Assembly (NCBI GenBank): GCA_019359495.1
Contig: JAHHHF010000072.1
Span: 62,001-126,000, forward strand
Source: Goleter apudmare HA4340-LM2
GTDB lineage: Bacteria; Cyanobacteriota; Cyanobacteriia; Cyanobacteriales; Nostocaceae
DNA: 64,000 nt
Direction of reading: 5' to 3'
Under the pieces are notes generated by a model. That model worked only from the letters and a program-made list of their open reading frames with translations. It searched no databases and was not told where the DNA came from. Of this stretch, positions 1 through 64,000 are shown one piece after another (position 1 is the first letter of the stretch; every line of letters begins with the position of its first letter). The position numbers and the translations under genes are program-made.

Positions 1-691
1 GTCCGTATGCCATCACATGCACAAAATCCGGCACAATATAATCGAGTAGACGTTGATAGTGGGTGATGAGAAGTGTGGCATTTTCTGGACTTGCCAATTG
101 GTTAACCCCATTCGCCACAATTCTTAAGGCGTCAATATCTAAACCAGAATCCGTTTCATCCAGAATCGCTAACTTGGGTTCCAGTAGCGCCATTTGCAGA
201 ATTTCATTCCGCTTCTTCTCGCCACCAGAAAACCCTTCATTCAAACTCCGACTGAGAAAAGCCGGATTCATTTTCACTACATCCAGCTTTTCTTCAATTA
301 AATCATCAAAATCAAAGGCATCAATTTCTTCCAAACCTTGCGCTTTGCGGCGAGAATTATAAGCCACCCGCAAGAAATCCAAATTGCTGACACCAGGTAT
401 TTCCAAAGGATATTGAAACGCCAAAAATACACCTGCTTGCGCCCTTTCCTCTGGTTCCAAGTCCAGAAGATTTTGTCCTTGGAAAATCACCTCTCCACCA
501 GTCACCGTGTACGCCGGATGTCCAGCCAACACTTTAGAAAAGGTACTTTTTCCAGAACCATTAGGTCCCATAATTGCATGGATTTCTCCATACCGTACCT
601 CCAAATTCACACCCTTAAGAATCGGTGTCCCATCAATATCAGCCGTCAGATTCCTAACCGACAGCACCACTTCACTATTTTCAATAATCAT
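1..691 (-). CDS. sufC: Fe-S cluster assembly ATPase SufC (partial, cut by window edge)
   Basis: Reading the minus strand from an ATG at 689-691 gives an open frame of about 230 residues that leaves the window at its left edge. SufC proteins are usually about 250-260 residues, so only the C-terminus is missing. Visible ABC ATPase motifs are Walker A GPNGSGKS (residues 42-49), an FSGGEKKR signature and a Walker B ending in [12 protein letters not shown]. SufC is the soluble ATPase that drives the SufBCD scaffold during Fe-S cluster assembly. It follows sufB by about 100 bp on the same strand, so it is probably in the sufBCDS operon, with sufD and sufS expected beyond the window. The 100-bp gap holds a GA-rich low-complexity stretch. 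Confidence 0.95.
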
Positions 692-792
692 GTATGTTCT
701 CTCTCTCTCTCTTCTCTTTCTCTGCTCTATCTACGCCTCTGCGGTTAAATAAAATTTCCAACCACAAAAAACACAAAGATAAAACTTCCCAA

Positions 793-2232
793 TCAACCCA
801 CGCTACCTTCAAGTTTTAAGCTCAACAACTTATCAGCTTCCACCGCAAATTCCATTGGTAGCTGATTGAAAACATCTTTGCAGAAGCCGCTAATCATCAT
901 AGAAATAGCATCTTCAGACGAAATACCCCGTTGAGCAAAATAAAATAGTTGATCTTCCCCAATCTTAGAAGTAGAAGCTTCATGCTCCACCTTCGCCGAA
1001 TTATTTTGCACCTGGATATAGGGGAAAGTATTCGCATGAGCATTGTCCCCAATTAACATCGAGTCACATTGAGAATAATTTCTTGCCCCTTGAGCATTCG
1101 GGTTGACTTTCACCAAACCACGATAGCTATTACTAGATTTACCTGCGGAAATTCCTTTAGAAATAATTGTGCTGCGAGTATTCTTACCAATATGAATCAT
1201 CTTAGTACCCGTATCAGCTTGCTGCATGTTATTAGTCAGCGCTACCGAGTAGAATTCACCCACAGAGTTATCACCTACCAACACGCAGCTGGGATACTTC
1301 CAAGTAATTGCCGAACCAGTTTCTACTTGAGTCCAGGAAATCTTGGAATTGACGCCCTGACACAAACCACGCTTGGTGACAAAGTTGTAAATACCACCTT
1401 TGCCGTTAGCGTCGCCAGCGTACCAGTTTTGCACAGTGGAGTATTTAATTTCAGCGTTATCTAAAGCCACAAGTTCTACCACCGCCGCGTGTAACTGGTT
1501 GCTGTCGTACATCGGTGCTGTGCAACCTTCCAGGTAAGAAACATAACTACCTTCTTCGGCGACAATCAAAGTCCGCTCGAATTGTCCCGTATCACCAGAG
1601 TTGATGCGGAAGTAGGTAGACAGTTCCATTGGGCATTTTACGCCTTTGGGAATATAGACAAAAGAACCATCGCTAAATACAGCAGAGTTGAGGGCGGCAA
1701 AGTAATTATCTGCTACAGGGACAACGCTACCCAGATATTTTTTGATCAGTTCTGGGTATTCCTGCAAGGCTTCCGAGATGGAGCAGAATATCACTCCATC
1801 TTTGAGGAGTTTTTCTTTAAATGTTGTAGCGACAGAAACGCTATCAAAAATTGCATCGACAGCAACGTTAGTCAGTCGCTTTTGTTCTGATAGGGAAATC
1901 CCTAGCTTTTCAAATGTTTCTAAGAGGGTGGGATCTACTTCATCTAGACTGTTTAGCTTGGCCTTCTGTTGTTTTGGCGCTGAATAGTAGATGATATTCT
2001 GATAGTCAATTGGTGGATACTTGACGCTAGGCCAAGTTGGTTCTGTCATTTTCTGCCACTGGCGGTAGGCTTTGAGGCGAAACTCCAGCATGAACTCCGG
2101 CTCGTTCTTCTTGGCGGAGATCAAGCGGATAACGTCCTCGTTTAGTCCACGCGGGATAGTGTCAGCCTCGATATCGGTGACGAAGCCGTACTTGTAGGGT
2201 TGGTTGACTAATGTTTTGACAGTGGCACTCAT
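793..2232 (-). CDS. sufB: Fe-S cluster assembly scaffold protein SufB
   Basis: The 479-residue protein matches the usual SufB length. It has the conserved core and the C-terminal stretch [20 protein letters not shown] typical of the SufB/SufD beta-helix family. SufB is the scaffold subunit on which nascent Fe-S clusters form, in complex with SufC and SufD. In cyanobacteria this is the main Fe-S assembly route. It is the first gene of the minus-strand operon, and its start faces sufR across a 250-bp region holding two SufR-type operators. It is therefore very likely repressed by SufR when Fe-S status is sufficient. Confidence 0.97.
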
Positions 2233-2364
2233 CGGTATTTAGTCTCTCGTGTTCGGATATTTAATCTCTTTAAGGAAGAAGCAGAGACGGGCTGTAGCTA
2301 GCCGATTCCCATTTCCCATGACCGAGTGTTTACAGGGCTGTTAGAATGGGGATGGAGAGTAAAA

Positions 2365-2378
2365 CAACATATCTGTTG
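2365..2378. promoter_or_regulatory. SufR operator 1 (CAAC-N6-GTTG)
   Basis: The sequence CAAC-ATATCT-GTTG sits in the sufB-sufR divergent intergenic region, about 130 bp upstream of sufB. The inverted repeat extends outward as AAACAAC/GTTGTTT. CAAC-N6-GTTG is the published SufR recognition pattern in Synechocystis, where two sites lie between sufR and sufB. The match is seen directly; binding is inferred. Confidence 0.8.
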
Positions 2379-2409
2379 TTTAATGTATCTCCATTTTACG
2401 ATAGATTAA

Positions 2410-2423
2410 CAACAACAATGTTG
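2410..2423. promoter_or_regulatory. SufR operator 2 (CAAC-N6-GTTG)
   Basis: A second CAAC-AACAAT-GTTG lies 45 bp from the first, centre to centre, and about 60 bp upstream of sufR. Its arms extend to TTAACAAC/GTTGTTAA (2406-2427), making it the longer of the two. Being closer to sufR, it may be the autoregulatory site; that assignment is inferred. Confidence 0.8.
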
Positions 2424-2482
2424 TTAAAGTCAAATTTTCTAAAAAAATTTTTGGGGCGTTCGCGGAACGTCTGGTAGAGAAG

Positions 2483-3172
2483 ATGGCGACTACCCACCAG
2501 TCCTCAACAAAGCAAGATATTCTGGAATATCTCCTGAAACACTCACAAGCTACAGCTTTTGAGCTAGCTGAAGTGTTAGATATTAGCCCCCAAGCAATTC
2601 GTCGTCATCTCAAGGATTTGGAGGCGGAACAGTTGATATTGTACGCCTCGGCGGTGCAGGCCGGGATGGGGCGACCACAGCATGTTTATCAATTAAGTCC
2701 CCAAGGACGCGATCGCCTACATCGAACAACAAGCGATCGCTTTGGTGATGGCTACGGTGAATTCGCTGTTTCCCTGCTGGATACCCTAGCAGAAACTGTA
2801 GGACGTGACCAAGTCACATCGATTTTACAAAAACAATGGGAGCGGAAAGCTCAAGAATACCGCGATCGCTTAGGTCAAGGTTCATTAGAACAACGTGTGG
2901 TCAAATTAGTGGAACTGAGACAAGCAGAAGGTTTTATGGCTGAGTACCACCCGGTGAAGATGAGTGATGCGTCAATAGAGATGGATGGTAATCGCTTTAT
3001 CTTCATGGAACATAACTGCGCCATTTCTAACGTTGCTGAGTCTTTTCCTAGTATTTGTGGACATGAATTAGAAATGTTTGCTGCCGTTTTACCAGACTGT
3101 ACCGTAGAGCGTACCCACTGGATCATCAACGGCGAACATCGTTGTGGCTATTTAATTCAAGCCAGGGACTAG
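2483..3172 (+). CDS. sufR: Fe-S sensing transcriptional repressor SufR
   Basis: This is a 229-residue DeoR/ArsR-like regulator. An N-terminal winged helix-turn-helix (about residues 10-55) is followed by a C-terminal cysteine motif. The cysteines are C179, C192, C206 and C221, giving C-X12-C-X13-C-X14-C, which is the SufR 4Fe-4S ligand pattern. The protein represses the sufBCDS operon and itself while holding a cluster. It is divergent from sufB with two matching operators between them. The sequence just before its start (about 2456-2480) contains a GGCGTTCGCGGAACGTC-type palindromic repeat that is frequent in Nostoc, so the leader is partly repeat-derived. The AGAGAAG before the ATG can serve as ribosome binding site. 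Confidence 0.95.
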   Translation: MATTHQSSTKQDILEYLLKHSQATAFELAEVLDISPQAIRRHLKDLEAEQLILYASAVQAGMGRPQHVYQLSPQGRDRLHRTTSDRFGDGYGEFAVSLLDTLAETVGRDQVTSILQKQWERKAQEYRDRLGQGSLEQRVVKLVELRQAEGFMAEYHPVKMSDASIEMDGNRFIFMEHNCAISNVAESFPSICGHELEMFAAVLPDCTVERTHWIINGEHRCGYLIQARD

Positions 3173-3231
3173 AGAGATGAAAAAGAATTCTGGACAAATA
3201 ACAAATGACAAATGACAAATAATAATAATTT

Positions 3232-3492
3232 ATGGATTTACCACCACAGCAACCATCAACTCAATTTTTAACTTTAGAAGAGTCCGCCAAAGTAGACGCC
3301 GCTTTGTTATCTTCGCCAGAGAAGTTTTTAACAAGACTCACAATTTCATCACTCAAACTCTTAAAACATATCGCTCAAGATTATGATGTAGCTATTGAAG
3401 ATTTGACAGCACAGCAAATTATCTCTTGGTTTGAAAAAGATGGTAAAGTTAGACGCGAACAAGGAATTGAAGCATCTTATCTCAAATGGTAG
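3232..3492 (+). CDS. Conserved-looking small hypothetical protein
   Basis: This 86-residue frame lies 59 bp after sufR on the same strand. It is mostly helical in appearance, with no membrane segment, signal or cysteine motif. The C-terminal half reads like a small alpha-helical domain (ISSLKLLKHIAQDYDVAIED, then WFEKDGKVRREQG). I do not recognise a family. The leader consists of ACAAATG heptad repeats (about 3196-3225) ending just before the ATG. It may be co-transcribed with sufR, since no clear terminator separates them. Confidence 0.6.
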   Translation: MDLPPQQPSTQFLTLEESAKVDAALLSSPEKFLTRLTISSLKLLKHIAQDYDVAIEDLTAQQIISWFEKDGKVRREQGIEASYLKW

Positions 3493-3622
3493 GGATCTAA
3501 TTTAGAACAAGTATGCACAGATTCTAGTTAATTTTATCGATAGATTTTTGATGAGTTTGCGTAAACTTCTACTTTTGATTGCTGACGAAATGTTATATAA
3601 ATAAGGCTTTAAGGTAAAACCC

Positions 3623-4081
3623 ATGAGATTAGCAAGTAGCGCTTTTGCAGCTAATGGTTTAATACCTGTTAAATACACTTGTGATGGCGAAGATATTTCC
3701 CCGCCACTTTCTTGGAATGAAGTGCCCACAGGAACACAGAGCATGGCATTAATTGTTGATGACCCTGATGCACCAGGACGGACATTTGTTCATTGGCTGG
3801 TCTATGATCTTCCCACTACAGTTCACAAATTACCAGAAAAAATGGCATCTTCCAGTACCTTACCTGATGGAGGATTGCAGGGTAAAAATGATTTTGGCAA
3901 ACTGGGTTATGGCGGCCCTTGTCCACCTAGTTGTACACACAGATATTTTTTCAAACTTTATGCTTTAGGTCAAAAATTGAGCTTGGCAGCAGGTGCTACC
4001 AAAAATCAAATTTTGGCAGCAATGGATGGTCATGTTTTAGCAACAGCAGAATTAATTGGATGCTACCAACGCCACCATTAA
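3623..4081 (+). CDS. YbhB/YbcL family PEBP-like protein
   Basis: This is a 152-residue protein of the phosphatidylethanolamine-binding-protein-like (Raf kinase inhibitor-like) family. It shows DDPDAPGRTFVHWLVYDLP around residues 48-66 and GGPCPPSCTHRYFFKLYAL in the second half. These correspond to the family's DPDxP...HW and GPxPPxGxHRY ligand-pocket motifs. There is no signal peptide, so it is probably cytoplasmic. The biochemical role of bacterial members is poorly known. A hairpin lies just after the stop. Confidence 0.9.
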   Translation: MRLASSAFAANGLIPVKYTCDGEDISPPLSWNEVPTGTQSMALIVDDPDAPGRTFVHWLVYDLPTTVHKLPEKMASSSTLPDGGLQGKNDFGKLGYGGPCPPSCTHRYFFKLYALGQKLSLAAGATKNQILAAMDGHVLATAELIGCYQRHH

Positions 4082-4089
4082 ATAACATA

Positions 4090-4111
4090 AAGCACCTTGA
4101 AAAAGGTGCTT
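4090..4111 (+). terminator. Hairpin after the PEBP-like gene
   Basis: The arms AAGCACCTT (4090-4098) and AAGGTGCTT (4103-4111) form a perfect 9-bp stem with a 4-nt loop, 9 bp after the stop codon. The following run is only weakly T-rich, so termination efficiency is uncertain. It could act for either converging gene. Confidence 0.55.
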
Positions 4112-4145
4112 ACAAATTTATAGTATTTGATTGTGCAAACAATTT

Positions 4146-4760
4146 TTAAGTATTGTAATTGTTAGTCCGAGGACTACGCGCCCCAACAACAGCGCCTATC
4201 AATGCTGCGGCTAAACCCAACAAGGAACCGAATACAAACCACCATAAGGCTCTAGAAGTTGCCGCAGCAATGTCACGAGCCTGTTCAGCAGTTACACCAG
4301 GGACATTTTGTGGTAGTCGGTTGATGGCTTCCGCAGCACTGGTAGCAGCTACACCAAAAGCACCCGTTACCCCACTTGCTAACAGCCAGGAACTAAGAGC
4401 CAGAGTAGTAGCCCAAAGAATTGCACCATTGAGTAAAGCTGTATTGCGATTCATGGGACCACAAGCGCGTGTTGTGACCCAGCCACCAACGAATAGAGAG
4501 ATTAACAAAGCTACAGTTGACCAAATACCAACACCACTGGCAACATCAGGTGTAATGGTTCTAGGTGCTCCTGATCCTGCAATATTACCAGCGCCGATCG
4601 CACCAAATAAAGCGCTGAGAATCAATTGAGTAGCTAAGGCAACTAACACACCAGAAATTATAGGCCCCCAACGCACGCGATCGCGGTATTCAGTAACTCG
4701 ACCTGTTACCGTAGCCTCCGGAGGCATAACATCATCACCTACTCGATTTACGTATGACAT
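4146..4760 (-). CDS. Small integral membrane protein, unknown function
   Basis: The 204-residue protein has about four hydrophobic segments: roughly residues 30-55, 78-98, 108-135 and 165-195. The second half carries an Ala-rich loop with AEQARDIAAATSRALWWF. The N-terminus is short, polar and cytoplasmic-looking. The glycine- and alanine-rich helices suggest helix packing in the inner membrane, but no transport or enzyme motif is visible. It converges on the PEBP-like gene, with about 65 bp between the stops. Function not recognised. Confidence 0.75.
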   Translation of the reverse strand: MSYVNRVGDDVMPPEATVTGRVTEYRDRVRWGPIISGVLVALATQLILSALFGAIGAGNIAGSGAPRTITPDVASGVGIWSTVALLISLFVGGWVTTRACGPMNRNTALLNGAILWATTLALSSWLLASGVTGAFGVAATSAAEAINRLPQNVPGVTAEQARDIAAATSRALWWFVFGSLLGLAAALIGAVVGARSPRTNNYNT

Positions 4761-5253
4761 AGTCTATTTTCTCCCTTGCTGCTTTAGCAAAGTTTTTCCT
4801 TAGGTATATTTCGTGCTTCTGTTTAGAATTAAATTGCTAATCTATATTTTTGTTATCTATCAATAGAAATAATCAATATATCTATCTTTGGTCATGAGTT
4901 TTTAAGTATAAGTTACTTAACATTTTGATTGAGATATTTTTTATTCAGACAAAATACGAGCCTAATGCAAGTTATTAAATTGCGAAGAGACTATTTATTA
5001 GGTAAATCTCCGATAGGATGTGCTAGGCTGAAGCCTTAATGTACCGCCAGATAGTCCAGTGAGTTACGTACTAATATTATTTTTCTATGGCAAATTAAAT
5101 CAAAGTATATACTCGACACATCCTAAAGTCATTTTATTTTTAATCCTGATTATATCCAGACTTAAAATTTCAGGTAATGAATAAACAAATTTTTATAATG
5201 GGTAATTTATCAAACCAATTACTCATTAATTAAGCATTATGGATATGAAACAA
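4761..5253. other. Gene-free AT-rich intergenic region
   Basis: About 490 bp upstream of the membrane-protein gene hold no convincing frame, RNA or repeat that I can recognise. The region probably contains that gene's promoter. Confidence 0.5.
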
Positions 5254-5580
5254 CTAACGCATCTTGACAGCAGTACCAGTAGCAGTAATTAAAAGCAGAA
5301 CTCCTGACTGGTCAACATTGATTGTGCCAGTATCAATTTCAATTCCAATTACAGCGTCTGCACCTAAACGCTGTGCTCGTTGTTCTAATTCTGCTAATGC
5401 TTTACGTTGACCCTGTTCAAATAGACGCTCATAACTACCAGTGCGCCCACCGACAAAATCCCGAATACCAGCCAAGAAATCACGGAGAAAATTGCTACCA
5501 TAGACGACTTCTGCCGTCACAATGCCTAAATATGACTGAATAACTGCGCCTTGAATTACGTCAGTAGTCGTTAAAATCAT
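5254..5580 (-). CDS. YbjQ/UPF0145 family protein
   Basis: The 108-residue frame has the family's usual length and pattern: an N-terminal beta-strand segment (VIQGAVIQSYLGIVTAEVVYG), a helical middle with RDFVGGRTGSYE, then ALAELEQRAQRLGADAVIGIEIDTGTI. YbjQ-like proteins form pentamers and are often called putative heavy-metal-binding, but their role is not settled. It is monocistronic here, with AT-rich flanks on both sides. Confidence 0.92.
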   Translation of the reverse strand: MILTTTDVIQGAVIQSYLGIVTAEVVYGSNFLRDFLAGIRDFVGGRTGSYERLFEQGQRKALAELEQRAQRLGADAVIGIEIDTGTINVDQSGVLLLITATGTAVKMR

Positions 5581-6199
5581 AACGGTTCTTCACAAATAAC
5601 ACATCAGGAATTTTAGCGTTAAATCACAACTGTAATCTTGTTTAAAGTCTTATCCTCAAAAAGCGATAGCCAGTGAAGGAACATTTTACCTTTGGAATTG
5701 ATCTGATCTAGTAACGACTTTGATTTCTGAAATTTCTGGCGTGATGTTCGCTCGCGTTAATGTCTCTGAAAGAGAAGCGTTTCGCAGAAAAGCACAGCGC
5801 CAGGGCGATCGGCAGGTCAAAGTAAAGTGTAGTGAGCCCAATTGGAAAAATGATTGTGACAGTTGGATTCACAAAACCCAGATATAGACAGGGATTGCAA
5901 TCCAAAATCCCAAATGGTGTGAGTTTTTTCAAAAATCAAATACAACTCCTATAGCCTCCTAGATTAACACTTCATCTTGCCCTTCAAGCTTCCTTATGCC
6001 AATTATTCAGGATATGTACTGACTTTTTATACTGTATACTACCTTTTTCCGTAAAAATGCGGCTGTTCTAGTGGTTATTACTGAGTTACAATCGATGGAT
6101 TATTAATATTTTATAAAAGTAGATAAAGATAGTTTTCAAAACTCAATATTTTTGTTTTAATGTACAAAAAAAGTTCCCTATAAGTTCAGGAAATTTACT
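5581..6199. other. Intergenic region with no supported gene
   Basis: About 620 bp. A 74-codon minus-strand frame at 5708-5932 has no family features. Around 5750-5830 lies a repeat-like segment with short inverted repeats (TCTCTGAAAGAGA). The last 150 bp before the TPR gene are AT-rich and probably hold its promoter. Confidence 0.45.
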
Positions 6200-6880
6200 G
6201 TGTACAAACAGACTGCATTTGTGGCTAGTGTTCTTTTATCAGGATGTTTTGTTGCTACTATGCCCTCAGTGGCTCAAGCTCAGGTATTAGTAGCACAAGC
6301 CAACAATCCAGAGCTAAAAGAACTGTTAGAGGAAGGTCGGAGATTAGTGGATGCAGGTGATTACAATGGGGCGATCGCAGTTTATCAACAAGCACTCCGT
6401 TTATCTCCTAAAAACGCCAAAATTCATTCAGGTATCGGCTACTTACACGCGCAACAAGGTAATTTTCAGGCCGCACTAGTAGCCTATCGTCGGGCGATTG
6501 GTCTTAGCCCTAACAATAGTGAATTTTATTACGCTGTGGGTTACATCAAAGGTAATTTGGGAGACACACCAGGATCAAGAGATGCTTACCGTAAGTCCAT
6601 ACAACTGAACCGCAATAACATTAATGCCTATTTGGGATTGGGTGTGATGCAATCCCGTTTAGGAGACTATACAGCAGCGACATGGGCCTACGAGCAAGCC
6701 ATCAATCTAGATCGTAATAATGCCCAGACTTATGAGTTGATGGGTTCGATGTACAAACAAAGGCGACAAACACAACAAGCTAATAACTTACTTGTAAAAG
6801 CCCGTGACTTATACCAGCGCCGGAATGACCAGGATGGGGTTGCTAGGGTAGAAGCCTTGCTGCAAAATTTAGGAGGATAA
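6200..6880 (+). CDS. Periplasmic TPR-repeat protein
   Basis: The 226-residue protein starts with GTG at 6200. An N-terminal signal peptide ends near PSVAQAQ, and about four tetratricopeptide repeats follow. Typical units are YNGAIAVYQQALRLSPKNAK, FQAALVAYRRAIGLSPNN and YTAATWAYEQAINLDRNNAQ. TPR proteins act as binding scaffolds, and export suggests a role in the periplasm or at the outer membrane. No partner gene is adjacent. A hairpin follows the stop. Confidence 0.85.
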   Translation: MYKQTAFVASVLLSGCFVATMPSVAQAQVLVAQANNPELKELLEEGRRLVDAGDYNGAIAVYQQALRLSPKNAKIHSGIGYLHAQQGNFQAALVAYRRAIGLSPNNSEFYYAVGYIKGNLGDTPGSRDAYRKSIQLNRNNINAYLGLGVMQSRLGDYTAATWAYEQAINLDRNNAQTYELMGSMYKQRRQTQQANNLLVKARDLYQRRNDQDGVARVEALLQNLGG

Positions 6881-6902
6881 CATTAAACCTGAAAAATAAT
6901 TA

Positions 6903-6944
6903 AATGCCCGCCGTTACCAGATTTAGTGGTGAGAGGTGGGCATT
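6903..6944 (+). terminator. Hairpin after the TPR gene
   Basis: The arms AATGCCCGCC (6903-6912) and GGTGGGCATT (6935-6944) pair over 10 bp with one G-U pair and a 22-nt loop, about 20 bp after the stop. AATTAAT follows rather than a pure T run. Confidence 0.5.
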
Positions 6945-6997
6945 AATTAATCAAATATTGGAGTAGCTTTGGTCAATCTAAAATTAGATGCAAAACC

Positions 6998-7903
6998 TCA
7001 TCCAGGGATTTTTTTGATCAAATCATCTCCAGGAATAATTGTGGTGTAGAAGAGATAGTCTTTATTAGCTTGATAGCGGCGGTCTTGTTTAATGATCGCC
7101 ATGAACTCTCGATGTCCCTGTCGAGTACGTCCGACCAAACAACCTGCACTGGCATTTTTTATATCATTTGCAGGCGCATCATAGCCCCAGTGTTGATTGA
7201 TTAAGAACAGGCCTGTATCTAGTTTGTCCCCAGTGCGTCGAAAGTCTTTGTTAAAATCTCGATGCACGGTGATTGGTGCAGCCTGTATTAGTGCTTCATG
7301 CCGATCAGCATTACCGTGGAAGCCTACTCTCCAAGCTTTATATTGATCAAATTTAACTCTGGCTGCTCCTTTAGGATTCATCGGATTGACGGTGTAATAT
7401 CTACCTGGTTCAGTAGTAGCTGGCCAGTGATCAACAATTTTTGGAACACTATCTACAACTTCAATGACAATGCGGCGATCATTAAATTGATTGGAGGCGT
7501 CACTATTGAGTGTCCAGTCCCCATTCATACCTTCGATATAAACAATATTGTATTCTTTAGGCCTGGTGAATACCTCATAATTGTTCGCCTGCATGTATTT
7601 AATAATGCGACTGGCAATGTCATTGCCTAGTTTTAAAGGTGGTGGGGGTAGATCATCGGGTTTGGTTTCAATCAGGCTTTTGGCTGTGACTGGCCCGAGA
7701 AAGTCAACTTCTCCACTCTTTGTTAATTCTTGAAATTTTTTCAAAGCAGCTGCTGAAATGGGGCCAAACTTGCCATCGGCTGGAGGTTCCAGCAAACCCA
7801 AGGTGATTAACTGGACTTGAATCTGACGAGACAATTCTTCGTCTTCTGCGATCGCCTCGAAATTCCATTTATTTTCCGTGCCTACGAAATCTTGTAGCTT
7901 CAT
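6998..7903 (-). CDS. Peptidoglycan-binding protein with YkuD-like catalytic motif
   Basis: This is a 301-residue protein. Residues about 25-85 form a PG_binding_1-type domain (LITLGLLEPPADGKFGPISA then ALKKFQELTK). The C-terminal half contains INQHWGYDAP and, 13 residues after the histidine, SAGCLVGR. That spacing resembles the L,D-transpeptidase HX14-17-[S/T]xGC motif. No signal peptide is evident, so the route to the wall is unclear. Together with the divergent lysozyme-like gene at 8376 it suggests a small cell-wall hydrolase or remodelling locus. The enzymatic assignment is inferred; domain order and the Cys motif are seen. Confidence 0.7.
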   Translation of the reverse strand: MKLQDFVGTENKWNFEAIAEDEELSRQIQVQLITLGLLEPPADGKFGPISAAALKKFQELTKSGEVDFLGPVTAKSLIETKPDDLPPPPLKLGNDIASRIIKYMQANNYEVFTRPKEYNIVYIEGMNGDWTLNSDASNQFNDRRIVIEVVDSVPKIVDHWPATTEPGRYYTVNPMNPKGAARVKFDQYKAWRVGFHGNADRHEALIQAAPITVHRDFNKDFRRTGDKLDTGLFLINQHWGYDAPANDIKNASAGCLVGRTRQGHREFMAIIKQDRRYQANKDYLFYTTIIPGDDLIKKIPG

Positions 7904-8375
7904 ATTGCAATTGCCTCCATTGATCTTCTTGTTAAGTATGTACAGACATAATTGTGTAGATTGATTCTGTATCAGGATACACCCTTAGATACAAACTCAT
8001 AACAAAATTATTTTTTGTGTAAAAACAGACTAATATCTCAGTACATACCTTAGTGGAAAAACCACTCGTTTAGTATATTCTCAATCCAATAACGTGTAAA
8101 ATATTTTACAAAAAATATTAGGATACAGTAATAAATACTAAAATTCAACGTTATAAATTAAGGTAATCGACTACAAAAAAGCAGTTTCTGTATCAAATAT
8201 TTACACTTAATCCTCAAGATTTTCGCTCGTTATATTATCTAATGAATGTAGTATTGGCAACAACCCTACTACTATGAAATAAATTAATTATTTGTATAAA
8301 AAATTAAAGTTTAGCAAAACTAAGCTAGCTTATAACACCAAAAAAAACTAGTGGCATCACTGAGGTAAAACAACG
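7904..8375. other. AT-rich divergent intergenic region
   Basis: About 470 bp of very AT-rich sequence separate two divergent cell-wall genes. It presumably carries both promoters. No repeat, RNA or operator could be assigned. Confidence 0.45.
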
Positions 8376-8990
8376 ATGACAGCAGAAACACCACTTCGCC
8401 TTCGTGACCTGAAAGCAGAATATCAAGAGCTTTGGAATAGTTGCAATATCAAGCCAGAAAATTTACATCTTTCTCAAAATATAGTTGCGAAAATCCGCTT
8501 AAATCGCCCTCGTTATGAAGCGTTGCAGCAAAAAATTAACGTACCCTGGTACTTCATTGCAGTCATTCACAACATGGAATCCTCCCTCCAGTTCACCAGA
8601 CATCTACATAATGGCGACTCACTCAAACAACGTACAATCAATGTGCCCAAGGGCAGACCAATTCCTCCCCCAATCAATGGTTGGGGGGTAGGATATACCT
8701 GGGAAGAAAGTGCAATTGATGCTTTAACACTAAAGGATTTCAACAAAGTCAAAGATTGGAGTCTAGCCGCGCAACTGTGGCAAATTGAGAGATACAACGG
8801 TTTTGGCTATCGGCAGTATCATCCAGAAGTTCTGACTCCTTACTTGTGGTCAGGTACTAATCTTTATACCAAAGGTAAATATACCAGTGATGGTAAATGG
8901 GATAATGAAGCAGTTTCTGCCCAAATTGGTGTGGTGGCTTTACTCAAAATTTTGATTCAGGAAGAAAGTCTGCAAATTTTGATCGCTTAA
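8376..8990 (+). CDS. Lysozyme-like fold protein (putative muralytic)
   Basis: This 204-residue protein has WYFIAVIHNMESSLQFTRHL, then HNGDSLKQRTINVPKGRPIP, and later WQIERYNGFGYRQYHPEVLT. The pattern of a Glu in a helix (MESS) followed by an HLHNGDxL loop and a YNGxGYR segment is that of a lysozyme-like/transglycosylase family common in phage-like and cyanobacterial proteins. No signal peptide is visible. It is divergent from the peptidoglycan-binding gene and lies 9 bp before a transposase relic. Muralytic activity is inferred from the fold family. Confidence 0.65.
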   Translation: MTAETPLRLRDLKAEYQELWNSCNIKPENLHLSQNIVAKIRLNRPRYEALQQKINVPWYFIAVIHNMESSLQFTRHLHNGDSLKQRTINVPKGRPIPPPINGWGVGYTWEESAIDALTLKDFNKVKDWSLAAQLWQIERYNGFGYRQYHPEVLTPYLWSGTNLYTKGKYTSDGKWDNEAVSAQIGVVALLKILIQEESLQILIA

Positions 8991-8999
8991 GGAAAGACT

Positions 9000-9178
9000 A
9001 TGGCATTTTGGCGCACCTACTACCACCTAATTTGGGCAACAGAGTCACGCCAACCGTTAATCACTACTAATCGCGAGACTGAACTTTATCGTTACATTAT
9101 TGGTAAGGCGGATGCTATCGGTGGCATCATACATGCCATTGATGGGGTGGAAGATCATATTCATCTAGTTCTATCGAC
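9000..9178 (+). pseudogene. Truncated REP-associated / IS200-like transposase (RAYT, Y1_Tnp)
   Basis: From an ATG at 9000, with AAGGA just upstream, the frame reads MAFWRTYYHLIWATESRQPL and continues to VEDHIHLVLST. This is the N-terminal part of a RAYT/TnpA_REP protein, including the HIH metal-binding (HUH) motif. The family normally continues for another 80-150 residues with the catalytic tyrosine. Here homology stops at about 9176 and the frame runs into unrelated sequence, ending at 9212. It is a relic, and its 3' part is replaced by an HsdR fragment. Confidence 0.75.
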
Positions 9179-9352
9179 TGGAATCTTAAGGAAAGTGTCC
9201 GTTCCCGAATAAAAGCGGCAGTTAAAAGGCTACTGCGTCAATATGGTTATCCCCCCGATATGGAGGCACTAGCTACAGAACTGGTCTTAGAACAAGCCAA
9301 AGTTTTTACTGAATTTGCAGTCTCAATCAACACACCCAAGGATTTGGTTTAG
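9176..9352 (+). pseudogene. Type I restriction subunit HsdR, C-terminal fragment
   Basis: In a frame shifted relative to the transposase relic, 9176-9352 encodes about 58 residues: DWNLKESVRSRIKAAVKRLL, then RQYGYPPDMEALATELVLEQ, then a short tail to TAG. The KRLLRxYGYPPD...ATExVLEQA stretch is the hallmark C-terminus of HsdR (DUF3387-type domain). No other hsd gene is nearby. This is the remaining tail of a lost type I restriction system, joined to a transposase fragment. The homology call is by eye. Confidence 0.65.
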
Positions 9353-9380
9353 AAAGACTTAAGTCCCGATATATGAAAAC

Positions 9381-9752
9381 TTAAGCGGAAGTGAGGGCAT
9401 GTTGTTTTAAATCTTCTAAATTGCAGACTTCTAAAGCCCTGGCATGGGTGGCTGTAAGGATAACTGGCGGTGCCATACCAGCTTCTAGGGCTTCTTGCCA
9501 ACGGGCGGCACATAAACACCAGCGATCGCCTGGCTGCAATCCGGGAAAATTAAACTGGGGTACTGGTGTACTCAAGTCATTACCCTGAGCTTGAGTAAAT
9601 TCGAGAAATTCTGCTGTCAGTTGGGCACAAACAACGTGGACGCCAAAATCTTGGCCCCCTGTATTACAAAACCCATCTCGGTAATACCCAGTCATCGGAG
9701 AAGTGCAGCAAACCTCTAAATCTGTGCCGAGTACATTTTTCGCATTTGCCAT
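9381..9752 (-). CDS. DUF2237 family protein
   Basis: The 123-residue frame matches DUF2237 in length and in its motifs: NVLGTDLEVCCTSPMTGYYR near the N-terminus, GQDFGVHVVCAQLTAEFLEF, then LQPGDRWCLCAARWQEALEA. Cysteines are conserved (CC and CLCA). The function of the family is unknown; it is small, soluble and widespread. It lies downstream of the ABC exporter on the same strand with about 40 bp between, so the two may be co-transcribed. Confidence 0.93.
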   Translation of the reverse strand: MANAKNVLGTDLEVCCTSPMTGYYRDGFCNTGGQDFGVHVVCAQLTAEFLEFTQAQGNDLSTPVPQFNFPGLQPGDRWCLCAARWQEALEAGMAPPVILTATHARALEVCNLEDLKQHALTSA

Positions 9753-9792
9753 ATTTTGCTCCTTTTAGTTAACGCCTTACACTAATTCCTAA

Positions 9793-11424
9793 TTAATTTC
9801 CCCCCATGCCCTTATCATATTCAATCTTGCCGTATTCTAATTTAACTATGCGATCGGCGAGATGAAAATAGCGATCGTCATGGCTGATTACCAATACAGT
9901 TTTCCCTCTATGTTTCAGTTCTGGTAACAGTTGAGTATAGAATATTTCTTTAAATACAGGGTCTTGATCCGCAGCCCACTCATCAAATAAATAAATTGGT
10001 CGGTCTTCTAAATAAGCTGTGAGTAAGGCTAATCGTTTACGCTGTCCTTGAGAAAGAGCTGTTGTAGAAAGCTTGCCATTTTCTATTTTGACTTTATGGT
10101 CTAGCTGGAGTTGCTTGAGGTAATTTCTGGCTCGAATATCCAAGTCAGGATTTTCTAAACCTAAAAGTTCTGCAAATAAATAGAATTCAGAGAATACCAC
10201 TGCAAAATGTTGGCGATACCACTCTCTGTTTTGTTGATTAATTAGTTGATCATCTAGCCAAATTTCTCCGGTTTCTGGGATATAAAGTCCAGTGATGAGT
10301 TTAGCAAGAGTGGATTTACCACTGCCGTTACCACCAACAATAAACACTAATTCTTGAGGATGCAGCTTCAAATCGATGGGGCCGAGGATAAACCCACTAT
10401 CTTCGGCTTCTCTATAGTAAGTGTGGGTTACACCTTTAAATTGTAACTGTTGCCAGGAAGATTTAAAGCTTGGCGGCACTGTAGATATTTCTGCTTTATT
10501 AGCTAGAGATAAGCCCAGGGATTCAATTTTTTGTAATGCAACATTAGCCTTAATAATTTGAGGAAGATTACTCACAATATTGTCCAATGGCAACATGAGA
10601 TAGGTAAAAGTCAGGATGTAGCCAGAGAGAGTTTGTGGACTAATTATAATTAATTTTGGTAGTGTAAATAGTAAAAAACCAATGGCGAAAAAAAATAGGA
10701 GTTTACCCCAGCTAGTTGTGGTGGCAAATAGGGTAAGTCCATCGACATTATGACGTCGGAACTTATTAGCTGTTGATTGTAGAGATTTGGATAAAAAGAT
10801 TTGACGGCGTTGATAGTTGAGCTTGAGTTCTTTCACCCCGGCAGTAATTGTACCAAAATGCTGAAACAAAATATCTTGGTCTTCACGAGCCAGAGATAAA
10901 AATTTACCTCCTCTATTTAGCAGCCACTGACAGCTACCTATTCCGACTACTATCAACCCAATGAGGATTAAAAGTACTAACCAAGATAACCAAGTAATAT
11001 AGACTAAGCAACCCAAAACCATCGCCAAATCGATGCAGAGGAAAGGCATGATATACACAGAATTAGCAACTGCTTGTACATCCTCTGTCAGCGTTGCTAA
11101 TAGTCGGGGATTGCCTAGTTGTTCTAAATGACTTAATTCCGAAGCCAATATTTGATGACTCAAGCGCATCCGTAATTGTAAGATGGCATTTTGCGAGAGG
11201 CGAATAAGCATTACTTGCGAAATAATACTAGTGATTAATACTACAATTACTAGTCCAAGAAATCCCCACCCTATGGATGCTAGGGATGAAGTACTGCTAC
11301 CATTAGCAGCCGTGCTGATCAGGGCGATTAGTCCTGCACTGCTACCACCACTCAAGAATCCTGTGAAGATAGCGATCGCTACCATCCCCCAAGATGAACG
11401 TAAAAGAAAATAAATCAGATTCAT
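9793..11424 (-). CDS. Cyclic-peptide-export-type ABC transporter (fused TM + ATPase)
   Basis: The 543-residue protein has about six membrane segments in residues 1-300 and a C-terminal ATPase. The ATPase shows Walker A VGGNGSGKST, signature LSQGQRKRLALL and Walker B PIYLFDEWAADQDP. The DEWAADQDP form and overall layout fit the SyrD/PvdE-like cyclic peptide exporter family, half-transporters acting as homodimers in the inner membrane. No peptide synthetase or precursor peptide gene is adjacent, so the cargo is unknown. It is divergent from the HpnI-like glycosyltransferase. Confidence 0.88.
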   Translation of the reverse strand: MNLIYFLLRSSWGMVAIAIFTGFLSGGSSAGLIALISTAANGSSTSSLASIGWGFLGLVIVVLITSIISQVMLIRLSQNAILQLRMRLSHQILASELSHLEQLGNPRLLATLTEDVQAVANSVYIMPFLCIDLAMVLGCLVYITWLSWLVLLILIGLIVVGIGSCQWLLNRGGKFLSLAREDQDILFQHFGTITAGVKELKLNYQRRQIFLSKSLQSTANKFRRHNVDGLTLFATTTSWGKLLFFFAIGFLLFTLPKLIIISPQTLSGYILTFTYLMLPLDNIVSNLPQIIKANVALQKIESLGLSLANKAEISTVPPSFKSSWQQLQFKGVTHTYYREAEDSGFILGPIDLKLHPQELVFIVGGNGSGKSTLAKLITGLYIPETGEIWLDDQLINQQNREWYRQHFAVVFSEFYLFAELLGLENPDLDIRARNYLKQLQLDHKVKIENGKLSTTALSQGQRKRLALLTAYLEDRPIYLFDEWAADQDPVFKEIFYTQLLPELKHRGKTVLVISHDDRYFHLADRIVKLEYGKIEYDKGMGGN

Positions 11425-11781
11425 GATGACTAATGCCTAAGTTATTCAATTCGCTCTATTAGGGGGTCTTACATAGATAATTTTAAAGTCATTTGTTGTC
11501 TATTGTTGCAGATTTAAAATTGAAAAAATATCCAGGTTATAGCGACATGTTAACGAAGTAATACACTATCTTATGGTAATCTGTCATCGTGCTTAATACT
11601 TTTGGTCAAAGGACTCTATAAACTACCTAAAAGGGTAGAGATATCTTCTATTGGTTTGTTAACTTTCTTATGGAATAGGTAACAGGCAATAAATTTTTTA
11701 CGAAAGATTCAGGATTGCTATATCTGCTTTGCGATATGCTAAATACTAGCGCTAGTATCTACTTTCTTTTAATTTCTGCCA
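11425..11781. other. Divergent intergenic region with a 16-bp palindrome
   Basis: About 357 bp between two divergent genes; presumably two promoters. The only distinct feature is the perfect palindrome at 11743-11758, described separately. Confidence 0.5.
11743..11758. promoter_or_regulatory. Perfect palindrome ATACTAGCGCTAGTAT (putative operator)
   Basis: A 16-bp perfect dyad ends 23 bp before the ATG of the glycosyltransferase gene. Its position and symmetry fit a dimeric repressor site. No known regulator is recognised, so the role is inferred from symmetry and place only. Confidence 0.35.
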
Positions 11782-12927
11782 ATGCAAATGATTGAGCTAG
11801 TGCTGTTAATTCTTTGTGCGGCAGCTATCCTGTTTTACTGCTACGGAATTTATGCTGCGATCGCTTTTGTTCGTTATCCCCAATCGATCAATTTTGAGTT
11901 CCATCCGCCTATTAGCGTCCTCAAGCCAATTTGCGGGCTAGATCGTGATACAGAAATTAACCTCGCTTCATTTTGTCAGCAAGATTATCCACAGTATCAG
12001 ATTATCTTTGCTGTGCGCGATCGCCATGACCCTGTTATAGAAGTTATTCAAAAAATCATCCAGCAGTTCCCAGATGTGGATGTGCAGTTGGTGGTCAGCG
12101 ATCACGTCATCGGTACAAACTTAAAAGTGAGTAATTTAGCCAATGCCGTGACTGCGGCTAAATATGAAATTTTATTAATAGCTGATAGTGATATCCGCGT
12201 TGGCAAAGATTATTTACGGCGAGTGATTCAGCCTTTGCAAGCCGAGAGTGTAGGCGTTGTCACCTGTTTATATCGTTCCTTAGTACAGGGGTGGGTAACA
12301 ACCTTAGAAGCAGTGGGGACTGCTACCGATTTCCATGCAGGGGTGTTAGTCAGTAATCACAGTGCAGGAATAAAATTTGCTTTCGGTTCCACGATTGTCA
12401 TTCGTAAACAAATATTAGAAGCGATTGGGGGATTTGGGGCGATCGCTGATTATTTAGCTGACGACTTCCAACTAGGTCATTTACCAGCGCAAGCAGGTTA
12501 CAAAGTTGTGCTGTCTAATTATATAGTTGACCATGTTTTAGATCGCAGCACTTTAGCTAATGCCATCCACAGACAAATCCGTTGGGCACGCTGTATTCGT
12601 GTTTCCCAACCTTGGGGCTATCTCGGATTGCTCTTTGGCTATGGAACTGTCACTAGTTTACTATTATTGCTTGCCACCAGAGGGTCAATATTTGGCTGGA
12701 TTGTGTTAGCGGTTACTTGGTTAATGCGGTTACTGATGGGTTGGGTTGTAGGGGTAAAAATTCTGCATGATCCAACCGTGAAAAAGTTTTTGTGGATCAT
12801 CCCTGGGCGAGATTTAATTAGCTTTGCGATTTGGTGTCTGGGTTTTGTGAGTAGCACAATTGAGTGGAGAGGACAGCAATTGAAGTTGAACAAAGGTGGT
12901 AAAATGACTGCTGTTTTGCAAAAGTGA
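11782..12927 (+). CDS. HpnI/ceramide-glucosyltransferase-like glycosyltransferase (GT2/GT21)
   Basis: The 381-residue protein has an N-terminal membrane segment, a GT-A catalytic domain and C-terminal hydrophobic segments. Motifs are SVLKPICGLD near residue 45, LIADSDIRVG (DxD-like), YLADDFQLG and RQIRWARCIR (the Q/RxxRW acceptor motif). This is the GT21 pattern of ceramide glucosyltransferases and of HpnI, which transfers sugar to hopanoids. The acceptor lipid cannot be told from sequence. It stands alone and is divergent from an ABC exporter. Confidence 0.85.
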   Translation: MQMIELVLLILCAAAILFYCYGIYAAIAFVRYPQSINFEFHPPISVLKPICGLDRDTEINLASFCQQDYPQYQIIFAVRDRHDPVIEVIQKIIQQFPDVDVQLVVSDHVIGTNLKVSNLANAVTAAKYEILLIADSDIRVGKDYLRRVIQPLQAESVGVVTCLYRSLVQGWVTTLEAVGTATDFHAGVLVSNHSAGIKFAFGSTIVIRKQILEAIGGFGAIADYLADDFQLGHLPAQAGYKVVLSNYIVDHVLDRSTLANAIHRQIRWARCIRVSQPWGYLGLLFGYGTVTSLLLLLATRGSIFGWIVLAVTWLMRLLMGWVVGVKILHDPTVKKFLWIIPGRDLISFAIWCLGFVSSTIEWRGQQLKLNKGGKMTAVLQK

Positions 12928-13207
12928 AAAGATTGTCATTTGGTGGCTCTAGTTCAGACGGGGATTCAAACCCTGTCTCCTGCGTGCTTCAACTTGCTTA
13001 TAAAATACAAGGATGTGTTACACCGCAGGCTAAAATAGCATCCGAGGTTTTCGGTGTGTCAGGTAATTAGGTTTACTGTCACCGATGTATCACACTTTAT
13101 TGTTGACCAAGTTGTTTATCTTTGTATGTAACTGAAGTCAGCCATAGTGCATAAATGTTAGGATTGCCACAGAGAGAGAATAGCGAAAGAGAAGGAAAAA
13201 AAACTGA

Positions 13208-15364
13208 ATGGCAGAAGTTGATAAGTCAATATCCTTCGATGGACGGGATATTCGACTGAAGGTTGGTCTACTGGCTCCCCAAGCTGGTGGGTCAGTTTTG
13301 ATACAATCAGGGGACACATCTGTTTTAGTGACGGCTACGCGATCGCAAGGCCGAGAAGGCATTGATTTTCTGCCCCTGACAGTAGATTACGAAGAAAGAT
13401 TGTATGCCGCAGGTAGGATTCCCGGTGGGATCATGCGGCGTGAAGGTCGTCCACCAGAAAAAACAATTCTTACCAGCCGTCTGATAGACCGTCCCCTGCG
13501 TCCTTTGTTCCCTTCATGGTTGCGGGATGACTTGCAAATTGTAGCATTGACATTGTCAATGGATGAGCAAGTACCACCCGATGTGTTAGCAGTTACAGGT
13601 GCATCGATTGCTACCCTGATTGCCCAGATCCCATTTAATGGGCCAATGGCAGCAGTGCGAGTTGGGTTAGTGGGAGATGATTTCATTATTAACCCCACCT
13701 ATGCAGAAATTGAAGCTGGAGATTTGGATCTGGTAGTTGCAGGTTCACCAGATGGCGTGATTATGGTGGAAGCTGGAGCCAATCAGTTGCCAGAGCGAGA
13801 TATCATCGAGGCGATTGATTTCGGCTATGAAGCAGTGCGAGATTTAATCAAGGCACAACAGGACTTGGTAGCCGAATTGGGGCTAGAAATCATCCACGCC
13901 ACCCCTCCAGAGGTAGACTTAACGCTAGAAAACTTTATCCGCGATCGCACTAGCGACGAGATTAAGAAAATTTTGGCGCAATTTGAGTTCACCAAGCCTG
14001 AGCGTGATGCAGCTTTGGATGTCGTCAAAGATACTATTGCCACTGCAATTGGCGAATTACCGGAAGAAGACCCGATTCGAGTCGCCGCCACCGCCAACAG
14101 TAAGGCACTTGGTAATACTTTCAAGGACATTACTAAACACTTCATGCGCCGTCAAATTATCGAGGATAACGTCCGCGTTGATGGTCGCAAACTCGATGAA
14201 GTCCGTCCTGTTTCTTGTCGAGTTAGCGTTTTACCGCAGCGAGTCCACGGTAGCGGTTTATTTAACCGAGGACTTACCCAAGTGCTATCCGCTTGTACTC
14301 TCGGTACACCAGGAGATGCTCAAAACCTCAACGATGATTTGCAGACAGACCAGTCCAAACGCTATCTGCATCATTACAATTTCCCACCTTTCTCCGTGGG
14401 AGAAACCAAACCTTTGCGTGCCCCAGGTAGGAGAGAAATTGGTCACGGTGCTTTGGCAGAGCGTTCTTTGTTACCTGTGCTACCATCAAAAGAACAATTC
14501 CCCTACGTGATTCGCGTTGTCTCAGAAGTACTTTCTTCTAACGGTTCCACGTCAATGGGTTCCGTGTGTGGTTCCACCCTCGCCTTGATGGATGCCGGCG
14601 TACCTATTCTCAAACCTGTGAGCGGTGCTGCAATGGGTCTGATTAAAGAAGGAGAAGAAGTACGTGTTCTCACTGACATCCAAGGGATTGAGGACTTTTT
14701 AGGCGACATGGACTTCAAGGTTGCTGGCACTGATACAGGGATTACTGCCTTGCAGATGGACATGAAAATCTCCGGTCTATCTTTGGATGTAATCGCCCAA
14801 GCTGTCCACCAAGCGAAATCAGCCCGCTTGCACATCCTGGAAAAAATGCTCGCTTGTATTGAGCAACCGCGCACAGAAACTTCACCTTATGCCCCCCGTC
14901 TGCTGACAATCAAGATTGATCCAGACATGATTGGTCTGGTGATTGGGCCTGGAGGTAAGACAATTAAGGGCATCACGGAAGAAACTGGTGCCAAAATTGA
15001 CATCGAAGATGATGGCACTGTAACCATCTCGGCTGTGGATGAAAGTAAGGCGAAAAGAGCGCGTAGCATTATCCAAGGCATGACCCGCAAGTTGCATGAA
15101 GGGGATGTCTATGTCGGACGTGTAACCCGGATTATCCCCATTGGGGCATTTGTGGAGTTCCTACCTGGTAAAGAAGGCATGATTCACATTTCCCAACTAG
15201 CTGACTACCGCGTCGGCAAAGTTGAAGATGAAGTCGCAGTTGGCGATGAAGTGATTGTCAAAGTCCGGGAAATTGACAACAAAGGTCGAATTAATCTCAC
15301 CCGTTTGGGTATCCATCCAGATCAGGCAGCTGCGGCGCGGGAAGCTGCGGCAGTGAATCGGTAA
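13208..15364 (+). CDS. pnp: Polyribonucleotide nucleotidyltransferase (PNPase)
   Basis: The 718 residues match the usual PNPase length. Two RNase PH domains (about residues 10-145 and 320-460) are separated by an all-helical domain. A KH domain follows with the GPGG loop in [18 protein letters not shown] (about residue 575), then an S1 domain ([20 protein letters not shown]). It degrades RNA 3'-5' phosphorolytically and can add tails, the main polyadenylating activity in cyanobacteria. Unlike in enterobacteria, rpsO is not adjacent. A long inverted repeat follows the stop. Confidence 0.98.
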
Positions 15365-15373
15365 ATCGATTGG

Positions 15374-15418
15374 GGATTTTAGATTGTAGATTTGGGATAA
15401 ATCGCAAATCTAAAATCC
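15374..15418 (+). repeat. Inverted repeat after pnp (possible terminator)
   Basis: The arms GGATTTTAGATT (15374-15385) and AATCTAAAATCC (15407-15418) are a perfect 12-bp inverted repeat with a 21-nt spacer, 10 bp after the pnp stop. Repeats of this type (GATTTTAGATT...) recur in Nostoc intergenic DNA. It could fold at the mRNA end, but no T run follows. Confidence 0.6.
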
Positions 15419-15636
15419 GCGATGCCTGGATATACTGGATATAAGCGTTGCCCTTTGCTTTTTTAAGAGTGCAAAATGACTAGTACCGCAAAGCGGAATT
15501 CAGAATTCAAAATTTAAAATTCAAATAACTTAGTGATTTCTCAGACTGCTGCTTACGGTTGTCGCCTGTTGTTTAAGAAGCTAGAAAAGTCTGTATTGTA
15601 AATTTTGACTGTTGATTCAGCAGTTAACTAGCTAAA

Positions 15637-16476
15637 GTGAACAACGGGATTTGGAATAATTGCGTGGGATTTGATCAGCAACTTTTAGAAGCAGCCCTGA
15701 AAGCAGGATGGAAGTATACATATTTACCATTTTCTCTACACATTTTTGACACTGTTGACTCCACTAATCAAACCCTGTGGAACTTACTTGAGCAAGGGTC
15801 TAAATCAAAGGTTGTAGTCATTGCTACACAACAAACTGCGGGCAGAGGGCAATGGGGACGCCAATGGCTTTCTACTACTGGCGGACTATATCTTTCCATG
15901 GCTATTTCTCCCCAATTAGCCGCTACTGATGCTTACCAGCTAACTTTGGCTGGCGCTTGGGGAATTGCGGCACAATTGCAAAAATGTGGCGTCGGTGTCG
16001 GCATTAAATGGCCTAATGATTTAGTCTTAGATGGTTGCAAGCTAGGTGGCATTTTAACTGAAACCAAAATCCAAGCAGGACAAATTACCCAAGCAATAAT
16101 TGGCGTGGGGATTAACTGGGCAAACTCAGTGCCAGAGACCGGAATTAATCTCGAATCTTGGCAAGCTAACCAAAATTCCCGACCCATATCTTGTCTGGAA
16201 ATGCTAACCTCGACGGTTTTACTGGGAATAGAATCCGGTATGGAGTGTCTTAGTCAAGAAGGAATAAGCATACTCTTATCTCGCTATTTAGAATTACTTA
16301 CGAATATAGGTGATAAAGTATACGTTAATAATCTCTCAGGCACAATCATAGGAGTCACTTCTCAGGGAAACCTACGTGTATCTATGGATTTTTATGATAC
16401 AAACAAGTTAAAAACATCAGAAATTTATGTTGAACCCGGTACAATCAGTTTGGGATACCGTAAATATTCTGTTTAA
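15637..16476 (+). CDS. birA: Biotin--[acetyl-CoA-carboxylase] ligase (BirA, no HTH domain)
   Basis: The 279-residue protein starts with GTG. It contains the biotin/lipoate ligase domain with QQTAGRGQWGRQW (biotinyl-AMP loop), IKWPNDLVLDGCKLGGILTE and IIGVGINWAN. The C-terminal SH3-like domain (about residues 235-279) is present. The N-terminal DNA-binding domain of E. coli BirA is absent, so this is a monofunctional ligase that biotinylates acetyl-CoA carboxylase BCCP. Confidence 0.95.
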   Translation: MNNGIWNNCVGFDQQLLEAALKAGWKYTYLPFSLHIFDTVDSTNQTLWNLLEQGSKSKVVVIATQQTAGRGQWGRQWLSTTGGLYLSMAISPQLAATDAYQLTLAGAWGIAAQLQKCGVGVGIKWPNDLVLDGCKLGGILTETKIQAGQITQAIIGVGINWANSVPETGINLESWQANQNSRPISCLEMLTSTVLLGIESGMECLSQEGISILLSRYLELLTNIGDKVYVNNLSGTIIGVTSQGNLRVSMDFYDTNKLKTSEIYVEPGTISLGYRKYSV

Positions 16477-16568
16477 CTTTTTTTAGGTTTGTTCACAATT
16501 TCGCTCTTTGGGCACGACAAACCACTAGCATCATCTCTTTAGCCAAGCACACACAACTGAGAGAAAAA

Positions 16569-18062
16569 ATGACGCAGCCCAATAAATCTGCCCATAACGG
16601 TTTACAAAATCAAAGTACAAAACGCTTTGCTTCCACACTACCCGCACAGAGCCTCTGTTGGCTCAGTAGCTTTAGTCTGTTGAGCGGTGGCTTCGTGTTT
16701 GCCCAAACGGAAACATCTATAGACAACATCGTTCCTACTATTGAAAATTCCCAGCCCACAGCAGCGACAAATCCAGTTAAACAAAATACTGCTGCACCAC
16801 AACTAGCTCAACCTCAGCCAGAATTTTCTGAACGGCAGACCAGGCTGAGAAAAAGACTCAACAGCAAAAGTGCATCGACACCAGAGCCAGTTAGGCTATC
16901 AAAACCCCAGGTAGAAACTGCACCAATAGCTCCTAGCAATCTCACAGAAGAAAAGCCCAAACAAGAGGTAGCCAAGCCGATTTCGCCTCGCACTCTACCA
17001 GAAAAACTGCCAGAGGTAGCGCGTCCAGCAACTAACTCCAATAGTGGTGTCAGTGCAACGGGTGGGAAAACCAAGGATTACAATAACGCCTACATTGACC
17101 CCACAAATTACAACCCTAATGCCGCAAGTGGCTATCAAGCGCCAAACTCTGTAATCATTACGGAGCGCTCTAGTGGTTGTCAAGCGACTTTGCCCACAGG
17201 ACAGGCTGGAGCACTATGCGCCAAAACTCCCGCCTCCAGTGCTGACGCCAAACCAGCACCCAGTTGGCTCAGGAGAAGTCAAAATACTCAGGTGGCGAGT
17301 GTCACACCAATTCGTCGCCCCGTAGTACCCGTAAGTAATAGCGGCTGGCGCGGGACTAGGGTGGCTTCCAGTAGTCCCAGCAACAGGGTATCTAGCCCTA
17401 GTCGGTTTATCCCTAACCCCAGTGATTTTTCTGCCACAAAAGTTAGTGCTACTCCCATAGCACCGAGTGGTGGTGCTTTGCCGGCGCCGATGGCAGAAGG
17501 TAACATTGCACCCCGCCCCAGCACTGAGTCTTACGACTTTCCGCTAGCAGCAGCATTACCACAAATCCCCTACACTGGAACCATTGCCTATCGGGGAACG
17601 GGTATGATCTACCCCCTTACCGTCCCCTCACCGATTACTTCTCTGTTCGGCTGGCGGATTCACCCCATCACAGGCGATCGCCGTTTTCACGCTGGTACAG
17701 ACTTGGGTGCCCCCACAGGTACACCCATTTTGGCAGCTGCTAAGGGTCAAGTACAAACTGCTGACTGGCAAGGTGGCTATGGTTTAGCCGTGATCATTAA
17801 CCACGGTTCTGCTCAACAAACTCTCTACGCTCACATGTCAGAAGTCTTCGTTCAACCCGGTCAACAGGTAGAACCAGGAACTGTCATTGGTAGAGTAGGC
17901 AGTACAGGCAATTCTACAGGCCCTCACCTACACTTTGAAGTCCGCCATCTCACACCAGAAGGCTGGGTAGCAACTGACCCAGGTGTGGAATTACAAACCG
18001 CCCTCAACCAGTTGATTCAAGCCTTACGGACAGCCCAGGTTAATCAACAACCAGGGAGCTAG
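16569..18062 (+). CDS. Secreted LytM/M23-family peptidase
   Basis: This 497-residue protein has a hydrophobic N-terminal segment (about residues 25-45) ending near GGFVFAQ, then a long Pro/Ser/Thr/Gln-rich linker (residues 45-335). The C-terminal M23 domain shows the zinc motifs FHAGTDLGAP (HxxxD) and HLHFEVR (HxH). M23 enzymes cleave peptide cross-links in peptidoglycan or, when inactive, regulate amidases. Zinc ligands are intact, so activity is plausible. It lies 92 bp after birA on the same strand. Confidence 0.92.
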   Translation: MTQPNKSAHNGLQNQSTKRFASTLPAQSLCWLSSFSLLSGGFVFAQTETSIDNIVPTIENSQPTAATNPVKQNTAAPQLAQPQPEFSERQTRLRKRLNSKSASTPEPVRLSKPQVETAPIAPSNLTEEKPKQEVAKPISPRTLPEKLPEVARPATNSNSGVSATGGKTKDYNNAYIDPTNYNPNAASGYQAPNSVIITERSSGCQATLPTGQAGALCAKTPASSADAKPAPSWLRRSQNTQVASVTPIRRPVVPVSNSGWRGTRVASSSPSNRVSSPSRFIPNPSDFSATKVSATPIAPSGGALPAPMAEGNIAPRPSTESYDFPLAAALPQIPYTGTIAYRGTGMIYPLTVPSPITSLFGWRIHPITGDRRFHAGTDLGAPTGTPILAAAKGQVQTADWQGGYGLAVIINHGSAQQTLYAHMSEVFVQPGQQVEPGTVIGRVGSTGNSTGPHLHFEVRHLTPEGWVATDPGVELQTALNQLIQALRTAQVNQQPGS

Positions 18063-18131
18063 GGACTGAGGTAGAGCAGGGAGCAGGCGGAGTAATATCT
18101 TCTCCATGCCCCATGCCCTATTCTCTATGCC

Positions 18132-18821
18132 CTAAAGATACCCATGTTCTGCTAAGAATGTGGGTGTAATCTCATCAGCAGCTTTGGCATGTTGATTGCC
18201 AGGATAGAGAAATTTTTCTACATATTTGCCGAGAATATCTCCTTCAAGATTCACTACATCGCCAGAGGTCAAATAATGGAGATTAGTCTCGGCATAAGTC
18301 AAGGGAATGACCGCTACTTTAAACTGGGAGAGTTCTGGCTCATAAGAAGCCACTGTGAGGCTGATGCCATTTACGGCTATACTACCTTTGGGAACAATGT
18401 ACTGTGCGATCGCCTCAGGTGCTGTAAACGTCATTTCCCAAGAGCTAGCCGTTTGTTCTGCGGTTAGCATTCGGCCTATGCCGTCCACATGTCCCATGAC
18501 AAAATGACCGCCGACTTTGCCCCCCACTCGTAAAGACGTTTCCAGGTTGACCCTTCGGCTATGCTCAGGGCTAGCATATTTTTGATGCGATTGTTCACCC
18601 CCTAAAGTAGTACGCCGCAGCGTTTCTGGAGATGCAGTAGCGATAAAGCCATCTTTTAAAACTGCTTCCACTGTCAGACAAACACCATCAACTGCTACAC
18701 TGTCGCCGTAAGCTAGATCTTGCATGACAATTTCAGACGACTGACTGACGCAAGTAATTTGCCAAGAATCCCCCCCTAGAGATTTCATTGTTCCTAATGC
18801 CTGAATTAATCCTGTAAACAC
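18132..18821 (-). CDS. ribE: Riboflavin synthase alpha chain with a repeat-derived insertion
   Basis: The 229-residue protein has two lumazine-binding barrels. It starts MFTGLIQALGTMKSL, shows VDGVCLTVEAV and VNGISLTVASY in the two halves, and ends with GDILGKYVEKFL. It dismutates 6,7-dimethyl-8-ribityllumazine to riboflavin. Between TLGGE and VNLETSLRVGGKVGGHFVMG there are about 15 extra residues (HQKYASPEHSRR region). In other family members LRRTTLG runs nearly directly to the DRVNLE-type strand. The corresponding DNA (18551-18570) is the CCCTTCGGCTATGCTCAGGG repeat found widely in Nostoc genomes. The gene is open, so the insert is tolerated. Confidence 0.95.
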   Translation of the reverse strand: MFTGLIQALGTMKSLGGDSWQITCVSQSSEIVMQDLAYGDSVAVDGVCLTVEAVLKDGFIATASPETLRRTTLGGEQSHQKYASPEHSRRVNLETSLRVGGKVGGHFVMGHVDGIGRMLTAEQTASSWEMTFTAPEAIAQYIVPKGSIAVNGISLTVASYEPELSQFKVAVIPLTYAETNLHYLTSGDVVNLEGDILGKYVEKFLYPGNQHAKAADEITPTFLAEHGYL

Positions 18822-19164
18822 AGCTTTTTTGCCAAACTAACTCTATTTATTGTCTATTTTTGCTGAAAAATAACTGGTAATTAACACAATAATTGAGAAG
18901 AAATTGCGTATAATTTCTAACTGAATTTAGTATATGAATATCAACACATTAACATCATTCACAAGGCATACTTGGTTAAGAAGGATATTGTCTAAGTGAA
19001 CCGATTTGACTTACTCTGGTGTTCACATCAAGTTCGGGGTTTAATAGAAGCAATTATAGAGAACAAATGCCTATGTTAATTCCTCCCACCAATAATTTAG
19101 CCCAAAAGGGGTGTTATTTGTTACTTACTGCCCAAGTAAATCAAGGATTGTAGAGGCTTCGCCA
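18822..19164. other. Divergent intergenic region upstream of ribE and the nuclease gene
   Basis: About 340 bp with no supported gene. A frame entering the nuclease gene from 19111 extends it upstream by 18 codons, but these do not look like the family. A 27-codon GTG frame at 18996 lacks supporting features. Confidence 0.45.
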
Positions 19165-19662
19165 ATGATTGAAATGAAAGTCGCTGGCATAGCATTAGAT
19201 GCCATAACCCGCAGCCCGATTGTACTCTTGAAAGATGCTTCCGATCGCCGTGCTTTGCCAATTTATATCGGTCAGGAACAGGCTAGGGCTATTGCGGGAC
19301 CACTGGAGAATCAAAAGCCTCCGCGACCCTTAACCCATGACCTGATTGTAAATCTTTTAGAGACGTGGAACTTGACCTTAGAGCGAGTGATTATTCATTC
19401 CTTGCAAAAGGATACATTTTATGCAGCGTTGATTATCCAGCAAGGCGAGGTGAAAAAAGAAATTGACGCGCGTCCTAGCGATGCGATCGCTGTTGCCCTT
19501 CGTACCAATGCTCCCATCTGGGTGATGGAAGAAGTGGTTGCTGATGCCTCAATTCCTGTTGATCGTGACGCTGATGAAGCTGAACAACAAGCATTCCGCG
19601 AATTTATCTCTAATCTCCGCCCCGAAGATTTAATTAAGCGCTTCGGTAATGGCGAAAGCTAG
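19165..19662 (+). CDS. Bifunctional nuclease family protein (DUF151/BFN)
   Basis: From the ATG at 19165 the protein is 165 residues, beginning MIEMKVAGIALDAITRSPIV, the usual start of the family. An in-frame start at 19111 would add 18 atypical residues. The BFN domain covers residues 1-135 (RRALPIYIGQEQARAIAGPL, then RPSDAIAVALRTNAPIWV). Plant and bacterial members show DNase and RNase activity, but the role in cyanobacteria is not established. The acidic C-terminus is typical. AGAGG about 10 nt before the ATG can be the ribosome binding site. Confidence 0.9.
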   Translation: MIEMKVAGIALDAITRSPIVLLKDASDRRALPIYIGQEQARAIAGPLENQKPPRPLTHDLIVNLLETWNLTLERVIIHSLQKDTFYAALIIQQGEVKKEIDARPSDAIAVALRTNAPIWVMEEVVADASIPVDRDADEAEQQAFREFISNLRPEDLIKRFGNGES

Positions 19663-19675
19663 ATCAAGTTATGAG

Positions 19676-19816
19676 TAGTGAGTGCTGGGTACTGAGAAAA
19701 AATCAAGAGTAAAAAATTATTTCTTGATTCACCATTCTTCATTGTTTACTCAGGACTCAGACCGGAGGCGGAGTATCTCCGGCTCCACTCAGCACTCAGA
19801 ACTCAAGTGATGTACT
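19676..19816. repeat. Palindromic intergenic repeat of GAGTGCTGAGT type
   Basis: A purine-rich arm with GTGAGTGCTGGGTACTGAG at the left and a CTCAGCACTCAGAACTCA arm at the right are partly complementary. An ACTCAGGACTCAG unit lies between them. Such degenerate ACTCAGCACTCAG strings recur in Nostoc intergenic DNA. The right arm runs almost to the start of the aldo/keto reductase gene. Confidence 0.55.
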
Positions 19817-19819
19817 CAA

Positions 19820-20947
19820 GTGATGCAATACCGACGCTTTGGAAAAACTAATTTACACCTCTCTGTCTTTTCTTTGGGCACGATGCGTTACCTAGCCGAT
19901 GGTGAAAATGCCAGGCAAACCATTGAGAAAGCTTTGGAACTCGGCATTAATCACATAGAAACAGCTAGAGGTTACGGCAGAAGTGAAGAGTATTTGGGAG
20001 AGGCGCTCAAAGTTGGATTATCAGTTCCCCGTTCTCAACTACATATCACCACCAAAATTCCACCCACTGCTGATGCTGACACCATGCATCAGTACATCAA
20101 TGAATCACTAGAAAGATTACAACTGGATTATCTAGATTGCCTGGGGATTCATGGCTTGAACACCTGGGAACATCTGGAATTGCTACAAACTGGTTGTATG
20201 CAGGCTGTGCAAGCAGCTGTTAGCGATGGTCGAGTGCGACATGTGGGTTTTTCCAGCCACGGATCATTAGAACTCATTCAAGCAGCAATAAACACAGATT
20301 TATTTGCATTTGTCAATCTGCATTATTACTATTTTTTCCAAGGTCATGCACCTGCGATTCAGTTAGCATCAGAGAGAGACATGGGCGTTTTGATCATTTC
20401 TCCCGCCGATAAGGGAGGAAAATTGTATACGCCACCACCAAAACTCCAAGACTTGTGTCAGCCGTTTTCACCTTTAGATCTGAATTATAGATTTTTACTT
20501 AGCGATCGCCGCATTACTACCCTGAGTGTCGGCCCAGCCAACCCAGACGAATTAATCGCGCCTTTGCAGGTTGCTGATAGTGATGGTGAACTGATTCCAG
20601 CAGAAATTTCTGCATTTGAACGATTAGAAAATCAGCAAAACATTGCTTTAAAAACTGACAAGTGTAGCCAATGTTATGCTTGTTTACCCTGTCCAGAAAA
20701 TATCAATATTCCCGAAGTATTGCGATTACGTAATTTAGCAATAGCTTACGAGATGACGGATTATGGTAAATATCGTTATGCAATGTTTGAAAATGCAGGT
20801 CATTGGTTTCCGGGAATGAAAGCTAACCGTTGCACAGAATGCGGTGATTGTTTACCTCGATGCCCTGAAGAGTTAGATATTCCATCTTTATTAACAGATA
20901 CTCATGAAAGATTAAATGGCAAATCTGGAAGGAGATTGTGGGGATAA
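19820..20947 (+). CDS. Aldo/keto reductase with C-terminal 4Fe-4S ferredoxin domain
   Basis: This is a 375-residue protein (GTG at 19820 or ATG at 19823). An aldo/keto reductase barrel (residues 1-270; LGTMRYLADG, ARGYGRSEEYLGEAL, RVRHVGFSSHG) is followed by two cysteine clusters. These are CSQCYACLPCP around residue 285 and CTECGDCLPRCP around residue 340, each matching a 4Fe-4S ferredoxin site. The usual catalytic Asp of DTAxxYG appears as Glu (ETARGYG). The domain pairing suggests electron transfer from reduced Fe-S centres to the barrel; the substrate is unknown. Confidence 0.9.
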   Translation: MMQYRRFGKTNLHLSVFSLGTMRYLADGENARQTIEKALELGINHIETARGYGRSEEYLGEALKVGLSVPRSQLHITTKIPPTADADTMHQYINESLERLQLDYLDCLGIHGLNTWEHLELLQTGCMQAVQAAVSDGRVRHVGFSSHGSLELIQAAINTDLFAFVNLHYYYFFQGHAPAIQLASERDMGVLIISPADKGGKLYTPPPKLQDLCQPFSPLDLNYRFLLSDRRITTLSVGPANPDELIAPLQVADSDGELIPAEISAFERLENQQNIALKTDKCSQCYACLPCPENINIPEVLRLRNLAIAYEMTDYGKYRYAMFENAGHWFPGMKANRCTECGDCLPRCPEELDIPSLLTDTHERLNGKSGRRLWG

Positions 20948-21044
20948 TTCATAATTCATAATTTTAAAAATGTATTGTGTGGGTTGATGTGTAAGAGGAT
21001 AATTTGACTAGGTTACACTATTAATAGACATTGGTCACAAAACT

Positions 21045-21662
21045 ATGCAAGTAACACAACAGCGATACTACACCCCAGAAGAATACCTGAAACTAGAAGA
21101 GGCTGCTGACTACAAAAGTGAATATATTGACGGAAAAATCATTCCTACGGCAGGTGGAACAGTAAATCACAATCAAATATCTCTGAATTTAAGTTCTGAG
21201 TTAAATTTTGCCTTCAAGAAGCAAAAATATAGAGTTTACATGGGTGATGTCCGACTGTGGATACCCCAAAAGCGTATCTACACATATCCAGATGTAATGA
21301 TTCTGGTGGGTGAACCAGAGTTTTTTAACAACCGCAAAGATATAATTCTGAATCCACAAGTCATTATTGAGGTCTTATCAAAATCAACCACAGGGTATGA
21401 CTGCGAAGATAAATTTGAAGTTTACCGGACAATTCCTACCTTTCAAGAATATCTTTTAATTGACCAAAACCGCATTCGTATAGATCAATTTTCTAAAACC
21501 GGTAAAAAGCAATGGGTGTTGCGTGAATATGACAAAGAAGATGAGAAAGTCTCTCTTGTCACAGTGCCTTTTGAAATTTCTCTAGAGGATTTGTACAATA
21601 AGGTAAAGTTTGAGGCGGTGGAGTTAGCAGAAAAGAGAGTTAACACTGAAGAATTAGAGTAA
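21045..21662 (+). CDS. Uma2 family (DUF820) putative restriction endonuclease
   Basis: The 205-residue protein begins with YYTPEEYLKLEEAADYKSEY and shows IDGKIIPTAGGT, YPDVMILVG and QVIIEVLSKST. These are the PD-(D/E)xK nuclease core elements of the Uma2 family, which is strongly expanded in cyanobacteria. Actual function is unknown; restriction or mobile-element roles have been proposed. The C-terminal 30 residues are charged and helical. It is a single gene without a visible partner. Confidence 0.92.
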   Translation: MQVTQQRYYTPEEYLKLEEAADYKSEYIDGKIIPTAGGTVNHNQISLNLSSELNFAFKKQKYRVYMGDVRLWIPQKRIYTYPDVMILVGEPEFFNNRKDIILNPQVIIEVLSKSTTGYDCEDKFEVYRTIPTFQEYLLIDQNRIRIDQFSKTGKKQWVLREYDKEDEKVSLVTVPFEISLEDLYNKVKFEAVELAEKRVNTEELE

Positions 21663-21721
21663 GCGATCGCATCTGTCTGCTAAAGTGAGAAGTACTCAGT
21701 TATCACCTATGAGAATCTTGC

Positions 21722-22180
21722 TTAACGGCGATTTTCTAATCTTTTAAAAACATTGAGAACTAAAAAAGTTAACACAGCACCAATTAATCCTAACTGCCAT
21801 AAGCCACACCCGGCAGCAATTCCCAAAGCACCCGCAACCCAAATAGCCGCAGCTGAAGTTAGTCCGTGAATTTCTAGTTCTGATGATTGTCGAGAAGATT
21901 GCTGGACAATTTCTCCAGCACCCAGAAAACCCACACCAGTCGCAATACCTTGGATGACGCGACTGATAGCATCAACATTGGGTTGTAACTCTTGAGTTTG
22001 CAGAGGCATCATAGTAAACAAGGCAGAACCAAGGCTAACCAGCATATGAGTTCTTAAACCTGCTGGTTTGTTCCTTAGTTGGCGTTCTAAGCCGATAATA
22101 GACCCAATAAGCAATGCAATGCATAGCCTAAAAATAATGTTGAGCCAATCATGAGGCGAAAAGTAGTAAGTGGTTAACAA
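21722..22180 (-). CDS. MgtC/SapB family membrane protein
   Basis: The 152-residue protein has about four membrane helices. Conserved MgtC elements are visible: LIGSIIGLERQLRNKPAGLRTHMLVSLGSALF, GVGFLGAGEIV and GLTSAAAIWVAGALGIAAGCG (cited here in parts). Short members like this lack the C-terminal ACT-like domain. MgtC proteins are linked to Mg2+ starvation and to regulation of F-type ATPase. It is convergent with Uma2. Confidence 0.92.
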   Translation of the reverse strand: MLTTYYFSPHDWLNIIFRLCIALLIGSIIGLERQLRNKPAGLRTHMLVSLGSALFTMMPLQTQELQPNVDAISRVIQGIATGVGFLGAGEIVQQSSRQSSELEIHGLTSAAAIWVAGALGIAAGCGLWQLGLIGAVLTFLVLNVFKRLENRR

Positions 22181-22525
22181 TGCTGGGATATGTATAAACA
22201 GTGCTATATCTTATCTTAATTGGTACAATACTTCATTGAAAGTTAGTAAAAATATTAAGCTCCATAGCTGAGTTTTGAAATAGACCTAGGGTAGCCACCC
22301 TGATGTGCGGTGAGTACAAAGGCACTCGCGTCTGAACACCGAGTGGATTGTAGACTTTTGCCTTGTTGTACTGGGCTGGCACGATTAAACATAAATTTTG
22401 AGTAATCATCTTGTTAAGTAGTCAGTTAATCGCTTCTGAACTACTTACCAGGGGATAACATCTTTAACTACTGTGGATTTCAATACCATGCCCGGATCAA
22501 CTGACAAATGACAACAAAAAATTGA
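22181..22525. other. Divergent intergenic region with hairpin-rich leader
   Basis: About 345 bp between mgtC (minus) and the PEP-synthase-like gene (plus). From 22288 to 22350 there is a GC-richer segment with a GGGT-AGCC-ACCC hairpin (about 22291-22302) and a CACTCG...CGAGTG pair (about 22323-22344). It could be a structured 5' leader. I cannot assign it to a known RNA family. Confidence 0.35.
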
Positions 22526-24880
22526 GTGGACAAACTCTACTGGCTTGACGAAATTAAACTGCAAGATCGCGCCAAAGTCGGTGACAAAGCGTTTTACTTG
22601 AGCAGAATCATGGGGCGCGGCTATCCAGTGGTGCCCGGTTTTGTAGTTGGTGCCGATATTTTACGAGAATTTTTAGAAACTCTCAACAGTTCAGAGTCAT
22701 TGGCTGCTGATTTACCCCATTCTTCGCTACACCTGGATGTCAATAATTGGCGTCAACTCCAGCAGGTGGCTGGTCGTTTGCGTCAAGAAATTATCACTGC
22801 GAATGTACCGCCCCAGTGGGTGAACAGCATTTTCCAAGCAACTAGAGGATGGGAAACAGGCTGCTTGATTTTGCGCCCAACTCTGTCAGTACCAACTGCG
22901 AAGCAGCGAGTGGGAAATATTTCTGGGTTGCTAGAGTCGGTGTTTTGCTCTCCTAATGAAGAGGCGATCGCTCTGGGTTTAAAGCGCACTTGGAGTCAGC
23001 TATTTCGTGCCAGAAGTTTACTATACTGGCAACGAACTGGCATTAATCTGCAACAAATTAACTTAGCAGTTTTGGTGCAACCTGTTTACAATGCGATCGC
23101 TAGTGGGCGATTACATGCCAACTCTTCTAGTTGGGAAATTGAAGCCACTTGCGGATTAGGAATTGCGATCGCTAACGGTGAAGTTTTACCAGATGTTTAC
23201 TATCTCCAACGAGAAACTGGGGAAGTAGTAGAGCAACAACTGGGTAATAAACTTGTAGCTTATCGTGTTGATCAGCCAACACCTGTAGGGTATTCCCAGC
23301 CTGTGTCTGGGTCGGTGCTGACATTAGATCAAACTTGTTTGTTTGCCTACCTACTTGAGGAAAGCCAACAAAAACAGTACGCTTTACAAGAAGAATACCT
23401 GCGACAAGTAATTGTTTTGGGGAATCAGCTTGTGAGTGAACTAGGTAAAAATTTTACCATCGAGTGGACTATCTCTCAGGAAACCCCAACCCCAAAGCTG
23501 ACGCTCACCCAAGTTAGCACCCCCCAGTTGGCAATTCCCCATACACAAATTATCAAGGGAATAGGAGCAGCCAGGGGACAGGTCACAGCCGAAGCTTATG
23601 TGATTACTAATTCTCAACACCAGCCAGAACAAATTCCTTGGGAAGTGATTTTGGTAGCGGAGGCGATCGCACCGGAATGGTTGCCCTATTTACAACGCGT
23701 TATTGGTATTATCACAGAACAAGGAGGCTTAACTAGCCATGCGGCAATTCTAGCTAGAGAATTGGGTATCCCCGCAGTGGTAAGTGCTACAGATGTCACA
23801 AATCTAATTCAAATCGGTGAACGACTACTGCTAGATGGCGATCGGGGAGAAGTTTATCGCATTAGGGGAGATATGGAAGCAGAAGGGGAGAGGAGGAGAA
23901 AGGGAGAAGGGGAGAATATACCAATACATTCCGCCCACCCCATTCCTGCACAACCAATGATTGCTACCCGGCTGTTAGTCAACCTCAGCCAATCTGGGTT
24001 AATTGAGCAAGTGCAAAACTTGCCGGTAGATGGGGTAGGATTGTTACGCTCAGAATTGATGGTGCTAACTCTATTGGAGGGAAAACACCCTAGTAGTTGG
24101 CTCAGTGATGGACGTCAGGCAGAATTGTTAGAGCGTTGGTCAGGGAAAATTATGCAATTTGCCCGGGCCTTTGCACCACGACCAGTTTTTTATCGCTCTT
24201 TGGATTGGCGATCGCCAGAGTTACCGTCTTCTACAAATCATCTACAATTTTCATCACAGTCCGCATTGGGTGAGCGTGGCGTCTTCAACTATTTAATGAA
24301 TCCAGCAGTATTTGCCTTGGAACTCTCTGCTTTAGCAGCTGTACAACAAGCAGGCTACAGCAATATCAATTTATTATTGCCTTTTGTTCGCAGTGTAGAA
24401 GAATTTACCCTGTGCCGACACAAAGTAGAGCAAGTAGGGTTAACCCAAGTACCGCAGTTCCAACTTTGGATGATGGCAGAAGTGCCCAGCGTGCTATTTT
24501 TACTACCAGAATACGTCAAAGCTGGTGTACAGGGAATTTCCATTGGCACAAATGATCTCACTCAACTTTTACTAGGAGTAGATCGAGAGCAAAGACAACT
24601 AGCAAAAGTATTTAATGAACTGCACCCGGCGGTCATGGGTGCGATCGCTCAACTCATTCAAATGTCTCAAGCAGAGGGAATTCCTTGTTCCATCTGCGGT
24701 CAAGCACCAGCACTCTATCCAGAAATTATTGACCGCTTGGTGCAATGGGGAATTACTTCAATTTCTGTAGAACCAGAAGCGGTTACACGGACATATCAAG
24801 CGATCGCCCGTGCTGAACAACGCCTGATTTTAGCAACAGCTCGCCATCAACTTGGCAAAACCATTCATACTAAGGAATAA
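22526..24880 (+). CDS. PEP synthase / PPDK-like protein with degenerate ATP-binding half
   Basis: This 784-residue protein starts with GTG. The order is an N-terminal PEP/pyruvate-binding ATP-grasp region (1-340), the mobile phosphohistidine domain with GGLTSHAAILARELGIPAVV (His405), and a C-terminal PEP-binding barrel with SIGTNDLTQLLLGVDREQ and CSICGQAP (Cys724). The mobile and C-terminal domains look intact. The family's VRSSATAEDL...SFAGQ motif in the N-terminal half is replaced by LRPTLSVPTAKQRVGNISGL, so ATP chemistry is doubtful. A charged linker around residues 449-465 (GERRRKGEGEN) is encoded by a GGGAGAAGGGGAG repeat. It may be a non-canonical PEP-utilising enzyme or regulator. Confidence 0.8.
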   Translation: MDKLYWLDEIKLQDRAKVGDKAFYLSRIMGRGYPVVPGFVVGADILREFLETLNSSESLAADLPHSSLHLDVNNWRQLQQVAGRLRQEIITANVPPQWVNSIFQATRGWETGCLILRPTLSVPTAKQRVGNISGLLESVFCSPNEEAIALGLKRTWSQLFRARSLLYWQRTGINLQQINLAVLVQPVYNAIASGRLHANSSSWEIEATCGLGIAIANGEVLPDVYYLQRETGEVVEQQLGNKLVAYRVDQPTPVGYSQPVSGSVLTLDQTCLFAYLLEESQQKQYALQEEYLRQVIVLGNQLVSELGKNFTIEWTISQETPTPKLTLTQVSTPQLAIPHTQIIKGIGAARGQVTAEAYVITNSQHQPEQIPWEVILVAEAIAPEWLPYLQRVIGIITEQGGLTSHAAILARELGIPAVVSATDVTNLIQIGERLLLDGDRGEVYRIRGDMEAEGERRRKGEGENIPIHSAHPIPAQPMIATRLLVNLSQSGLIEQVQNLPVDGVGLLRSELMVLTLLEGKHPSSWLSDGRQAELLERWSGKIMQFARAFAPRPVFYRSLDWRSPELPSSTNHLQFSSQSALGERGVFNYLMNPAVFALELSALAAVQQAGYSNINLLLPFVRSVEEFTLCRHKVEQVGLTQVPQFQLWMMAEVPSVLFLLPEYVKAGVQGISIGTNDLTQLLLGVDREQRQLAKVFNELHPAVMGAIAQLIQMSQAEGIPCSICGQAPALYPEIIDRLVQWGITSISVEPEAVTRTYQAIARAEQRLILATARHQLGKTIHTKE

Positions 24881-24937
24881 AATCCTGATTTTCTGATCTC
24901 TAAAATACTAACTACGTACTCCAAATCACAGAAATCA

Positions 24938-26125
24938 TCAATATCGCAAAATTGCTGCCGCTAATGCTCCATTTGGTATTTGTTCTGGATTAACAGTATA
25001 GACTGTTCCACCATTTAACAGCGTATGAATAGCGGCAAAATCTAGCATATCTTGATCATCTGGTTCTGGTTCCGAATGTAAATTTACAGTCATGGTATCG
25101 GGATTAAACTTACCCCAAACTTGTTGTCCTACAGGAACAAACAAAGTATCAATTCTTTGATAATAAGCAGCCTGAATTATCTCTTTGAGATCACAAACAG
25201 CTTTGCCAGTATCCTCACCAGCTAGTTGCTGATAAAGTGCGATCGCTGCTTGTTCTGACTGCTGAAATAGCGGTTGTACAATTTGCCAAGCCTGCTCTTG
25301 CAACTCTTCCGGCTTGATAATTTCAGGATTGCCAGTAATGCCTTCATTTATCAAATGAGCATAAGTATTTGCTTCTTGGTAAATAGGAAACAGATACTCA
25401 ACTCCTGCTAATACCAAAGGTGCTGTTTGCTCCCGTAATTTCTCATGCAACGCTCCATCAACGGCGTAACAAAATTGCAAAATATTTTCTTGACGTCTAT
25501 CTCGATCAGGACTTCCCTGTCCATGAAACTCACCCGGCTGTTGAAATGGATTTGCAGTTCCTCCTCTGGATATAGCAATTCTATGCTGTACACCTTTTTG
25601 AATATCGTCTTCTAGAATTACCTCTTCTACACTTTTAGGCATATTTTCTACTTCTACCTCATTGAGGCTGTAGCGCGTCCCCTCAAAAAACTTCACATCC
25701 TTTTGGCTAATACCCAAGACATAGAATTGTCCATCATTTTGGATCAGTTGCAATAACGGCTTGAGATGAAATTGATTACTCACAACTACTAATTCTGGAA
25801 ACTCCATTGGTAAACAATAATAGCGAAATAGTTGAGGAGAAATAAAAATTACTAAACCGTGGTCTTGATGTTCCCAAAAATCATTTGTATCCAGTTCCTT
25901 TGCTGATTGGAGAAAATCTACAGCTTCCGTGTGGCGTATCCCTATATCCTCTAAGCGTTGTTCAGCTTCACGAATTAAATTTTTAAAGCGAATTGGGTTT
26001 TGTCGAATTTCCGGCCCAGCTTTTTGCATAGGCATATATAAAGAAACACATGGTATTTGAGGATTTTCTACTAAAGTTTTGAGTTCATCAATAGATAGTA
26101 TTGCCATATAATTAAACTCCGGCAT
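24938..26125 (-). CDS. baeRF-type (bacterial eRF1-like) domain protein
   Basis: The 395-residue protein (or 389 from an internal ATG at 26107, MAILSIDELKTLVENP) begins with CVSLYMPMQKAGPEIRQNPI and RFKNLIREAEQRLED. The middle has YYCLPMEFPELVVVSNQFHL, then HLKPLLQLIQNDGQFYVLGI, and the end has DFAAIHTLLNGGTVYTVNPE. This is the arrangement of the bacterial archaeo-eukaryotic release-factor-like (baeRF) families, proposed to act at ribosomes or in stress. It converges with the PEP-synthase-like gene. Subfamily not determined. Confidence 0.6.
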   Translation of the reverse strand: MPEFNYMAILSIDELKTLVENPQIPCVSLYMPMQKAGPEIRQNPIRFKNLIREAEQRLEDIGIRHTEAVDFLQSAKELDTNDFWEHQDHGLVIFISPQLFRYYCLPMEFPELVVVSNQFHLKPLLQLIQNDGQFYVLGISQKDVKFFEGTRYSLNEVEVENMPKSVEEVILEDDIQKGVQHRIAISRGGTANPFQQPGEFHGQGSPDRDRRQENILQFCYAVDGALHEKLREQTAPLVLAGVEYLFPIYQEANTYAHLINEGITGNPEIIKPEELQEQAWQIVQPLFQQSEQAAIALYQQLAGEDTGKAVCDLKEIIQAAYYQRIDTLFVPVGQQVWGKFNPDTMTVNLHSEPEPDDQDMLDFAAIHTLLNGGTVYTVNPEQIPNGALAAAILRY

Positions 26126-26186
26126 AATATAGATTCATTTCATCTCATCAATCATCTTCCCGCATCTTTCTTCGGATAAAAAATTA

Positions 26187-26226
26187 CCCCCTATGTGCTA
26201 CCTTCTTTAGATGGAGACACAGGGGG
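26187..26226 (-). repeat. Inverted repeat CCCCCT...AGGGGG between two minus-strand genes
   Basis: CCCCCTATGTG and CACAGGGGG arms pair with a one-base bulge around an 18-20 nt loop. The hairpin lies after the DUF1361 stop in transcription order and before the baeRF start. It may end the upstream transcript, but there is no T run. Confidence 0.4.
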
Positions 26227-26300
26227 ATTGAAAAAACAGTGTATATTTTGTAGCTGCTAAACGTCAGTTACCTTAAGTGTAATCGCCAGTATTTCTATAT

Positions 26301-26972
26301 TTATCCAGGCTTGGGAGTGTTACGATTTGCTGATCGTGAATGGATAGCCATTGAATTTTGTGGTTGGCTCAAAAAACCTAAAGTTACTCGTTTCATCAGT
26401 AAATGTAAACCTAAAAGCACCACAAAGGTGATAGCAATAATGACCAATGGCTGTTTACCAAGAAGTTCTTCCACGCCTCTGGTTAAAAGCGCATCTGGTT
26501 GAGTAATAAAATCCCAACTGTTGAAACGCAGGAATCTTCCCCAATAAACTCCGATCGCACACAAAGCATGAGTGATCAACTCCACTCGCAAAATCCATTG
26601 GCTCTTACCAATCCGGTGTAGGTAGTGACCTAAGTTGATTAAAGATATGACATAAGCTTCAAATCCTGCCACAATCACTAGTAGATACACCGGAATCAGC
26701 ACTAAGGTAATAATCCATACTGATTGAATTGTGCGGATATCATCTATGAGATGAATGACATCAGTTAATAGATATGGTGCATTTGGTAAAAAAGCGTAGA
26801 AAACGAGGAATCCCAGCCACCAAACCCAAGAGCGCCCGCTCCGACTACGAAATAGCCACACACTTAACGCTAAAGGTATAAAAGCTAAAAATAAATTCCA
26901 GGTCATCCAATTCATATTAATTCGTAAAACCTGTAAAACTGTGGCGATCAATTCAATCAATTCTTCTTTCAT
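26301..26972 (-). CDS. DUF1361 membrane protein
   Basis: The 223-residue protein has about six hydrophobic segments. It carries the family's typical WWLGFLVFYAFLPNAPYLLT motif, then DVIHLIDDIRT, and GVYWGRFLRFNSWD later. DUF1361 proteins are predicted inner-membrane proteins of unknown function. The start used here precedes MNWMTWNLF by 18 residues; the internal start is also possible. Same strand as baeRF but 175 bp upstream with a hairpin between. Confidence 0.9.
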   Translation of the reverse strand: MKEELIELIATVLQVLRINMNWMTWNLFLAFIPLALSVWLFRSRSGRSWVWWLGFLVFYAFLPNAPYLLTDVIHLIDDIRTIQSVWIITLVLIPVYLLVIVAGFEAYVISLINLGHYLHRIGKSQWILRVELITHALCAIGVYWGRFLRFNSWDFITQPDALLTRGVEELLGKQPLVIIAITFVVLLGLHLLMKRVTLGFLSQPQNSMAIHSRSANRNTPKPG

Positions 26973-27340
26973 TGGCGCTTACTCGCAATATATCTTAATG
27001 TGGCTGTGCTGTATGGAGTTAATCTCAATGATTGACTGACAAAAAATCAGTATAGTTTCTCATGAATCAGAAACACATTTCCTCAAATTAAGGAAGTAGA
27101 GGTATAGAGGATTTTTACAAAAATTAAATAGCATTACTATAATTAGTATTCAGTATAGCTAGAAAATTATCAAATAGAAACCTGTAATATCAAGGAAGTT
27201 GGAGCAGTAACAACAAAGAATGCCCAATTTCAGTATAATTTCGTATCAATAGCAGTCCTAAATCATTTATGAACAGTAAGAAACTCAAGACCCCCGGCTT
27301 TTTTGATTAGTCGGAGGTCTAAAAATTTTGATCGCTGTTG
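26973..27340. other. AT-rich intergenic region
   Basis: About 370 bp upstream of DUF1361 hold no gene that I can support. A hairpin at 27288-27320 belongs to the end of the next minus-strand gene. Confidence 0.45.
27288..27320 (-). terminator. Hairpin after the repeat-bearing secreted protein gene
   Basis: On the minus strand AGACCTCCGACT and AGCCGGGGGTCT pair over 12 bp with two G-U pairs and a 9-nt loop, 20 bp after the stop. A short T-rich run (TTGAGTTTCTT) follows. Confidence 0.5.
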
Positions 27341-28402
27341 TTAACGTAATAACACTCGACTACGAGGGCCAATTACTTGTTTGGATACAGTAGGTTTGTG
27401 AGGACAATTGGCAGCATCCTGTGAGCAAATAGCTGTGGATATCAGTGCAGGTTCTATGACAAAATTAACCTTACCACTGCTGAACTCAATATTAGGTTGA
27501 GTAGAGAGCACCAAGGAATTAGATTCACCTTTATTAGCTGTGGATGGTAAGGAAGAAATTACACTATCAGCATCAGCGATGGGTGCGGGAGTGGGTGTGC
27601 TATTATTCCCAACAACAGGTGCGAGAGTGGGTGTGCTATTATTCCCAACAACAGGTGCGGGTGGTGTATTACCACTATTGACAATGGGTGCGGGGGTAGG
27701 TGTCATCGCATTCTCATTGGGAGTCACCAAAGTAGCATTGGCTGGTACTTTGATGGTTAACCTCACCAATGGCGTGTCTTTCATTGTAAAAGATTTGATT
27801 GTTGGTGAACCTGGGATATCTGACTTAAAATCAAAGACTGTGGGACTATCGCCACCGTTGCGATCGCTGTATCGTGGCCCTTGTCCACTCACTTCAAAAG
27901 TACCCTGATACTGCTGTCCAGTTTTTGGGTCAGTGACAATGCCAGTGTATAAGCCTTTTGCTAACCCAAACTCATCTTGTACTATACCTTCAAATTTAGT
28001 ACCCGGAAGTTTTCCCTGATAAGCATAAGTTCCTAACTCCCCCCCAGTCAGTACTGGCGAAGTCAAGACTCCATCAAATGATACTACTGGAATGCCTTTA
28101 AAGTAAACAGAGTAACTCAGACTGCCATCACTCCGTGTTTGTACCCTGACATACTCTGACTGGTAAACGGGAACTAAATTAGGATTATTCCTAGAACCAA
28201 TGTTTCGGGAGTAGATACCTTGGGAGTCAGTATCAATCACAGTATCTACCCTATTAAAGTTAGGATTAAAGCTGGGGAGTTGGATAGTACCTGAGAGTGT
28301 ACCAGTACTTTGAATTGTGATTTGCGCTGAGGCTCTAGCGCCACCTAAACCTATCATCAGGGTTGCGAGACTAGCGTTGCTAATAACTGCATTCAATTTC
28401 AT
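27341..28402 (-). CDS. Secreted protein with Pro/Thr-rich tandem repeats, unknown function
   Basis: The 353-residue protein has a signal peptide (MKLNAVISNASLATLMIGLG to GGARASAQ). A conserved-looking globular part (residues 30-205) is rich in beta strands and Gly/Tyr. Then comes a linker with near-identical units of the PVVGNNSTPT type around residues 245-275 (DNA repeats at about 27585-27665). The C-terminus contains two cysteines (STAICSQDAANCPHKP). I recognise no family. Export is clear; it may be periplasmic or surface-exposed. Confidence 0.75.
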   Translation of the reverse strand: MKLNAVISNASLATLMIGLGGARASAQITIQSTGTLSGTIQLPSFNPNFNRVDTVIDTDSQGIYSRNIGSRNNPNLVPVYQSEYVRVQTRSDGSLSYSVYFKGIPVVSFDGVLTSPVLTGGELGTYAYQGKLPGTKFEGIVQDEFGLAKGLYTGIVTDPKTGQQYQGTFEVSGQGPRYSDRNGGDSPTVFDFKSDIPGSPTIKSFTMKDTPLVRLTIKVPANATLVTPNENAMTPTPAPIVNSGNTPPAPVVGNNSTPTLAPVVGNNSTPTPAPIADADSVISSLPSTANKGESNSLVLSTQPNIEFSSGKVNFVIEPALISTAICSQDAANCPHKPTVSKQVIGPRSRVLLR

Positions 28403-28454
28403 AAAAAAAGCTTTTCCTTTATCTACTTATAAAAAACACCCACAGGCTGTTGTT

Positions 28455-28510
28455 TGTAGTCAGGATTTTAGTCCTTCATTCTTAAGCACTAAAGTGCTAA
28501 CTACGAACCT
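28455..28510. repeat. Short palindromic intergenic repeat (AAGCACTAAAGTGCT type)
   Basis: The unit TAAGCACTAAAGTGCTAACTACGAA lies in the upstream region of the secreted-protein gene (it is cited here as two joined parts). A related unit TAAGCACTAAAGTGCTTACTAC occurs after the DUF3318 gene (38561-38582). Both contain the palindrome AGCACTAAAGTGCT. An outer TTGTAGT/ACTACGAA pair frames the first copy. Confidence 0.6.
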
Positions 28511-28604
28511 TCTTAGTACCTATGGTGTGTAGAGTGTGCAAAATTTAACCAGGAATTAGCCTCTGATTAAAACACCCGTTGATTATATTTACACTAGTAA
28601 AAAA

Positions 28605-30464
28605 TCAAAACCGCAAGGTTGCTCTCATCGTCCCTACAAGCAATGGCTGATTATTGGCGTTGTGGTCGGGATTAAAAACTACAAATAACCCTGGTGTGAT
28701 TGCGATATTTTCCGTCACCTGAGTACGATAAAAAAGTTCTACGTGTACTGAGGAGTCACGACGCCCTCCTGGTGTCCCGCCATCAGAAAAGTTGGGAAAA
28801 TTAAATCCGTCGGGTAAGGTACTAGAAGTAATTTTGGGTGGTTGTCCTACCAGAACGCCTCCTAAATTGCCAGGACGCAACAAATTAGGAAATGCTGCAA
28901 ACACCATCCAGTTGATGGTTTCCACACTACCTTCAAGTTCTACGGGTTTGGAGTGTGTCCATCCACCCCAACCACCTAACTGCACATTTGGGTGGATACG
29001 CCAAGCAGCAGTGACACCAACAGCTTGGGTATTAAAGGCAGAAGTTGGTGCAAAAGGTGAAATCAATTGAGCGTCACCAATACCATTACCTAGTAAGTCA
29101 TCAGGGGAGCGGGAGTAGAGATAATTTACTCCCACATCGATGTTATTTGTGGGCGCTAAAGTTAACTGAGCACCAGTGGTCACTCTGCCACCAAATAGCC
29201 CGCCAAAGTTGCTATTACCTGGAAAACTGGGAATTTCAGAACTGTAAATTCCTTGTAAACTGATGCGATCGCTAATTTGCCAGTCAAAACCAATACCACC
29301 AGTACTGTTCCCAATCGTCAAAATCGGGTTACGCTGACCAAATAGAGAAATTGCGCCATCACCAGAACCCTCTAGGGGGTTGATACCGCGAAAGGTGTTC
29401 ACCGGGTTGACTCCCGCCGTACCGACGACAATACCTAAGTTATTCCCAACGGGAAATCGATAAGAAAGCTCGTTGATTACGACATTGTTTTCTGTATTGG
29501 ACTCATAGCCCAAACGTCCCATATTGGTAAATACCAATGGTGCATTAGAACCCAAATTTCCTGCCGATAGCCCTGTGAGTAATAAATCTCTACCTGTAAA
29601 GGAAGTTGCTAACGTTAGTTGCACACTATTTGTCAAAGTTAAATTTGTTTGCGCCTTGCGTTCAGGTACTCCATCTCTGGGAAATAAGTCTACATCAGGG
29701 CTGTTGGTTCCCTGGACATTAAAAATGGCTTGCCCAAATAATCTAGTAGTTGGAGAAAATTGATTTGCTTCTACTTCACTGGTGCGGTTTTCTAACGTCT
29801 CCACTCGCTGGGTTAATTGCTGTAACTCTGAGCTAAACTCACTTTGCAAACGTTGCAGCTGGATTAAATCATCATTACTAATAGCGCTAGCTTGACTATT
29901 AGCAATTAATTCATTTAGTCTTTCCAGGCAAGTGTTTAAACCAGCTGCAAATTCATAACGACTGATGGCACGGTTGCCACGATAGACCCCATTAGGATAT
30001 CCCGCAATGCAGCCATAGCGTTCAACTAAAGATTGCAAAGCCCCAAAAGCCCAATCAGAGGGTTGCACATCATCAAGCTGTGACACTGAAGTGACTTGAG
30101 ATATTTGGTCATCTGATTCTGGGTTTTCTGTGTTTTCCTGCTGCTGTGAGATTTCTGTGACAGGTTGAATATCTCCAGCATCATTCATACTTGCGGATCT
30201 GTTGATCTGCATTTTGACTCTACTTTCATCTAGTATAACTTGATACTTTTCTTTAGTAGCTAATGAAATAGTGGGGATACTTTCATCCGGCTGAATGAAT
30301 TCAGGTGGTGTGATGTCAGCAGATGGGAATGTTTCAGATAATTGTTCCTGGCTAGACTTCTGTACCGGGCTTTCTGTCTGAATTACAGGCTGCTCAGGTA
30401 ACTGAGGCAATGATGTTTGCCCTGCTGCTAATACGCTCGCCATCAGCAGACTAATATCACTCAT
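28605..30464 (-). CDS. Iron-uptake-type outer membrane porin (SLH + OprB-like barrel), long form
   Basis: The 619-residue protein has a short hydrophobic N-terminus (MSDISLLMASVLAAGQTSLP), weaker than usual for a signal peptide. A disordered Glu/Gln/Ser/Pro-rich stretch reaches to about residue 125, then an SLH domain (VQPSDWAFGALQSLVERYGC to YEFAAGLNTCL) and a short coiled coil. The rest is a beta barrel ending in aromatic F (TMRATLRF). This is the cyanobacterial SomA/iron-uptake porin architecture. The SLH domain anchors to peptidoglycan-linked polysaccharide. The start is uncertain, since an open in-frame stretch extends upstream without a better ATG. Confidence 0.88.
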   Translation of the reverse strand: MSDISLLMASVLAAGQTSLPQLPEQPVIQTESPVQKSSQEQLSETFPSADITPPEFIQPDESIPTISLATKEKYQVILDESRVKMQINRSASMNDAGDIQPVTEISQQQENTENPESDDQISQVTSVSQLDDVQPSDWAFGALQSLVERYGCIAGYPNGVYRGNRAISRYEFAAGLNTCLERLNELIANSQASAISNDDLIQLQRLQSEFSSELQQLTQRVETLENRTSEVEANQFSPTTRLFGQAIFNVQGTNSPDVDLFPRDGVPERKAQTNLTLTNSVQLTLATSFTGRDLLLTGLSAGNLGSNAPLVFTNMGRLGYESNTENNVVINELSYRFPVGNNLGIVVGTAGVNPVNTFRGINPLEGSGDGAISLFGQRNPILTIGNSTGGIGFDWQISDRISLQGIYSSEIPSFPGNSNFGGLFGGRVTTGAQLTLAPTNNIDVGVNYLYSRSPDDLLGNGIGDAQLISPFAPTSAFNTQAVGVTAAWRIHPNVQLGGWGGWTHSKPVELEGSVETINWMVFAAFPNLLRPGNLGGVLVGQPPKITSSTLPDGFNFPNFSDGGTPGGRRDSSVHVELFYRTQVTENIAITPGLFVVFNPDHNANNQPLLVGTMRATLRF

Positions 30465-30926
30465 TGTATTATAGTTGACTAATTTTAATATTTCTTTTAT
30501 ACACAGAGTATTAGTATTCGTCAGGGTTTTTTTGAACTTAAAAGTTATAAAAGCTACTTAAAAACTCGTAAATAGAAAATCTCCCATCTCTATGGTGTGT
30601 GCTAGGAGAATATTTATTAACGTGCCATCAACTCTAGAATCATAGTGGGTTATCCTGTAGCTAAACCCCAAGAGTCCATCAAAAGAGAACTCTCTAGAAG
30701 CTTTTGCTGGTCAGTGTGTGCGAGTTAAATCTGAAACAACTCTAAAGATTTTGGTGAGGCTTTGACCAGCTTGTACCTTTAGTGATTTATAATGTGGTGC
30801 ATAATGTGTCGGGTACTACTTTTTGCCAAGTAAGTCATCACCCTAGAAGCGTAAATGCACTGAGATGACACAGTTGACGCAATCATTGCCTGGATACCAG
30901 CACAGACCCAAACTTTTGTGATATCA
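30465..30926. other. Divergent intergenic region upstream of sphR and a porin
   Basis: About 460 bp between the minus-strand porin and sphR. It should carry both promoters. I looked for YTTAACCW Pho-box repeats and found no convincing array. Confidence 0.4.
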
Positions 30927-31679
30927 ATGTACACCAGCGAATCAACCAAATTTTCTGCCAGAGCGGACATCGGACAGACAAGCCGCGTTCTCATAGTAGA
31001 AGATGAAGAACTAATTAGAGAAATGCTAGTTGTGGCATTGGAGGAGGAAGGTTATGGGGTAGTCACGGCTGCTGATGGGCGATCGGCTGTGGAATATCTC
31101 AAAAATTTTGAACCCAACTCAGGGGAACTTTCCTTTGATTTAGTAATCCTAGATTTGATGCTGCCACAGATCAATGGACTGGATATTTGCCGCTTGCTGC
31201 GTCATCAAGGCAACCCAGTACCAATTATGATGCTAAGTGCCAAAGGCAGTGAAACAGACCGAGTCCTGGGCTTAGAAGTGGGTGCAGATGACTATTTAAC
31301 GAAGCCTTTTAGTATGCGTGAGTTGGTGGCTCGTTGTCGGGCACTACTCCGTCGCCAGCGTTTAAGCACCTTGCCCCAACTACCAGTCTTAAAGTACAAA
31401 GATGTGACGTTGAACCCCCAAGAGTGTCGTGTGCTGGTGCGGGGACAAGAAGTGAGTTTGTCCCCTAAAGAGTTCCGCCTTCTAGAACTATTCATGAGTT
31501 ATGCTCGCCGTGTATGGTCGCGGGAGCAATTACTAGACCAGGTTTGGGGCCCGGATTTTGTTGGGGATAGTAAAACTGTAGATGTTCACATCCGTTGGTT
31601 GCGAGAAAAGTTAGAACAAGACCCTAGTCGTCCGGAATACATTGTGACTGTAAGAGGTTTTGGCTACCGATTTGGATAA
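30918..31679 (+). CDS. sphR: Phosphate response regulator SphR (PhoB-type)
   Basis: The 253-residue OmpR-family protein starts with GTG at 30918 or, better, ATG at 30927. The receiver domain has the acidic pair in VEDEEL, phospho-acceptor VILDLMLP (Asp79 in GTG numbering) and the conserved lysine in YLTKPF. The C-terminal winged helix (about residues 155-250) ends YIVTVRGFGYRFG. Identity as SphR rests on the order sphR-sphS-phoU with 53 and 29 bp spacings. It controls the Pho regulon (phosphatases, pst). Confidence 0.88.
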   Translation: MISMYTSESTKFSARADIGQTSRVLIVEDEELIREMLVVALEEEGYGVVTAADGRSAVEYLKNFEPNSGELSFDLVILDLMLPQINGLDICRLLRHQGNPVPIMMLSAKGSETDRVLGLEVGADDYLTKPFSMRELVARCRALLRRQRLSTLPQLPVLKYKDVTLNPQECRVLVRGQEVSLSPKEFRLLELFMSYARRVWSREQLLDQVWGPDFVGDSKTVDVHIRWLREKLEQDPSRPEYIVTVRGFGYRFG

Positions 31680-31732
31680 TTAGTGGCAATAGTTGTTAGT
31701 TTTTAGTTGTCACGAAGCAACTAATGACTTAA

Positions 31733-33049
31733 ATGTTCTTATTGGGATTTTGTCTGGGTTTAGCGGTAGGCGTTGGGTTTTGGATTTGGCAACAGATTCA
31801 ACTGAACCGTTACCTGGGGCGGGTACTCAAACCTTTAAATTCCTACTCTTCCAAGGTGGTACTACCATTGATGCCTCGCTTGCGCCAAGAAATTGCGATG
31901 GTGAAGCAACATCGGCAAGATTTGCAGCAATCTCTAGAGGCTTACCAAGAACTGCTAGATTTTGCACCACTAGGATACTTACAGGTGGATGAAGAAAATC
32001 AACTGCTGTGGTGTAATCGCCAGGCGAGGGAAATATTGTATTTGGAAAGATGGCAACCAGGGCAAGTGCGCTTGTTACTGGAGCTGGTAAGGTCTTATGA
32101 GCTTGATCGGTTAATTGAGCAAACTCGTGATTCTCAGAAACCGCAGGTGAGAGAGTGGGTGTTTCACCCTTCTTGTGAGAATGCGGCAGCAATGTTAGAA
32201 GTAAAGTCTCTGGCTTTACGGGCATCTAGTTTCCCTTTAAATGACGGGCAGGTGGGAGTGTTTTTAGAAAATCGCCAACCCTTGCTGGATATGAATCAGA
32301 TACGCGATCGCTCTTTTTCTGATCTAGCACACGAACTTAGAACACCATTAACTTCAATTCGGTTAGTTGCAGAAACTTTACAAAACCGCTTAGAACCACC
32401 TTTAAATCGTTGGGTTACTCGTCTGATGCAGGAAGTTGATCGGTTGATTAACTTGGTACAAAGCTGGTTGGAACTCACCCAAATGGAAACCAACCCAACT
32501 ATGCAATTGCACCCTGAGTCCGTGGAAGTGCGATCGCTAGTTTTGTCTGTATGGGAAACTTTAGAACCATTGGCTCAACGGCTACACTTAACCCTAAATT
32601 ATTCTGGTGCAGAAAGTCTCTGGATTAAGGCAGATCGTTCTCGCATCTACCAAGTCTTTCTCAACCTCCTAGATAACAGCATCAAATACAGTCCCCCCTG
32701 TACCACTGTTCAAGTCGAGGCTAAAATTATCTCAACAAAAGATACTCATTGCCAATTCCTGGAAATCAACGTCATTGACTCCGGTATGGGTTTTGCAGAA
32801 GCCGATTTACCACACGTTTTTGAGCGATTTTACCGAGGAGACAAAGCCCGACACCGTTCCCCTGTAGAAGAGAGTAGTCCCACAACGGCAATCATTGGTA
32901 GTGGTTTAGGTTTGGCGATTGTCAGACAAATTGTTCTGGCTCACGGTGGTTCAATTAAAGCCATGAATCACCCAGAGACTGGTGGTGCATGGATACAAGT
33001 TCAACTACCAGAAATTATGGCAAATACCTCAACTCAAGATTATAGTTAA
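31733..33049 (+). CDS. sphS: Phosphate-sensing histidine kinase SphS (PhoR-type)
   Basis: The 438-residue kinase has an N-terminal hydrophobic stretch (LLGFCLGLAVGVGFWIW), a PAS-like region (about 80-180; YQELLDFAPLGYLQVDEENQ), an H box LAHELRTPLT (His200) and an ATPase domain. The ATPase shows NLLDNSIKYSP, DSGMGFAE and GSGLGLAI. The single hydrophobic N-terminal segment matches SphS of Synechocystis, which needs it and PhoU for control. It phosphorylates SphR under low phosphate. Confidence 0.9.
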   Translation: MFLLGFCLGLAVGVGFWIWQQIQLNRYLGRVLKPLNSYSSKVVLPLMPRLRQEIAMVKQHRQDLQQSLEAYQELLDFAPLGYLQVDEENQLLWCNRQAREILYLERWQPGQVRLLLELVRSYELDRLIEQTRDSQKPQVREWVFHPSCENAAAMLEVKSLALRASSFPLNDGQVGVFLENRQPLLDMNQIRDRSFSDLAHELRTPLTSIRLVAETLQNRLEPPLNRWVTRLMQEVDRLINLVQSWLELTQMETNPTMQLHPESVEVRSLVLSVWETLEPLAQRLHLTLNYSGAESLWIKADRSRIYQVFLNLLDNSIKYSPPCTTVQVEAKIISTKDTHCQFLEINVIDSGMGFAEADLPHVFERFYRGDKARHRSPVEESSPTTAIIGSGLGLAIVRQIVLAHGGSIKAMNHPETGGAWIQVQLPEIMANTSTQDYS

Positions 33050-33078
33050 AAAATATCTTCACGTTTGAGACTACAAGT

Positions 33079-33747
33079 GTGAAAGTTGTCCTTTATAGTC
33101 CCAATCCTGACAGATCCCAGTTAGCACGTGCCATTAGGCGCTTAGAGCGGGACGTATTACGTATGGGCGCTTTGGTGGAACAATCATTCCGGCTGAGTCA
33201 CCAAGCGTTATTTGCCCGCAATTTAACAGCAGCTGCGGAAATTCCCCGATTAGATAAAAAAATTGATCGTTTTTATAAACAAATAGAGTCAGACTGCACG
33301 GCAATTATGACCATGCAAGCTCCCACCGCTCAAGATTTGCGCTGCTTGAGTGCTTTTATGCAGCTGGTACGAGATTTAGAGCGGATAGGAGATTACGCTA
33401 AGGATTTAGCTGAAATTGCTGTGAAAATTTTTCCCTATCCACCCCATGATTGTTTACCAGATATTGCCGTTATGTCACATCATGCTCAGGCTATGCTAGC
33501 CACGAGCTTGGTGGCTTTGGCAGATTTGGATGAAGTTGGTGGGCGCAGTATCAAACGCCTGGATGATGCTGTAGATCATGCCTATGAGCAGGTTTATCAG
33601 ACTTTAGCCTACCAACGAGATGTTCCAGGTGTAGTTGAGCCAATTGTGCTGCTAGCTTTGGCAATTCGTTGTCTGGAACGCATGGCAGATCATGCCACTA
33701 ATATCGGTCAACGAGTGGCTTACATTGTTACTGGTCAACGTTCTTAG
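33079..33747 (+). CDS. phoU: Phosphate signalling protein PhoU (SphU)
   Basis: The 222-residue all-helical protein starts with GTG and lies 29 bp after sphS. It contains the two PhoU repeats, visible as RRLERDVLRMGALVEQSF, LRCLSAFMQLVRDLERIGDY (E/DxxxD metal-binding pattern) and LAIRCLERMADHATNIGQRV. PhoU couples Pst phosphate transport to the SphS kinase and holds it off in phosphate-rich conditions. It is the last gene of the set; no clear terminator is seen after it. Confidence 0.93.
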   Translation: MKVVLYSPNPDRSQLARAIRRLERDVLRMGALVEQSFRLSHQALFARNLTAAAEIPRLDKKIDRFYKQIESDCTAIMTMQAPTAQDLRCLSAFMQLVRDLERIGDYAKDLAEIAVKIFPYPPHDCLPDIAVMSHHAQAMLATSLVALADLDEVGGRSIKRLDDAVDHAYEQVYQTLAYQRDVPGVVEPIVLLALAIRCLERMADHATNIGQRVAYIVTGQRS

Positions 33748-35019
33748 TTCTAAGGTGCTGAGTCCCATTCCCTAATTTTTATTTTCTGTTATCTAACTTG
33801 AGATAGATGTGTAAATCTAGAAAACACGCTACCTAACTATAATCGCACATTTAATTGAAATTATAAATATTTATCTGAATCATTTTCCCTCCGACTCTCG
33901 CCTTGTGCTTGCTATAGAATGGGTTGAGAATCATGTCAATATGTCAACTTGAGTGATCGATACTTGGTGTTGCAGAGGCGATCGCCTGATCCAAACAACA
34001 TCTGCAAGCCATGCCAGGCAAGGGTTTAAAAAGTATTGAACTTTTGGTCATACCTGCAAAATCTGAATTCAGGGTGACATATAGTACTGAGTGATTAAAA
34101 AATAGTTAACCAACATACATTTCACTAAAAGCTTACCTAGTCTTAACCTTACGCAATTAAAGTTGCACAAGATAGTCTAAAAAATGTTTTGTGCGTAACT
34201 TAGGAGTTCAGGTAGTGTAATATATTAAACTGAGAAATCTGAAGCCTTCAAGGTATTCTTGTTGATGAATAAGGGCATTAATACTAGCTTTTTATAACTC
34301 CAAAAGCATGACATCTTACAATCTTGCCATGTAATTCAGTCTTCAAGTTTCACAGAGATAACGAGGTTTAAATTAGAAAAAGGCAAACAACCATAAAGCA
34401 ATATCTATAGATACAGTGTTATGGATTAGTAAGAAGAGATGAGTTTAAAGACCAGAATAGAGAATTTTCTGCAAAGACGTTTGATGCATTTCTTTGCCAG
34501 TGAAGATAACTTCTGATTCATCTTTAATACTAACAGTTGGGACTAAAAATACCTCTCAACTAATTTTTGATTTCACGCATGAGATTAGAGTACTAAATCA
34601 TGATTCAGAGGTCTGACTTCAATGAGAAGAAACTCAATTCAGTAGAGATTTTCCACAAATAATTCTATAGCAATATATATACCCAGACTATTTTGACAAT
34701 AATTCCCTGTAGTGTCAAAACTTTTGCAGTTTAATCTGAGCCTTACTCGTAATACATTAAGTCAAATATCTATTTATGAACATTACTCACCTAGTAGCCC
34801 ATACAACAACAAATGTAATACTCTCTTGACATCATTTTATAAGTTTTAGAGGCTCCAATATGCTCAAATATACCAAAGTAGTTCTGTGCTGATATCTATC
34901 CTTGGGGTTACTTATGAAAATAGCTAATGTCGATAGCTAATAAAAGCCATCTCTTAGTGCATCAACGGTATATTTACTACCACTGTTAAGCAAACATTTC
35001 TACGCTATTAGACCCACAC
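33748..35019. other. 1.27-kb region without a supported gene
   Basis: The region is AT-rich and has no frame above about 60 codons. GTTAACCA (34105-34112) and CTTAACCT (34142-34149) match the YTTAACCW half of the cyanobacterial Pho box, with CTTACCTA (34132-34139) between. The spacing is 10 bp rather than the usual 11. A 25-codon frame at 34439 is the only short candidate. The right end should hold the promoter of the Crp-like gene. Confidence 0.5.
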
Positions 35020-35631
35020 ATGATATATTCCACAAGTCATGCCCCAAATTCTTCTACTACATTAAATCACTCTACTCTCAATGGACAGTTACCCCAGAGG
35101 TTATTTACTCGTAGAGAAGTAATTCCACAACGTCATGATGTACTGTGGCGCATTGAGCGCGGAGCAGTTCGCACCTTAACTTGGAGTGAAGACGGTACAT
35201 TTATCACTCTGGGCTATTGGGGATCAGGTGATGTAATCGGCTATCCTTTATCCAAGGTTAAACCATACCAAATAGAATGCTTAACAAGCGTAGAAGTGAG
35301 CGTTTTACCTCCTCACCTTTGGCATCAAGATATTGATGCTTTATTGTCCCACATTCAACAGGCTGAGGAGCTTCTGAGCATAGTACATCGTAAACCAATT
35401 TCCCTACGTTTGTGGCAATTTCTGGCATGGTTAAGTGAGAAATTTGGTCGTGATGTCGAACAAGGTAGATTAATAGACTTAAATGTCACTCATCAGGAAA
35501 TGGCAGAAGTGTTAAACACAACAAGAGTGACTGTAACACGGCTACTACAGCAATTTGAAGAAGAAGGAACGCTTTTACGTCACAAACGCCGTATTATTTT
35601 ATGTCCACCAAATAAAACAGCCAATAAATAA
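35020..35631 (+). CDS. Crp/Fnr-family transcriptional regulator
   Basis: The 203-residue protein has a short cNMP-binding-like barrel (about 25-105; VLWRIERGAVRTLTWSEDGT, LGYWGSGDVIGYPLSKV). A helical linker and a winged helix-turn-helix follow (about 150-195; VTHQEMAEVLNTTRVTVTRL). The barrel lacks the GELFGE...PRS cyclic-nucleotide signature seen in the other Crp protein at 51703, so cAMP binding is unlikely. It lies 155 bp upstream of a porin gene on the same strand and may control it; that is inferred only from position. Confidence 0.88.
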   Translation: MIYSTSHAPNSSTTLNHSTLNGQLPQRLFTRREVIPQRHDVLWRIERGAVRTLTWSEDGTFITLGYWGSGDVIGYPLSKVKPYQIECLTSVEVSVLPPHLWHQDIDALLSHIQQAEELLSIVHRKPISLRLWQFLAWLSEKFGRDVEQGRLIDLNVTHQEMAEVLNTTRVTVTRLLQQFEEEGTLLRHKRRIILCPPNKTANK

Positions 35632-35785
35632 TTCTCAAAAATTGTGGTGATTGACTTGCAGCGATTACTACGATAAATAGTATAATCACAAGTGTGTTTT
35701 TGAGTGAATTCCCTGAGCATAAAAAAACTAGGGGCTTCATCCCAATGATTGCAAACAATAGGTGTGAGAGAGAGAATAAAAATCA

Positions 35786-37393
35786 ATGACGCAAACATTC
35801 TGGAATCTTCTGAAAGTAAGTCCAATTGTTGCAGCTACATTCTTCGCTGCTAACGCTGCTGTAGCTGCTGAAGTGCAAGAACAAACAACAACAGTTGCTC
35901 AGTTGTCACAAGAAGCTAACAGCATCGGTCAGGTGACATCCGTTTCACAGTTTTCGGATGTGCAACCTACAGATTGGGCATTCCAAGCTTTGCAATCTTT
36001 AGTTGAGCGTTATGGCTGTATTGCAGGTTATCCCAACGGTACTTACCGTGGGAACCGTGCCTTGACTCGTTATGAATTTGCCGCAGGGTTGAATGCTTGT
36101 TTAGACCGAGTTAACGAATTAATTGCCACGGCTACTGCTGATTTGGTGACCAAGCAAGACCTAGCTACTTTGCAGAGATTACAAGAAGAATTTTCTGCTG
36201 AATTAGCTACCCTGCGTGGTCGTGTGGATGCTTTAGAAGCACGCACTGCAACACTAGAAGCACAACAATTCTCCACTACCACCAAGTTAAAAGGTGAGGC
36301 GATCTTTGCTATTGCTAATGCTTTTGGTGACACAAGAGCAGGTGGTGGCGAGATTGCAGACAACACCATTTTCGCTGACCGAGTGCGTTTGAGCTTGGAA
36401 AGTAGCTTTACAGGAAGCGATAAGTTGCAAATTCGTTTGCAAGCTCGCAACATTACCCAATTTGATGGTGGTAGCGGTACCGCTCGGCCTAACGTTACTG
36501 GTACAAACATGACCCGTTTGGGCTTCGACGGTGATAACGGTAACAACGTTGAAGTTGATAAAATCAACTATGAAATGAACCTGAGTGATGCCATCAGAGT
36601 TAAGGTTGATGCATTTGGGGGCGAGTCTTGGAATAACGTTAACGTGTTCAACCCAGACTTCAGAAGTAGTGGTTCCGGCGCCATTTCTCGTTACGGTCGT
36701 TTCAGTCCGATTTATCGTTCGGCTTCTCCTGGTGGCGCTGGCTTAACTGTCACAGTTAATCCCAAAGGGCCTATCAGTTTCACAGGAGCTTATTTTGCAC
36801 CTAGAGCTAGTAACCCCACCGATGATAATGGCTTATTCGCTGGTGCTAATGCCTTCTTCGGGCAAATAGACTTCAAGCCTAGTCAAGCTCTAAACTTAGG
36901 TTTCACCTACACCCGCTCTTATCAGAACGCTGCTGGTGGTGTCAACTTGTTCGGTAGCATGGGTAGTGCTCTAGCAAACAGACCTTTTGGTAATATTTCT
37001 ACCACATCTAATAACTACAGTTTTCAAGCTAACTTCCGTCCTAGTGAGAAACTATCGGTTGGTGGTTGGGTTGGTTACTCCAATGCTAATTCGGAAAATG
37101 GCCCTAGCAGAGATGCGGATATTTTCTACTGGGCTGCGAATGTAGCCTTGAGAGACCTTGGTAGCGAAGGTAACACCCTGGGTGTGATTTTTGGTCAGCC
37201 ACCTAAAGTTACAGGCGGTAGTGGAATCACCAGTGAGGCAAATACTTCATATCACTTGGAAGGTCTTTACAAGATGAAGGTATCTGACAATATTCTGATC
37301 ACCCCTGGTTTGCTGGTAATCTTCAACCCAGAACACAACGACGCTAACGATACCATCTATGTTGGTACTATCCGTACAACCTTTAGTTTCTAA
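35786..37393 (+). CDS. Iron-uptake-type outer membrane porin (SLH + OprB-like barrel)
   Basis: The 535-residue protein has a clear signal peptide (to AAVAAE), an SLH domain (FSDVQPTDWAFQALQSLVER then YGCIAGYPNGTYRGNRALTR), a coiled coil (about 115-165) and a beta barrel ending in TIRTTFSF. It is paralogous to the porin at 28605 but without the long disordered insert. In cyanobacteria this family forms the major porins, some required for iron uptake. The C-terminal Phe is typical of BAM substrates. A strong hairpin follows. Confidence 0.95.
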   Translation: MTQTFWNLLKVSPIVAATFFAANAAVAAEVQEQTTTVAQLSQEANSIGQVTSVSQFSDVQPTDWAFQALQSLVERYGCIAGYPNGTYRGNRALTRYEFAAGLNACLDRVNELIATATADLVTKQDLATLQRLQEEFSAELATLRGRVDALEARTATLEAQQFSTTTKLKGEAIFAIANAFGDTRAGGGEIADNTIFADRVRLSLESSFTGSDKLQIRLQARNITQFDGGSGTARPNVTGTNMTRLGFDGDNGNNVEVDKINYEMNLSDAIRVKVDAFGGESWNNVNVFNPDFRSSGSGAISRYGRFSPIYRSASPGGAGLTVTVNPKGPISFTGAYFAPRASNPTDDNGLFAGANAFFGQIDFKPSQALNLGFTYTRSYQNAAGGVNLFGSMGSALANRPFGNISTTSNNYSFQANFRPSEKLSVGGWVGYSNANSENGPSRDADIFYWAANVALRDLGSEGNTLGVIFGQPPKVTGGSGITSEANTSYHLEGLYKMKVSDNILITPGLLVIFNPEHNDANDTIYVGTIRTTFSF

Positions 37394-37420
37394 AACTGGT
37401 TACGGTAGTTAAGTACTAAT

Positions 37421-37448
37421 GAAAAGCCCACCTTAAGGTGGGCTTTTC
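37421..37448 (+). terminator. Perfect palindromic terminator after the porin
   Basis: The arms GAAAAGCCCACCTT and AAGGTGGGCTTTTC form an unbroken 28-bp palindrome, 27 bp after the stop. The right arm itself supplies a T run. It is probably bidirectional, serving the converging zinc-ribbon gene as well. Confidence 0.85.
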
Positions 37449-37462
37449 GTTTGAGGAAAAAT

Positions 37463-37723
37463 TTATTGAGTGTTAGAGTCTGTCTGTTTTAACAAATCCG
37501 TCGGGGGACGATCGCTACTCCACGCCCACCAAACAGAACCACAGTGACAATTATAGAATTCTTGCCATTTGCGGCGATGTTCTTCTGTAAGTACAGGCGA
37601 TCGCCGATTAATCCAAACTTTTTCAGCTTCTAGACTGCTGGATTTGCAACTAGGACAGCAAAACTCATATGCATGAATTGCTTTATTTGTCCATTCAGGT
37701 GGGATGGGAGCAAAAGCGTCCAT
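37463..37723 (-). CDS. Small protein with zinc-ribbon-like cysteines, unknown
   Basis: The 86-residue protein has CCPSCKS near residue 22 and CHCGSVWWAW near residue 59, two Cys pairs spaced as in a zinc ribbon. It is hydrophilic with many Trp and Arg. I do not recognise a named family; similar small proteins occur in cyanobacteria. It converges on the porin with the shared palindromic terminator between. Confidence 0.65.
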   Translation of the reverse strand: MDAFAPIPPEWTNKAIHAYEFCCPSCKSSSLEAEKVWINRRSPVLTEEHRRKWQEFYNCHCGSVWWAWSSDRPPTDLLKQTDSNTQ

Positions 37724-37940
37724 GTAGTTAAAAATTTAGTCTTGGGCTATGCAAAATTCTCAAGTTTTGGACTACACAAGCAAAGTCCACAGACTTGGAC
37801 TAATTAGATGTAAATAGATACCAGAGAATCCCGCCACATTATACAATTGTCTCACGGCATTCTGATGGTTTTATCTAATTCATGCCATTCATATACCTAA
37901 TTCTTTCTCCCTGCTCCCTATTCCCTGCCCCCTGCTAATT

Positions 37941-38546
37941 ATGGAGCCAAAGGCTGAAATTCGTCGTTTATTAAATGTCATGCCTGCTTCTGGTCGCATG
38001 ACGGTTAAAATCACCAGTAAACCAGAACAGACTAGAGTAATTGATGCTTCCTTGCCATTACCTTGGAATCGGGAGCGACCAATATATATTAACTTCGATT
38101 TGTGGCAACGTCTGACCAAACCACAACGAGATTTATTGATGTTGCAGATGGTGAACTGGTTAACAGGGGTGAGGTGGTTTAAACCCGATATTTATCAAGG
38201 CGTGGTGCTAGCTGGGTTGTTCGGTGGCTTAGTAGAATTAACTCAAGCAGATGCAGTAGGTGTTGCAGTCGCTGGGGGATTAAGTGCGATCGCGGGATTT
38301 CGCATCTGGCGGACGAACAAATCCCAAGAAGCAGAGTTAAATGCTGATACAGCAGCCATTCGCGTAGCACAACGCCGGGGTTATTCTGAAGCCGAAGCTG
38401 CGGAATATTTGTTATCTGCAATTGAGACTGTGGGTAAGATTGAAGGCCGTACTGGTTTAAATTTTAACGAGTTGATTCGTTGTCAAAACCTCCGGGCGCT
38501 CGCTGGTTTGTCGCCTGTGGGTGTGCCAGATAGTTATAAAAAATAA
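37941..38546 (+). CDS. DUF3318 domain protein
   Basis: The 201-residue protein has an N-terminal MEPKAEIRRLLNVMPASGRM motif, then ITSKPEQTRVIDASLPLPWN, a membrane-associating hydrophobic stretch (about 90-125; VVLAGLFGGLVELTQADAVG) and a helical C-terminus. The pattern is that of DUF3318, which is restricted to cyanobacteria and plastid-related genomes; its function is unknown. The leader (37900-37940) is a CCCTATTCCCTGCCCCCTGC repeat. Confidence 0.88.
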   Translation: MEPKAEIRRLLNVMPASGRMTVKITSKPEQTRVIDASLPLPWNRERPIYINFDLWQRLTKPQRDLLMLQMVNWLTGVRWFKPDIYQGVVLAGLFGGLVELTQADAVGVAVAGGLSAIAGFRIWRTNKSQEAELNADTAAIRVAQRRGYSEAEAAEYLLSAIETVGKIEGRTGLNFNELIRCQNLRALAGLSPVGVPDSYKK

Positions 38547-38585
38547 TTCCTTCATAACCTAAGCACTAAAGTGCTTACTACAAAA

Positions 38586-39809
38586 CTATTTGACTTCAGT
38601 GACTCGCCAGCTGAGTTTCAAGTTCACCGAAAAATTCCAGACAGTTGCCACAGCGATCGCAATCAGGTTAGCAATGTAGCGGTTACGAATCAAGAAGTTA
38701 AATACTATATTTAATATCAGTACATTCAGTACCAACCCCGCCAGACAAATGATATTAAATTTTAAAAAGCGCTTGAGACGTTGACGCCATTCTTGTTGCT
38801 TCATCGAGACATCAGCAAAAGTCCAGGCGTCATTCCACAAAAAATTATTAAAAATGGCAATTTCCCCAGCAATGATTTTACTGCGTGTCAAGGGTAGAGC
38901 TAGAGTTGAATCATCACTGAGTAGATAAAGCATTGCCATATCCACAAATACCCCACTCAACCCTACCAACCCAAAGCGGAAGAAGCGACTAATGGGGAAT
39001 TTGCCCAGTAAGCCTGTAGTGAGGCGCAACCGCAGCAGGTGATGTATGTACTCTACATATTGCTTCCATGTCACCTTACTTTCGCCTTCTTTGCGTTCAC
39101 AAAACACATAACCCACTTCAGCGATTTCCCGCACCTTACCGCGGCCAATAACTTCCAAAAGGATTTTATATCCTACAGGATTGAGTGTCGCACCAGCGAT
39201 CGCTTGACGACGCACCATAAAATAACCACTCATGGGATCAGTAACTCTACCTAGTACCCCTGGTAAAATCACCAATCCTAAAACTTGAGCACCACGAGAC
39301 AAAAAACGCCGGACAACACTCCAACTACTAACCCCCCCTCCTTCTACGTGACGGCTACCTACTGCCAAATCTGCACCCTGCTGAACTGCCTTCAGTAATT
39401 GTCCCAATACCTCTGGTGGATGTTGCAAATCGCCATCAATCACCCCTAGGATGCTACCCCTTGCGGCCTGCCATCCTCTCACTACTGCTGACGATAACCC
39501 CCTCTCCTGCTGGCGTCGCATCACCCGCAAATGAGGGTATTTTGACATCAAGGATTGTGCTACTTCCCAAGTGCGGTCTGGACTATCATCATCTACCACA
39601 ATCAGTTCATACTCTCCAGGGATAGATTCATCAAGTAAGAGACTTAATATATAGACAATTTTCTCGATATTGTCACGTTCTTTGTAAGTTGGAATCACTA
39701 GAGAAAGTAAGATGGCTTGAGAATTTGCATCTACATCAGTAGAGGTAGCAGCAGCAATCTGTAATGGACCGGTAGGTACTGACAATAATGAATTAGGCTC
39801 TGAAAACAT
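38586..39809 (-). CDS. Glycosyltransferase (GT2, DPM1-like) fused to GtrA domain
   Basis: In this 407-residue protein the catalytic GT-A domain spans residues 30-260 with YELIVVDDDSPDRTWEVA and GVIDGDLQHPPE (DxD). It resembles dolichol-phosphate mannosyltransferases. The C-terminal 130 residues form four membrane helices of the GtrA family (FGLVGLSGVFVDMAMLYLLS, FNNFLWNDAWTF). Such fusions make polyprenyl-phosphate sugars and flip them across the membrane. The adjacent GT39-like gene would use that donor. Confidence 0.92.
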   Translation of the reverse strand: MFSEPNSLLSVPTGPLQIAAATSTDVDANSQAILLSLVIPTYKERDNIEKIVYILSLLLDESIPGEYELIVVDDDSPDRTWEVAQSLMSKYPHLRVMRRQQERGLSSAVVRGWQAARGSILGVIDGDLQHPPEVLGQLLKAVQQGADLAVGSRHVEGGGVSSWSVVRRFLSRGAQVLGLVILPGVLGRVTDPMSGYFMVRRQAIAGATLNPVGYKILLEVIGRGKVREIAEVGYVFCERKEGESKVTWKQYVEYIHHLLRLRLTTGLLGKFPISRFFRFGLVGLSGVFVDMAMLYLLSDDSTLALPLTRSKIIAGEIAIFNNFLWNDAWTFADVSMKQQEWRQRLKRFLKFNIICLAGLVLNVLILNIVFNFLIRNRYIANLIAIAVATVWNFSVNLKLSWRVTEVK

Positions 39810-39990
39810 AGGGGTTACAAAAAATATGTAATAAAGTTTTTTCGGGTGATTATACTATTAATAGCTAGCGGTATTTAAGAATGTTTTTTGTTATTTATAC
39901 TATAACATTATTGAATCAATCATAAGTTTTTTATGTGATATTCAATAGACTGCTTGTATTTTTTCCAAAATAACGGCTGCTGCTAGATGT

Positions 39991-41682
39991 CTAATTGATG
40001 GCAGAACGTTTGTAAAGTCTAATGGTAAATTTATCAAGAGCCATTGTTCCTGATAAATCTTGAGTTGCTGTTAGTTGGAATTGCGGTGATAATACTTGTG
40101 TAACATTTTCTCTTTCCCTTTCGACTTCTGCGGTAGTTTCTAAACTCGACCATAGAGGATCACTGCTGTCTAACCAAAGCAAACGAGGATATTTTGCTGC
40201 ATCATCTTGTAAGACTTTTTCTAAAGTAGTTGCTAAATTTGCGGGGTTTTCTGCTAGTAACATGACAGGGAATTGGGAAGGAATATAATAAGCTAAACGC
40301 ATCACATGACCCCAAGCTTTAGAATTCATCGCAATTAAGGTCGGCTGATTTACTTCTTGTGAGATTAAATCTGCAACTTTGTGAAAGACTGAGCGTTGCC
40401 GTAAACTAAAATCACCAATACTAATGGTGAGATATATAAGCAATAAACTAGATGCTACAGGTATACGCCATTGTCTAGCAAGTCCCTTTTCTATCCACAA
40501 TGTTAATAATAAAAAACAGCCGGGGAGAATAATAATCATAGTTCTGCCCCAGCCAAAACCGAGGGTAAATTTCTTAGTGACGATATCTACTAACAAGGCT
40601 AGAAATAAAGGCAAAATTCCTAATATTAAAGCCACACCTAGTTTTGTTTGCTCGCCTTGTTGCCAGAGGCTAATACTAGAGAGCAAAACGAATAAAATCA
40701 CCAAGCAACCAGCTAGAGTTATTGATACTGGTGATAGGCTCGTTACCCAGTCACCTAAAAGTAAGTTAGTACCTAAAGTTTGAGCTACATCTTGTAAATG
40801 GGTTAACCACGCAGCACCAACTTCTTTAACTGCACCAAATCGTTTTAAGTCAGCATTGCGGAGTTGCTTGAGAGTACCCCATAGCACCCAAGGAATAGTG
40901 AGTAAAACTCCGCTTCCCAAACGTAAGCCATGTTGCCACCAATGCTTGCGGTCAAGGTAAAGTACCAATACTCCTAAAGTCATTACCCAATAGGCAAACA
41001 AATAAAAGGTGAGCAAACCGGCTGCTACTGAACCAATTAATAAAACATTCCATAACAACTGACGGCGACGACTGTCGATAAGTTGAGTTTCTTGTTGATC
41101 AGTAAGATTTAGTAATGCCCATGCACTTAAAGTAGACCACAAAACTAAGGGCGCATACATCCGCAGATTCAAAGAGTGAAATAAATAAAACGGATTAACC
41201 CCTAGAAATGCTGCTAACAACAGTCCTGCACGATGTCCTAAAAAAACTCTACCCAAACCGTAAGCACTACTAATAGCCGCAATGCTAAATAATGTGTTGA
41301 GACTCCGCATTGCGGCTTCACTATTACCAAACAAACGCAGCCAGAAATGTTGACTAACAAAAAATAGCGGCGGATGGGGTTCCCCGCCTAAAAGACTGCG
41401 AATTAGCTGATTAAAAGTTGAGAATAAATCCCGTAAACCTGCTTCCACAGGTAAACTCAACAATGATGTATATTCTGCCAAGACTACTGGTGTATTTCCA
41501 GGTGCTTGATAGGCGCTTTTTTGTCCAGTAGATAGGAGTAAAGATAAAACCTCATCATACCAAAACTCTCGGCTACCTAAATTAATAATTCTCAGCAAAA
41601 TAGAGACAGCGATCGCACTCAGCAGTACATATTCTAAAGAAACCCGCCAGGATATTTTATTAATAACTAAGTCTCTAGACAT
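39991..41682 (-). CDS. GT39-like membrane glycosyltransferase
   Basis: The 563-residue protein has about 10-12 membrane segments. Near the N-terminus INLGSREFWYDEVLSLLLST gives the DE motif of the ArnT/PMT superfamily, and GEPHPPLFFVSQHFWLRLFG is typical of bacterial members. These GT-C enzymes use polyprenyl-phosphate sugars on the periplasmic side. It lies upstream of the GT2-GtrA gene on the same strand (about 180 bp), which may provide the donor. The acceptor is unknown. Confidence 0.88.
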   Translation of the reverse strand: MSRDLVINKISWRVSLEYVLLSAIAVSILLRIINLGSREFWYDEVLSLLLSTGQKSAYQAPGNTPVVLAEYTSLLSLPVEAGLRDLFSTFNQLIRSLLGGEPHPPLFFVSQHFWLRLFGNSEAAMRSLNTLFSIAAISSAYGLGRVFLGHRAGLLLAAFLGVNPFYLFHSLNLRMYAPLVLWSTLSAWALLNLTDQQETQLIDSRRRQLLWNVLLIGSVAAGLLTFYLFAYWVMTLGVLVLYLDRKHWWQHGLRLGSGVLLTIPWVLWGTLKQLRNADLKRFGAVKEVGAAWLTHLQDVAQTLGTNLLLGDWVTSLSPVSITLAGCLVILFVLLSSISLWQQGEQTKLGVALILGILPLFLALLVDIVTKKFTLGFGWGRTMIIILPGCFLLLTLWIEKGLARQWRIPVASSLLLIYLTISIGDFSLRQRSVFHKVADLISQEVNQPTLIAMNSKAWGHVMRLAYYIPSQFPVMLLAENPANLATTLEKVLQDDAAKYPRLLWLDSSDPLWSSLETTAEVERERENVTQVLSPQFQLTATQDLSGTMALDKFTIRLYKRSAIN

Positions 41683-41709
41683 AACAAAAAATGGTAGCTT
41701 ATAAATAAA

Positions 41710-43029
41710 TTAAGCAGATTTGGTTAATAAGTATTTTTGGCTTACCCAGTTATAAGAAAGTTCAAAAATACCGCCAATAACGCAAGTAATCATACTTACC
41801 AATACTAACTTTAGCCAGTAAAAAGAAATTAAATTGCCTATTACTAACCAAAGTCCTGTAAAAACGTTCATATGTGTCAGAAAAATACCATAAGAATAAT
41901 TTCCTAAAATATCTAGCCATTTTTTGATACTTGTTAGCATAGTCATCATTTGCAAAACAAGACCAAATTCTCCAAAACCGATGAGTGCATCTGCCGGAAT
42001 TCTCATGAATCCCCCTACTTCATAGGATGCCCAATGACAAGCTAAGCCTAACAACCATAACAAAATATGTAATCCTAACCAACGTCGTTTAATTAATAAA
42101 TTTGGCAATAATAGATAGAATTTATCAGAACCTTTATTATTAATTTCTTTATGGGTATTGAGTAGTGCGATCGCTAAAACTATACCCAATACAAATTCAA
42201 ATAAACGTGATGGAAATATAGCTCCTCGTAACAGAACATCAGTAGTCAAATTATCAAAAGATAAAGCTATAACTAATGCCCTGTATAATAACGAAATTAT
42301 CAAGGAGCCAAACAATACTTTAGACCATCCCCAACGTTTACCACACTGAATCAATAACGGAAAAATTAAGTAAAGCTGAATAGAAAGCCCTATATACCAC
42401 CAAGCACCATTGAGAAAAAAGTAGTATTTTGTTGTGAAATTTCGGAAAGTTGTCAGATTAGCAATTATCCCTAAACCGAATTCTAGCCCACCTTGAGCAA
42501 TGATTTCTCTGCCATAGGGAACCCAATCAGGTGCAACCAAGACCAAAATTAAAGCGCAGAGGTTAGCTAACCAATACAAAGGTAAAAGTCTTAATAATCT
42601 CCGTCGCCAAAAAGGTATTGCAGCAAAAGATTGCGGATTTTTTCCCGATGCTTGAAATTGTCGCCACCACGATGTACTTAATCCAAAACCACTAGCAATT
42701 AAGAAAATATGAACTCCTTGTTCTCCTATTAGGCAGAAAATAGACATGAACGCTTCCACAAGACTTTTAATGCCGTTACTCTGAGATAGCTCATATATTT
42801 GTGAAACTGATAGCCAACCTTTGCTATATCCCCAAAGATGATAGATCACAACTATGAATATTGCTATGCCCTTCATTGCAGGCAGCATTTGACTGATATG
42901 CTGATATTTTTCTGAAGTATTTATAGAATTCATTATTTTAATAAATATGCTTAATTTAAAATTACTTTTGCTCTTGAATGAGTAAATGTAATTTTTTAAA
43001 ATTTGAAGATTAGCTAAATATGCAGTCAA
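41710..43029 (-). CDS. Acyltransferase 3 family membrane protein
   Basis: The 439-residue protein has about 10-11 membrane helices. It shows LPAMKGIAIFIVVIYHLWGY (family start motif with His), GVHIFLIASGFGLSTSWWRQ, WRRRLLRLLPLYWLANLCAL and SYGIFLTHMNVF. Acyltransferase-3 proteins O-acylate surface glycans. It is 27 bp upstream of the GT39-like gene on the same strand, so a glycan-modifying operon of three genes is likely. The first 30 residues are polar; a later ATG (MNSINTSEKY) is also possible. Confidence 0.88.
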   Translation of the reverse strand: MTAYLANLQILKNYIYSFKSKSNFKLSIFIKIMNSINTSEKYQHISQMLPAMKGIAIFIVVIYHLWGYSKGWLSVSQIYELSQSNGIKSLVEAFMSIFCLIGEQGVHIFLIASGFGLSTSWWRQFQASGKNPQSFAAIPFWRRRLLRLLPLYWLANLCALILVLVAPDWVPYGREIIAQGGLEFGLGIIANLTTFRNFTTKYYFFLNGAWWYIGLSIQLYLIFPLLIQCGKRWGWSKVLFGSLIISLLYRALVIALSFDNLTTDVLLRGAIFPSRLFEFVLGIVLAIALLNTHKEINNKGSDKFYLLLPNLLIKRRWLGLHILLWLLGLACHWASYEVGGFMRIPADALIGFGEFGLVLQMMTMLTSIKKWLDILGNYSYGIFLTHMNVFTGLWLVIGNLISFYWLKLVLVSMITCVIGGIFELSYNWVSQKYLLTKSA

Positions 43030-43317
43030 TCTGCCCAGCTTAAACCCAGTAAACTAATCTCAACCATGTTGAATATACGTATTTTATTACCGAGATTTTT
43101 GATGGATTAACAGAAAATATTCGTATTACTGAAAAATTTCAAACTTCTTCAAGCAGTCAGAGAACTGAAAATAATAATTGGTACAAATCCAATCCAGATC
43201 ACAACCTAACTAGTGATGCAACAAGTTCATTACCTTTAAGCACTATTTTTTCGATGCTGGTTAAGGTTTCCTGCCAAAATAAAAAAGTAGAAGTAACTAA
43301 GCTGTAATTAATAACCT

Positions 43318-44460
43318 GTGAAGCTTAAAACTGTTAATGCTATCCTCGAACATGCCCTAATGGGTTGCGATATATCTCCCGCAGAGGGAGTAGTATTGTT
43401 AAAGCAAACGGATCAAGAAGCGATCGCTGCTATACGTACTACAGCAGATCGACTCCGCAATCGCCAGGTGGGTGATACAGTTACCTATGTCATTAACCGC
43501 AATATCAACTTTACCAATATCTGTGAGCAGCACTGTAGTTTTTGTGCTTTCCGTCGGGATGACGGCGACACAGGTGCTTACTGGTTAGATTGGGCGCAAA
43601 TTCTAGAAAAAGCTACAGATGGTGTGCAACGGGGTGCAACAGAAATCTGTATGCAGGGAGGATTGAACCCCCAAGCACAAATCAACGGTAAAACTTTGCC
43701 CTATTACCTGAAGCTGGTAGCAACCATCAAGGAAGAATTTCCCCAGTTGCACTTACATGCGTTCTCTCCCCAGGAAGTACAATTTATTGCCAGAATTGAC
43801 GGGCTTGAGTATGCTGATGTGATTATGGCGTTGCGAGATGCTGGTGTTGGTTCCATGCCAGGAACAGCAGCAGAGGTGTTAGACGATACAGTGCGGCGGG
43901 TACTTTGTCCAGAAAAGATTGACACAGCCACTTGGCTAGAAATTGTCAGCACAGCCCATCAATTAGGTCTACACACCACCAGTACAATGCTATCGGGACA
44001 TATTGAAACACCAGAACAGCAAATAGCGCATTTAGAAAAATTGCGATCGCTACAAAAAACTGCCATCCATCAGGGATACCCCGCCCAAATTACTGAGTTT
44101 ATTTTATTACCCTTTGTCGGACAAGAAGCCCCCAAACCTTTGCGTCGGCGTGTAGGAAGAGATCAGCCAGTTTTAACTGATGCATTGTTACTGAGTGCTG
44201 TCGCCCGAATTTTCTTAGGTAATTGGATACCCAACCATCAGCCGAGTTGGGTAAAACTGGGGCTGGAGTGTGCAACGGAAGCTTTAGTTTGGGGTTGCAA
44301 CGACATTGGTGGCACCTTAATGGAAGAACACATCACCACAATGGCTGGTGCTGTAGGTGGTACTTGCATGGAAGTTGAAACCTTACAAACAGCGATCGCT
44401 TCTTTAGGACGACCTTACCAGCAAAGAGATACTCTATATCAGGTGATGGCGGAGAAATAG
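43318..44460 (+). CDS. cofH: FO synthase subunit 2 (CofH), radical SAM
   Basis: The 380-residue protein starts with GTG. The radical SAM motif CEQHCSFC (CxxxCxxC, about residue 69) lies in the CofH-type context [37 protein letters not shown] near the C-terminus is also diagnostic. CofH joins 5-amino-6-ribitylaminouracil and tyrosine; with CofG it makes FO (8-HDF), the antenna of cyanobacterial photolyases and precursor of F420. cofG is not in the window, so the subunits are encoded apart. Confidence 0.93.
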
Positions 44461-44599
44461 CAAACGACCAATAACCAATGACAAATGACGACCCCAGCCA
44501 GTAAACTTTCCATACACCGTACTACCACTCAATTGATCCCCAAGATACCAATCCAAGATAGGATGGACGTTGATTTATGCGTTATTTCACTGAATGCTT

Positions 44600-44995
44600 A
44601 TGAAAAGCTATTGGTCGCGTCTGCTTGCTCTAGTATTAGTTGTAGCCATTGGCTTAATGGGTTGTTCTAGTCCCGATAGTTTAACAGGCGATTATCGCCA
44701 AGACACCTTAGCGGTAGTCACAGTTTTGAGAAATGCTCTAGATGTATCACAAGATTCACCAGATAAAGCCGCAGTTCAAGCAGAAGCGCGTCAGAAAATA
44801 AATGACTTTTCAGCTCGTTATCAGCGAGTTAATTCTGTTTCTACTCTCAGCTCGTTTACCACCATGCGAACAGCCCTCAACTCCCTAGCTGGACACTATA
44901 GTTCGTATCCCAATCGTCCAGTACCCCAAAAGCTGAAAAATCGCTTAGAACAAGAGTTGAATCAAGTAGAGTCAGCACTGAGGCGTGGTGCTTAA
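44600..44995 (+). CDS. psb27: Photosystem II lipoprotein Psb27
   Basis: From ATG at 44600 (an alternative ATG lies 6 bp upstream) the protein is 131 residues. A signal peptide ends in the lipobox LMGC, followed by LTGDYRQDTLAVVTVLRNAL, INDFSARYQR, SFTTMRTALNSLAGHYSSYP and NRLEQELNQVESALRR. This four-helix fold and motif set is Psb27, which binds CP43 in PSII assembly intermediates on the lumenal side and keeps the Mn cluster from premature assembly. It is monocistronic, with a strong terminator. Confidence 0.95.
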   Translation: MKSYWSRLLALVLVVAIGLMGCSSPDSLTGDYRQDTLAVVTVLRNALDVSQDSPDKAAVQAEARQKINDFSARYQRVNSVSTLSSFTTMRTALNSLAGHYSSYPNRPVPQKLKNRLEQELNQVESALRRGA

Positions 44996-45014
44996 CTATC
45001 CGCTACCCTATATT

Positions 45015-45051
45015 CAAGAGTCAAATTTTCAGAGTATAATTTTGACTCTTG
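45015..45051 (+). terminator. Rho-independent terminator of psb27
   Basis: CAAGAGTCAAA (45015-45025) and TTTGACTCTTG (45041-45051) form a perfect 11-bp stem starting 19 bp after the stop, followed by ATTTTT. Confidence 0.8.
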
Positions 45052-45400
45052 ATTTTTAGGTCAAGTCTGGTTGGGAAGTTTGGGATTGTGAATTTTGATT
45101 TAAATAAATTGTCGTTGACACCATAGTATTGTCAATCAGTGATTAAGTATCTTGGCTTTTCTGGTAAAGCAACTACATAAAAAATGTGGCAACAGAAACA
45201 GGGGTTAAGAAGTCTTGTATAACTAGGCTTCAAAGCCCCTATTTTTGACTTATAGAATTCTATACACATCATTCTTAGCGATCGCTCTAGGGGTGATCGG
45301 TAAAAAAGGTACTGGGTATTAGGTATTGGGTACTGGGTATTGGGAAAACTATTTCTCAGTCCCCATACCTATGCCCCATTCTCCATTACACGTTTCACAT
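45052..45400. other. Intergenic region with tandem GGTATTGGGTACTGG repeat
   Basis: About 350 bp before the GH10-like gene. From about 45308 the DNA is a degenerate tandem repeat (TACTGGGTATT units), followed by a CCCCATACCTATGCCCCATT string that partly mirrors it. It is non-coding, although an open frame from 45326 enters the next gene. Confidence 0.5.
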
Positions 45401-46897
45401 ATGTCCAACTGTCCATTGAAGGCTGCAAAAGCAATATTATTTTGGCGGAGTCTGTTTGTTGCTGTTTTCAGCAGTAGTATGCTGATTCCCAACTTTGGGA
45501 CCCAACCAGCAGGGGCGCAAGCAACAGGATATTGTCATTTATCACCAGCAGAGGCCAAAGCCAAAGAAAACCTACGTTTGTCGGCACTCAAAGGCAATCA
45601 AGATGCCCAGAAACGCTACCAGCAGTTGATCAAACAACATGCACAAGAATTAAAGGATTGTCGGCGTCGCACCTGGCCGCAAAACCAAGCCATTTGGTTA
45701 CGTTTGTATCCCTGCGACATCAAGCCAGGGGTAATTGACCAGATTATGGATCGGATGGTCAACCGTGGCTATAACCAAATTTACTTAGAAGCATTTTACG
45801 ACGGGAAAGTACTATTACCAGCCGCCGCTAACCCTACAGTTTGGCCTTCCGTGATTCAGACTCCAGGGGCACAGAAAGCTGATTTATTAGCCACAGCAAT
45901 TCAAAAAGGGCGACAACGGGGTCTAAAGGTCTATGCGTGGATGTTTACCTTGCATTTCGGCTATAACTATGCAAAACGTGGAGATAGAGAAGCAGCGATC
46001 GCCCGTAATGGTAAAGGTCAAACCAGCCTGTATGTTGTAAATGAAAGTGCTCAAGTATATATTGATCCCTACAACGAGCAAGCCAAGCGCGACTACTACC
46101 AAATGGTACAGGAGGTACTGCGTCGTCGTCCTGATGGACTGTTATTTGACTATGTGCGGTATCCACGACAAACTGGCGGTGATTCCATCGCTACCAAGGT
46201 TGCAGATTTGTGGCTATTTAGTGAAGCCACCCAAATCGCTCTATTTAAAAGGGCACTGAATAATAAAGGCCTGGATTTAATTCGCCGCTTTTTGAGCAAG
46301 GGATATGTAACCACAAGTGATATCGCCGAAGTCGATCAACTGTATCCTCAAGAAGGGGCGCCAATGTGGCAAGGTCGGATACCACCAGCCCAAAAGTCGC
46401 TCCTGCCCCCAAGTAACAGACAACCAATTTTACAATTGGAGTTGTGGCAACTTGCTGTTGCCCATGCCATGCAAGGTGTGGTTGATTTTGTCAATTTAGC
46501 TAGCCACCCAGCCAAGCAACAAGGAATTACCTCAGGAGTGGTGTTTTTCCCAGAAGGCAACCAAAATTTGGGACAAGGCTATGATTCTCGCTTGCAACCT
46601 TGGGATAGATTCCCCGCTTCCCTGGAGTGGCATCCCATGTCTTATGCCACTTGCGGTGATGTCAGTTGTATTCTGGCCCAAGTGCAAAGGGTTGTGAGCA
46701 TAGCCAAACCAGAAACTGAGATTATTCCGGCCTTAGCGGGTAAATGGGGAGGAGCAATGAGTAATCGTCCTTCCCTAGAAGCACAAATGCAGGGACTCCG
46801 CCAACTGGCTCCTCGAATCAAGGGGGTGAGCCATTTTGCTTATTCTTGGCAATATCCTGAGCATGATAGCGATCGCAAATTTTGTCGTACCAGGTAA
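45401..46897 (+). CDS. Secreted GH10-like (GHL10) glycosyl hydrolase family protein
   Basis: Starting from ATG at 45401 (MSNCPLKAAKAILFWRSLFV) the protein is 498 residues with a signal peptide ending near PAGAQA. An upstream in-frame start at 45326 would add residues encoded by an intergenic repeat, so I reject it. The catalytic-type barrel (about residues 90-480) shows IYLEAFYDGKVLLPAA, GLKVYAWMFTLHFGYNYAKR and RRPDGLLFDYVRYPRQ. These resemble the glycosyl-hydrolase-like 10 family; the acidic residue in FDYVRYP is typical. Substrate unknown, probably envelope polysaccharide. Confidence 0.85.
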   Translation: MSNCPLKAAKAILFWRSLFVAVFSSSMLIPNFGTQPAGAQATGYCHLSPAEAKAKENLRLSALKGNQDAQKRYQQLIKQHAQELKDCRRRTWPQNQAIWLRLYPCDIKPGVIDQIMDRMVNRGYNQIYLEAFYDGKVLLPAAANPTVWPSVIQTPGAQKADLLATAIQKGRQRGLKVYAWMFTLHFGYNYAKRGDREAAIARNGKGQTSLYVVNESAQVYIDPYNEQAKRDYYQMVQEVLRRRPDGLLFDYVRYPRQTGGDSIATKVADLWLFSEATQIALFKRALNNKGLDLIRRFLSKGYVTTSDIAEVDQLYPQEGAPMWQGRIPPAQKSLLPPSNRQPILQLELWQLAVAHAMQGVVDFVNLASHPAKQQGITSGVVFFPEGNQNLGQGYDSRLQPWDRFPASLEWHPMSYATCGDVSCILAQVQRVVSIAKPETEIIPALAGKWGGAMSNRPSLEAQMQGLRQLAPRIKGVSHFAYSWQYPEHDSDRKFCRTR

Positions 46898-46922
46898 TCA
46901 GAAAGGGACAGGGAACTATAAA

Positions 46923-48113
46923 CTACCCCACCTCATAGGAGGATGGGGTTTTCAGCAGCCCTAGAACATGGTCACTCAGAGAGCAAGCCAGTTCTGAACC
47001 TCCAGGCTGGTTTATATTCAGCCCGATTGCTTCAATATTTTTTGCACCGTTGTAGTCGGCATCTCCCTTCCATCCACAATGACCACAAGCAAATCGCTTC
47101 CCATTTCGGTAAGACTGTCCTCTTACAGGGTGGATATGGTTGCACTTGTGGCAAGTTTGGCTGGTGTAGGCAGGATTCACCAAAATCAGAGGGATGCTTG
47201 CCGCAATTGCCTTGTAGATTAAGAACTGACGCAACTGAAAGAACGCCCAACTATTGGACAATCTACGCTCTGTCTTGCTGCGAGGGAGTTCATTATTGCG
47301 TTCCCTGATTCCGGTTAAATCCTCTAACGCAATAGCTCGGTTAGTGGTTTTCGCCAACTGAACAAGATGCTTAGATACAACGTGATTGGTATGGGACTGA
47401 AACCGTCTTTCCTTGCCTGACAACCGTTGCAAGAGTCTACGCGCTCTACGTCGCGTCGATCTTGTGCCTTTCGAGGCTTTTTTCTGAATAGACTGTCTCA
47501 CCTGTGCGTACTTGTTTCTGACCTCCGTGATTTGTTTGCCACTAAAACTCTCACCATCTGACGTGGCGGCAATGTCAGTTCTACCCAGATCAACGCCTAA
47601 AACCTTGTTCACCTTTTCGGGTGCATCAGGATTAGTCTCGATCTGGATATTTAGGGTATAGCGTCCATCCCGGTGCAAGACAAACACAGCACCCTTGATC
47701 TTGCCTTTACTCAGCTTGCCTGTGTGATAGTTACTCAGCCCTAACGCAAACTTTTCTCGCCCACCTAGTAGCGTCAAGCTGGCAATATTTCCCTTCAGAC
47801 TAAGGGTGCGAATATCGTAAGTGACGGATGTGGGCGCGAAACTTTCAAGCAAATCACCCTTAGATTTAGCCGTTTTTCGATTGCTGCAAACTCTACGAAT
47901 TGCATGAATCGCTAGCTGTGAGGGCAATCCAAACCTAGCCCGCACATCCTGATAGATCAAAGACTGCATTGCAATCTCATTTGTCAGTTTTTCGGGCACT
48001 TCCTGATTTACATAGCTGCAAGCATCAGAGAAAGTCCGGAACGTCTCTTGCACTTTGACAAGCTGTTCAGGCTTCACATTAATCTTGCAAACTAAGGTCA
48101 GGAGTTGTTTCAC
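46923..48113 (-). CDS. tnpB: TnpB, IS605-family RNA-guided nuclease
   Basis: The 396-residue protein has full family length. The split RuvC site is complete: GVDLGRTDIAA (Asp175), IALEDLTGIRER (Glu264) and DADYNGAKNIEA (Asp351/353). The zinc finger CHKC (321/324) and CGHC (343/346) is present. No frameshift or stop is seen, so the nuclease is probably active. TnpB proteins use an omega-RNA from the element's right end to cut target DNA and favour retention of the element. Start at 48113 (MKQLLTLVCKINVK) fits the family. Confidence 0.93.
   Translation of the reverse strand: MKQLLTLVCKINVKPEQLVKVQETFRTFSDACSYVNQEVPEKLTNEIAMQSLIYQDVRARFGLPSQLAIHAIRRVCSNRKTAKSKGDLLESFAPTSVTYDIRTLSLKGNIASLTLLGGREKFALGLSNYHTGKLSKGKIKGAVFVLHRDGRYTLNIQIETNPDAPEKVNKVLGVDLGRTDIAATSDGESFSGKQITEVRNKYAQVRQSIQKKASKGTRSTRRRARRLLQRLSGKERRFQSHTNHVVSKHLVQLAKTTNRAIALEDLTGIRERNNELPRSKTERRLSNSWAFFQLRQFLIYKAIAASIPLILVNPAYTSQTCHKCNHIHPVRGQSYRNGKRFACGHCGWKGDADYNGAKNIEAIGLNINQPGGSELACSLSDHVLGLLKTPSSYEVG
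46925..46949 (-). repeat. Right-end hairpin of the TnpB element
   Basis: On the plus strand ACCCCACCTC-ATAG-GAGG-A-TGGGGT folds into a 10-bp stem with one bulged base. The tnpB stop codon overlaps its outer edge. Its core matches the left-end hairpin in sequence and orientation. Confidence 0.75.
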
Positions 48114-48221
48114 GGATCTAAAGTTTCACGTATTGACATTTTAGACTAAACATGGATTCCTGGTCATTCCGGAAGATAATTGGCTGTTTCCGCTCACCGC
48201 TCCAACAGCCGCGCTATCCCT

Positions 48222-48244
48222 CCCCACCCTATAGAGGTATGGGG
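48222..48244 (-). repeat. Left-end hairpin of the TnpB element
   Basis: CCCCACCCTATAGAGGTATG plus GGG forms an imperfect palindrome about 110 bp before the tnpB start. It shares the CCCCACC...ATAG...TGGGG pattern with the right-end hairpin. Confidence 0.72.
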
Positions 48245-48260
48245 AATCCCGCTAGAATGT

Positions 48261-48959
48261 TGAATTTGTTAAGAGTCAAGCATATTTTCCCTGCTTCCTA
48301 TTCCCTATTCCCCTTTTCAAATAATACTTTTGGGCTGTTTTGATCAGTTTCATCAGAAATTCTTTACACCTGTTTTCTCGATAACATCAATCAGCCAATT
48401 GTTAATTCTTTCTGTTATTTATCCTTAGTGAGCAAGCAATCACAAAATCTTGAAAATTCTACCTTGATTGCTGTTAGTAACATTTTTTGCCCTTGAGCCA
48501 CAATCAATAGCCTGCTAATAACAGTCTCAGCACTAGAAAAGAAGGTAGGAATCATGTATCTTCTCCCATCTCTAAATTGTCTGCATTGAGGCAATCTCTT
48601 GGAATTGTCAAAGCTTACTGACGAATATATTATTGACTTACTTTCTTGACTCTAACCCCGGTTAAATTAGTTTATTGTCACTGTTTTGACGACTATTTAA
48701 GTCATATTAGCGAGTTTTAGGGACAAAACTGAAGAATTACTTAACTTCGATCAGTTTTGCTAATAATAGCTATGAATAAGTTAAAAATTCTCAATATCAT
48801 ATCAGTGATTTTTAATAAACTAATTTAGTTATATTTACGGTTGATGAGTTTAATCTCACATTCCCAAGGAGGATTTGAAAAATTAAATAATTCATAAGTA
48901 TGGTTAACATAGCCAGTAAATTGAATAACATAGAGGAAATATGCGGACAAAGGTATTAG
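48261..48959. other. AT-rich region between the TnpB element and a coiled-coil gene
   Basis: About 700 bp hold no frame with family features. At 48285-48325 there is a CCCTGCTTCCTATTCCCTAT low-complexity repeat. GGAGG at about 48866 has no convincing frame after it. Confidence 0.45.
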
Positions 48960-49334
48960 ATGGAGCCATTACAAAAGGAAATCCTGGCTTTGAGTCACAA
49001 ACTTGATGATCTATCTCAGGTGATAGAGAAGTTGGAAGTTAAAGTGTCTCAAGCATTATCAGAGTGCTCTTTAGCAAAAACACAGATAGAGAATAGTTAT
49101 TTAGAAAATAGCGAATCTGTGCGTTACCAATTCAAAGGACATATCAATTTAAATCCAGAGATGGAACACAAGGATGTATTGGCAGATGGCATTTATTTAG
49201 ATATGCATCGTCAAAGTGGGGACAAAATCCTGACACCAGAAATTCAAATACAACGATTGACAGCGCAATTAACAGCAGCATATAACCGGATTGCCGCCCT
49301 AGAAGAACAATTACTGAGAGAGAGAATACAGTAA
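48960..49334 (+). CDS. Coiled-coil hypothetical protein
   Basis: The 124-residue protein begins with a coiled coil (EILALSHKLDDLSQVIEKLE to about residue 45). A short polar middle follows, then a second heptad region at the C-terminus (RLTAQLTAAYNRIAALEEQL). It is soluble with no cysteines. I do not recognise a family. The stop codon TAA (49332-49334) is part of the left 6-bp target duplication of a miniature element, so the element sits directly at the gene's end. Confidence 0.65.
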   Translation: MEPLQKEILALSHKLDDLSQVIEKLEVKVSQALSECSLAKTQIENSYLENSESVRYQFKGHINLNPEMEHKDVLADGIYLDMHRQSGDKILTPEIQIQRLTAQLTAAYNRIAALEEQLLRERIQ

Positions 49335-49337
49335 TTA

Positions 49338-49446
49338 AGTAGCTCAGTGTTAAAAATTATCGTTATGACAAGGCAGGACGCAGGAGGGAAGAGGATTACA
49401 GCTTTGTCTACCTTTCCTTACTTAGTTTTGTTTTTTCCCACCGACT
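49338..49446 (+). mobile_element. 109-bp miniature element, copy 1
   Basis: The sequence from AGTAGCTCAGTGTTAAAAAT to TTTTCCCACCGACT is flanked on both sides by TAATTA (49332-49337 and 49447-49452), a 6-bp target duplication. A second copy of exactly the same length lies at 59801-59909. Over the 106-bp common core I count 8 mismatches. The ends are only weakly inverted (AGTAGC versus AGTCGG). It carries no gene. Confidence 0.8.
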
Positions 49447-49452
49447 TAATTA

Positions 49453-49644
49453 GGGCTTGCTGAAAAAGTCTTTTCGTGGGGGATAAGAGGCAGGAGGGGA
49501 GTTACAAACTACCCCTAAATCTCTTGAATCCGAAAAAGTGATTGATTTAAAGTGATATCAAGTCTTTTTCCTTGCACCTCTCATCACCTTTTATCCTACT
49601 CAAGGCATTGATTTATCAAGGTTTTCTGTTTATTCAGCAAGTCC
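49453..49644. mobile_element. MITE-like element with GGGCTTGCTGAA inverted ends
   Basis: GGGCTTGCTGAAAAA at the left and TTATTCAGCAAGTCC at the right are inverted with 2 mismatches, each edged by TA (49451-49452 and 49645-49646). The 192-bp interior has further inverted segments (GGATAAGAGG...TTTTATCC) and no gene. The TA border suggests an IS630/Tc1-like target duplication; the parent transposase is not identified. It abuts the 109-bp element. Confidence 0.7.
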
Positions 49645-49712
49645 TAAATACTGATGAAGACTGCCAATTCTTGTTGAACTTGGCATTTTTTTATTTTGAA
49701 TTTTGAATTGAT

Positions 49713-50861
49713 TCATGAGTGTTGGTATCGACTCAACCGTTGAAGTTGCATTTCAATGGCTGACAAAAGTTGGTGTTGTTGCCAATCGAGACTGAGATGA
49801 GCAGCGATTGCTGCACCACCAGCACCCATACCTTCTTTGACAAAACCCTGCTCATAGGCTCGGAATTGGGGATAACGAGAATCAGCAAAGCTTAACTGAG
49901 TAGCTAGTAAGCAAACCTGATTGATGTTGCGGGCTAATTCTACTGTGCCACCAGTGGGGTCTTCTGCGACCCAACGGGTTGTGCCCACAATGACTGCTTG
50001 TGGTTGCCAAGACAAGGTGTAAGCCTGAGCGATCGCATTGATTAAAGCACAAACTGCCAGCATTTGTGTACCACCAGCCAGCAACACACCACAATTGCGG
50101 CTAGCTGCGATCGCCATTCCCGCTACCACCACCTGCATCGGATCACCCACCGCCGCCACTAGTTCTAAGGGATCAGTGAGGGGCGATGAGGAGAAATTTA
50201 TTTCCCCTGCTTCTCGTCTCTCCCTCATCTTCTCCAATCCAGCCTGCACCAACGACCATTTCTGCTCATGGTTACACACAGGATGACTACTGTTGACTTT
50301 GCCCATTGCAGCGATACCCAAGCCAGTTAAAACCGCTAAGGCTGTGGTGGTACCACCAACTACACACTCACCCAAAGTCAGATATCCCTGGGGGTTTTGA
50401 GCAGCTAACTCAGCACCCCAAAGCAATCCTTGTTCTAGTAAATGGCGTACTGTAGTGATTTCTAACGCCGCACCTAGACTTAAACACTTAGCAGGAGTAC
50501 CACCCAAATCAATTGCTGGCACAGCAGGAGGCTGGGGTAAACCAGCATTAAATATGTAAACTGGGGTTTTGATCGCCTCAACCACAGCACGGGAAATGAG
50601 CACAGGTGAAGCCCCTGCTGCTAGTGGTGGGAGGGGGTATTGCGGCTGATATTCCGGGCCATAGTATAAAAACTCTGCATCCGCACAAGCAGTATATAGC
50701 CGATCTTCTGGAGTGCGACCAGCTGCGGAAATGCCTGGAATCAAACCAGTTTCAGTAAATCCTAAAATACAGGCAAACACAGGTAAACGACCGCGATACT
50801 TAGCGATCCATGCTTCACCATGTGCGATTTCGGTATAGATGTTGATCAAGTCATTGGTCAT
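49713..50861 (-). CDS. CobT-like nicotinate-nucleotide phosphoribosyltransferase family protein (TIGR00303 type)
   Basis: The 382-residue protein shows GFTETGLIPGISAAGRTPED at the N-terminus, then GGTPAKCLSLGAALEITTVR, GYLTLGECVVGGTTTALAVL and GVLLAGGTQMLAVCALINAI. This is the archaeal/cyanobacterial branch of the CobT superfamily, assigned to lower-ligand activation in cobamide synthesis; the actual substrate in cyanobacteria is less certain. The start codon lies inside an ATGACCAATGACTTG heptad repeat, so the first residues are repeat-encoded. Confidence 0.88.
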   Translation of the reverse strand: MTNDLINIYTEIAHGEAWIAKYRGRLPVFACILGFTETGLIPGISAAGRTPEDRLYTACADAEFLYYGPEYQPQYPLPPLAAGASPVLISRAVVEAIKTPVYIFNAGLPQPPAVPAIDLGGTPAKCLSLGAALEITTVRHLLEQGLLWGAELAAQNPQGYLTLGECVVGGTTTALAVLTGLGIAAMGKVNSSHPVCNHEQKWSLVQAGLEKMRERREAGEINFSSSPLTDPLELVAAVGDPMQVVVAGMAIAASRNCGVLLAGGTQMLAVCALINAIAQAYTLSWQPQAVIVGTTRWVAEDPTGGTVELARNINQVCLLATQLSFADSRYPQFRAYEQGFVKEGMGAGGAAIAAHLSLDWQQHQLLSAIEMQLQRLSRYQHS

Positions 50862-50972
50862 TGATCATTGGTCATGAATGAAGAATTATTTAACTGGACA
50901 ATCTCAATAAAAATACGCATGAAATATGGGAGTATCTACAAGTACGAAAAACAAATGACAAATGACAATTAA

Positions 50973-51698
50973 CTATCCTTCATAATCCATGAGCACCTGC
51001 ACCCAGCGTGGTGGACGGGGAATGGGATTACCAAGACGATCCAACAACAACCATGCTGCCAGGTGTACTACAAATAAGTAAATTAAATTATTGAGCAAAA
51101 TTACAGCGATCGCTCCCATTTGAATGAAAAACACACTGGGACTTGCCAATATTTGCAGCTTCAGAAAAATCCACTCTGTAATTTCTGTGACCTGATTAAT
51201 GACATAAACCCATAGGTCTTCACCCGATAACAAAGATAATAACCAGAGCCGGAAAAATATTCCTAAAGTTCCCAATAGCGTACCCAAGCAAATAGAAACC
51301 ATCCAGGGTACACGACGATTCCATGTTGCTCCCAACAGTACCCCCATAAAAGCATAGGGCACAACAAACAACAGACTGCGAATTGGCCCCATTAGCACTG
51401 TGAGCAGCAACCCACAGGTGAGTGCTGACATCCAAGCGGCTCGTTTACCCCAACGGAGATAAACTAGAGCGATCGGGATGGGAAAAAATATCCGCAAAAC
51501 TGGCCCCAAGGGAAAGTAAAAATTAATAAACCAAATCAGACTAGCAGCACTGGCTAAAAACGCCGTTTCTACCATCCTTAAGGGTGCATCAACTTTCAGT
51601 TGGGGTTGCTTTAATTGATGTTGCACAGGCTGAGATTCAGGGGATGAGCCAGAGTCAGGCTCATCTGGCAGAGAATCTAAAATGCTCATATTTGACAA
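50973..51698 (-). CDS. DUF2232 membrane protein
   Basis: The 241-residue protein has a polar, acidic N-terminus (residues 1-38) followed by about five to six membrane segments. ETAFLASAASLIWFINFYFP, LGPVLRIFFPIPIALVYLRW and GLLLTVLMGPIRSLLFVVPY are typical DUF2232 segments of cyanobacteria, some annotated as S-component-like membrane proteins. It starts 4 bp after the Crp gene stop on the same strand, so the two are co-transcribed. Confidence 0.88.
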   Translation of the reverse strand: MSNMSILDSLPDEPDSGSSPESQPVQHQLKQPQLKVDAPLRMVETAFLASAASLIWFINFYFPLGPVLRIFFPIPIALVYLRWGKRAAWMSALTCGLLLTVLMGPIRSLLFVVPYAFMGVLLGATWNRRVPWMVSICLGTLLGTLGIFFRLWLLSLLSGEDLWVYVINQVTEITEWIFLKLQILASPSVFFIQMGAIAVILLNNLIYLFVVHLAAWLLLDRLGNPIPRPPRWVQVLMDYEG

Positions 51699-51702
51699 GT
51701 GT

Positions 51703-52401
51703 TTAAACGATCATTCTTTCTAAAGCTGACAAATCAGGAATACAAATAATGTCTTGATCCCGCCTAATCAAGCCTTTTTTTTCTAGTCTTGTCAATACTC
51801 GTGTGACTGTTTCTCGGGCTAGCCCACTCAAACTGCTCAATTCCCGATGAGGTAAATTAGGAATTTCAGTACCTGTATTCCCTTTTTTTCCCTGTCCTTC
51901 TGCCAAAAACAACAATGTATCTGCCACCCGTGACTGACTATCAGATTCCCGCAACCGCAGTCTGCGATTGACTTGTCGCAGGCGTCTAGCCATTAGTTGT
52001 GCTAATCGCATTCCTGCCAGTGGTTCAATCTGGAGTAACTTGACAAAATCCTGAGATGGCATACTACCAATCACTGTGGGAGTCAGAGTAATGACATCAG
52101 TGGAGCGAGGTACTTCGTCTAGCGCTGCCATTTCACCAAATAATTCTCCTTTGCCTAGAATATTCAGTGTTACCTCTTTGCCCTCTAGATTATAGGTGCG
52201 AATTTTAACCCATCCATCCACAATAAAGTATACAGAGCCGCCCCAGTCGTTTTCCAGTAAAATTACTTGATTAGCTGGGTGAGTGCGCGTAACAAGATGG
52301 GTGAGAGCTGGCTCCACAACGATTTCTGGCAACCCTTGAAAAAAGGGAGCGGAGATCATCCAGGGATTAGTGGGTGCCTGCAAGCTATATCGGTCTTCCA
52401 T
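51703..52401 (-). CDS. Crp-family regulator with intact cNMP-binding signature
   Basis: The 232-residue protein has a cyclic-nucleotide-binding barrel with GGSVYFIVDGWVKI and GKGELFGEMAALDEVPRSTD. That is the E...RS phosphate-binding cassette of cAMP-type sensors. A helical dimer region and HTH (SSLSGLARETVTRVLTRLEK) complete it. It could respond to cAMP, as SYCRP1/AnCrpA-type proteins do; this is inferred from the cassette. It leads a two-gene unit with the DUF2232 gene. Confidence 0.88.
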   Translation of the reverse strand: MEDRYSLQAPTNPWMISAPFFQGLPEIVVEPALTHLVTRTHPANQVILLENDWGGSVYFIVDGWVKIRTYNLEGKEVTLNILGKGELFGEMAALDEVPRSTDVITLTPTVIGSMPSQDFVKLLQIEPLAGMRLAQLMARRLRQVNRRLRLRESDSQSRVADTLLFLAEGQGKKGNTGTEIPNLPHRELSSLSGLARETVTRVLTRLEKKGLIRRDQDIICIPDLSALERMIV

Positions 52402-53089
52402 TAGGACATCTTTATTAGAGTTGCTAGATACACAACAAGCAAGAGCGCCATTTTCAGCCTAAGCTATCAAAGCACAGCCCCTTATCTTCAAGAAAACTAA
52501 GATATGTTACATCAAAAAGCGACAATATACACTTTTCTCAACAATCCTTATTTATGGTTGTAAATCGCCCCTTGGGGATGCTTTGGGGGCTAACCAGACA
52601 GCAAAGATAATTACTTAAAAATATAAGTAAACAAGATCAATGATACTCAAGGTAGCTCTATTTTTGCTAACGTAAGGTTTTTGGCTATTTTTCAGTAATG
52701 GGCGACTAATTACAAAAAATGCCATTTTGCCATTCATTTAACCTTTGGCTGTGTTAGTTTCTCGTGCAGAGAGCGTTTGTTTACCAAAGTTGGTTTACAT
52801 GAAAATTGGATTTTTTGGGATGTTTTATGCTATTAAGTCCAACAAGCTGCCATCTTGCTTGTCTGGTGAGAGGATACAATACCCAGTGAACTGTCCTAAT
52901 ATAACTAACTTCTCAATACTTTTTAACTTCCTGGATGGCAATTAGTTGTCAAGCTCACCTGCTCACACAATCAGTTACGGTAAATTCTCACAACCAATAA
53001 CATAAATTGCACTCAAAAGTAACGTGGGTCAAAGCCACCACTGACAACTCTCATAATTGTAAAGTAATTTCTAGTTAAGGTATTTTGAC
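52402..53089. other. Intergenic region upstream of the Hsp70-like giant gene
   Basis: About 690 bp between divergent genes. A 66-codon plus-strand frame at 52745 has no family features and is not called. I see no repeat or clear RNA. It must contain the two promoters. Confidence 0.45.
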
Positions 53090-56000
53090 GTGACTCCCCG
53101 TGTAGATGAAATTCAGAAACTAATCGCGGATGTTGACAATCTACTTGCCACTGCTGGCAAGCGTCTACCTAAGCTTTTGTCTAGTCAAGCGCCAGAAGCC
53201 CGAGAGACTTTAGAACGAATTCGTGACTTTCTGGTCAAGCTAGGAGAAAGTGAGGCTTTAGACAGCAGTAAGCCAAACAAGGTTCCTGGACAACAGCCGT
53301 TATCGCCGTTGTTGGCAAAATTTATTGATCAAAGCAACATTCAGTCTTCAGGACAGCATCAACAACCATCTCATGTTGTGCCTCAGGAATTAAGCACTGA
53401 GCTTTCGGAATTAATCCAGCCGTTGCGAATAGAATTAGCAGGACTATTGCAAGAGCGGGCAAATCTGGTACAGGAAATTAGGCTTTTAGAGCAAAGGCGA
53501 TCGCAAAACTATTCTTTAAGCCAGCAGTTGGCAAATCAGGAGCAGGTAATTAACGAATTTTTACAAGTGCTGATGAACCGGCTTGTGCCATCCTTAGCGC
53601 CCCAGTTAGGGCAAACTGCTGTCACTTCTCCTGGTGCTACAACTATAGGCGATCGCCCACAGCCCAACCAAGTATTAGAATCATCAGACCAAACAGAGCG
53701 GTTAACATTATTGACCAGGAATTTAGATCAACGTTTACTGTCACTTGATGGGACTGTAAATGTAGTCTTTGAAGCACTCCAGCGCAATATTAATACCTAT
53801 CATCAGTCGCTATCACAATCCTTGGCGAGAATGCACAACCAAGGACTGCAAGGGGAACAGTTGATGGCGAGCTTTGTGCAGAATTTAACCCAGTATTTGC
53901 CGCCCCCATCTCCTAGTTATCAGCCGTCTTTTTTGGGCATACAAAATCAAACCTTAGCAGCAGCCGATAATCTTTTAGAAACTGTGGCTCCATTTACTGT
54001 TAAAGACGAGCCGGAAGACCCAGTGGGCACAGATGATTTAGATGCAGTTCTTTTACAGCTTAGTCAAGATTTACCCCAAGTTTCTGAGACTACTATCACC
54101 AAGAGCAAATCACAGCCAGATCGTGTAGATGAAGTAGACCAACTTTACGCTAGTTTGTTTGGTACTAGTAATGTAACCAACCAAACACCAGCAGTTCCTT
54201 TGCCTGTTGTCGCAAGTGAATTATCTACCTTGATCACTGATGCCCCAGATGTACTTCCAGGCGATGCAGTACAACCAGTAGATCCTGGGCTGGAGCAAAT
54301 AGAGTCACAAGATGCAACTGTACAACCTACAGACGCATCATCACAATTATGGGAAGCATTGTTTTTGGATGAAGACCCAGAACCAGCGCCACCTGTAGAT
54401 TTGTCTAGTTTACTGAAAACAAAAGTGGCAGCAACGGAAACTTTGCCCTCTCAGTTAGCCAGTATTGATACAATTACAGCCCTGACAGATCTATTAACTG
54501 ATTTCGATGATGTCTCTTATGTCGAAGCAACGACAACCGTTGCAGAAAAGTCGGAAGTAGTGATCAGCGATGAGGAGGAAGATAATCCATCGGATAATTA
54601 TATTCTGGCTTCACCGCAGGAAAATTTACTCTCTCAAGGAGAAAGCCTGGTTGAGACTATACCTGATATTTCCTTAGATGATGTGCAGTTGCAGCAATTG
54701 GAACTGGATTTGGCGCAGTTAGACGGTAGCACAAGTCTAGCTAGTGAGAGCCAACAAGAACTGCACACAGATCATCAACCAACAACAGCTTTCTCGCGGA
54801 TAGACATATCACAGATAGCCCCTACTGCTTTTCCTCAGCCAGAGGTTGAGTTAGACTTTAGCCCCACAACTGAAAAAAAAACGGAAGTCACAAATCCTGT
54901 CTTTGCAAGTTCTACACCGTCCATTGCTAGTAACTTAAATAATCCAGGAGTTTCTCAAATCAATGTTTCTGACTCAGTCTGGTATTTAGGCATCGATTTG
55001 GGGACAACAGGAATTTCGGCAGCATTGTTAAATCGCTCCACTTTTGTGGTTTATCCTATCTATTGGTCAGCAGAGAACCAAGCAGGAACCAGTGCTTTTC
55101 AGCAATCGTTTCGTTTACCAGCTGAAGTTTATCTACCTACGGCTGCTGTACCGCCAGCAGAAGCTGAAAGCACGGAAGTCATGGAGTCAGCACCACTTCC
55201 GGAACTGACGAATAATCTCCACTCGGCACAGTTGAAGCCATATTTACAAGTAGCCATTCCCTATAGAAGCGCCCGCCAAAAATGGGAACCTGTACTGCAA
55301 TTCAATCAGTTTTCTGCGGGGCCTTTGGTTTGGGTTGTACGATCGCTCTCGAAACTGCTGTTAACTCTCAAGTCTGATCGTAATAGCACTACTCAAGGGT
55401 TAACCGCTAATGCTGTGGGTTTAGACGAACACACCTTCACCAGTGTCATGAGTCAAATTACTGGTGTCATCTGCACTTGCCCATCCGGCTGGTCGGAACA
55501 ATATCGCTTTAACGTCCGGGAAGCTCTACTTACCAGTAAAATTGTCCAGTATCCCCAACAAGTGTTTTTCATTGAGGAAGCGATCGCCAGTCTGTTGAGT
55601 GTACTCGATGGCGCCAATGGTGAAACAATCCAGTTAAGCGATCGCCAAGGTTTACGCCCGACAAGAACCACCGAACAACCTTTGGTGGGCAGTACTCTGG
55701 CAATCAACATTGGCGCGACGGCCACCGAAATGACCCTAGTTGATTTGCCAGAAAGCTTACTACAATTGGCACATCATGATTTCATGCTCCACAGTTTTGC
55801 CTATGCTGGTAAGGGCATTGAACAAGATATTATCTGCCAACTGCTATTACCGCCAAAATCTCGACAATCACGTGCTGAAATCCAAGGTGATAATAAAACT
55901 ATTACCAGTAACCCTTGGCATTGGCAGCCCACTCTTCCTGGTCTAGACCAGATGTGTTGGCAGAGTTTAGGGTTGGAAGCTTTAGAACTACCCCGTGTCG

Positions 56001-56848
56001 GAGAACCAGATATCACGGTGCGAATTCGCCTCCAGCAACATCTCGAAAGTTCTCTACTCGGACAGGCGGTATTGGATGCGGCTTTGGCTTTGAAGCTAAT
56101 TTTGCAACATCAAGAATCTTTTACCCTAGATTTAGCCGATCAGCGATGGGTACTGCAACGACGAGACTTAGAAAGCCAGGTGCTAGTCCCGTTTGTGCGC
56201 CGCCTCAATCGAGAACTCAACAAGCTTCTAGTAGCTCGTGGTATACCCACAGAAGCAATTAACCAAGCTATCTTGACTGGCGGAGTAGCTGCTATCAGTA
56301 CGGTGAACCGTTGGCTACGACAAAAACTCCCCAATGCCAAGATTATTCAAGATTCATATCTGGGTGATCACGGTGCGCTGAATTGCAGTGGGGTGGCTTA
56401 TGGTCTGGCGATGCTGCCTTTGCATCCCCAAGTCTTAGACATCCCTAAGCAACAATATACTGACTATTTCTTGTTTACGGAATTGCTGCGACTCTTACCA
56501 GAACGTTCCTTATCCTTCAATGAGGTTTTGCAGTTATTTGAGGGGCGTGGTATAAATACGCGCACTTGTCAGCAACGTTTGCTAGCTTTCTTGGAAGGTG
56601 AATTACCTCCGGGTTTGATCCCTAACAGTCTAGATTTCACCTGGCTCACTCAGAGTTCCCAAGAAAATGTTGACTATCAGGCGATCGCCGCTACACCACT
56701 GTTTGAAAAACAAGGTAGTCTGAGCTATCGTCCTCATGCTCAACAACTATTAATTCTACGCCGCTATCTGGATGCGATTCAAGCTAGTACTCAACAGTCT
56801 TTAGACGAACCATACACTGTTAATTTCGCCTTAGAAAATTTTCAATAG
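53090..56848 (+). CDS. Large protein with coiled coil, acidic linker and C-terminal Hsp70/actin-like ATPase
   Basis: This is a 1252-residue protein starting with GTG. Residues 1-185 are helical/coiled (VDEIQKLIADVDNLLATAGK, LAGLLQERANLVQEIRLLEQ). Residues 190-620 are low-complexity, acidic and Ser/Thr/Gln-rich. From 628 an Hsp70-type ATPase follows: phosphate-1 GIDLGTTGISAALL (634-647), then TCPSGWSEQYRFNVREALLT with FIEEAIASLLSVL (the counterpart of the NEPTAAAL region), phosphate-2 LAINIGATATEMTLVDL (about 869-885) and adenosine motif ILTGGVAAIS (about 1060). No Hsp70 substrate-binding domain follows; instead about 130 further residues. No signal or membrane segment. Role unknown; a scaffold or cytoskeletal-like ATPase is one possibility. 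Confidence 0.8.
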   Translation: MTPRVDEIQKLIADVDNLLATAGKRLPKLLSSQAPEARETLERIRDFLVKLGESEALDSSKPNKVPGQQPLSPLLAKFIDQSNIQSSGQHQQPSHVVPQELSTELSELIQPLRIELAGLLQERANLVQEIRLLEQRRSQNYSLSQQLANQEQVINEFLQVLMNRLVPSLAPQLGQTAVTSPGATTIGDRPQPNQVLESSDQTERLTLLTRNLDQRLLSLDGTVNVVFEALQRNINTYHQSLSQSLARMHNQGLQGEQLMASFVQNLTQYLPPPSPSYQPSFLGIQNQTLAAADNLLETVAPFTVKDEPEDPVGTDDLDAVLLQLSQDLPQVSETTITKSKSQPDRVDEVDQLYASLFGTSNVTNQTPAVPLPVVASELSTLITDAPDVLPGDAVQPVDPGLEQIESQDATVQPTDASSQLWEALFLDEDPEPAPPVDLSSLLKTKVAATETLPSQLASIDTITALTDLLTDFDDVSYVEATTTVAEKSEVVISDEEEDNPSDNYILASPQENLLSQGESLVETIPDISLDDVQLQQLELDLAQLDGSTSLASESQQELHTDHQPTTAFSRIDISQIAPTAFPQPEVELDFSPTTEKKTEVTNPVFASSTPSIASNLNNPGVSQINVSDSVWYLGIDLGTTGISAALLNRSTFVVYPIYWSAENQAGTSAFQQSFRLPAEVYLPTAAVPPAEAESTEVMESAPLPELTNNLHSAQLKPYLQVAIPYRSARQKWEPVLQFNQFSAGPLVWVVRSLSKLLLTLKSDRNSTTQGLTANAVGLDEHTFTSVMSQITGVICTCPSGWSEQYRFNVREALLTSKIVQYPQQVFFIEEAIASLLSVLDGANGETIQLSDRQGLRPTRTTEQPLVGSTLAINIGATATEMTLVDLPESLLQLAHHDFMLHSFAYAGKGIEQDIICQLLLPPKSRQSRAEIQGDNKTITSNPWHWQPTLPGLDQMCWQSLGLEALELPRVGEPDITVRIRLQQHLESSLLGQAVLDAALALKLILQHQESFTLDLADQRWVLQRRDLESQVLVPFVRRLNRELNKLLVARGIPTEAINQAILTGGVAAISTVNRWLRQKLPNAKIIQDSYLGDHGALNCSGVAYGLAMLPLHPQVLDIPKQQYTDYFLFTELLRLLPERSLSFNEVLQLFEGRGINTRTCQQRLLAFLEGELPPGLIPNSLDFTWLTQSSQENVDYQAIAATPLFEKQGSLSYRPHAQQLLILRRYLDAIQASTQQSLDEPYTVNFALENFQ

Positions 56849-57549
56849 TCCAATACATTGGCCCACGCTTCTAGAGCTAGCGTGTACGCACAAATTTCGC
56901 CAACGGTTGTAAACCGTCGTCTCATAGCCAAAGTCCTCTGTACACGAAGTGTTCCCGGGGAGCATCCCAAATGTGTAAATTTATTTTTTTGTAGTGATGG
57001 CTCTCTAGCCCGCTTCCTGGACATTAGGGAGCAAGATGCTCCCACTACAAATTTTATTTTTGCAAAATTGGGATGCTCCCGTATTCCCGTACTCCTGACG
57101 GAGAAGGGTAGAGGACTAGTATTTCCTATTTCCGACAAAGTTAATCAGCGCAAGTTCAGTATTTTCTACTTTCTGCACAGTCCATTAAAAATGTACTTTC
57201 GCTATGAGGCTCTTATTTTCAATCCCAGACGGCATGAGCACTTTAACGACTTGTGTGTACACCGTAGCCCTTCTAGAGTGAGGGCATTTTGGCTTAGTTC
57301 TGTATTATTTCTGTCTACTTAACTTTAACTCAGTAATATTATTTAGATAATCTTAGTGATTTAGAAACCAAGTTTAACATTAATTATTTATTTTTTTACG
57401 TAAAATACTGAAAATTCAAAATATCTCTGTTTAATTACAAGATTACGTAAAGATTAGCTCTGTGGATTCCCCTGAGGAAAAAAAATATATATATTAACGC
57501 TTAGTGAAAGCTAAGTGCATAAATTAAGTATAAAAGTGAAGTTTTATTC
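56849..57549. other. Repeat-rich intergenic region
   Basis: About 700 bp. The left half holds the inverted repeats described separately. Long frames on both strands (56858-57322 plus, 56842-57138 minus) arise from these repeats and lack family features. The right 200 bp are AT-rich and should hold the promoter of the sugar transferase gene. Confidence 0.5.
56958..57080. repeat. Nested inverted repeat, GGGAGCATCCCAA type
   Basis: The outer arms GGGAGCATCCCAA (56958-56970) and TTGGGATGCTCCC (57068-57080) are perfect. Inside are TGTAGTG (56990-56996) and CACTACA (57043-57049), and a central hairpin GGGAGCA-AGA-TGCTCCC (57027-57043). The same GGGAGCATC module is used three times. This is a MITE-like or highly iterated palindromic family. 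Confidence 0.72.
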
Positions 57550-58251
57550 GTGGTTACATCTACTACCGATGCAACAGGCTATGCCGTGGAAAACTTAGCC
57601 CTTTTCAGCCAACTTTACTCAGTTCATTTTTCACATCAGCCTTTACACCCTTCTGTCACAAGTTTGACAAAGCGGTTGATTGATATTATCGGTGCGATCG
57701 TGGGGCTGATGCTCGCAGCTTTGGTGATTATCCCTATAAGTATTATTACGATAATTGATGATCCAGGCCCGATATTGTATTCTCAAATTCGTTGTGGGTT
57801 GAAGGGAAAGCCATTCCGCATTTGGAAATTCCGTTCGATGGTTGTCAACGCTGATCAACTTAAGCATCTAGTCAAAAACCAAGCTCAAGGTCATATATTT
57901 AAGTCTGATGAAGATCCACGTGTTACTCGTGTGGGTAAGTTTTTACGACGCACTAGCCTAGATGAACTACCTCAATTCTGGAATGTCTTACTGGGAGATA
58001 TGAGTTTAGTTGGTACTCGCCCACCTACTCCTGATGAAGTCATCAGCTACGAACCACACCATTGGGAAAGACTAAGAGTTAGGCCAGGTATTACCGGAGA
58101 ATGGCAAGCTAACGGTCGTTCCAGTATCAAGAATTTTGAAACAATCGTGAGTATGGATATCGACTATCAACGTAAGTGGTCTATTGCTTATGACCTGAGT
58201 TTAATTGTGAAAACTATTTTGGTAGTCTTAAAAAAGAGCGGTGCTCATTAA
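57550..58251 (+). CDS. Undecaprenyl-phosphate sugar-1-phosphate transferase (exopolysaccharide)
   Basis: This 233-residue protein starts with GTG. One hydrophobic segment (about 38-65; LIDIIGAIVGLMLAALVIIP) is followed by the bacterial sugar transferase domain with PGPILYSQIRCGLKGKPFRI, IWKFRSMVV, DPRVTRVGKFLRRTSLDELP and MSLVGTRPPTP. These enzymes start repeat-unit assembly by loading a sugar phosphate onto undecaprenyl phosphate. The short length with one membrane segment is the minimal form. Some heterocyst glycan genes encode such proteins; the product here is unknown. Confidence 0.92.
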   Translation: MVTSTTDATGYAVENLALFSQLYSVHFSHQPLHPSVTSLTKRLIDIIGAIVGLMLAALVIIPISIITIIDDPGPILYSQIRCGLKGKPFRIWKFRSMVVNADQLKHLVKNQAQGHIFKSDEDPRVTRVGKFLRRTSLDELPQFWNVLLGDMSLVGTRPPTPDEVISYEPHHWERLRVRPGITGEWQANGRSSIKNFETIVSMDIDYQRKWSIAYDLSLIVKTILVVLKKSGAH

Positions 58252-58280
58252 GACTGTGCTATTATATACTTCAAACTTGT

Positions 58281-59111
58281 CTAACCTTTGACACCACTAC
58301 CTGTGTCTGTTGGCACAATGTAGCGTTGTAAAAATATAAATAACATCAGCACCGGGGCAATAGAAATTATTGAGCCAGCAGCTACCAACCGCCAATCAAG
58401 AGAAAAAGTACCAGCCAGTTTAGCTACTCCTAAGGGCAAAGTATACAAATTCTCATCTTGGATCACGATTAACGGCCAGAGAAAATCACTCCAAGAACCG
58501 ATGAATACAAAGATCGCCAAAGTCACTAGTGCAGGGCGAATTGCAGGTAACATGATGTCCCACCACAAACCCAACTCTGAACTACCATCCATGCGAGCTG
58601 CTTCTTCGATTTCTTGAGGAATACTCATAAAAGCTTGCCGCAATAAAAAGATGCCAAAGGCAGAAGCTAAACTGGGAAAAATTATGCCCAAATAAGTATT
58701 TCGCAATCCTAGCTGGACTGTCAAAATATAAAGAGGAATCATGACGATCTGAAAGGGGATCATAATCGTAGAGACGATCGCAATAAAAATCCAGTCTCGC
58801 CCCGGAAACGACAGTCTTGCCAAGGGATAAGCGGCTAAGGAACAGAAAAGCAGATTCAACCCCACAGTCAAAACAGATACTAGGGTGCTGTTATAGAGGT
58901 ACTGAGCAAAAGGTAAAGATTGCCACACGCGAGCAAAGTTATCTAGTGTCGGTTGACTGGGCAACAACTGCGGCGGTGATTGCAAAATATTTTCTGTTGG
59001 CGATTTCAAAGCTGTACTGATGAGCCACAGCAGTGGGAACAACGTGATCAGAGCGATCGCTCCCAACAGCAAATAAATTAGTATGGTTTGTAGTCGTTTG
59101 TTGTTTGTCAT
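58281..59111 (-). CDS. Carbohydrate ABC transporter permease (MalG-type)
   Basis: The 276-residue protein has six membrane segments. The EAA loop EEAARMDGSSELGLWWDIML is followed by PAIRPALVTLAIFVFIGSWS. This is the second permease of a sugar-uptake ABC system (CUT1). The first permease, binding protein and ATPase are not in the window, so it is an isolated gene here. The start codon lies in a heptad repeat (ATGACAAATGACAAACAAC), so the N-terminus MTNNK is repeat-encoded. It converges with the sugar transferase. Confidence 0.92.
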   Translation of the reverse strand: MTNNKRLQTILIYLLLGAIALITLFPLLWLISTALKSPTENILQSPPQLLPSQPTLDNFARVWQSLPFAQYLYNSTLVSVLTVGLNLLFCSLAAYPLARLSFPGRDWIFIAIVSTIMIPFQIVMIPLYILTVQLGLRNTYLGIIFPSLASAFGIFLLRQAFMSIPQEIEEAARMDGSSELGLWWDIMLPAIRPALVTLAIFVFIGSWSDFLWPLIVIQDENLYTLPLGVAKLAGTFSLDWRLVAAGSIISIAPVLMLFIFLQRYIVPTDTGSGVKG

Positions 59112-59175
59112 TTGTCATTGGTTATTTGTCATTGGTCATTTTGTAGCAAGGTCTCTACCAGGATTCTTTCTCATC

Positions 59176-59730
59176 CTATTGCCTATCCCCCATGCCCCAT
59201 TCTGTATATACAGCATCTAGTGGCTGATCCCAAGGTTGAATGGGGATTTGGGGTAAGTAGGCAAAACCAAATACTACGCCGATAGTTGGTTTGGTGTTCC
59301 ATTCTGGTAAACTCAGCAGGCGATCGTAATAGCCCCCACCATAACCCAAGCGATATCCTTGGCGATCGCACGCCACGCTAGGAACCAGAATCAAATCCAC
59401 TGTGCAGGGATCTAAAGTTGGTGCATCAGGATCAGGTTCATAGATACCATAAGAACCCATTTGTAAAGAATCACCTGGTATCCAGAGATGCCAAACCAGT
59501 GATTTACCAACGCAACGAGGAAATCCCCAACGATGTCTAGTCTCTGCAAATAAGGCAGTCAGATCTGGTTCTTGGCGAACGCTGAAATAAGCAAGTATTG
59601 TTTTGGCTTGGTTAAACAAAGCTGAGGCTTGTAGTTGGCTACAAATGCGATCGCTTTTTTCCCTCCATTCCTGAATCGGCATTGATTGTCGTTTTTTGAG
59701 CAAAGTCCGACGTAGTTGCGTTTTATCCAC
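59176..59730 (-). CDS. 5-formyltetrahydrofolate cyclo-ligase
   Basis: The 184-residue protein begins MDKTQLRRTLLKKRQSMPIQ and has KTILAYFSVRQEPDLTALF, DLILVPSVACDRQGYRLGYG and GGGYYDRLLS, the ATP/folate-binding motifs of the family. The enzyme converts 5-formyl-THF to 5,10-methenyl-THF with ATP. Length is typical. It is 64 bp upstream of the sugar permease on the same strand but is functionally unrelated. A CCCATGCCCC-type repeat lies between them. Confidence 0.94.
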   Translation of the reverse strand: MDKTQLRRTLLKKRQSMPIQEWREKSDRICSQLQASALFNQAKTILAYFSVRQEPDLTALFAETRHRWGFPRCVGKSLVWHLWIPGDSLQMGSYGIYEPDPDAPTLDPCTVDLILVPSVACDRQGYRLGYGGGYYDRLLSLPEWNTKPTIGVVFGFAYLPQIPIQPWDQPLDAVYTEWGMGDRQ

Positions 59731-60624
59731 GACACAAATTCAAGCTTTAGTAATTTTCAGTCTGGAAACATAGCTTCAGTCAATCAATATGACTGTCTTA
59801 ATTAGCTCAGTGTTAAAAATTATCGTTATGACAAGGCAGAAGGCAGGAGGGAAGAGGATTATAGCTTTGTTTACCTTTCTTCACTTAGTTCTGTTTTTTC
59901 CTACCGACTGTCTTATATTTTGAATTGGTATTAGCTGCCCTAAATAGCTAGTAATTTTCTACCTTAGAAGATAAAAGATACACCCAGCATAGCTGATGAA
60001 ATCTTTACAAAGAATGTTCCCCATATTTTCCTTTGTCAGTAATTTTATTTTTCTTGAGTATTTATACTTAAATTTTTTCCAAAATTCTTCTTAATGCATA
60101 TTTTTTGTGTATTTTCAATAAAAAAATATAGTCTTTTGATGAAGATTAAGAGTTTTTTTATGTAAAGTTTTCTTTAAAATAAGAAAATTGATGGACAAAT
60201 AGTTAGATCGATATGTATAAAATTATGTAATGCCGTTAGCGTAAAGTAACACGCCCTACATCTAGTAGATATACCTTTGTTAGAAAATTGAATAATTTGA
60301 TGGAGTCTATGCAGAATTAGTTTCTGCAAAGGATTTTCCCTGTGCTATCTGACTTTTTTGTTTTCGTAAGCATCTTTACTTAGTGTAGATATTTTTACAC
60401 AAGTTTTAAACAGCGCTTCTACCAGACTACATTTTCCTGTCCGTATATATTGTCAATAGCCAAAGACTATTGACCAACTAAAACTGTTTGCACTCAAACA
60501 GAGGAATTATTTGCAAAACAAAAGCAGATAGTTCTTAAAGGCTTGCGTATGAAGTTATATAGCACTGGGGTGTAATCTAATACTAATCTAAAAGTATGTA
60601 CACTGAAGTGAGGAGTTGGACAAC
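59731..60624. other. Intergenic region holding a miniature element and an AT-rich leader
   Basis: About 890 bp with no supported gene. It holds copy 2 of the 109-bp element (59801-59909). The remainder is strongly AT-rich, presumably the promoter of the Alg14-like gene. Confidence 0.5.
59801..59909 (+). mobile_element. 109-bp miniature element, copy 2
   Basis: It is the same length and orientation as copy 1 (49338-49446). It runs from ATTAGCTCAGTGTTAAAAAT to TTTTCCTACCGACT and is flanked by GTCTTA on both sides (59795-59800 and 59910-59915). The two copies have different 6-bp flanks, which argues for independent transposition rather than a duplicated segment. Confidence 0.82.
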
Positions 60625-61074
60625 ATGAAGTTAATGTTGGTGTGTACCTCTGGGGGTCACTTCGCAACGATGAAAGGCCTGAAGTCTTTCTGGTCATTAC
60701 ATGAAAGAGTTTGGGTGAGCGATCGCCAGAAAGATACAACAGTTCTGGATAAAGGCGAAAAAGTGCATTGGTTACCTTATCAAGCACCAAGAGATGTATT
60801 AGCGATTCTGAGGAATCTTCCTAAAACTTTTAGAATTCTGTATCAAGAAAAACCAGATGTGGTGATTTCCACAGGAGCAAGTTTAGCGATCAACTTTGCA
60901 TTTATAGCTAAACTAATGGGGATTAAATTTATCTTCATTGAAAGCATTTCCCGCAGTCAAGAATTAAGTGTTTCAGGCAAGTTAGTTTATCCCATAAGTG
61001 ATGAGTTTTACGTGCAATGGCCCGAACTTTGCGAGAAATATGACAAAGTTGTTTTTAGAGGGTATGCTTCATGA
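60625..61074 (+). CDS. Alg14/PssD-like glycosyltransferase subunit
   Basis: From ATG at 60625 (AGGAG at 60611-60615) the protein is 149 residues. It opens with KLMLVCTSGGHFATMKGL (the Alg14 SGGH motif), later PDVVISTGASLAINFAFIAK and KFIFIESISRSQELS. Alg14-like subunits anchor a UDP-sugar transferase at the membrane and pair with an Alg13-like catalytic subunit, encoded next with a 4-bp ATGA overlap. In bacteria the pair (PssD/PssE) adds a sugar to a lipid-linked repeat unit. Confidence 0.92.
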   Translation: MKLMLVCTSGGHFATMKGLKSFWSLHERVWVSDRQKDTTVLDKGEKVHWLPYQAPRDVLAILRNLPKTFRILYQEKPDVVISTGASLAINFAFIAKLMGIKFIFIESISRSQELSVSGKLVYPISDEFYVQWPELCEKYDKVVFRGYAS

Positions 61075-61577
61075 TTTTGATTACTTTAGGAACAATATCT
61101 TTTCCTTTTGATCGGGCTATTCTTTGGATAAAAATTCTGCTAGACCGTCAAGCAATTGTTGAACCTGTTTTTATCCAATATGGTTCTAGTGATATTTCTT
61201 TATTAGGCGCACATCCTTTAGTAACAGCAGAATCAATGATCACTTCTGAGCGACTAATCAAATTAGTAGATAGTTCTCGGTTGGTGATTTCTCATGCAGG
61301 ACAAGGTTCAACAAGACTGCTGGCTAGTCGTGGAGTTCCTTTTGTGCTCTTACCAAGGCTGAAACGTTATGGAGAACACGTAGATGACCATCAGCTATGG
61401 TTTGCGGAAGCGGTAGCTAAATATGGTATCAAAAACTTTGTTTCTTTAGATGAATTAGCACAAGCTATTTTACAACCACCGCCTCATTTTAAAGGGCAGC
61501 TTTTTGGTAATCCTAAGCTGACAGATTACCTCTTAAGACAATATCCCCCAGAAGCATCAATTTCTTTGATGACATAG
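61071..61577 (+). CDS. Alg13/PssE-like glycosyltransferase catalytic subunit
   Basis: The 168-residue protein starts MILITLGTISFPFDRAILWI and contains SRLVISHAGQGSTRLLASRG and VPFVLLPRLKRYGEHVDDHQ. This is the C-terminal GT28 donor-binding fold with the HAGxGS loop. It overlaps the Alg14-like gene by 4 bp, so the two subunits are translationally coupled. Together they form a two-piece GlcNAc-transferase-type enzyme for exopolysaccharide. Confidence 0.92.
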   Translation: MILITLGTISFPFDRAILWIKILLDRQAIVEPVFIQYGSSDISLLGAHPLVTAESMITSERLIKLVDSSRLVISHAGQGSTRLLASRGVPFVLLPRLKRYGEHVDDHQLWFAEAVAKYGIKNFVSLDELAQAILQPPPHFKGQLFGNPKLTDYLLRQYPPEASISLMT

Positions 61578-61809
61578 TGATTAGTGAATAGTTTGCGTAG
61601 TTTTTTATTAAAAGGTTGCACTCTACCATTAATAAGAAAAATAATTTGTTTTGGGTTGATAGAGTAGTTCTCTAAAACCCCATAACAGATTCAAACTCGG
61701 AACTATAGATTCAGTTTGTCTTTCTTAATTATGTAGCTTGCGTCTCACGGGATGCGAGTATTAAGAATTGCTTTAAGACTTGTGTGTTGTGTTGAGGAAT
61801 TCAAGGTTA

Positions 61810-63861
61810 ATGGTTGTGAAAGTATCGACAATTATCCAAAATTACTGGCTCCCTATTATTGGTTTAAATGGTACTATCCTCGGATGTTCAGTTGTAATTG
61901 CTGGTTTATCGCCAAGAACATGGACAGCTAATTCTCAATTTATTTTGCCGGATACTACAACTAATTTAGATGCTAGTTTAGGAACACTAGGACAAATTAA
62001 AAACCAAGGAATTGCATTTACTAATGAACTTAGTCCATTGCAAGTTCAAACTTCTATCATCACTAGCAATGAAGTAATTCGTCCTATTTGGGCATCTGAT
62101 CCAGAAAAAAACAAGTATCCTGTACTGGAGAGTTATAAAAAATTATTCCAAGTCAAAGCAGTAAATCAATCGACAACAATTCAGGTAGAAGTTCAAGGCT
62201 CTCTAGCTGAACTGGCAAAACAAAGAACAAACAGACTAATCAAAAGTTATCAGCGTCGATTAAATGAACTACGTCAGGGAACATCAGCATCTCGACAGCA
62301 ATTTAGTCAGGTGCAGTTAGAAGATGCAGAACGCAAGCTGCGGATAGCAAAGAATAAATTAGCAGATTTTAAAAAGTCTACAGGGTTAGTTAGTAGCGAA
62401 GATCAGACTAAAAATTTGGTTGAAGCTATTAAGTCTACAAGGATGGAAAAGACACAGGCATCCGCCCAAGCACAAGCAGCAAAAATCCGGGCGAATGTAT
62501 TATCTCAACGGCTTGGTATGTCTCCCAGCAAAGCGATGAACTCTTTACGTTTGAGCCAAAATAAAGAGTATCAAGCACTACGACAAAAATTATCTGAAAT
62601 AGATACTGAAATTGCAGTTGCTCAAGGGGATTTTACTGGCGAACATCCCGTTATTCAATCATTAAAACAAAAACGGGATGAACTCCTGACTGCACTTTAT
62701 AAACAACGAGTAGAAGTAGTACCAAATGCTGAAGGTATAGATACCAGTTTTGGTGGTAACACCTTCAAAGATACGACTGTGGAAATAATTGCCGAGTTAA
62801 TTCAGGCTGATGCTGAAAGTAACGCGCTACAAAAACAGGCCTCGCAACTTCAGAACGAGGTAAATAATCTGCAATCACAACTAACTAAGATATCTACCCA
62901 ACAAGCTGAATTGTCAGATTTGCAACGCAGGTATGATATTGCTGAAGGGGTCTACAAAGGGATTGTCGCCCAATTAGAGCAAACTAAGATTAGCGCTTTT
63001 AGTGCCTATCCTAATGTGCAAGTTCTGGATCAACCAAGGGTGAATCCCAAACCCATTAGTCCCAAACTCTCTTTAATTGCCTTGGGTGCGATCGCGTCAT
63101 CGATTTTGGGTACGAGCGCTCTCATATCATTCTTGGAATCTCGCAATCCACTGCTGAAACCGAAAGACTTGCAGGATATGGAACTCCCTATATTGGCGCG
63201 GATTCCCACTTTCAAATCCGCCACCTTGGGATTAATGCTGGAATCAGCTTCAGAAATCGGGTTTCAAAGGCTAGCCTCTACAATTAGCTTAATGCCATTA
63301 GAAAACCGTCGCCTGATGGTGACTAGTTCCACGCCTGGAGAAGGGAAAACCACAATGACTCTGGGACTAGCAGCAGCTTTATGTTTTTTGGGCTTTCGGG
63401 TGTTGATGGTAGATGCTGATTTCCATCAAGCCAGATTGAGTCATTATTTTGGCTATGTCTTACCGAAGGAAACAACAGCTTTACCTACTCCTGTAAAAAT
63501 TAACTACAGGTGGGATCTGTTACCAGCAATGCAGATATCTGATGGGAGAGCAGTGGAGTTTGTCGCCCGTGGGGGGTTTGAGAGACATCTGGACGCCATT
63601 CAAAAGACTGGTAAATACGATTATGTGATTGTTGATAGTGGGCCTGTTGGTTCCACCAGTGAAGCGGCTTTGATGGCTGCTGCGATCGCTAACGTATTGT
63701 TGGTGATTCAGTTGGGGGTGAGCGATCGCTATATGGTACAGGAAACTCTAGAACAATTGATGCGCCACCATGCGCGCATTATTGGTTTAGCGCTCAATGG
63801 TGTCGAGGAACGCACTGATGGGTATGTCTACAAGCGTGACGACAAACAGGTTAATTCATGA
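61810..63861 (+). CDS. Wzc-like chain-length regulator / BY-kinase
   Basis: From ATG at 61810 (MVVKVSTIIQNYWLPIIGLN) the protein is 683 residues; a GTG 30 bp upstream is less likely. It has an N-terminal Wzz domain with a membrane segment (about 15-40), a long periplasmic coiled coil (about 160-400), a second membrane segment near residue 425, and a BY-kinase domain. Kinase motifs are TSSTPGEGKTTMTLG (Walker A), VLMVDADFHQARL (Walker A') and YDYVIVDSGP (Walker B). The C-terminus lacks a dense tyrosine cluster (only two Tyr in GYVYKRDD). It controls polysaccharide polymer length and export. Confidence 0.92.
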   Translation: MVVKVSTIIQNYWLPIIGLNGTILGCSVVIAGLSPRTWTANSQFILPDTTTNLDASLGTLGQIKNQGIAFTNELSPLQVQTSIITSNEVIRPIWASDPEKNKYPVLESYKKLFQVKAVNQSTTIQVEVQGSLAELAKQRTNRLIKSYQRRLNELRQGTSASRQQFSQVQLEDAERKLRIAKNKLADFKKSTGLVSSEDQTKNLVEAIKSTRMEKTQASAQAQAAKIRANVLSQRLGMSPSKAMNSLRLSQNKEYQALRQKLSEIDTEIAVAQGDFTGEHPVIQSLKQKRDELLTALYKQRVEVVPNAEGIDTSFGGNTFKDTTVEIIAELIQADAESNALQKQASQLQNEVNNLQSQLTKISTQQAELSDLQRRYDIAEGVYKGIVAQLEQTKISAFSAYPNVQVLDQPRVNPKPISPKLSLIALGAIASSILGTSALISFLESRNPLLKPKDLQDMELPILARIPTFKSATLGLMLESASEIGFQRLASTISLMPLENRRLMVTSSTPGEGKTTMTLGLAAALCFLGFRVLMVDADFHQARLSHYFGYVLPKETTALPTPVKINYRWDLLPAMQISDGRAVEFVARGGFERHLDAIQKTGKYDYVIVDSGPVGSTSEAALMAAAIANVLLVIQLGVSDRYMVQETLEQLMRHHARIIGLALNGVEERTDGYVYKRDDKQVNS

Positions 63862-64000
63862 GACAGCAGATTTTTAAATCTACTTCCACCAATGCAAATA
63901 GTGATGTCTTATTTCAGGGAATTTGGCTACGGTGGACAACTTTAACACGGGCAGAAAAAGTTGTCTGTATAGGGATTATCTGCACACCATTGTGGTGGTT
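63858..64000 (+). CDS. Start of a membrane protein gene (partial; polysaccharide locus)
   Basis: The ATG at 63858 overlaps the kinase stop by 4 bp (ATGA), indicating translational coupling. The visible residues MRQQIFKSTSTNANSDVLFQ, then GIWLRWTTLTRAEKVVCIGI, end in a hydrophobic segment that runs off the window. The position after a Wzc-like gene suggests an O-antigen-ligase/polymerase-type protein, but too little is visible to assign a family. Confidence 0.6.
   Translation, partial: MRQQIFKSTSTNANSDVLFQGIWLRWTTLTRAEKVVCIGIICTPLWW

Follow-up and report, generated by a model that had tools for sequence, protein, structure and literature searches.

A family of short noncoding transposons in Nostoc-type cyanobacteria, with imperfect inverted ends and a duplicated TA

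Two related repeats of Goleter apudmare HA4340-LM2 belong to a real, ordinary family of short non-coding transposons of Nostoc-type cyanobacteria. Each copy is very probably (probability about 0.87) a non-autonomous, non-coding DNA transposon (MITE) of 113 bp, with imperfect inverted ends of ~14 bp, inserted at a duplicated TA. Confidence is tempered slightly by the empty-site evidence, which comes from a single locus where homology next to the junction is short on one flank. Both copies lie in the window, the 64,000-nucleotide stretch of contig JAHHHF010000072.1 that was analyzed.

The two copies had been proposed to represent a miniature element of 109 bp (positions 49338 to 49446 for copy 1 and 59801 to 59909 for copy 2), almost devoid of inverted ends and flanked by exact 6-bp target duplications. 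Their equal lengths and the 8 mismatches in the core, i.e., beyond the first three bases, were reproduced on re-measurement (9 differences over the full 109 bp), and the similarity is above chance (BLAST E value of ~2e-41). Likewise, TAATTA lies on either side of the 109-bp copy 1 and GTCTTA on either side of copy 2. The view of a miniature element transposed as a unit of defined length was upheld, but the borders of that unit were not. With borders drawn by aligning same-genome copies to their consensus, conserved sequence runs past the 109-bp unit (left end TAAGTAGCTCAGTG and right end CACCGACTTACTTA), and the element becomes 113 bp plus the duplicated TA, TA-AGTAGCTCAGTG...CACCGACTTACT-TA (Table 1). 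Both copies are outside genes, and no open reading frame (ORF) of 60 amino acids (aa) or more overlaps either one.

Table 1. Coordinates of the two MITE copies and neighboring features in the window
Feature	Position	Strand	Description
124-aa gene (coiled-coil gene of the original prediction), upstream of copy 1	48960-49334	+	Stop codon intact
MITE copy 1 with both TA	49336-49452	+	117 bp, 95% identical to consensus of genome copies; body 49338-49450, 113 bp
Copy 1 left TA (target)	49336-49337		Sequence and consensus alignment; TA duplication seen at orthologous empty site of another copy
Copy 1 left inverted end	49336-49349	+	TAAGTAGCTCAGTG; consensus alignment and end comparison
Copy 1 right inverted end	49439-49452	-	Minus-strand TAATTAAGTCGGTG; family consensus TAAGTAAGTCGGTG; one base altered in copy 1
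Copy 1 right TA	49451-49452		Sequence and consensus alignment
Second, unrelated MITE	49453-49644		192 bp, adjoins copy 1; GGGCTTGCTGAAAAA...TTATTCAGCAAGTCC; 9 genome matches including itself
Second MITE, left flank	49447-49452		TAATTA, common with copy 1 end
Second MITE, right flank	49645-49650		TAAATA
10-bp repeat, copy 2 left flank plus TA	59791-59800		GACTGTCTTA; identical to copy 2 right end, 59906-59915
MITE copy 2 with both TA	59799-59915	+	Body 59801-59913, 113 bp; right end TTACTTA changed to TGTCTTA
End motif of MITE family, occurring as inverted pair			TAAGTARSTCRGTG

The whole consensus is spanned by 20 of 40 same-genome matches, and 18 of these were tabulated, two at 70 to 74% identity being omitted. 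TA stands at both termini in all 18 tabulated copies and the terminus TTACTTA in 15, and the 6-bp stretches immediately flanking the TA pair match each other in none. Terminal inverted repeats are present: the consensus ends agree at 11 of 14 positions, and individual copies have 12 (2 copies), 11 (10 copies), 10 (5 copies), or 7 (1 copy) matches, 11 or more being found in a fraction of 5e-5 of random 14-base pairs. The window copies reach 10/14 (copy 1) and 7/14 (copy 2), their right ends being TTAATTA (one change) and TGTCTTA (two adjacent changes), compared to TTACTTA. These altered right ends had been read as target DNA, which concealed the inverted repeats; with these terminal bases counted as part of the element instead of the target, the ends are inverted. 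Misplaced borders therefore account for both the seemingly noninverted ends and the 6-bp duplications.

A set of 121 complete, nonredundant copies was assembled from 182 loci, 29 of which (L228 to L256) are empty-site sequences mostly without the element. Filtering for TA at both ends, score, complete flanks, and nonduplication left 130, from which 9 whose end was false or truncated were taken out manually; since TA at both ends was required, this set is itself no test of TA. A repeat of 6 bp or longer at the position of the proposed duplication occurred in 2 of the 121 copies, both of them the window copies. A 109-bp element with noninverted ends and a 6-bp duplication fits these two exactly, with a null chance of 0.0004 per re-dealt pair for a match of 6 bp or longer, but none of the other 119 complete copies conforms, which refutes it as a family property. 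In addition, the terminal bases that it omits are conserved across unrelated sites (TTACTTA, above), and the empty site described below shows TA alone, so that this model is now very improbable. The original prediction had itself named missing duplications or different borders in other copies as evidence against it, and this is what the other copies show. Two copies read in isolation can thus point to a false 6-bp duplication.

Duplication of TA was observed at an intergenic copy in another genus of the same family (locus L072), for which relatives have an empty counterpart. The filled site reads GCTGGATTGCTAA-TA-AGTAAGTCGG...GAGCTACT-TA-AATCAG (termini inside the TA, AGTAAG...CTACT) and the empty site GCTGGATTGCTAA-TA-AATCAG. 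Ten relatives were aligned, of which seven cross the junction (five with a single TA and two with TG) and three are too diverged. One TA has become two at this orthologous position, and the duplication rests on a single insertion site. Continuous homology to the left of the junction extends for 16 bp, beyond which the filled genome has an extra ~87 bp missing in the relatives. This extra stretch (query bases 199 to 285) is partly matched at other places in one relative and is possibly another small repeat. Neither window copy offered an empty site that could be aligned. For copy 1, the intergenic DNA of upstream-gene orthologs does not align; for copy 2, flank matches of relatives stop by query base 184, approximately the start of the neighboring gene, among the matches listed; and no match spans the joined flanks of the element at locus L128.

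The small size, multiple copies, and location of both window copies outside genes would also suit readings other than a transposon, namely, a REP/BIME-like palindrome or a structured RNA. These readings are contradicted by the TA duplication at the empty site and by folding as single-stranded DNA, which was no better than that of shuffled sequences (z of 0.56 to 1.08 in four folds); none of the four folds thus gave the stable palindromic hairpin that serves as the REP/REPIN criterion. No Rfam match was obtained at gathering scores in window positions 44000 to 64000, and this alternative is extremely unlikely.

Copy 1 had also been thought to duplicate the stop codon of the upstream gene. That codon, TAA at 49332 to 49334, is intact and not duplicated; it ends ahead of the left TA, copy 1 starting at 49336. 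None of 80 upstream-gene orthologs has the element after its stop codon (77 bases past the stop plus consensus BLAST), at least 4 of them having fewer than 300 bases of sequence past the stop. Consensus BLAST of the orthologs detected a full-length element in L128 only, upstream of the gene; the L132 and L191 matches were short and partial and did not lie at the stop. A loose end pair directly past the stop in L186 had no BLAST match and was taken as spurious. Further upstream, a 396-aa ORF on the minus strand (46923 to 48113) is, by its motif, a candidate IS200/IS605-type TnpB.

The second MITE immediately to the right of copy 1 bears on the origin of its TAATTA hexamer. Among five other two-ended copies of this neighbor's family in the same genome (one false pair in L180 and another in L451, a row of 588 bp, being excluded), four have exact 6-bp duplications (TATTTA, TACTTA, TAATTA, and TAATTA), and around the fifth the 7-bp TAAGGTA is repeated exactly. 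The flanks of the window copy, TAATTA and TAAATA, agree at 5 of 6 positions. Duplications of this family have the form TANNTA, and variants of 192 to 340 bp occur elsewhere in the genome. Since the family makes 6-bp duplications, the hexamer that had been assigned to copy 1 doubles as the left duplication of its neighbor. As judged by alignment, the right-hand TAATTA of copy 1 is the terminus of the element itself (consensus TACTTA, with one change). A nested arrangement, in which the 192-bp MITE first duplicated TAATTA (stop TAA plus TTA) and copy 1 later entered the TA of that hexamer, would agree with the exact duplications in four of the five other neighbor-family copies, two of them TAATTA, and with the 5/6 agreement in the window. 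The opposite order, with the neighbor inserting into an altered copy 1 end, takes an equal number of base changes, however, and the order is unreadable from the orthologs, none of which shows copy 1 after the stop; nesting is accordingly tentative, at slightly under even odds.

In copy 2, the pair of neighboring base changes in the right end creates a 10-bp identity with the left flank, and the direct repeat is partly altered element end. Its length is far beyond single-flank chance, no re-dealt flank giving 8 bp or more. A 5-bp repeat is reached by 4 of the 121 copies versus a null fraction of 0.0011. The 6-bp repeats of the window copies are taken as coincidences of altered right ends with the left flank; the 10-bp repeat itself is left unexplained. 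Overwriting of some right ends with left-flank sequence, through short-repeat conversion or slippage aided by the inverted ends, would generate false longer duplications of this kind. Altered right-end bases match the left flank at 5 of 6 positions in the same genome (null mean of 1.6; P = 0.003) and at 6 of 12 in all copies (null mean of 2.7; P = 0.035), but the same-genome signal includes the two discovery copies. Moreover, matching was 1/6 in other genomes (P = 0.76), 1/8 at left ends (P = 0.86), and, in other subfamilies, 6/19 at right ends (P = 0.29) and 7/21 at left ends (P = 0.30), from 40 rows of which some are alternative borders of one element. Overwriting is therefore unlikely, and its more specific form, in which right ends in this lineage are sometimes rewritten from the left flank via slippage between short imperfect repeats bracketing inverted-repeat DNA, seems less likely still. 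The altered-end signal was not treated as a mechanism because it is confined to the genome and copies that led to the finding. If true, such rewriting would make target duplications look falsely long and could lead MITE border calls astray in general.

The genome-wide search envisaged in the original prediction yielded at least 40 same-genome matches at an E value of ≤10, window copies included (6.7 Mb and 113 contigs; 40 of 64 first-look candidates scored). The end pattern is found at 63 genome sites versus 2 for the reversed pattern, and the MITE ends are common to other MITE subfamilies. Of 192 genomes sampled from the same family, 169 contained relatives of the element (E ≤ 0.001); at a stricter threshold (E ≤ 1e-6), so did 10 of 148 genomes sampled from the order, 4 of these 10 belonging to other families. 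Plasmid matches (11 of 72,556 records) were from Nostoc, Tolypothrix, Trichormus, Microchaete, Sphaerospermopsis, and Calothrix. On a plasmid of Fremyella diplosiphon, a coding sequence annotated as an integrase terminates within the initial 7 bp of a copy (L288, 2196 to 2507 and 2501 to 2631), the element end TAAGTAG in this context holding stop codons. Most copies differ in length by multiples of 7 bp, owing to a heptamer repeated inside the element: the ladder 103/110/117/124/131 holds 95 of the 121 copies, and the AAGGCAG(GAGGCAG)n-like tract varies with copy length (correlation of 0.65).

A full-length, transposase-bearing element with the same ends, another expectation of the original prediction, was absent from the loci examined: no transposase in them was bounded by TAAGTA-type inverted repeats of its own. 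In the genome itself, the two DDE_3 (PF13358) matches are one intact IS630 (ends TAAGCTAATCAGCA/TAAGCTAATCGGCA) and one fragment. DDE_3 is present in at least 179 of 184 relative genomes, and an IS630 with its own TAAGTAR ends was found neither in 30 of the relatives' DDE_3 loci (8 without a called inverted pair) nor in 19 of 20 further DDE_3 regions (1 without a called pair), the twentieth, L225, being a MITE locus. The same was true of 30 HTH_Tnp_IS630 loci (12 without a called pair; domain in 96 of 184 genomes), and 30 ISAzo13-type loci (PF07592; 45 of 99 genomes) had no TAAGTA-type ends of their own. Callable IS630 ends were TAAGCTAATCGGCA, TAAGCTGYTACGCAGC, TATAGCAACCGCC, or others. The pattern TAAGTARGTCGGTGNAAATAAA occurred in 38 of 184 genomes and in no viral contigs; across 30 loci, the closest opposite end usually lay no more than ~310 bp away or was unseen, and L292, L297, and L300 also had weak opposite ends at 1275 to 1461 bp.

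Scanning the collected loci for such ends 700 to 2600 bp apart gave 12 rows, some of them from one site. In L116, the ends enclose a transposase, but its insertion sequence has other called ends. L079, the row inspected in detail, has a MITE beside an IS630 transposase remnant, which was taken as an insertion into the remnant. In this locus (1227 to 1617) and in L078 (1221 to 1617), the MITE copy lies 7 bp past the end of an IS630-type remnant (DDE_3; 88 aa in L079), and the arrangement, common to two genomes, is probably a MITE inserted into a decayed insertion sequence. The parent element may be rare, lost, unsampled in the loci examined, or diverged at its ends.

Among known systems, Nezha is reportedly a cyanobacterial MITE of about this size, described by Zhou and colleagues in 2008 from Anabaena variabilis ATCC 29413 and Nostoc. 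A relative of the element, 74% identical, lies on a plasmid of ATCC 29413, and the element could be Nezha or a related family. The MITEs of Anabaena sp. 90 are another near system, likened here by description rather than by sequence (PMC3542288). Outside the cyanobacteria, BrickBuilt of Porphyromonas gingivalis is a MITE with an internal minisatellite (PMC4596501); it resembles the element in having a tandem repeat inside a MITE, but the unit is 23 nucleotides rather than 7 and the host is unrelated. Heptamer repeats are reported to be over-represented in Nostoc (PMC4692102), with a unit that differs from that of the element. Among the papers listed by a literature search with the element end sequences, all were unrelated, as judged by title and start of abstract.

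Members of the IS630/Tc1-mariner superfamily insert at TA with TA duplication, as in ISY100 from Synechocystis (PMC2170065). The element is like MITEs of this superfamily in its inverted ends, duplicated TA target, and lack of coding sequence, which suggests IS630/Tc1-mariner-type mobilization, but the IS630 loci examined differ in being without TAAGTAR-type inverted repeats of their own. A Tc1/mariner/IS630-type DDE transposase, supplied in trans, would cut the MITE ends and then join them to a staggered TA, which would thereby be duplicated. Slippage would change the copy number of the internal GAGGCAG-like heptamer and would be the main source of length variation. No function beyond the element's own spread is indicated, and the family opens no new mechanism. 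For a widespread MITE family of the Nostocaceae, the borders are now defined, with an empty site and a rule for the target, all of which are useful for the annotation of Nostoc-type genomes.
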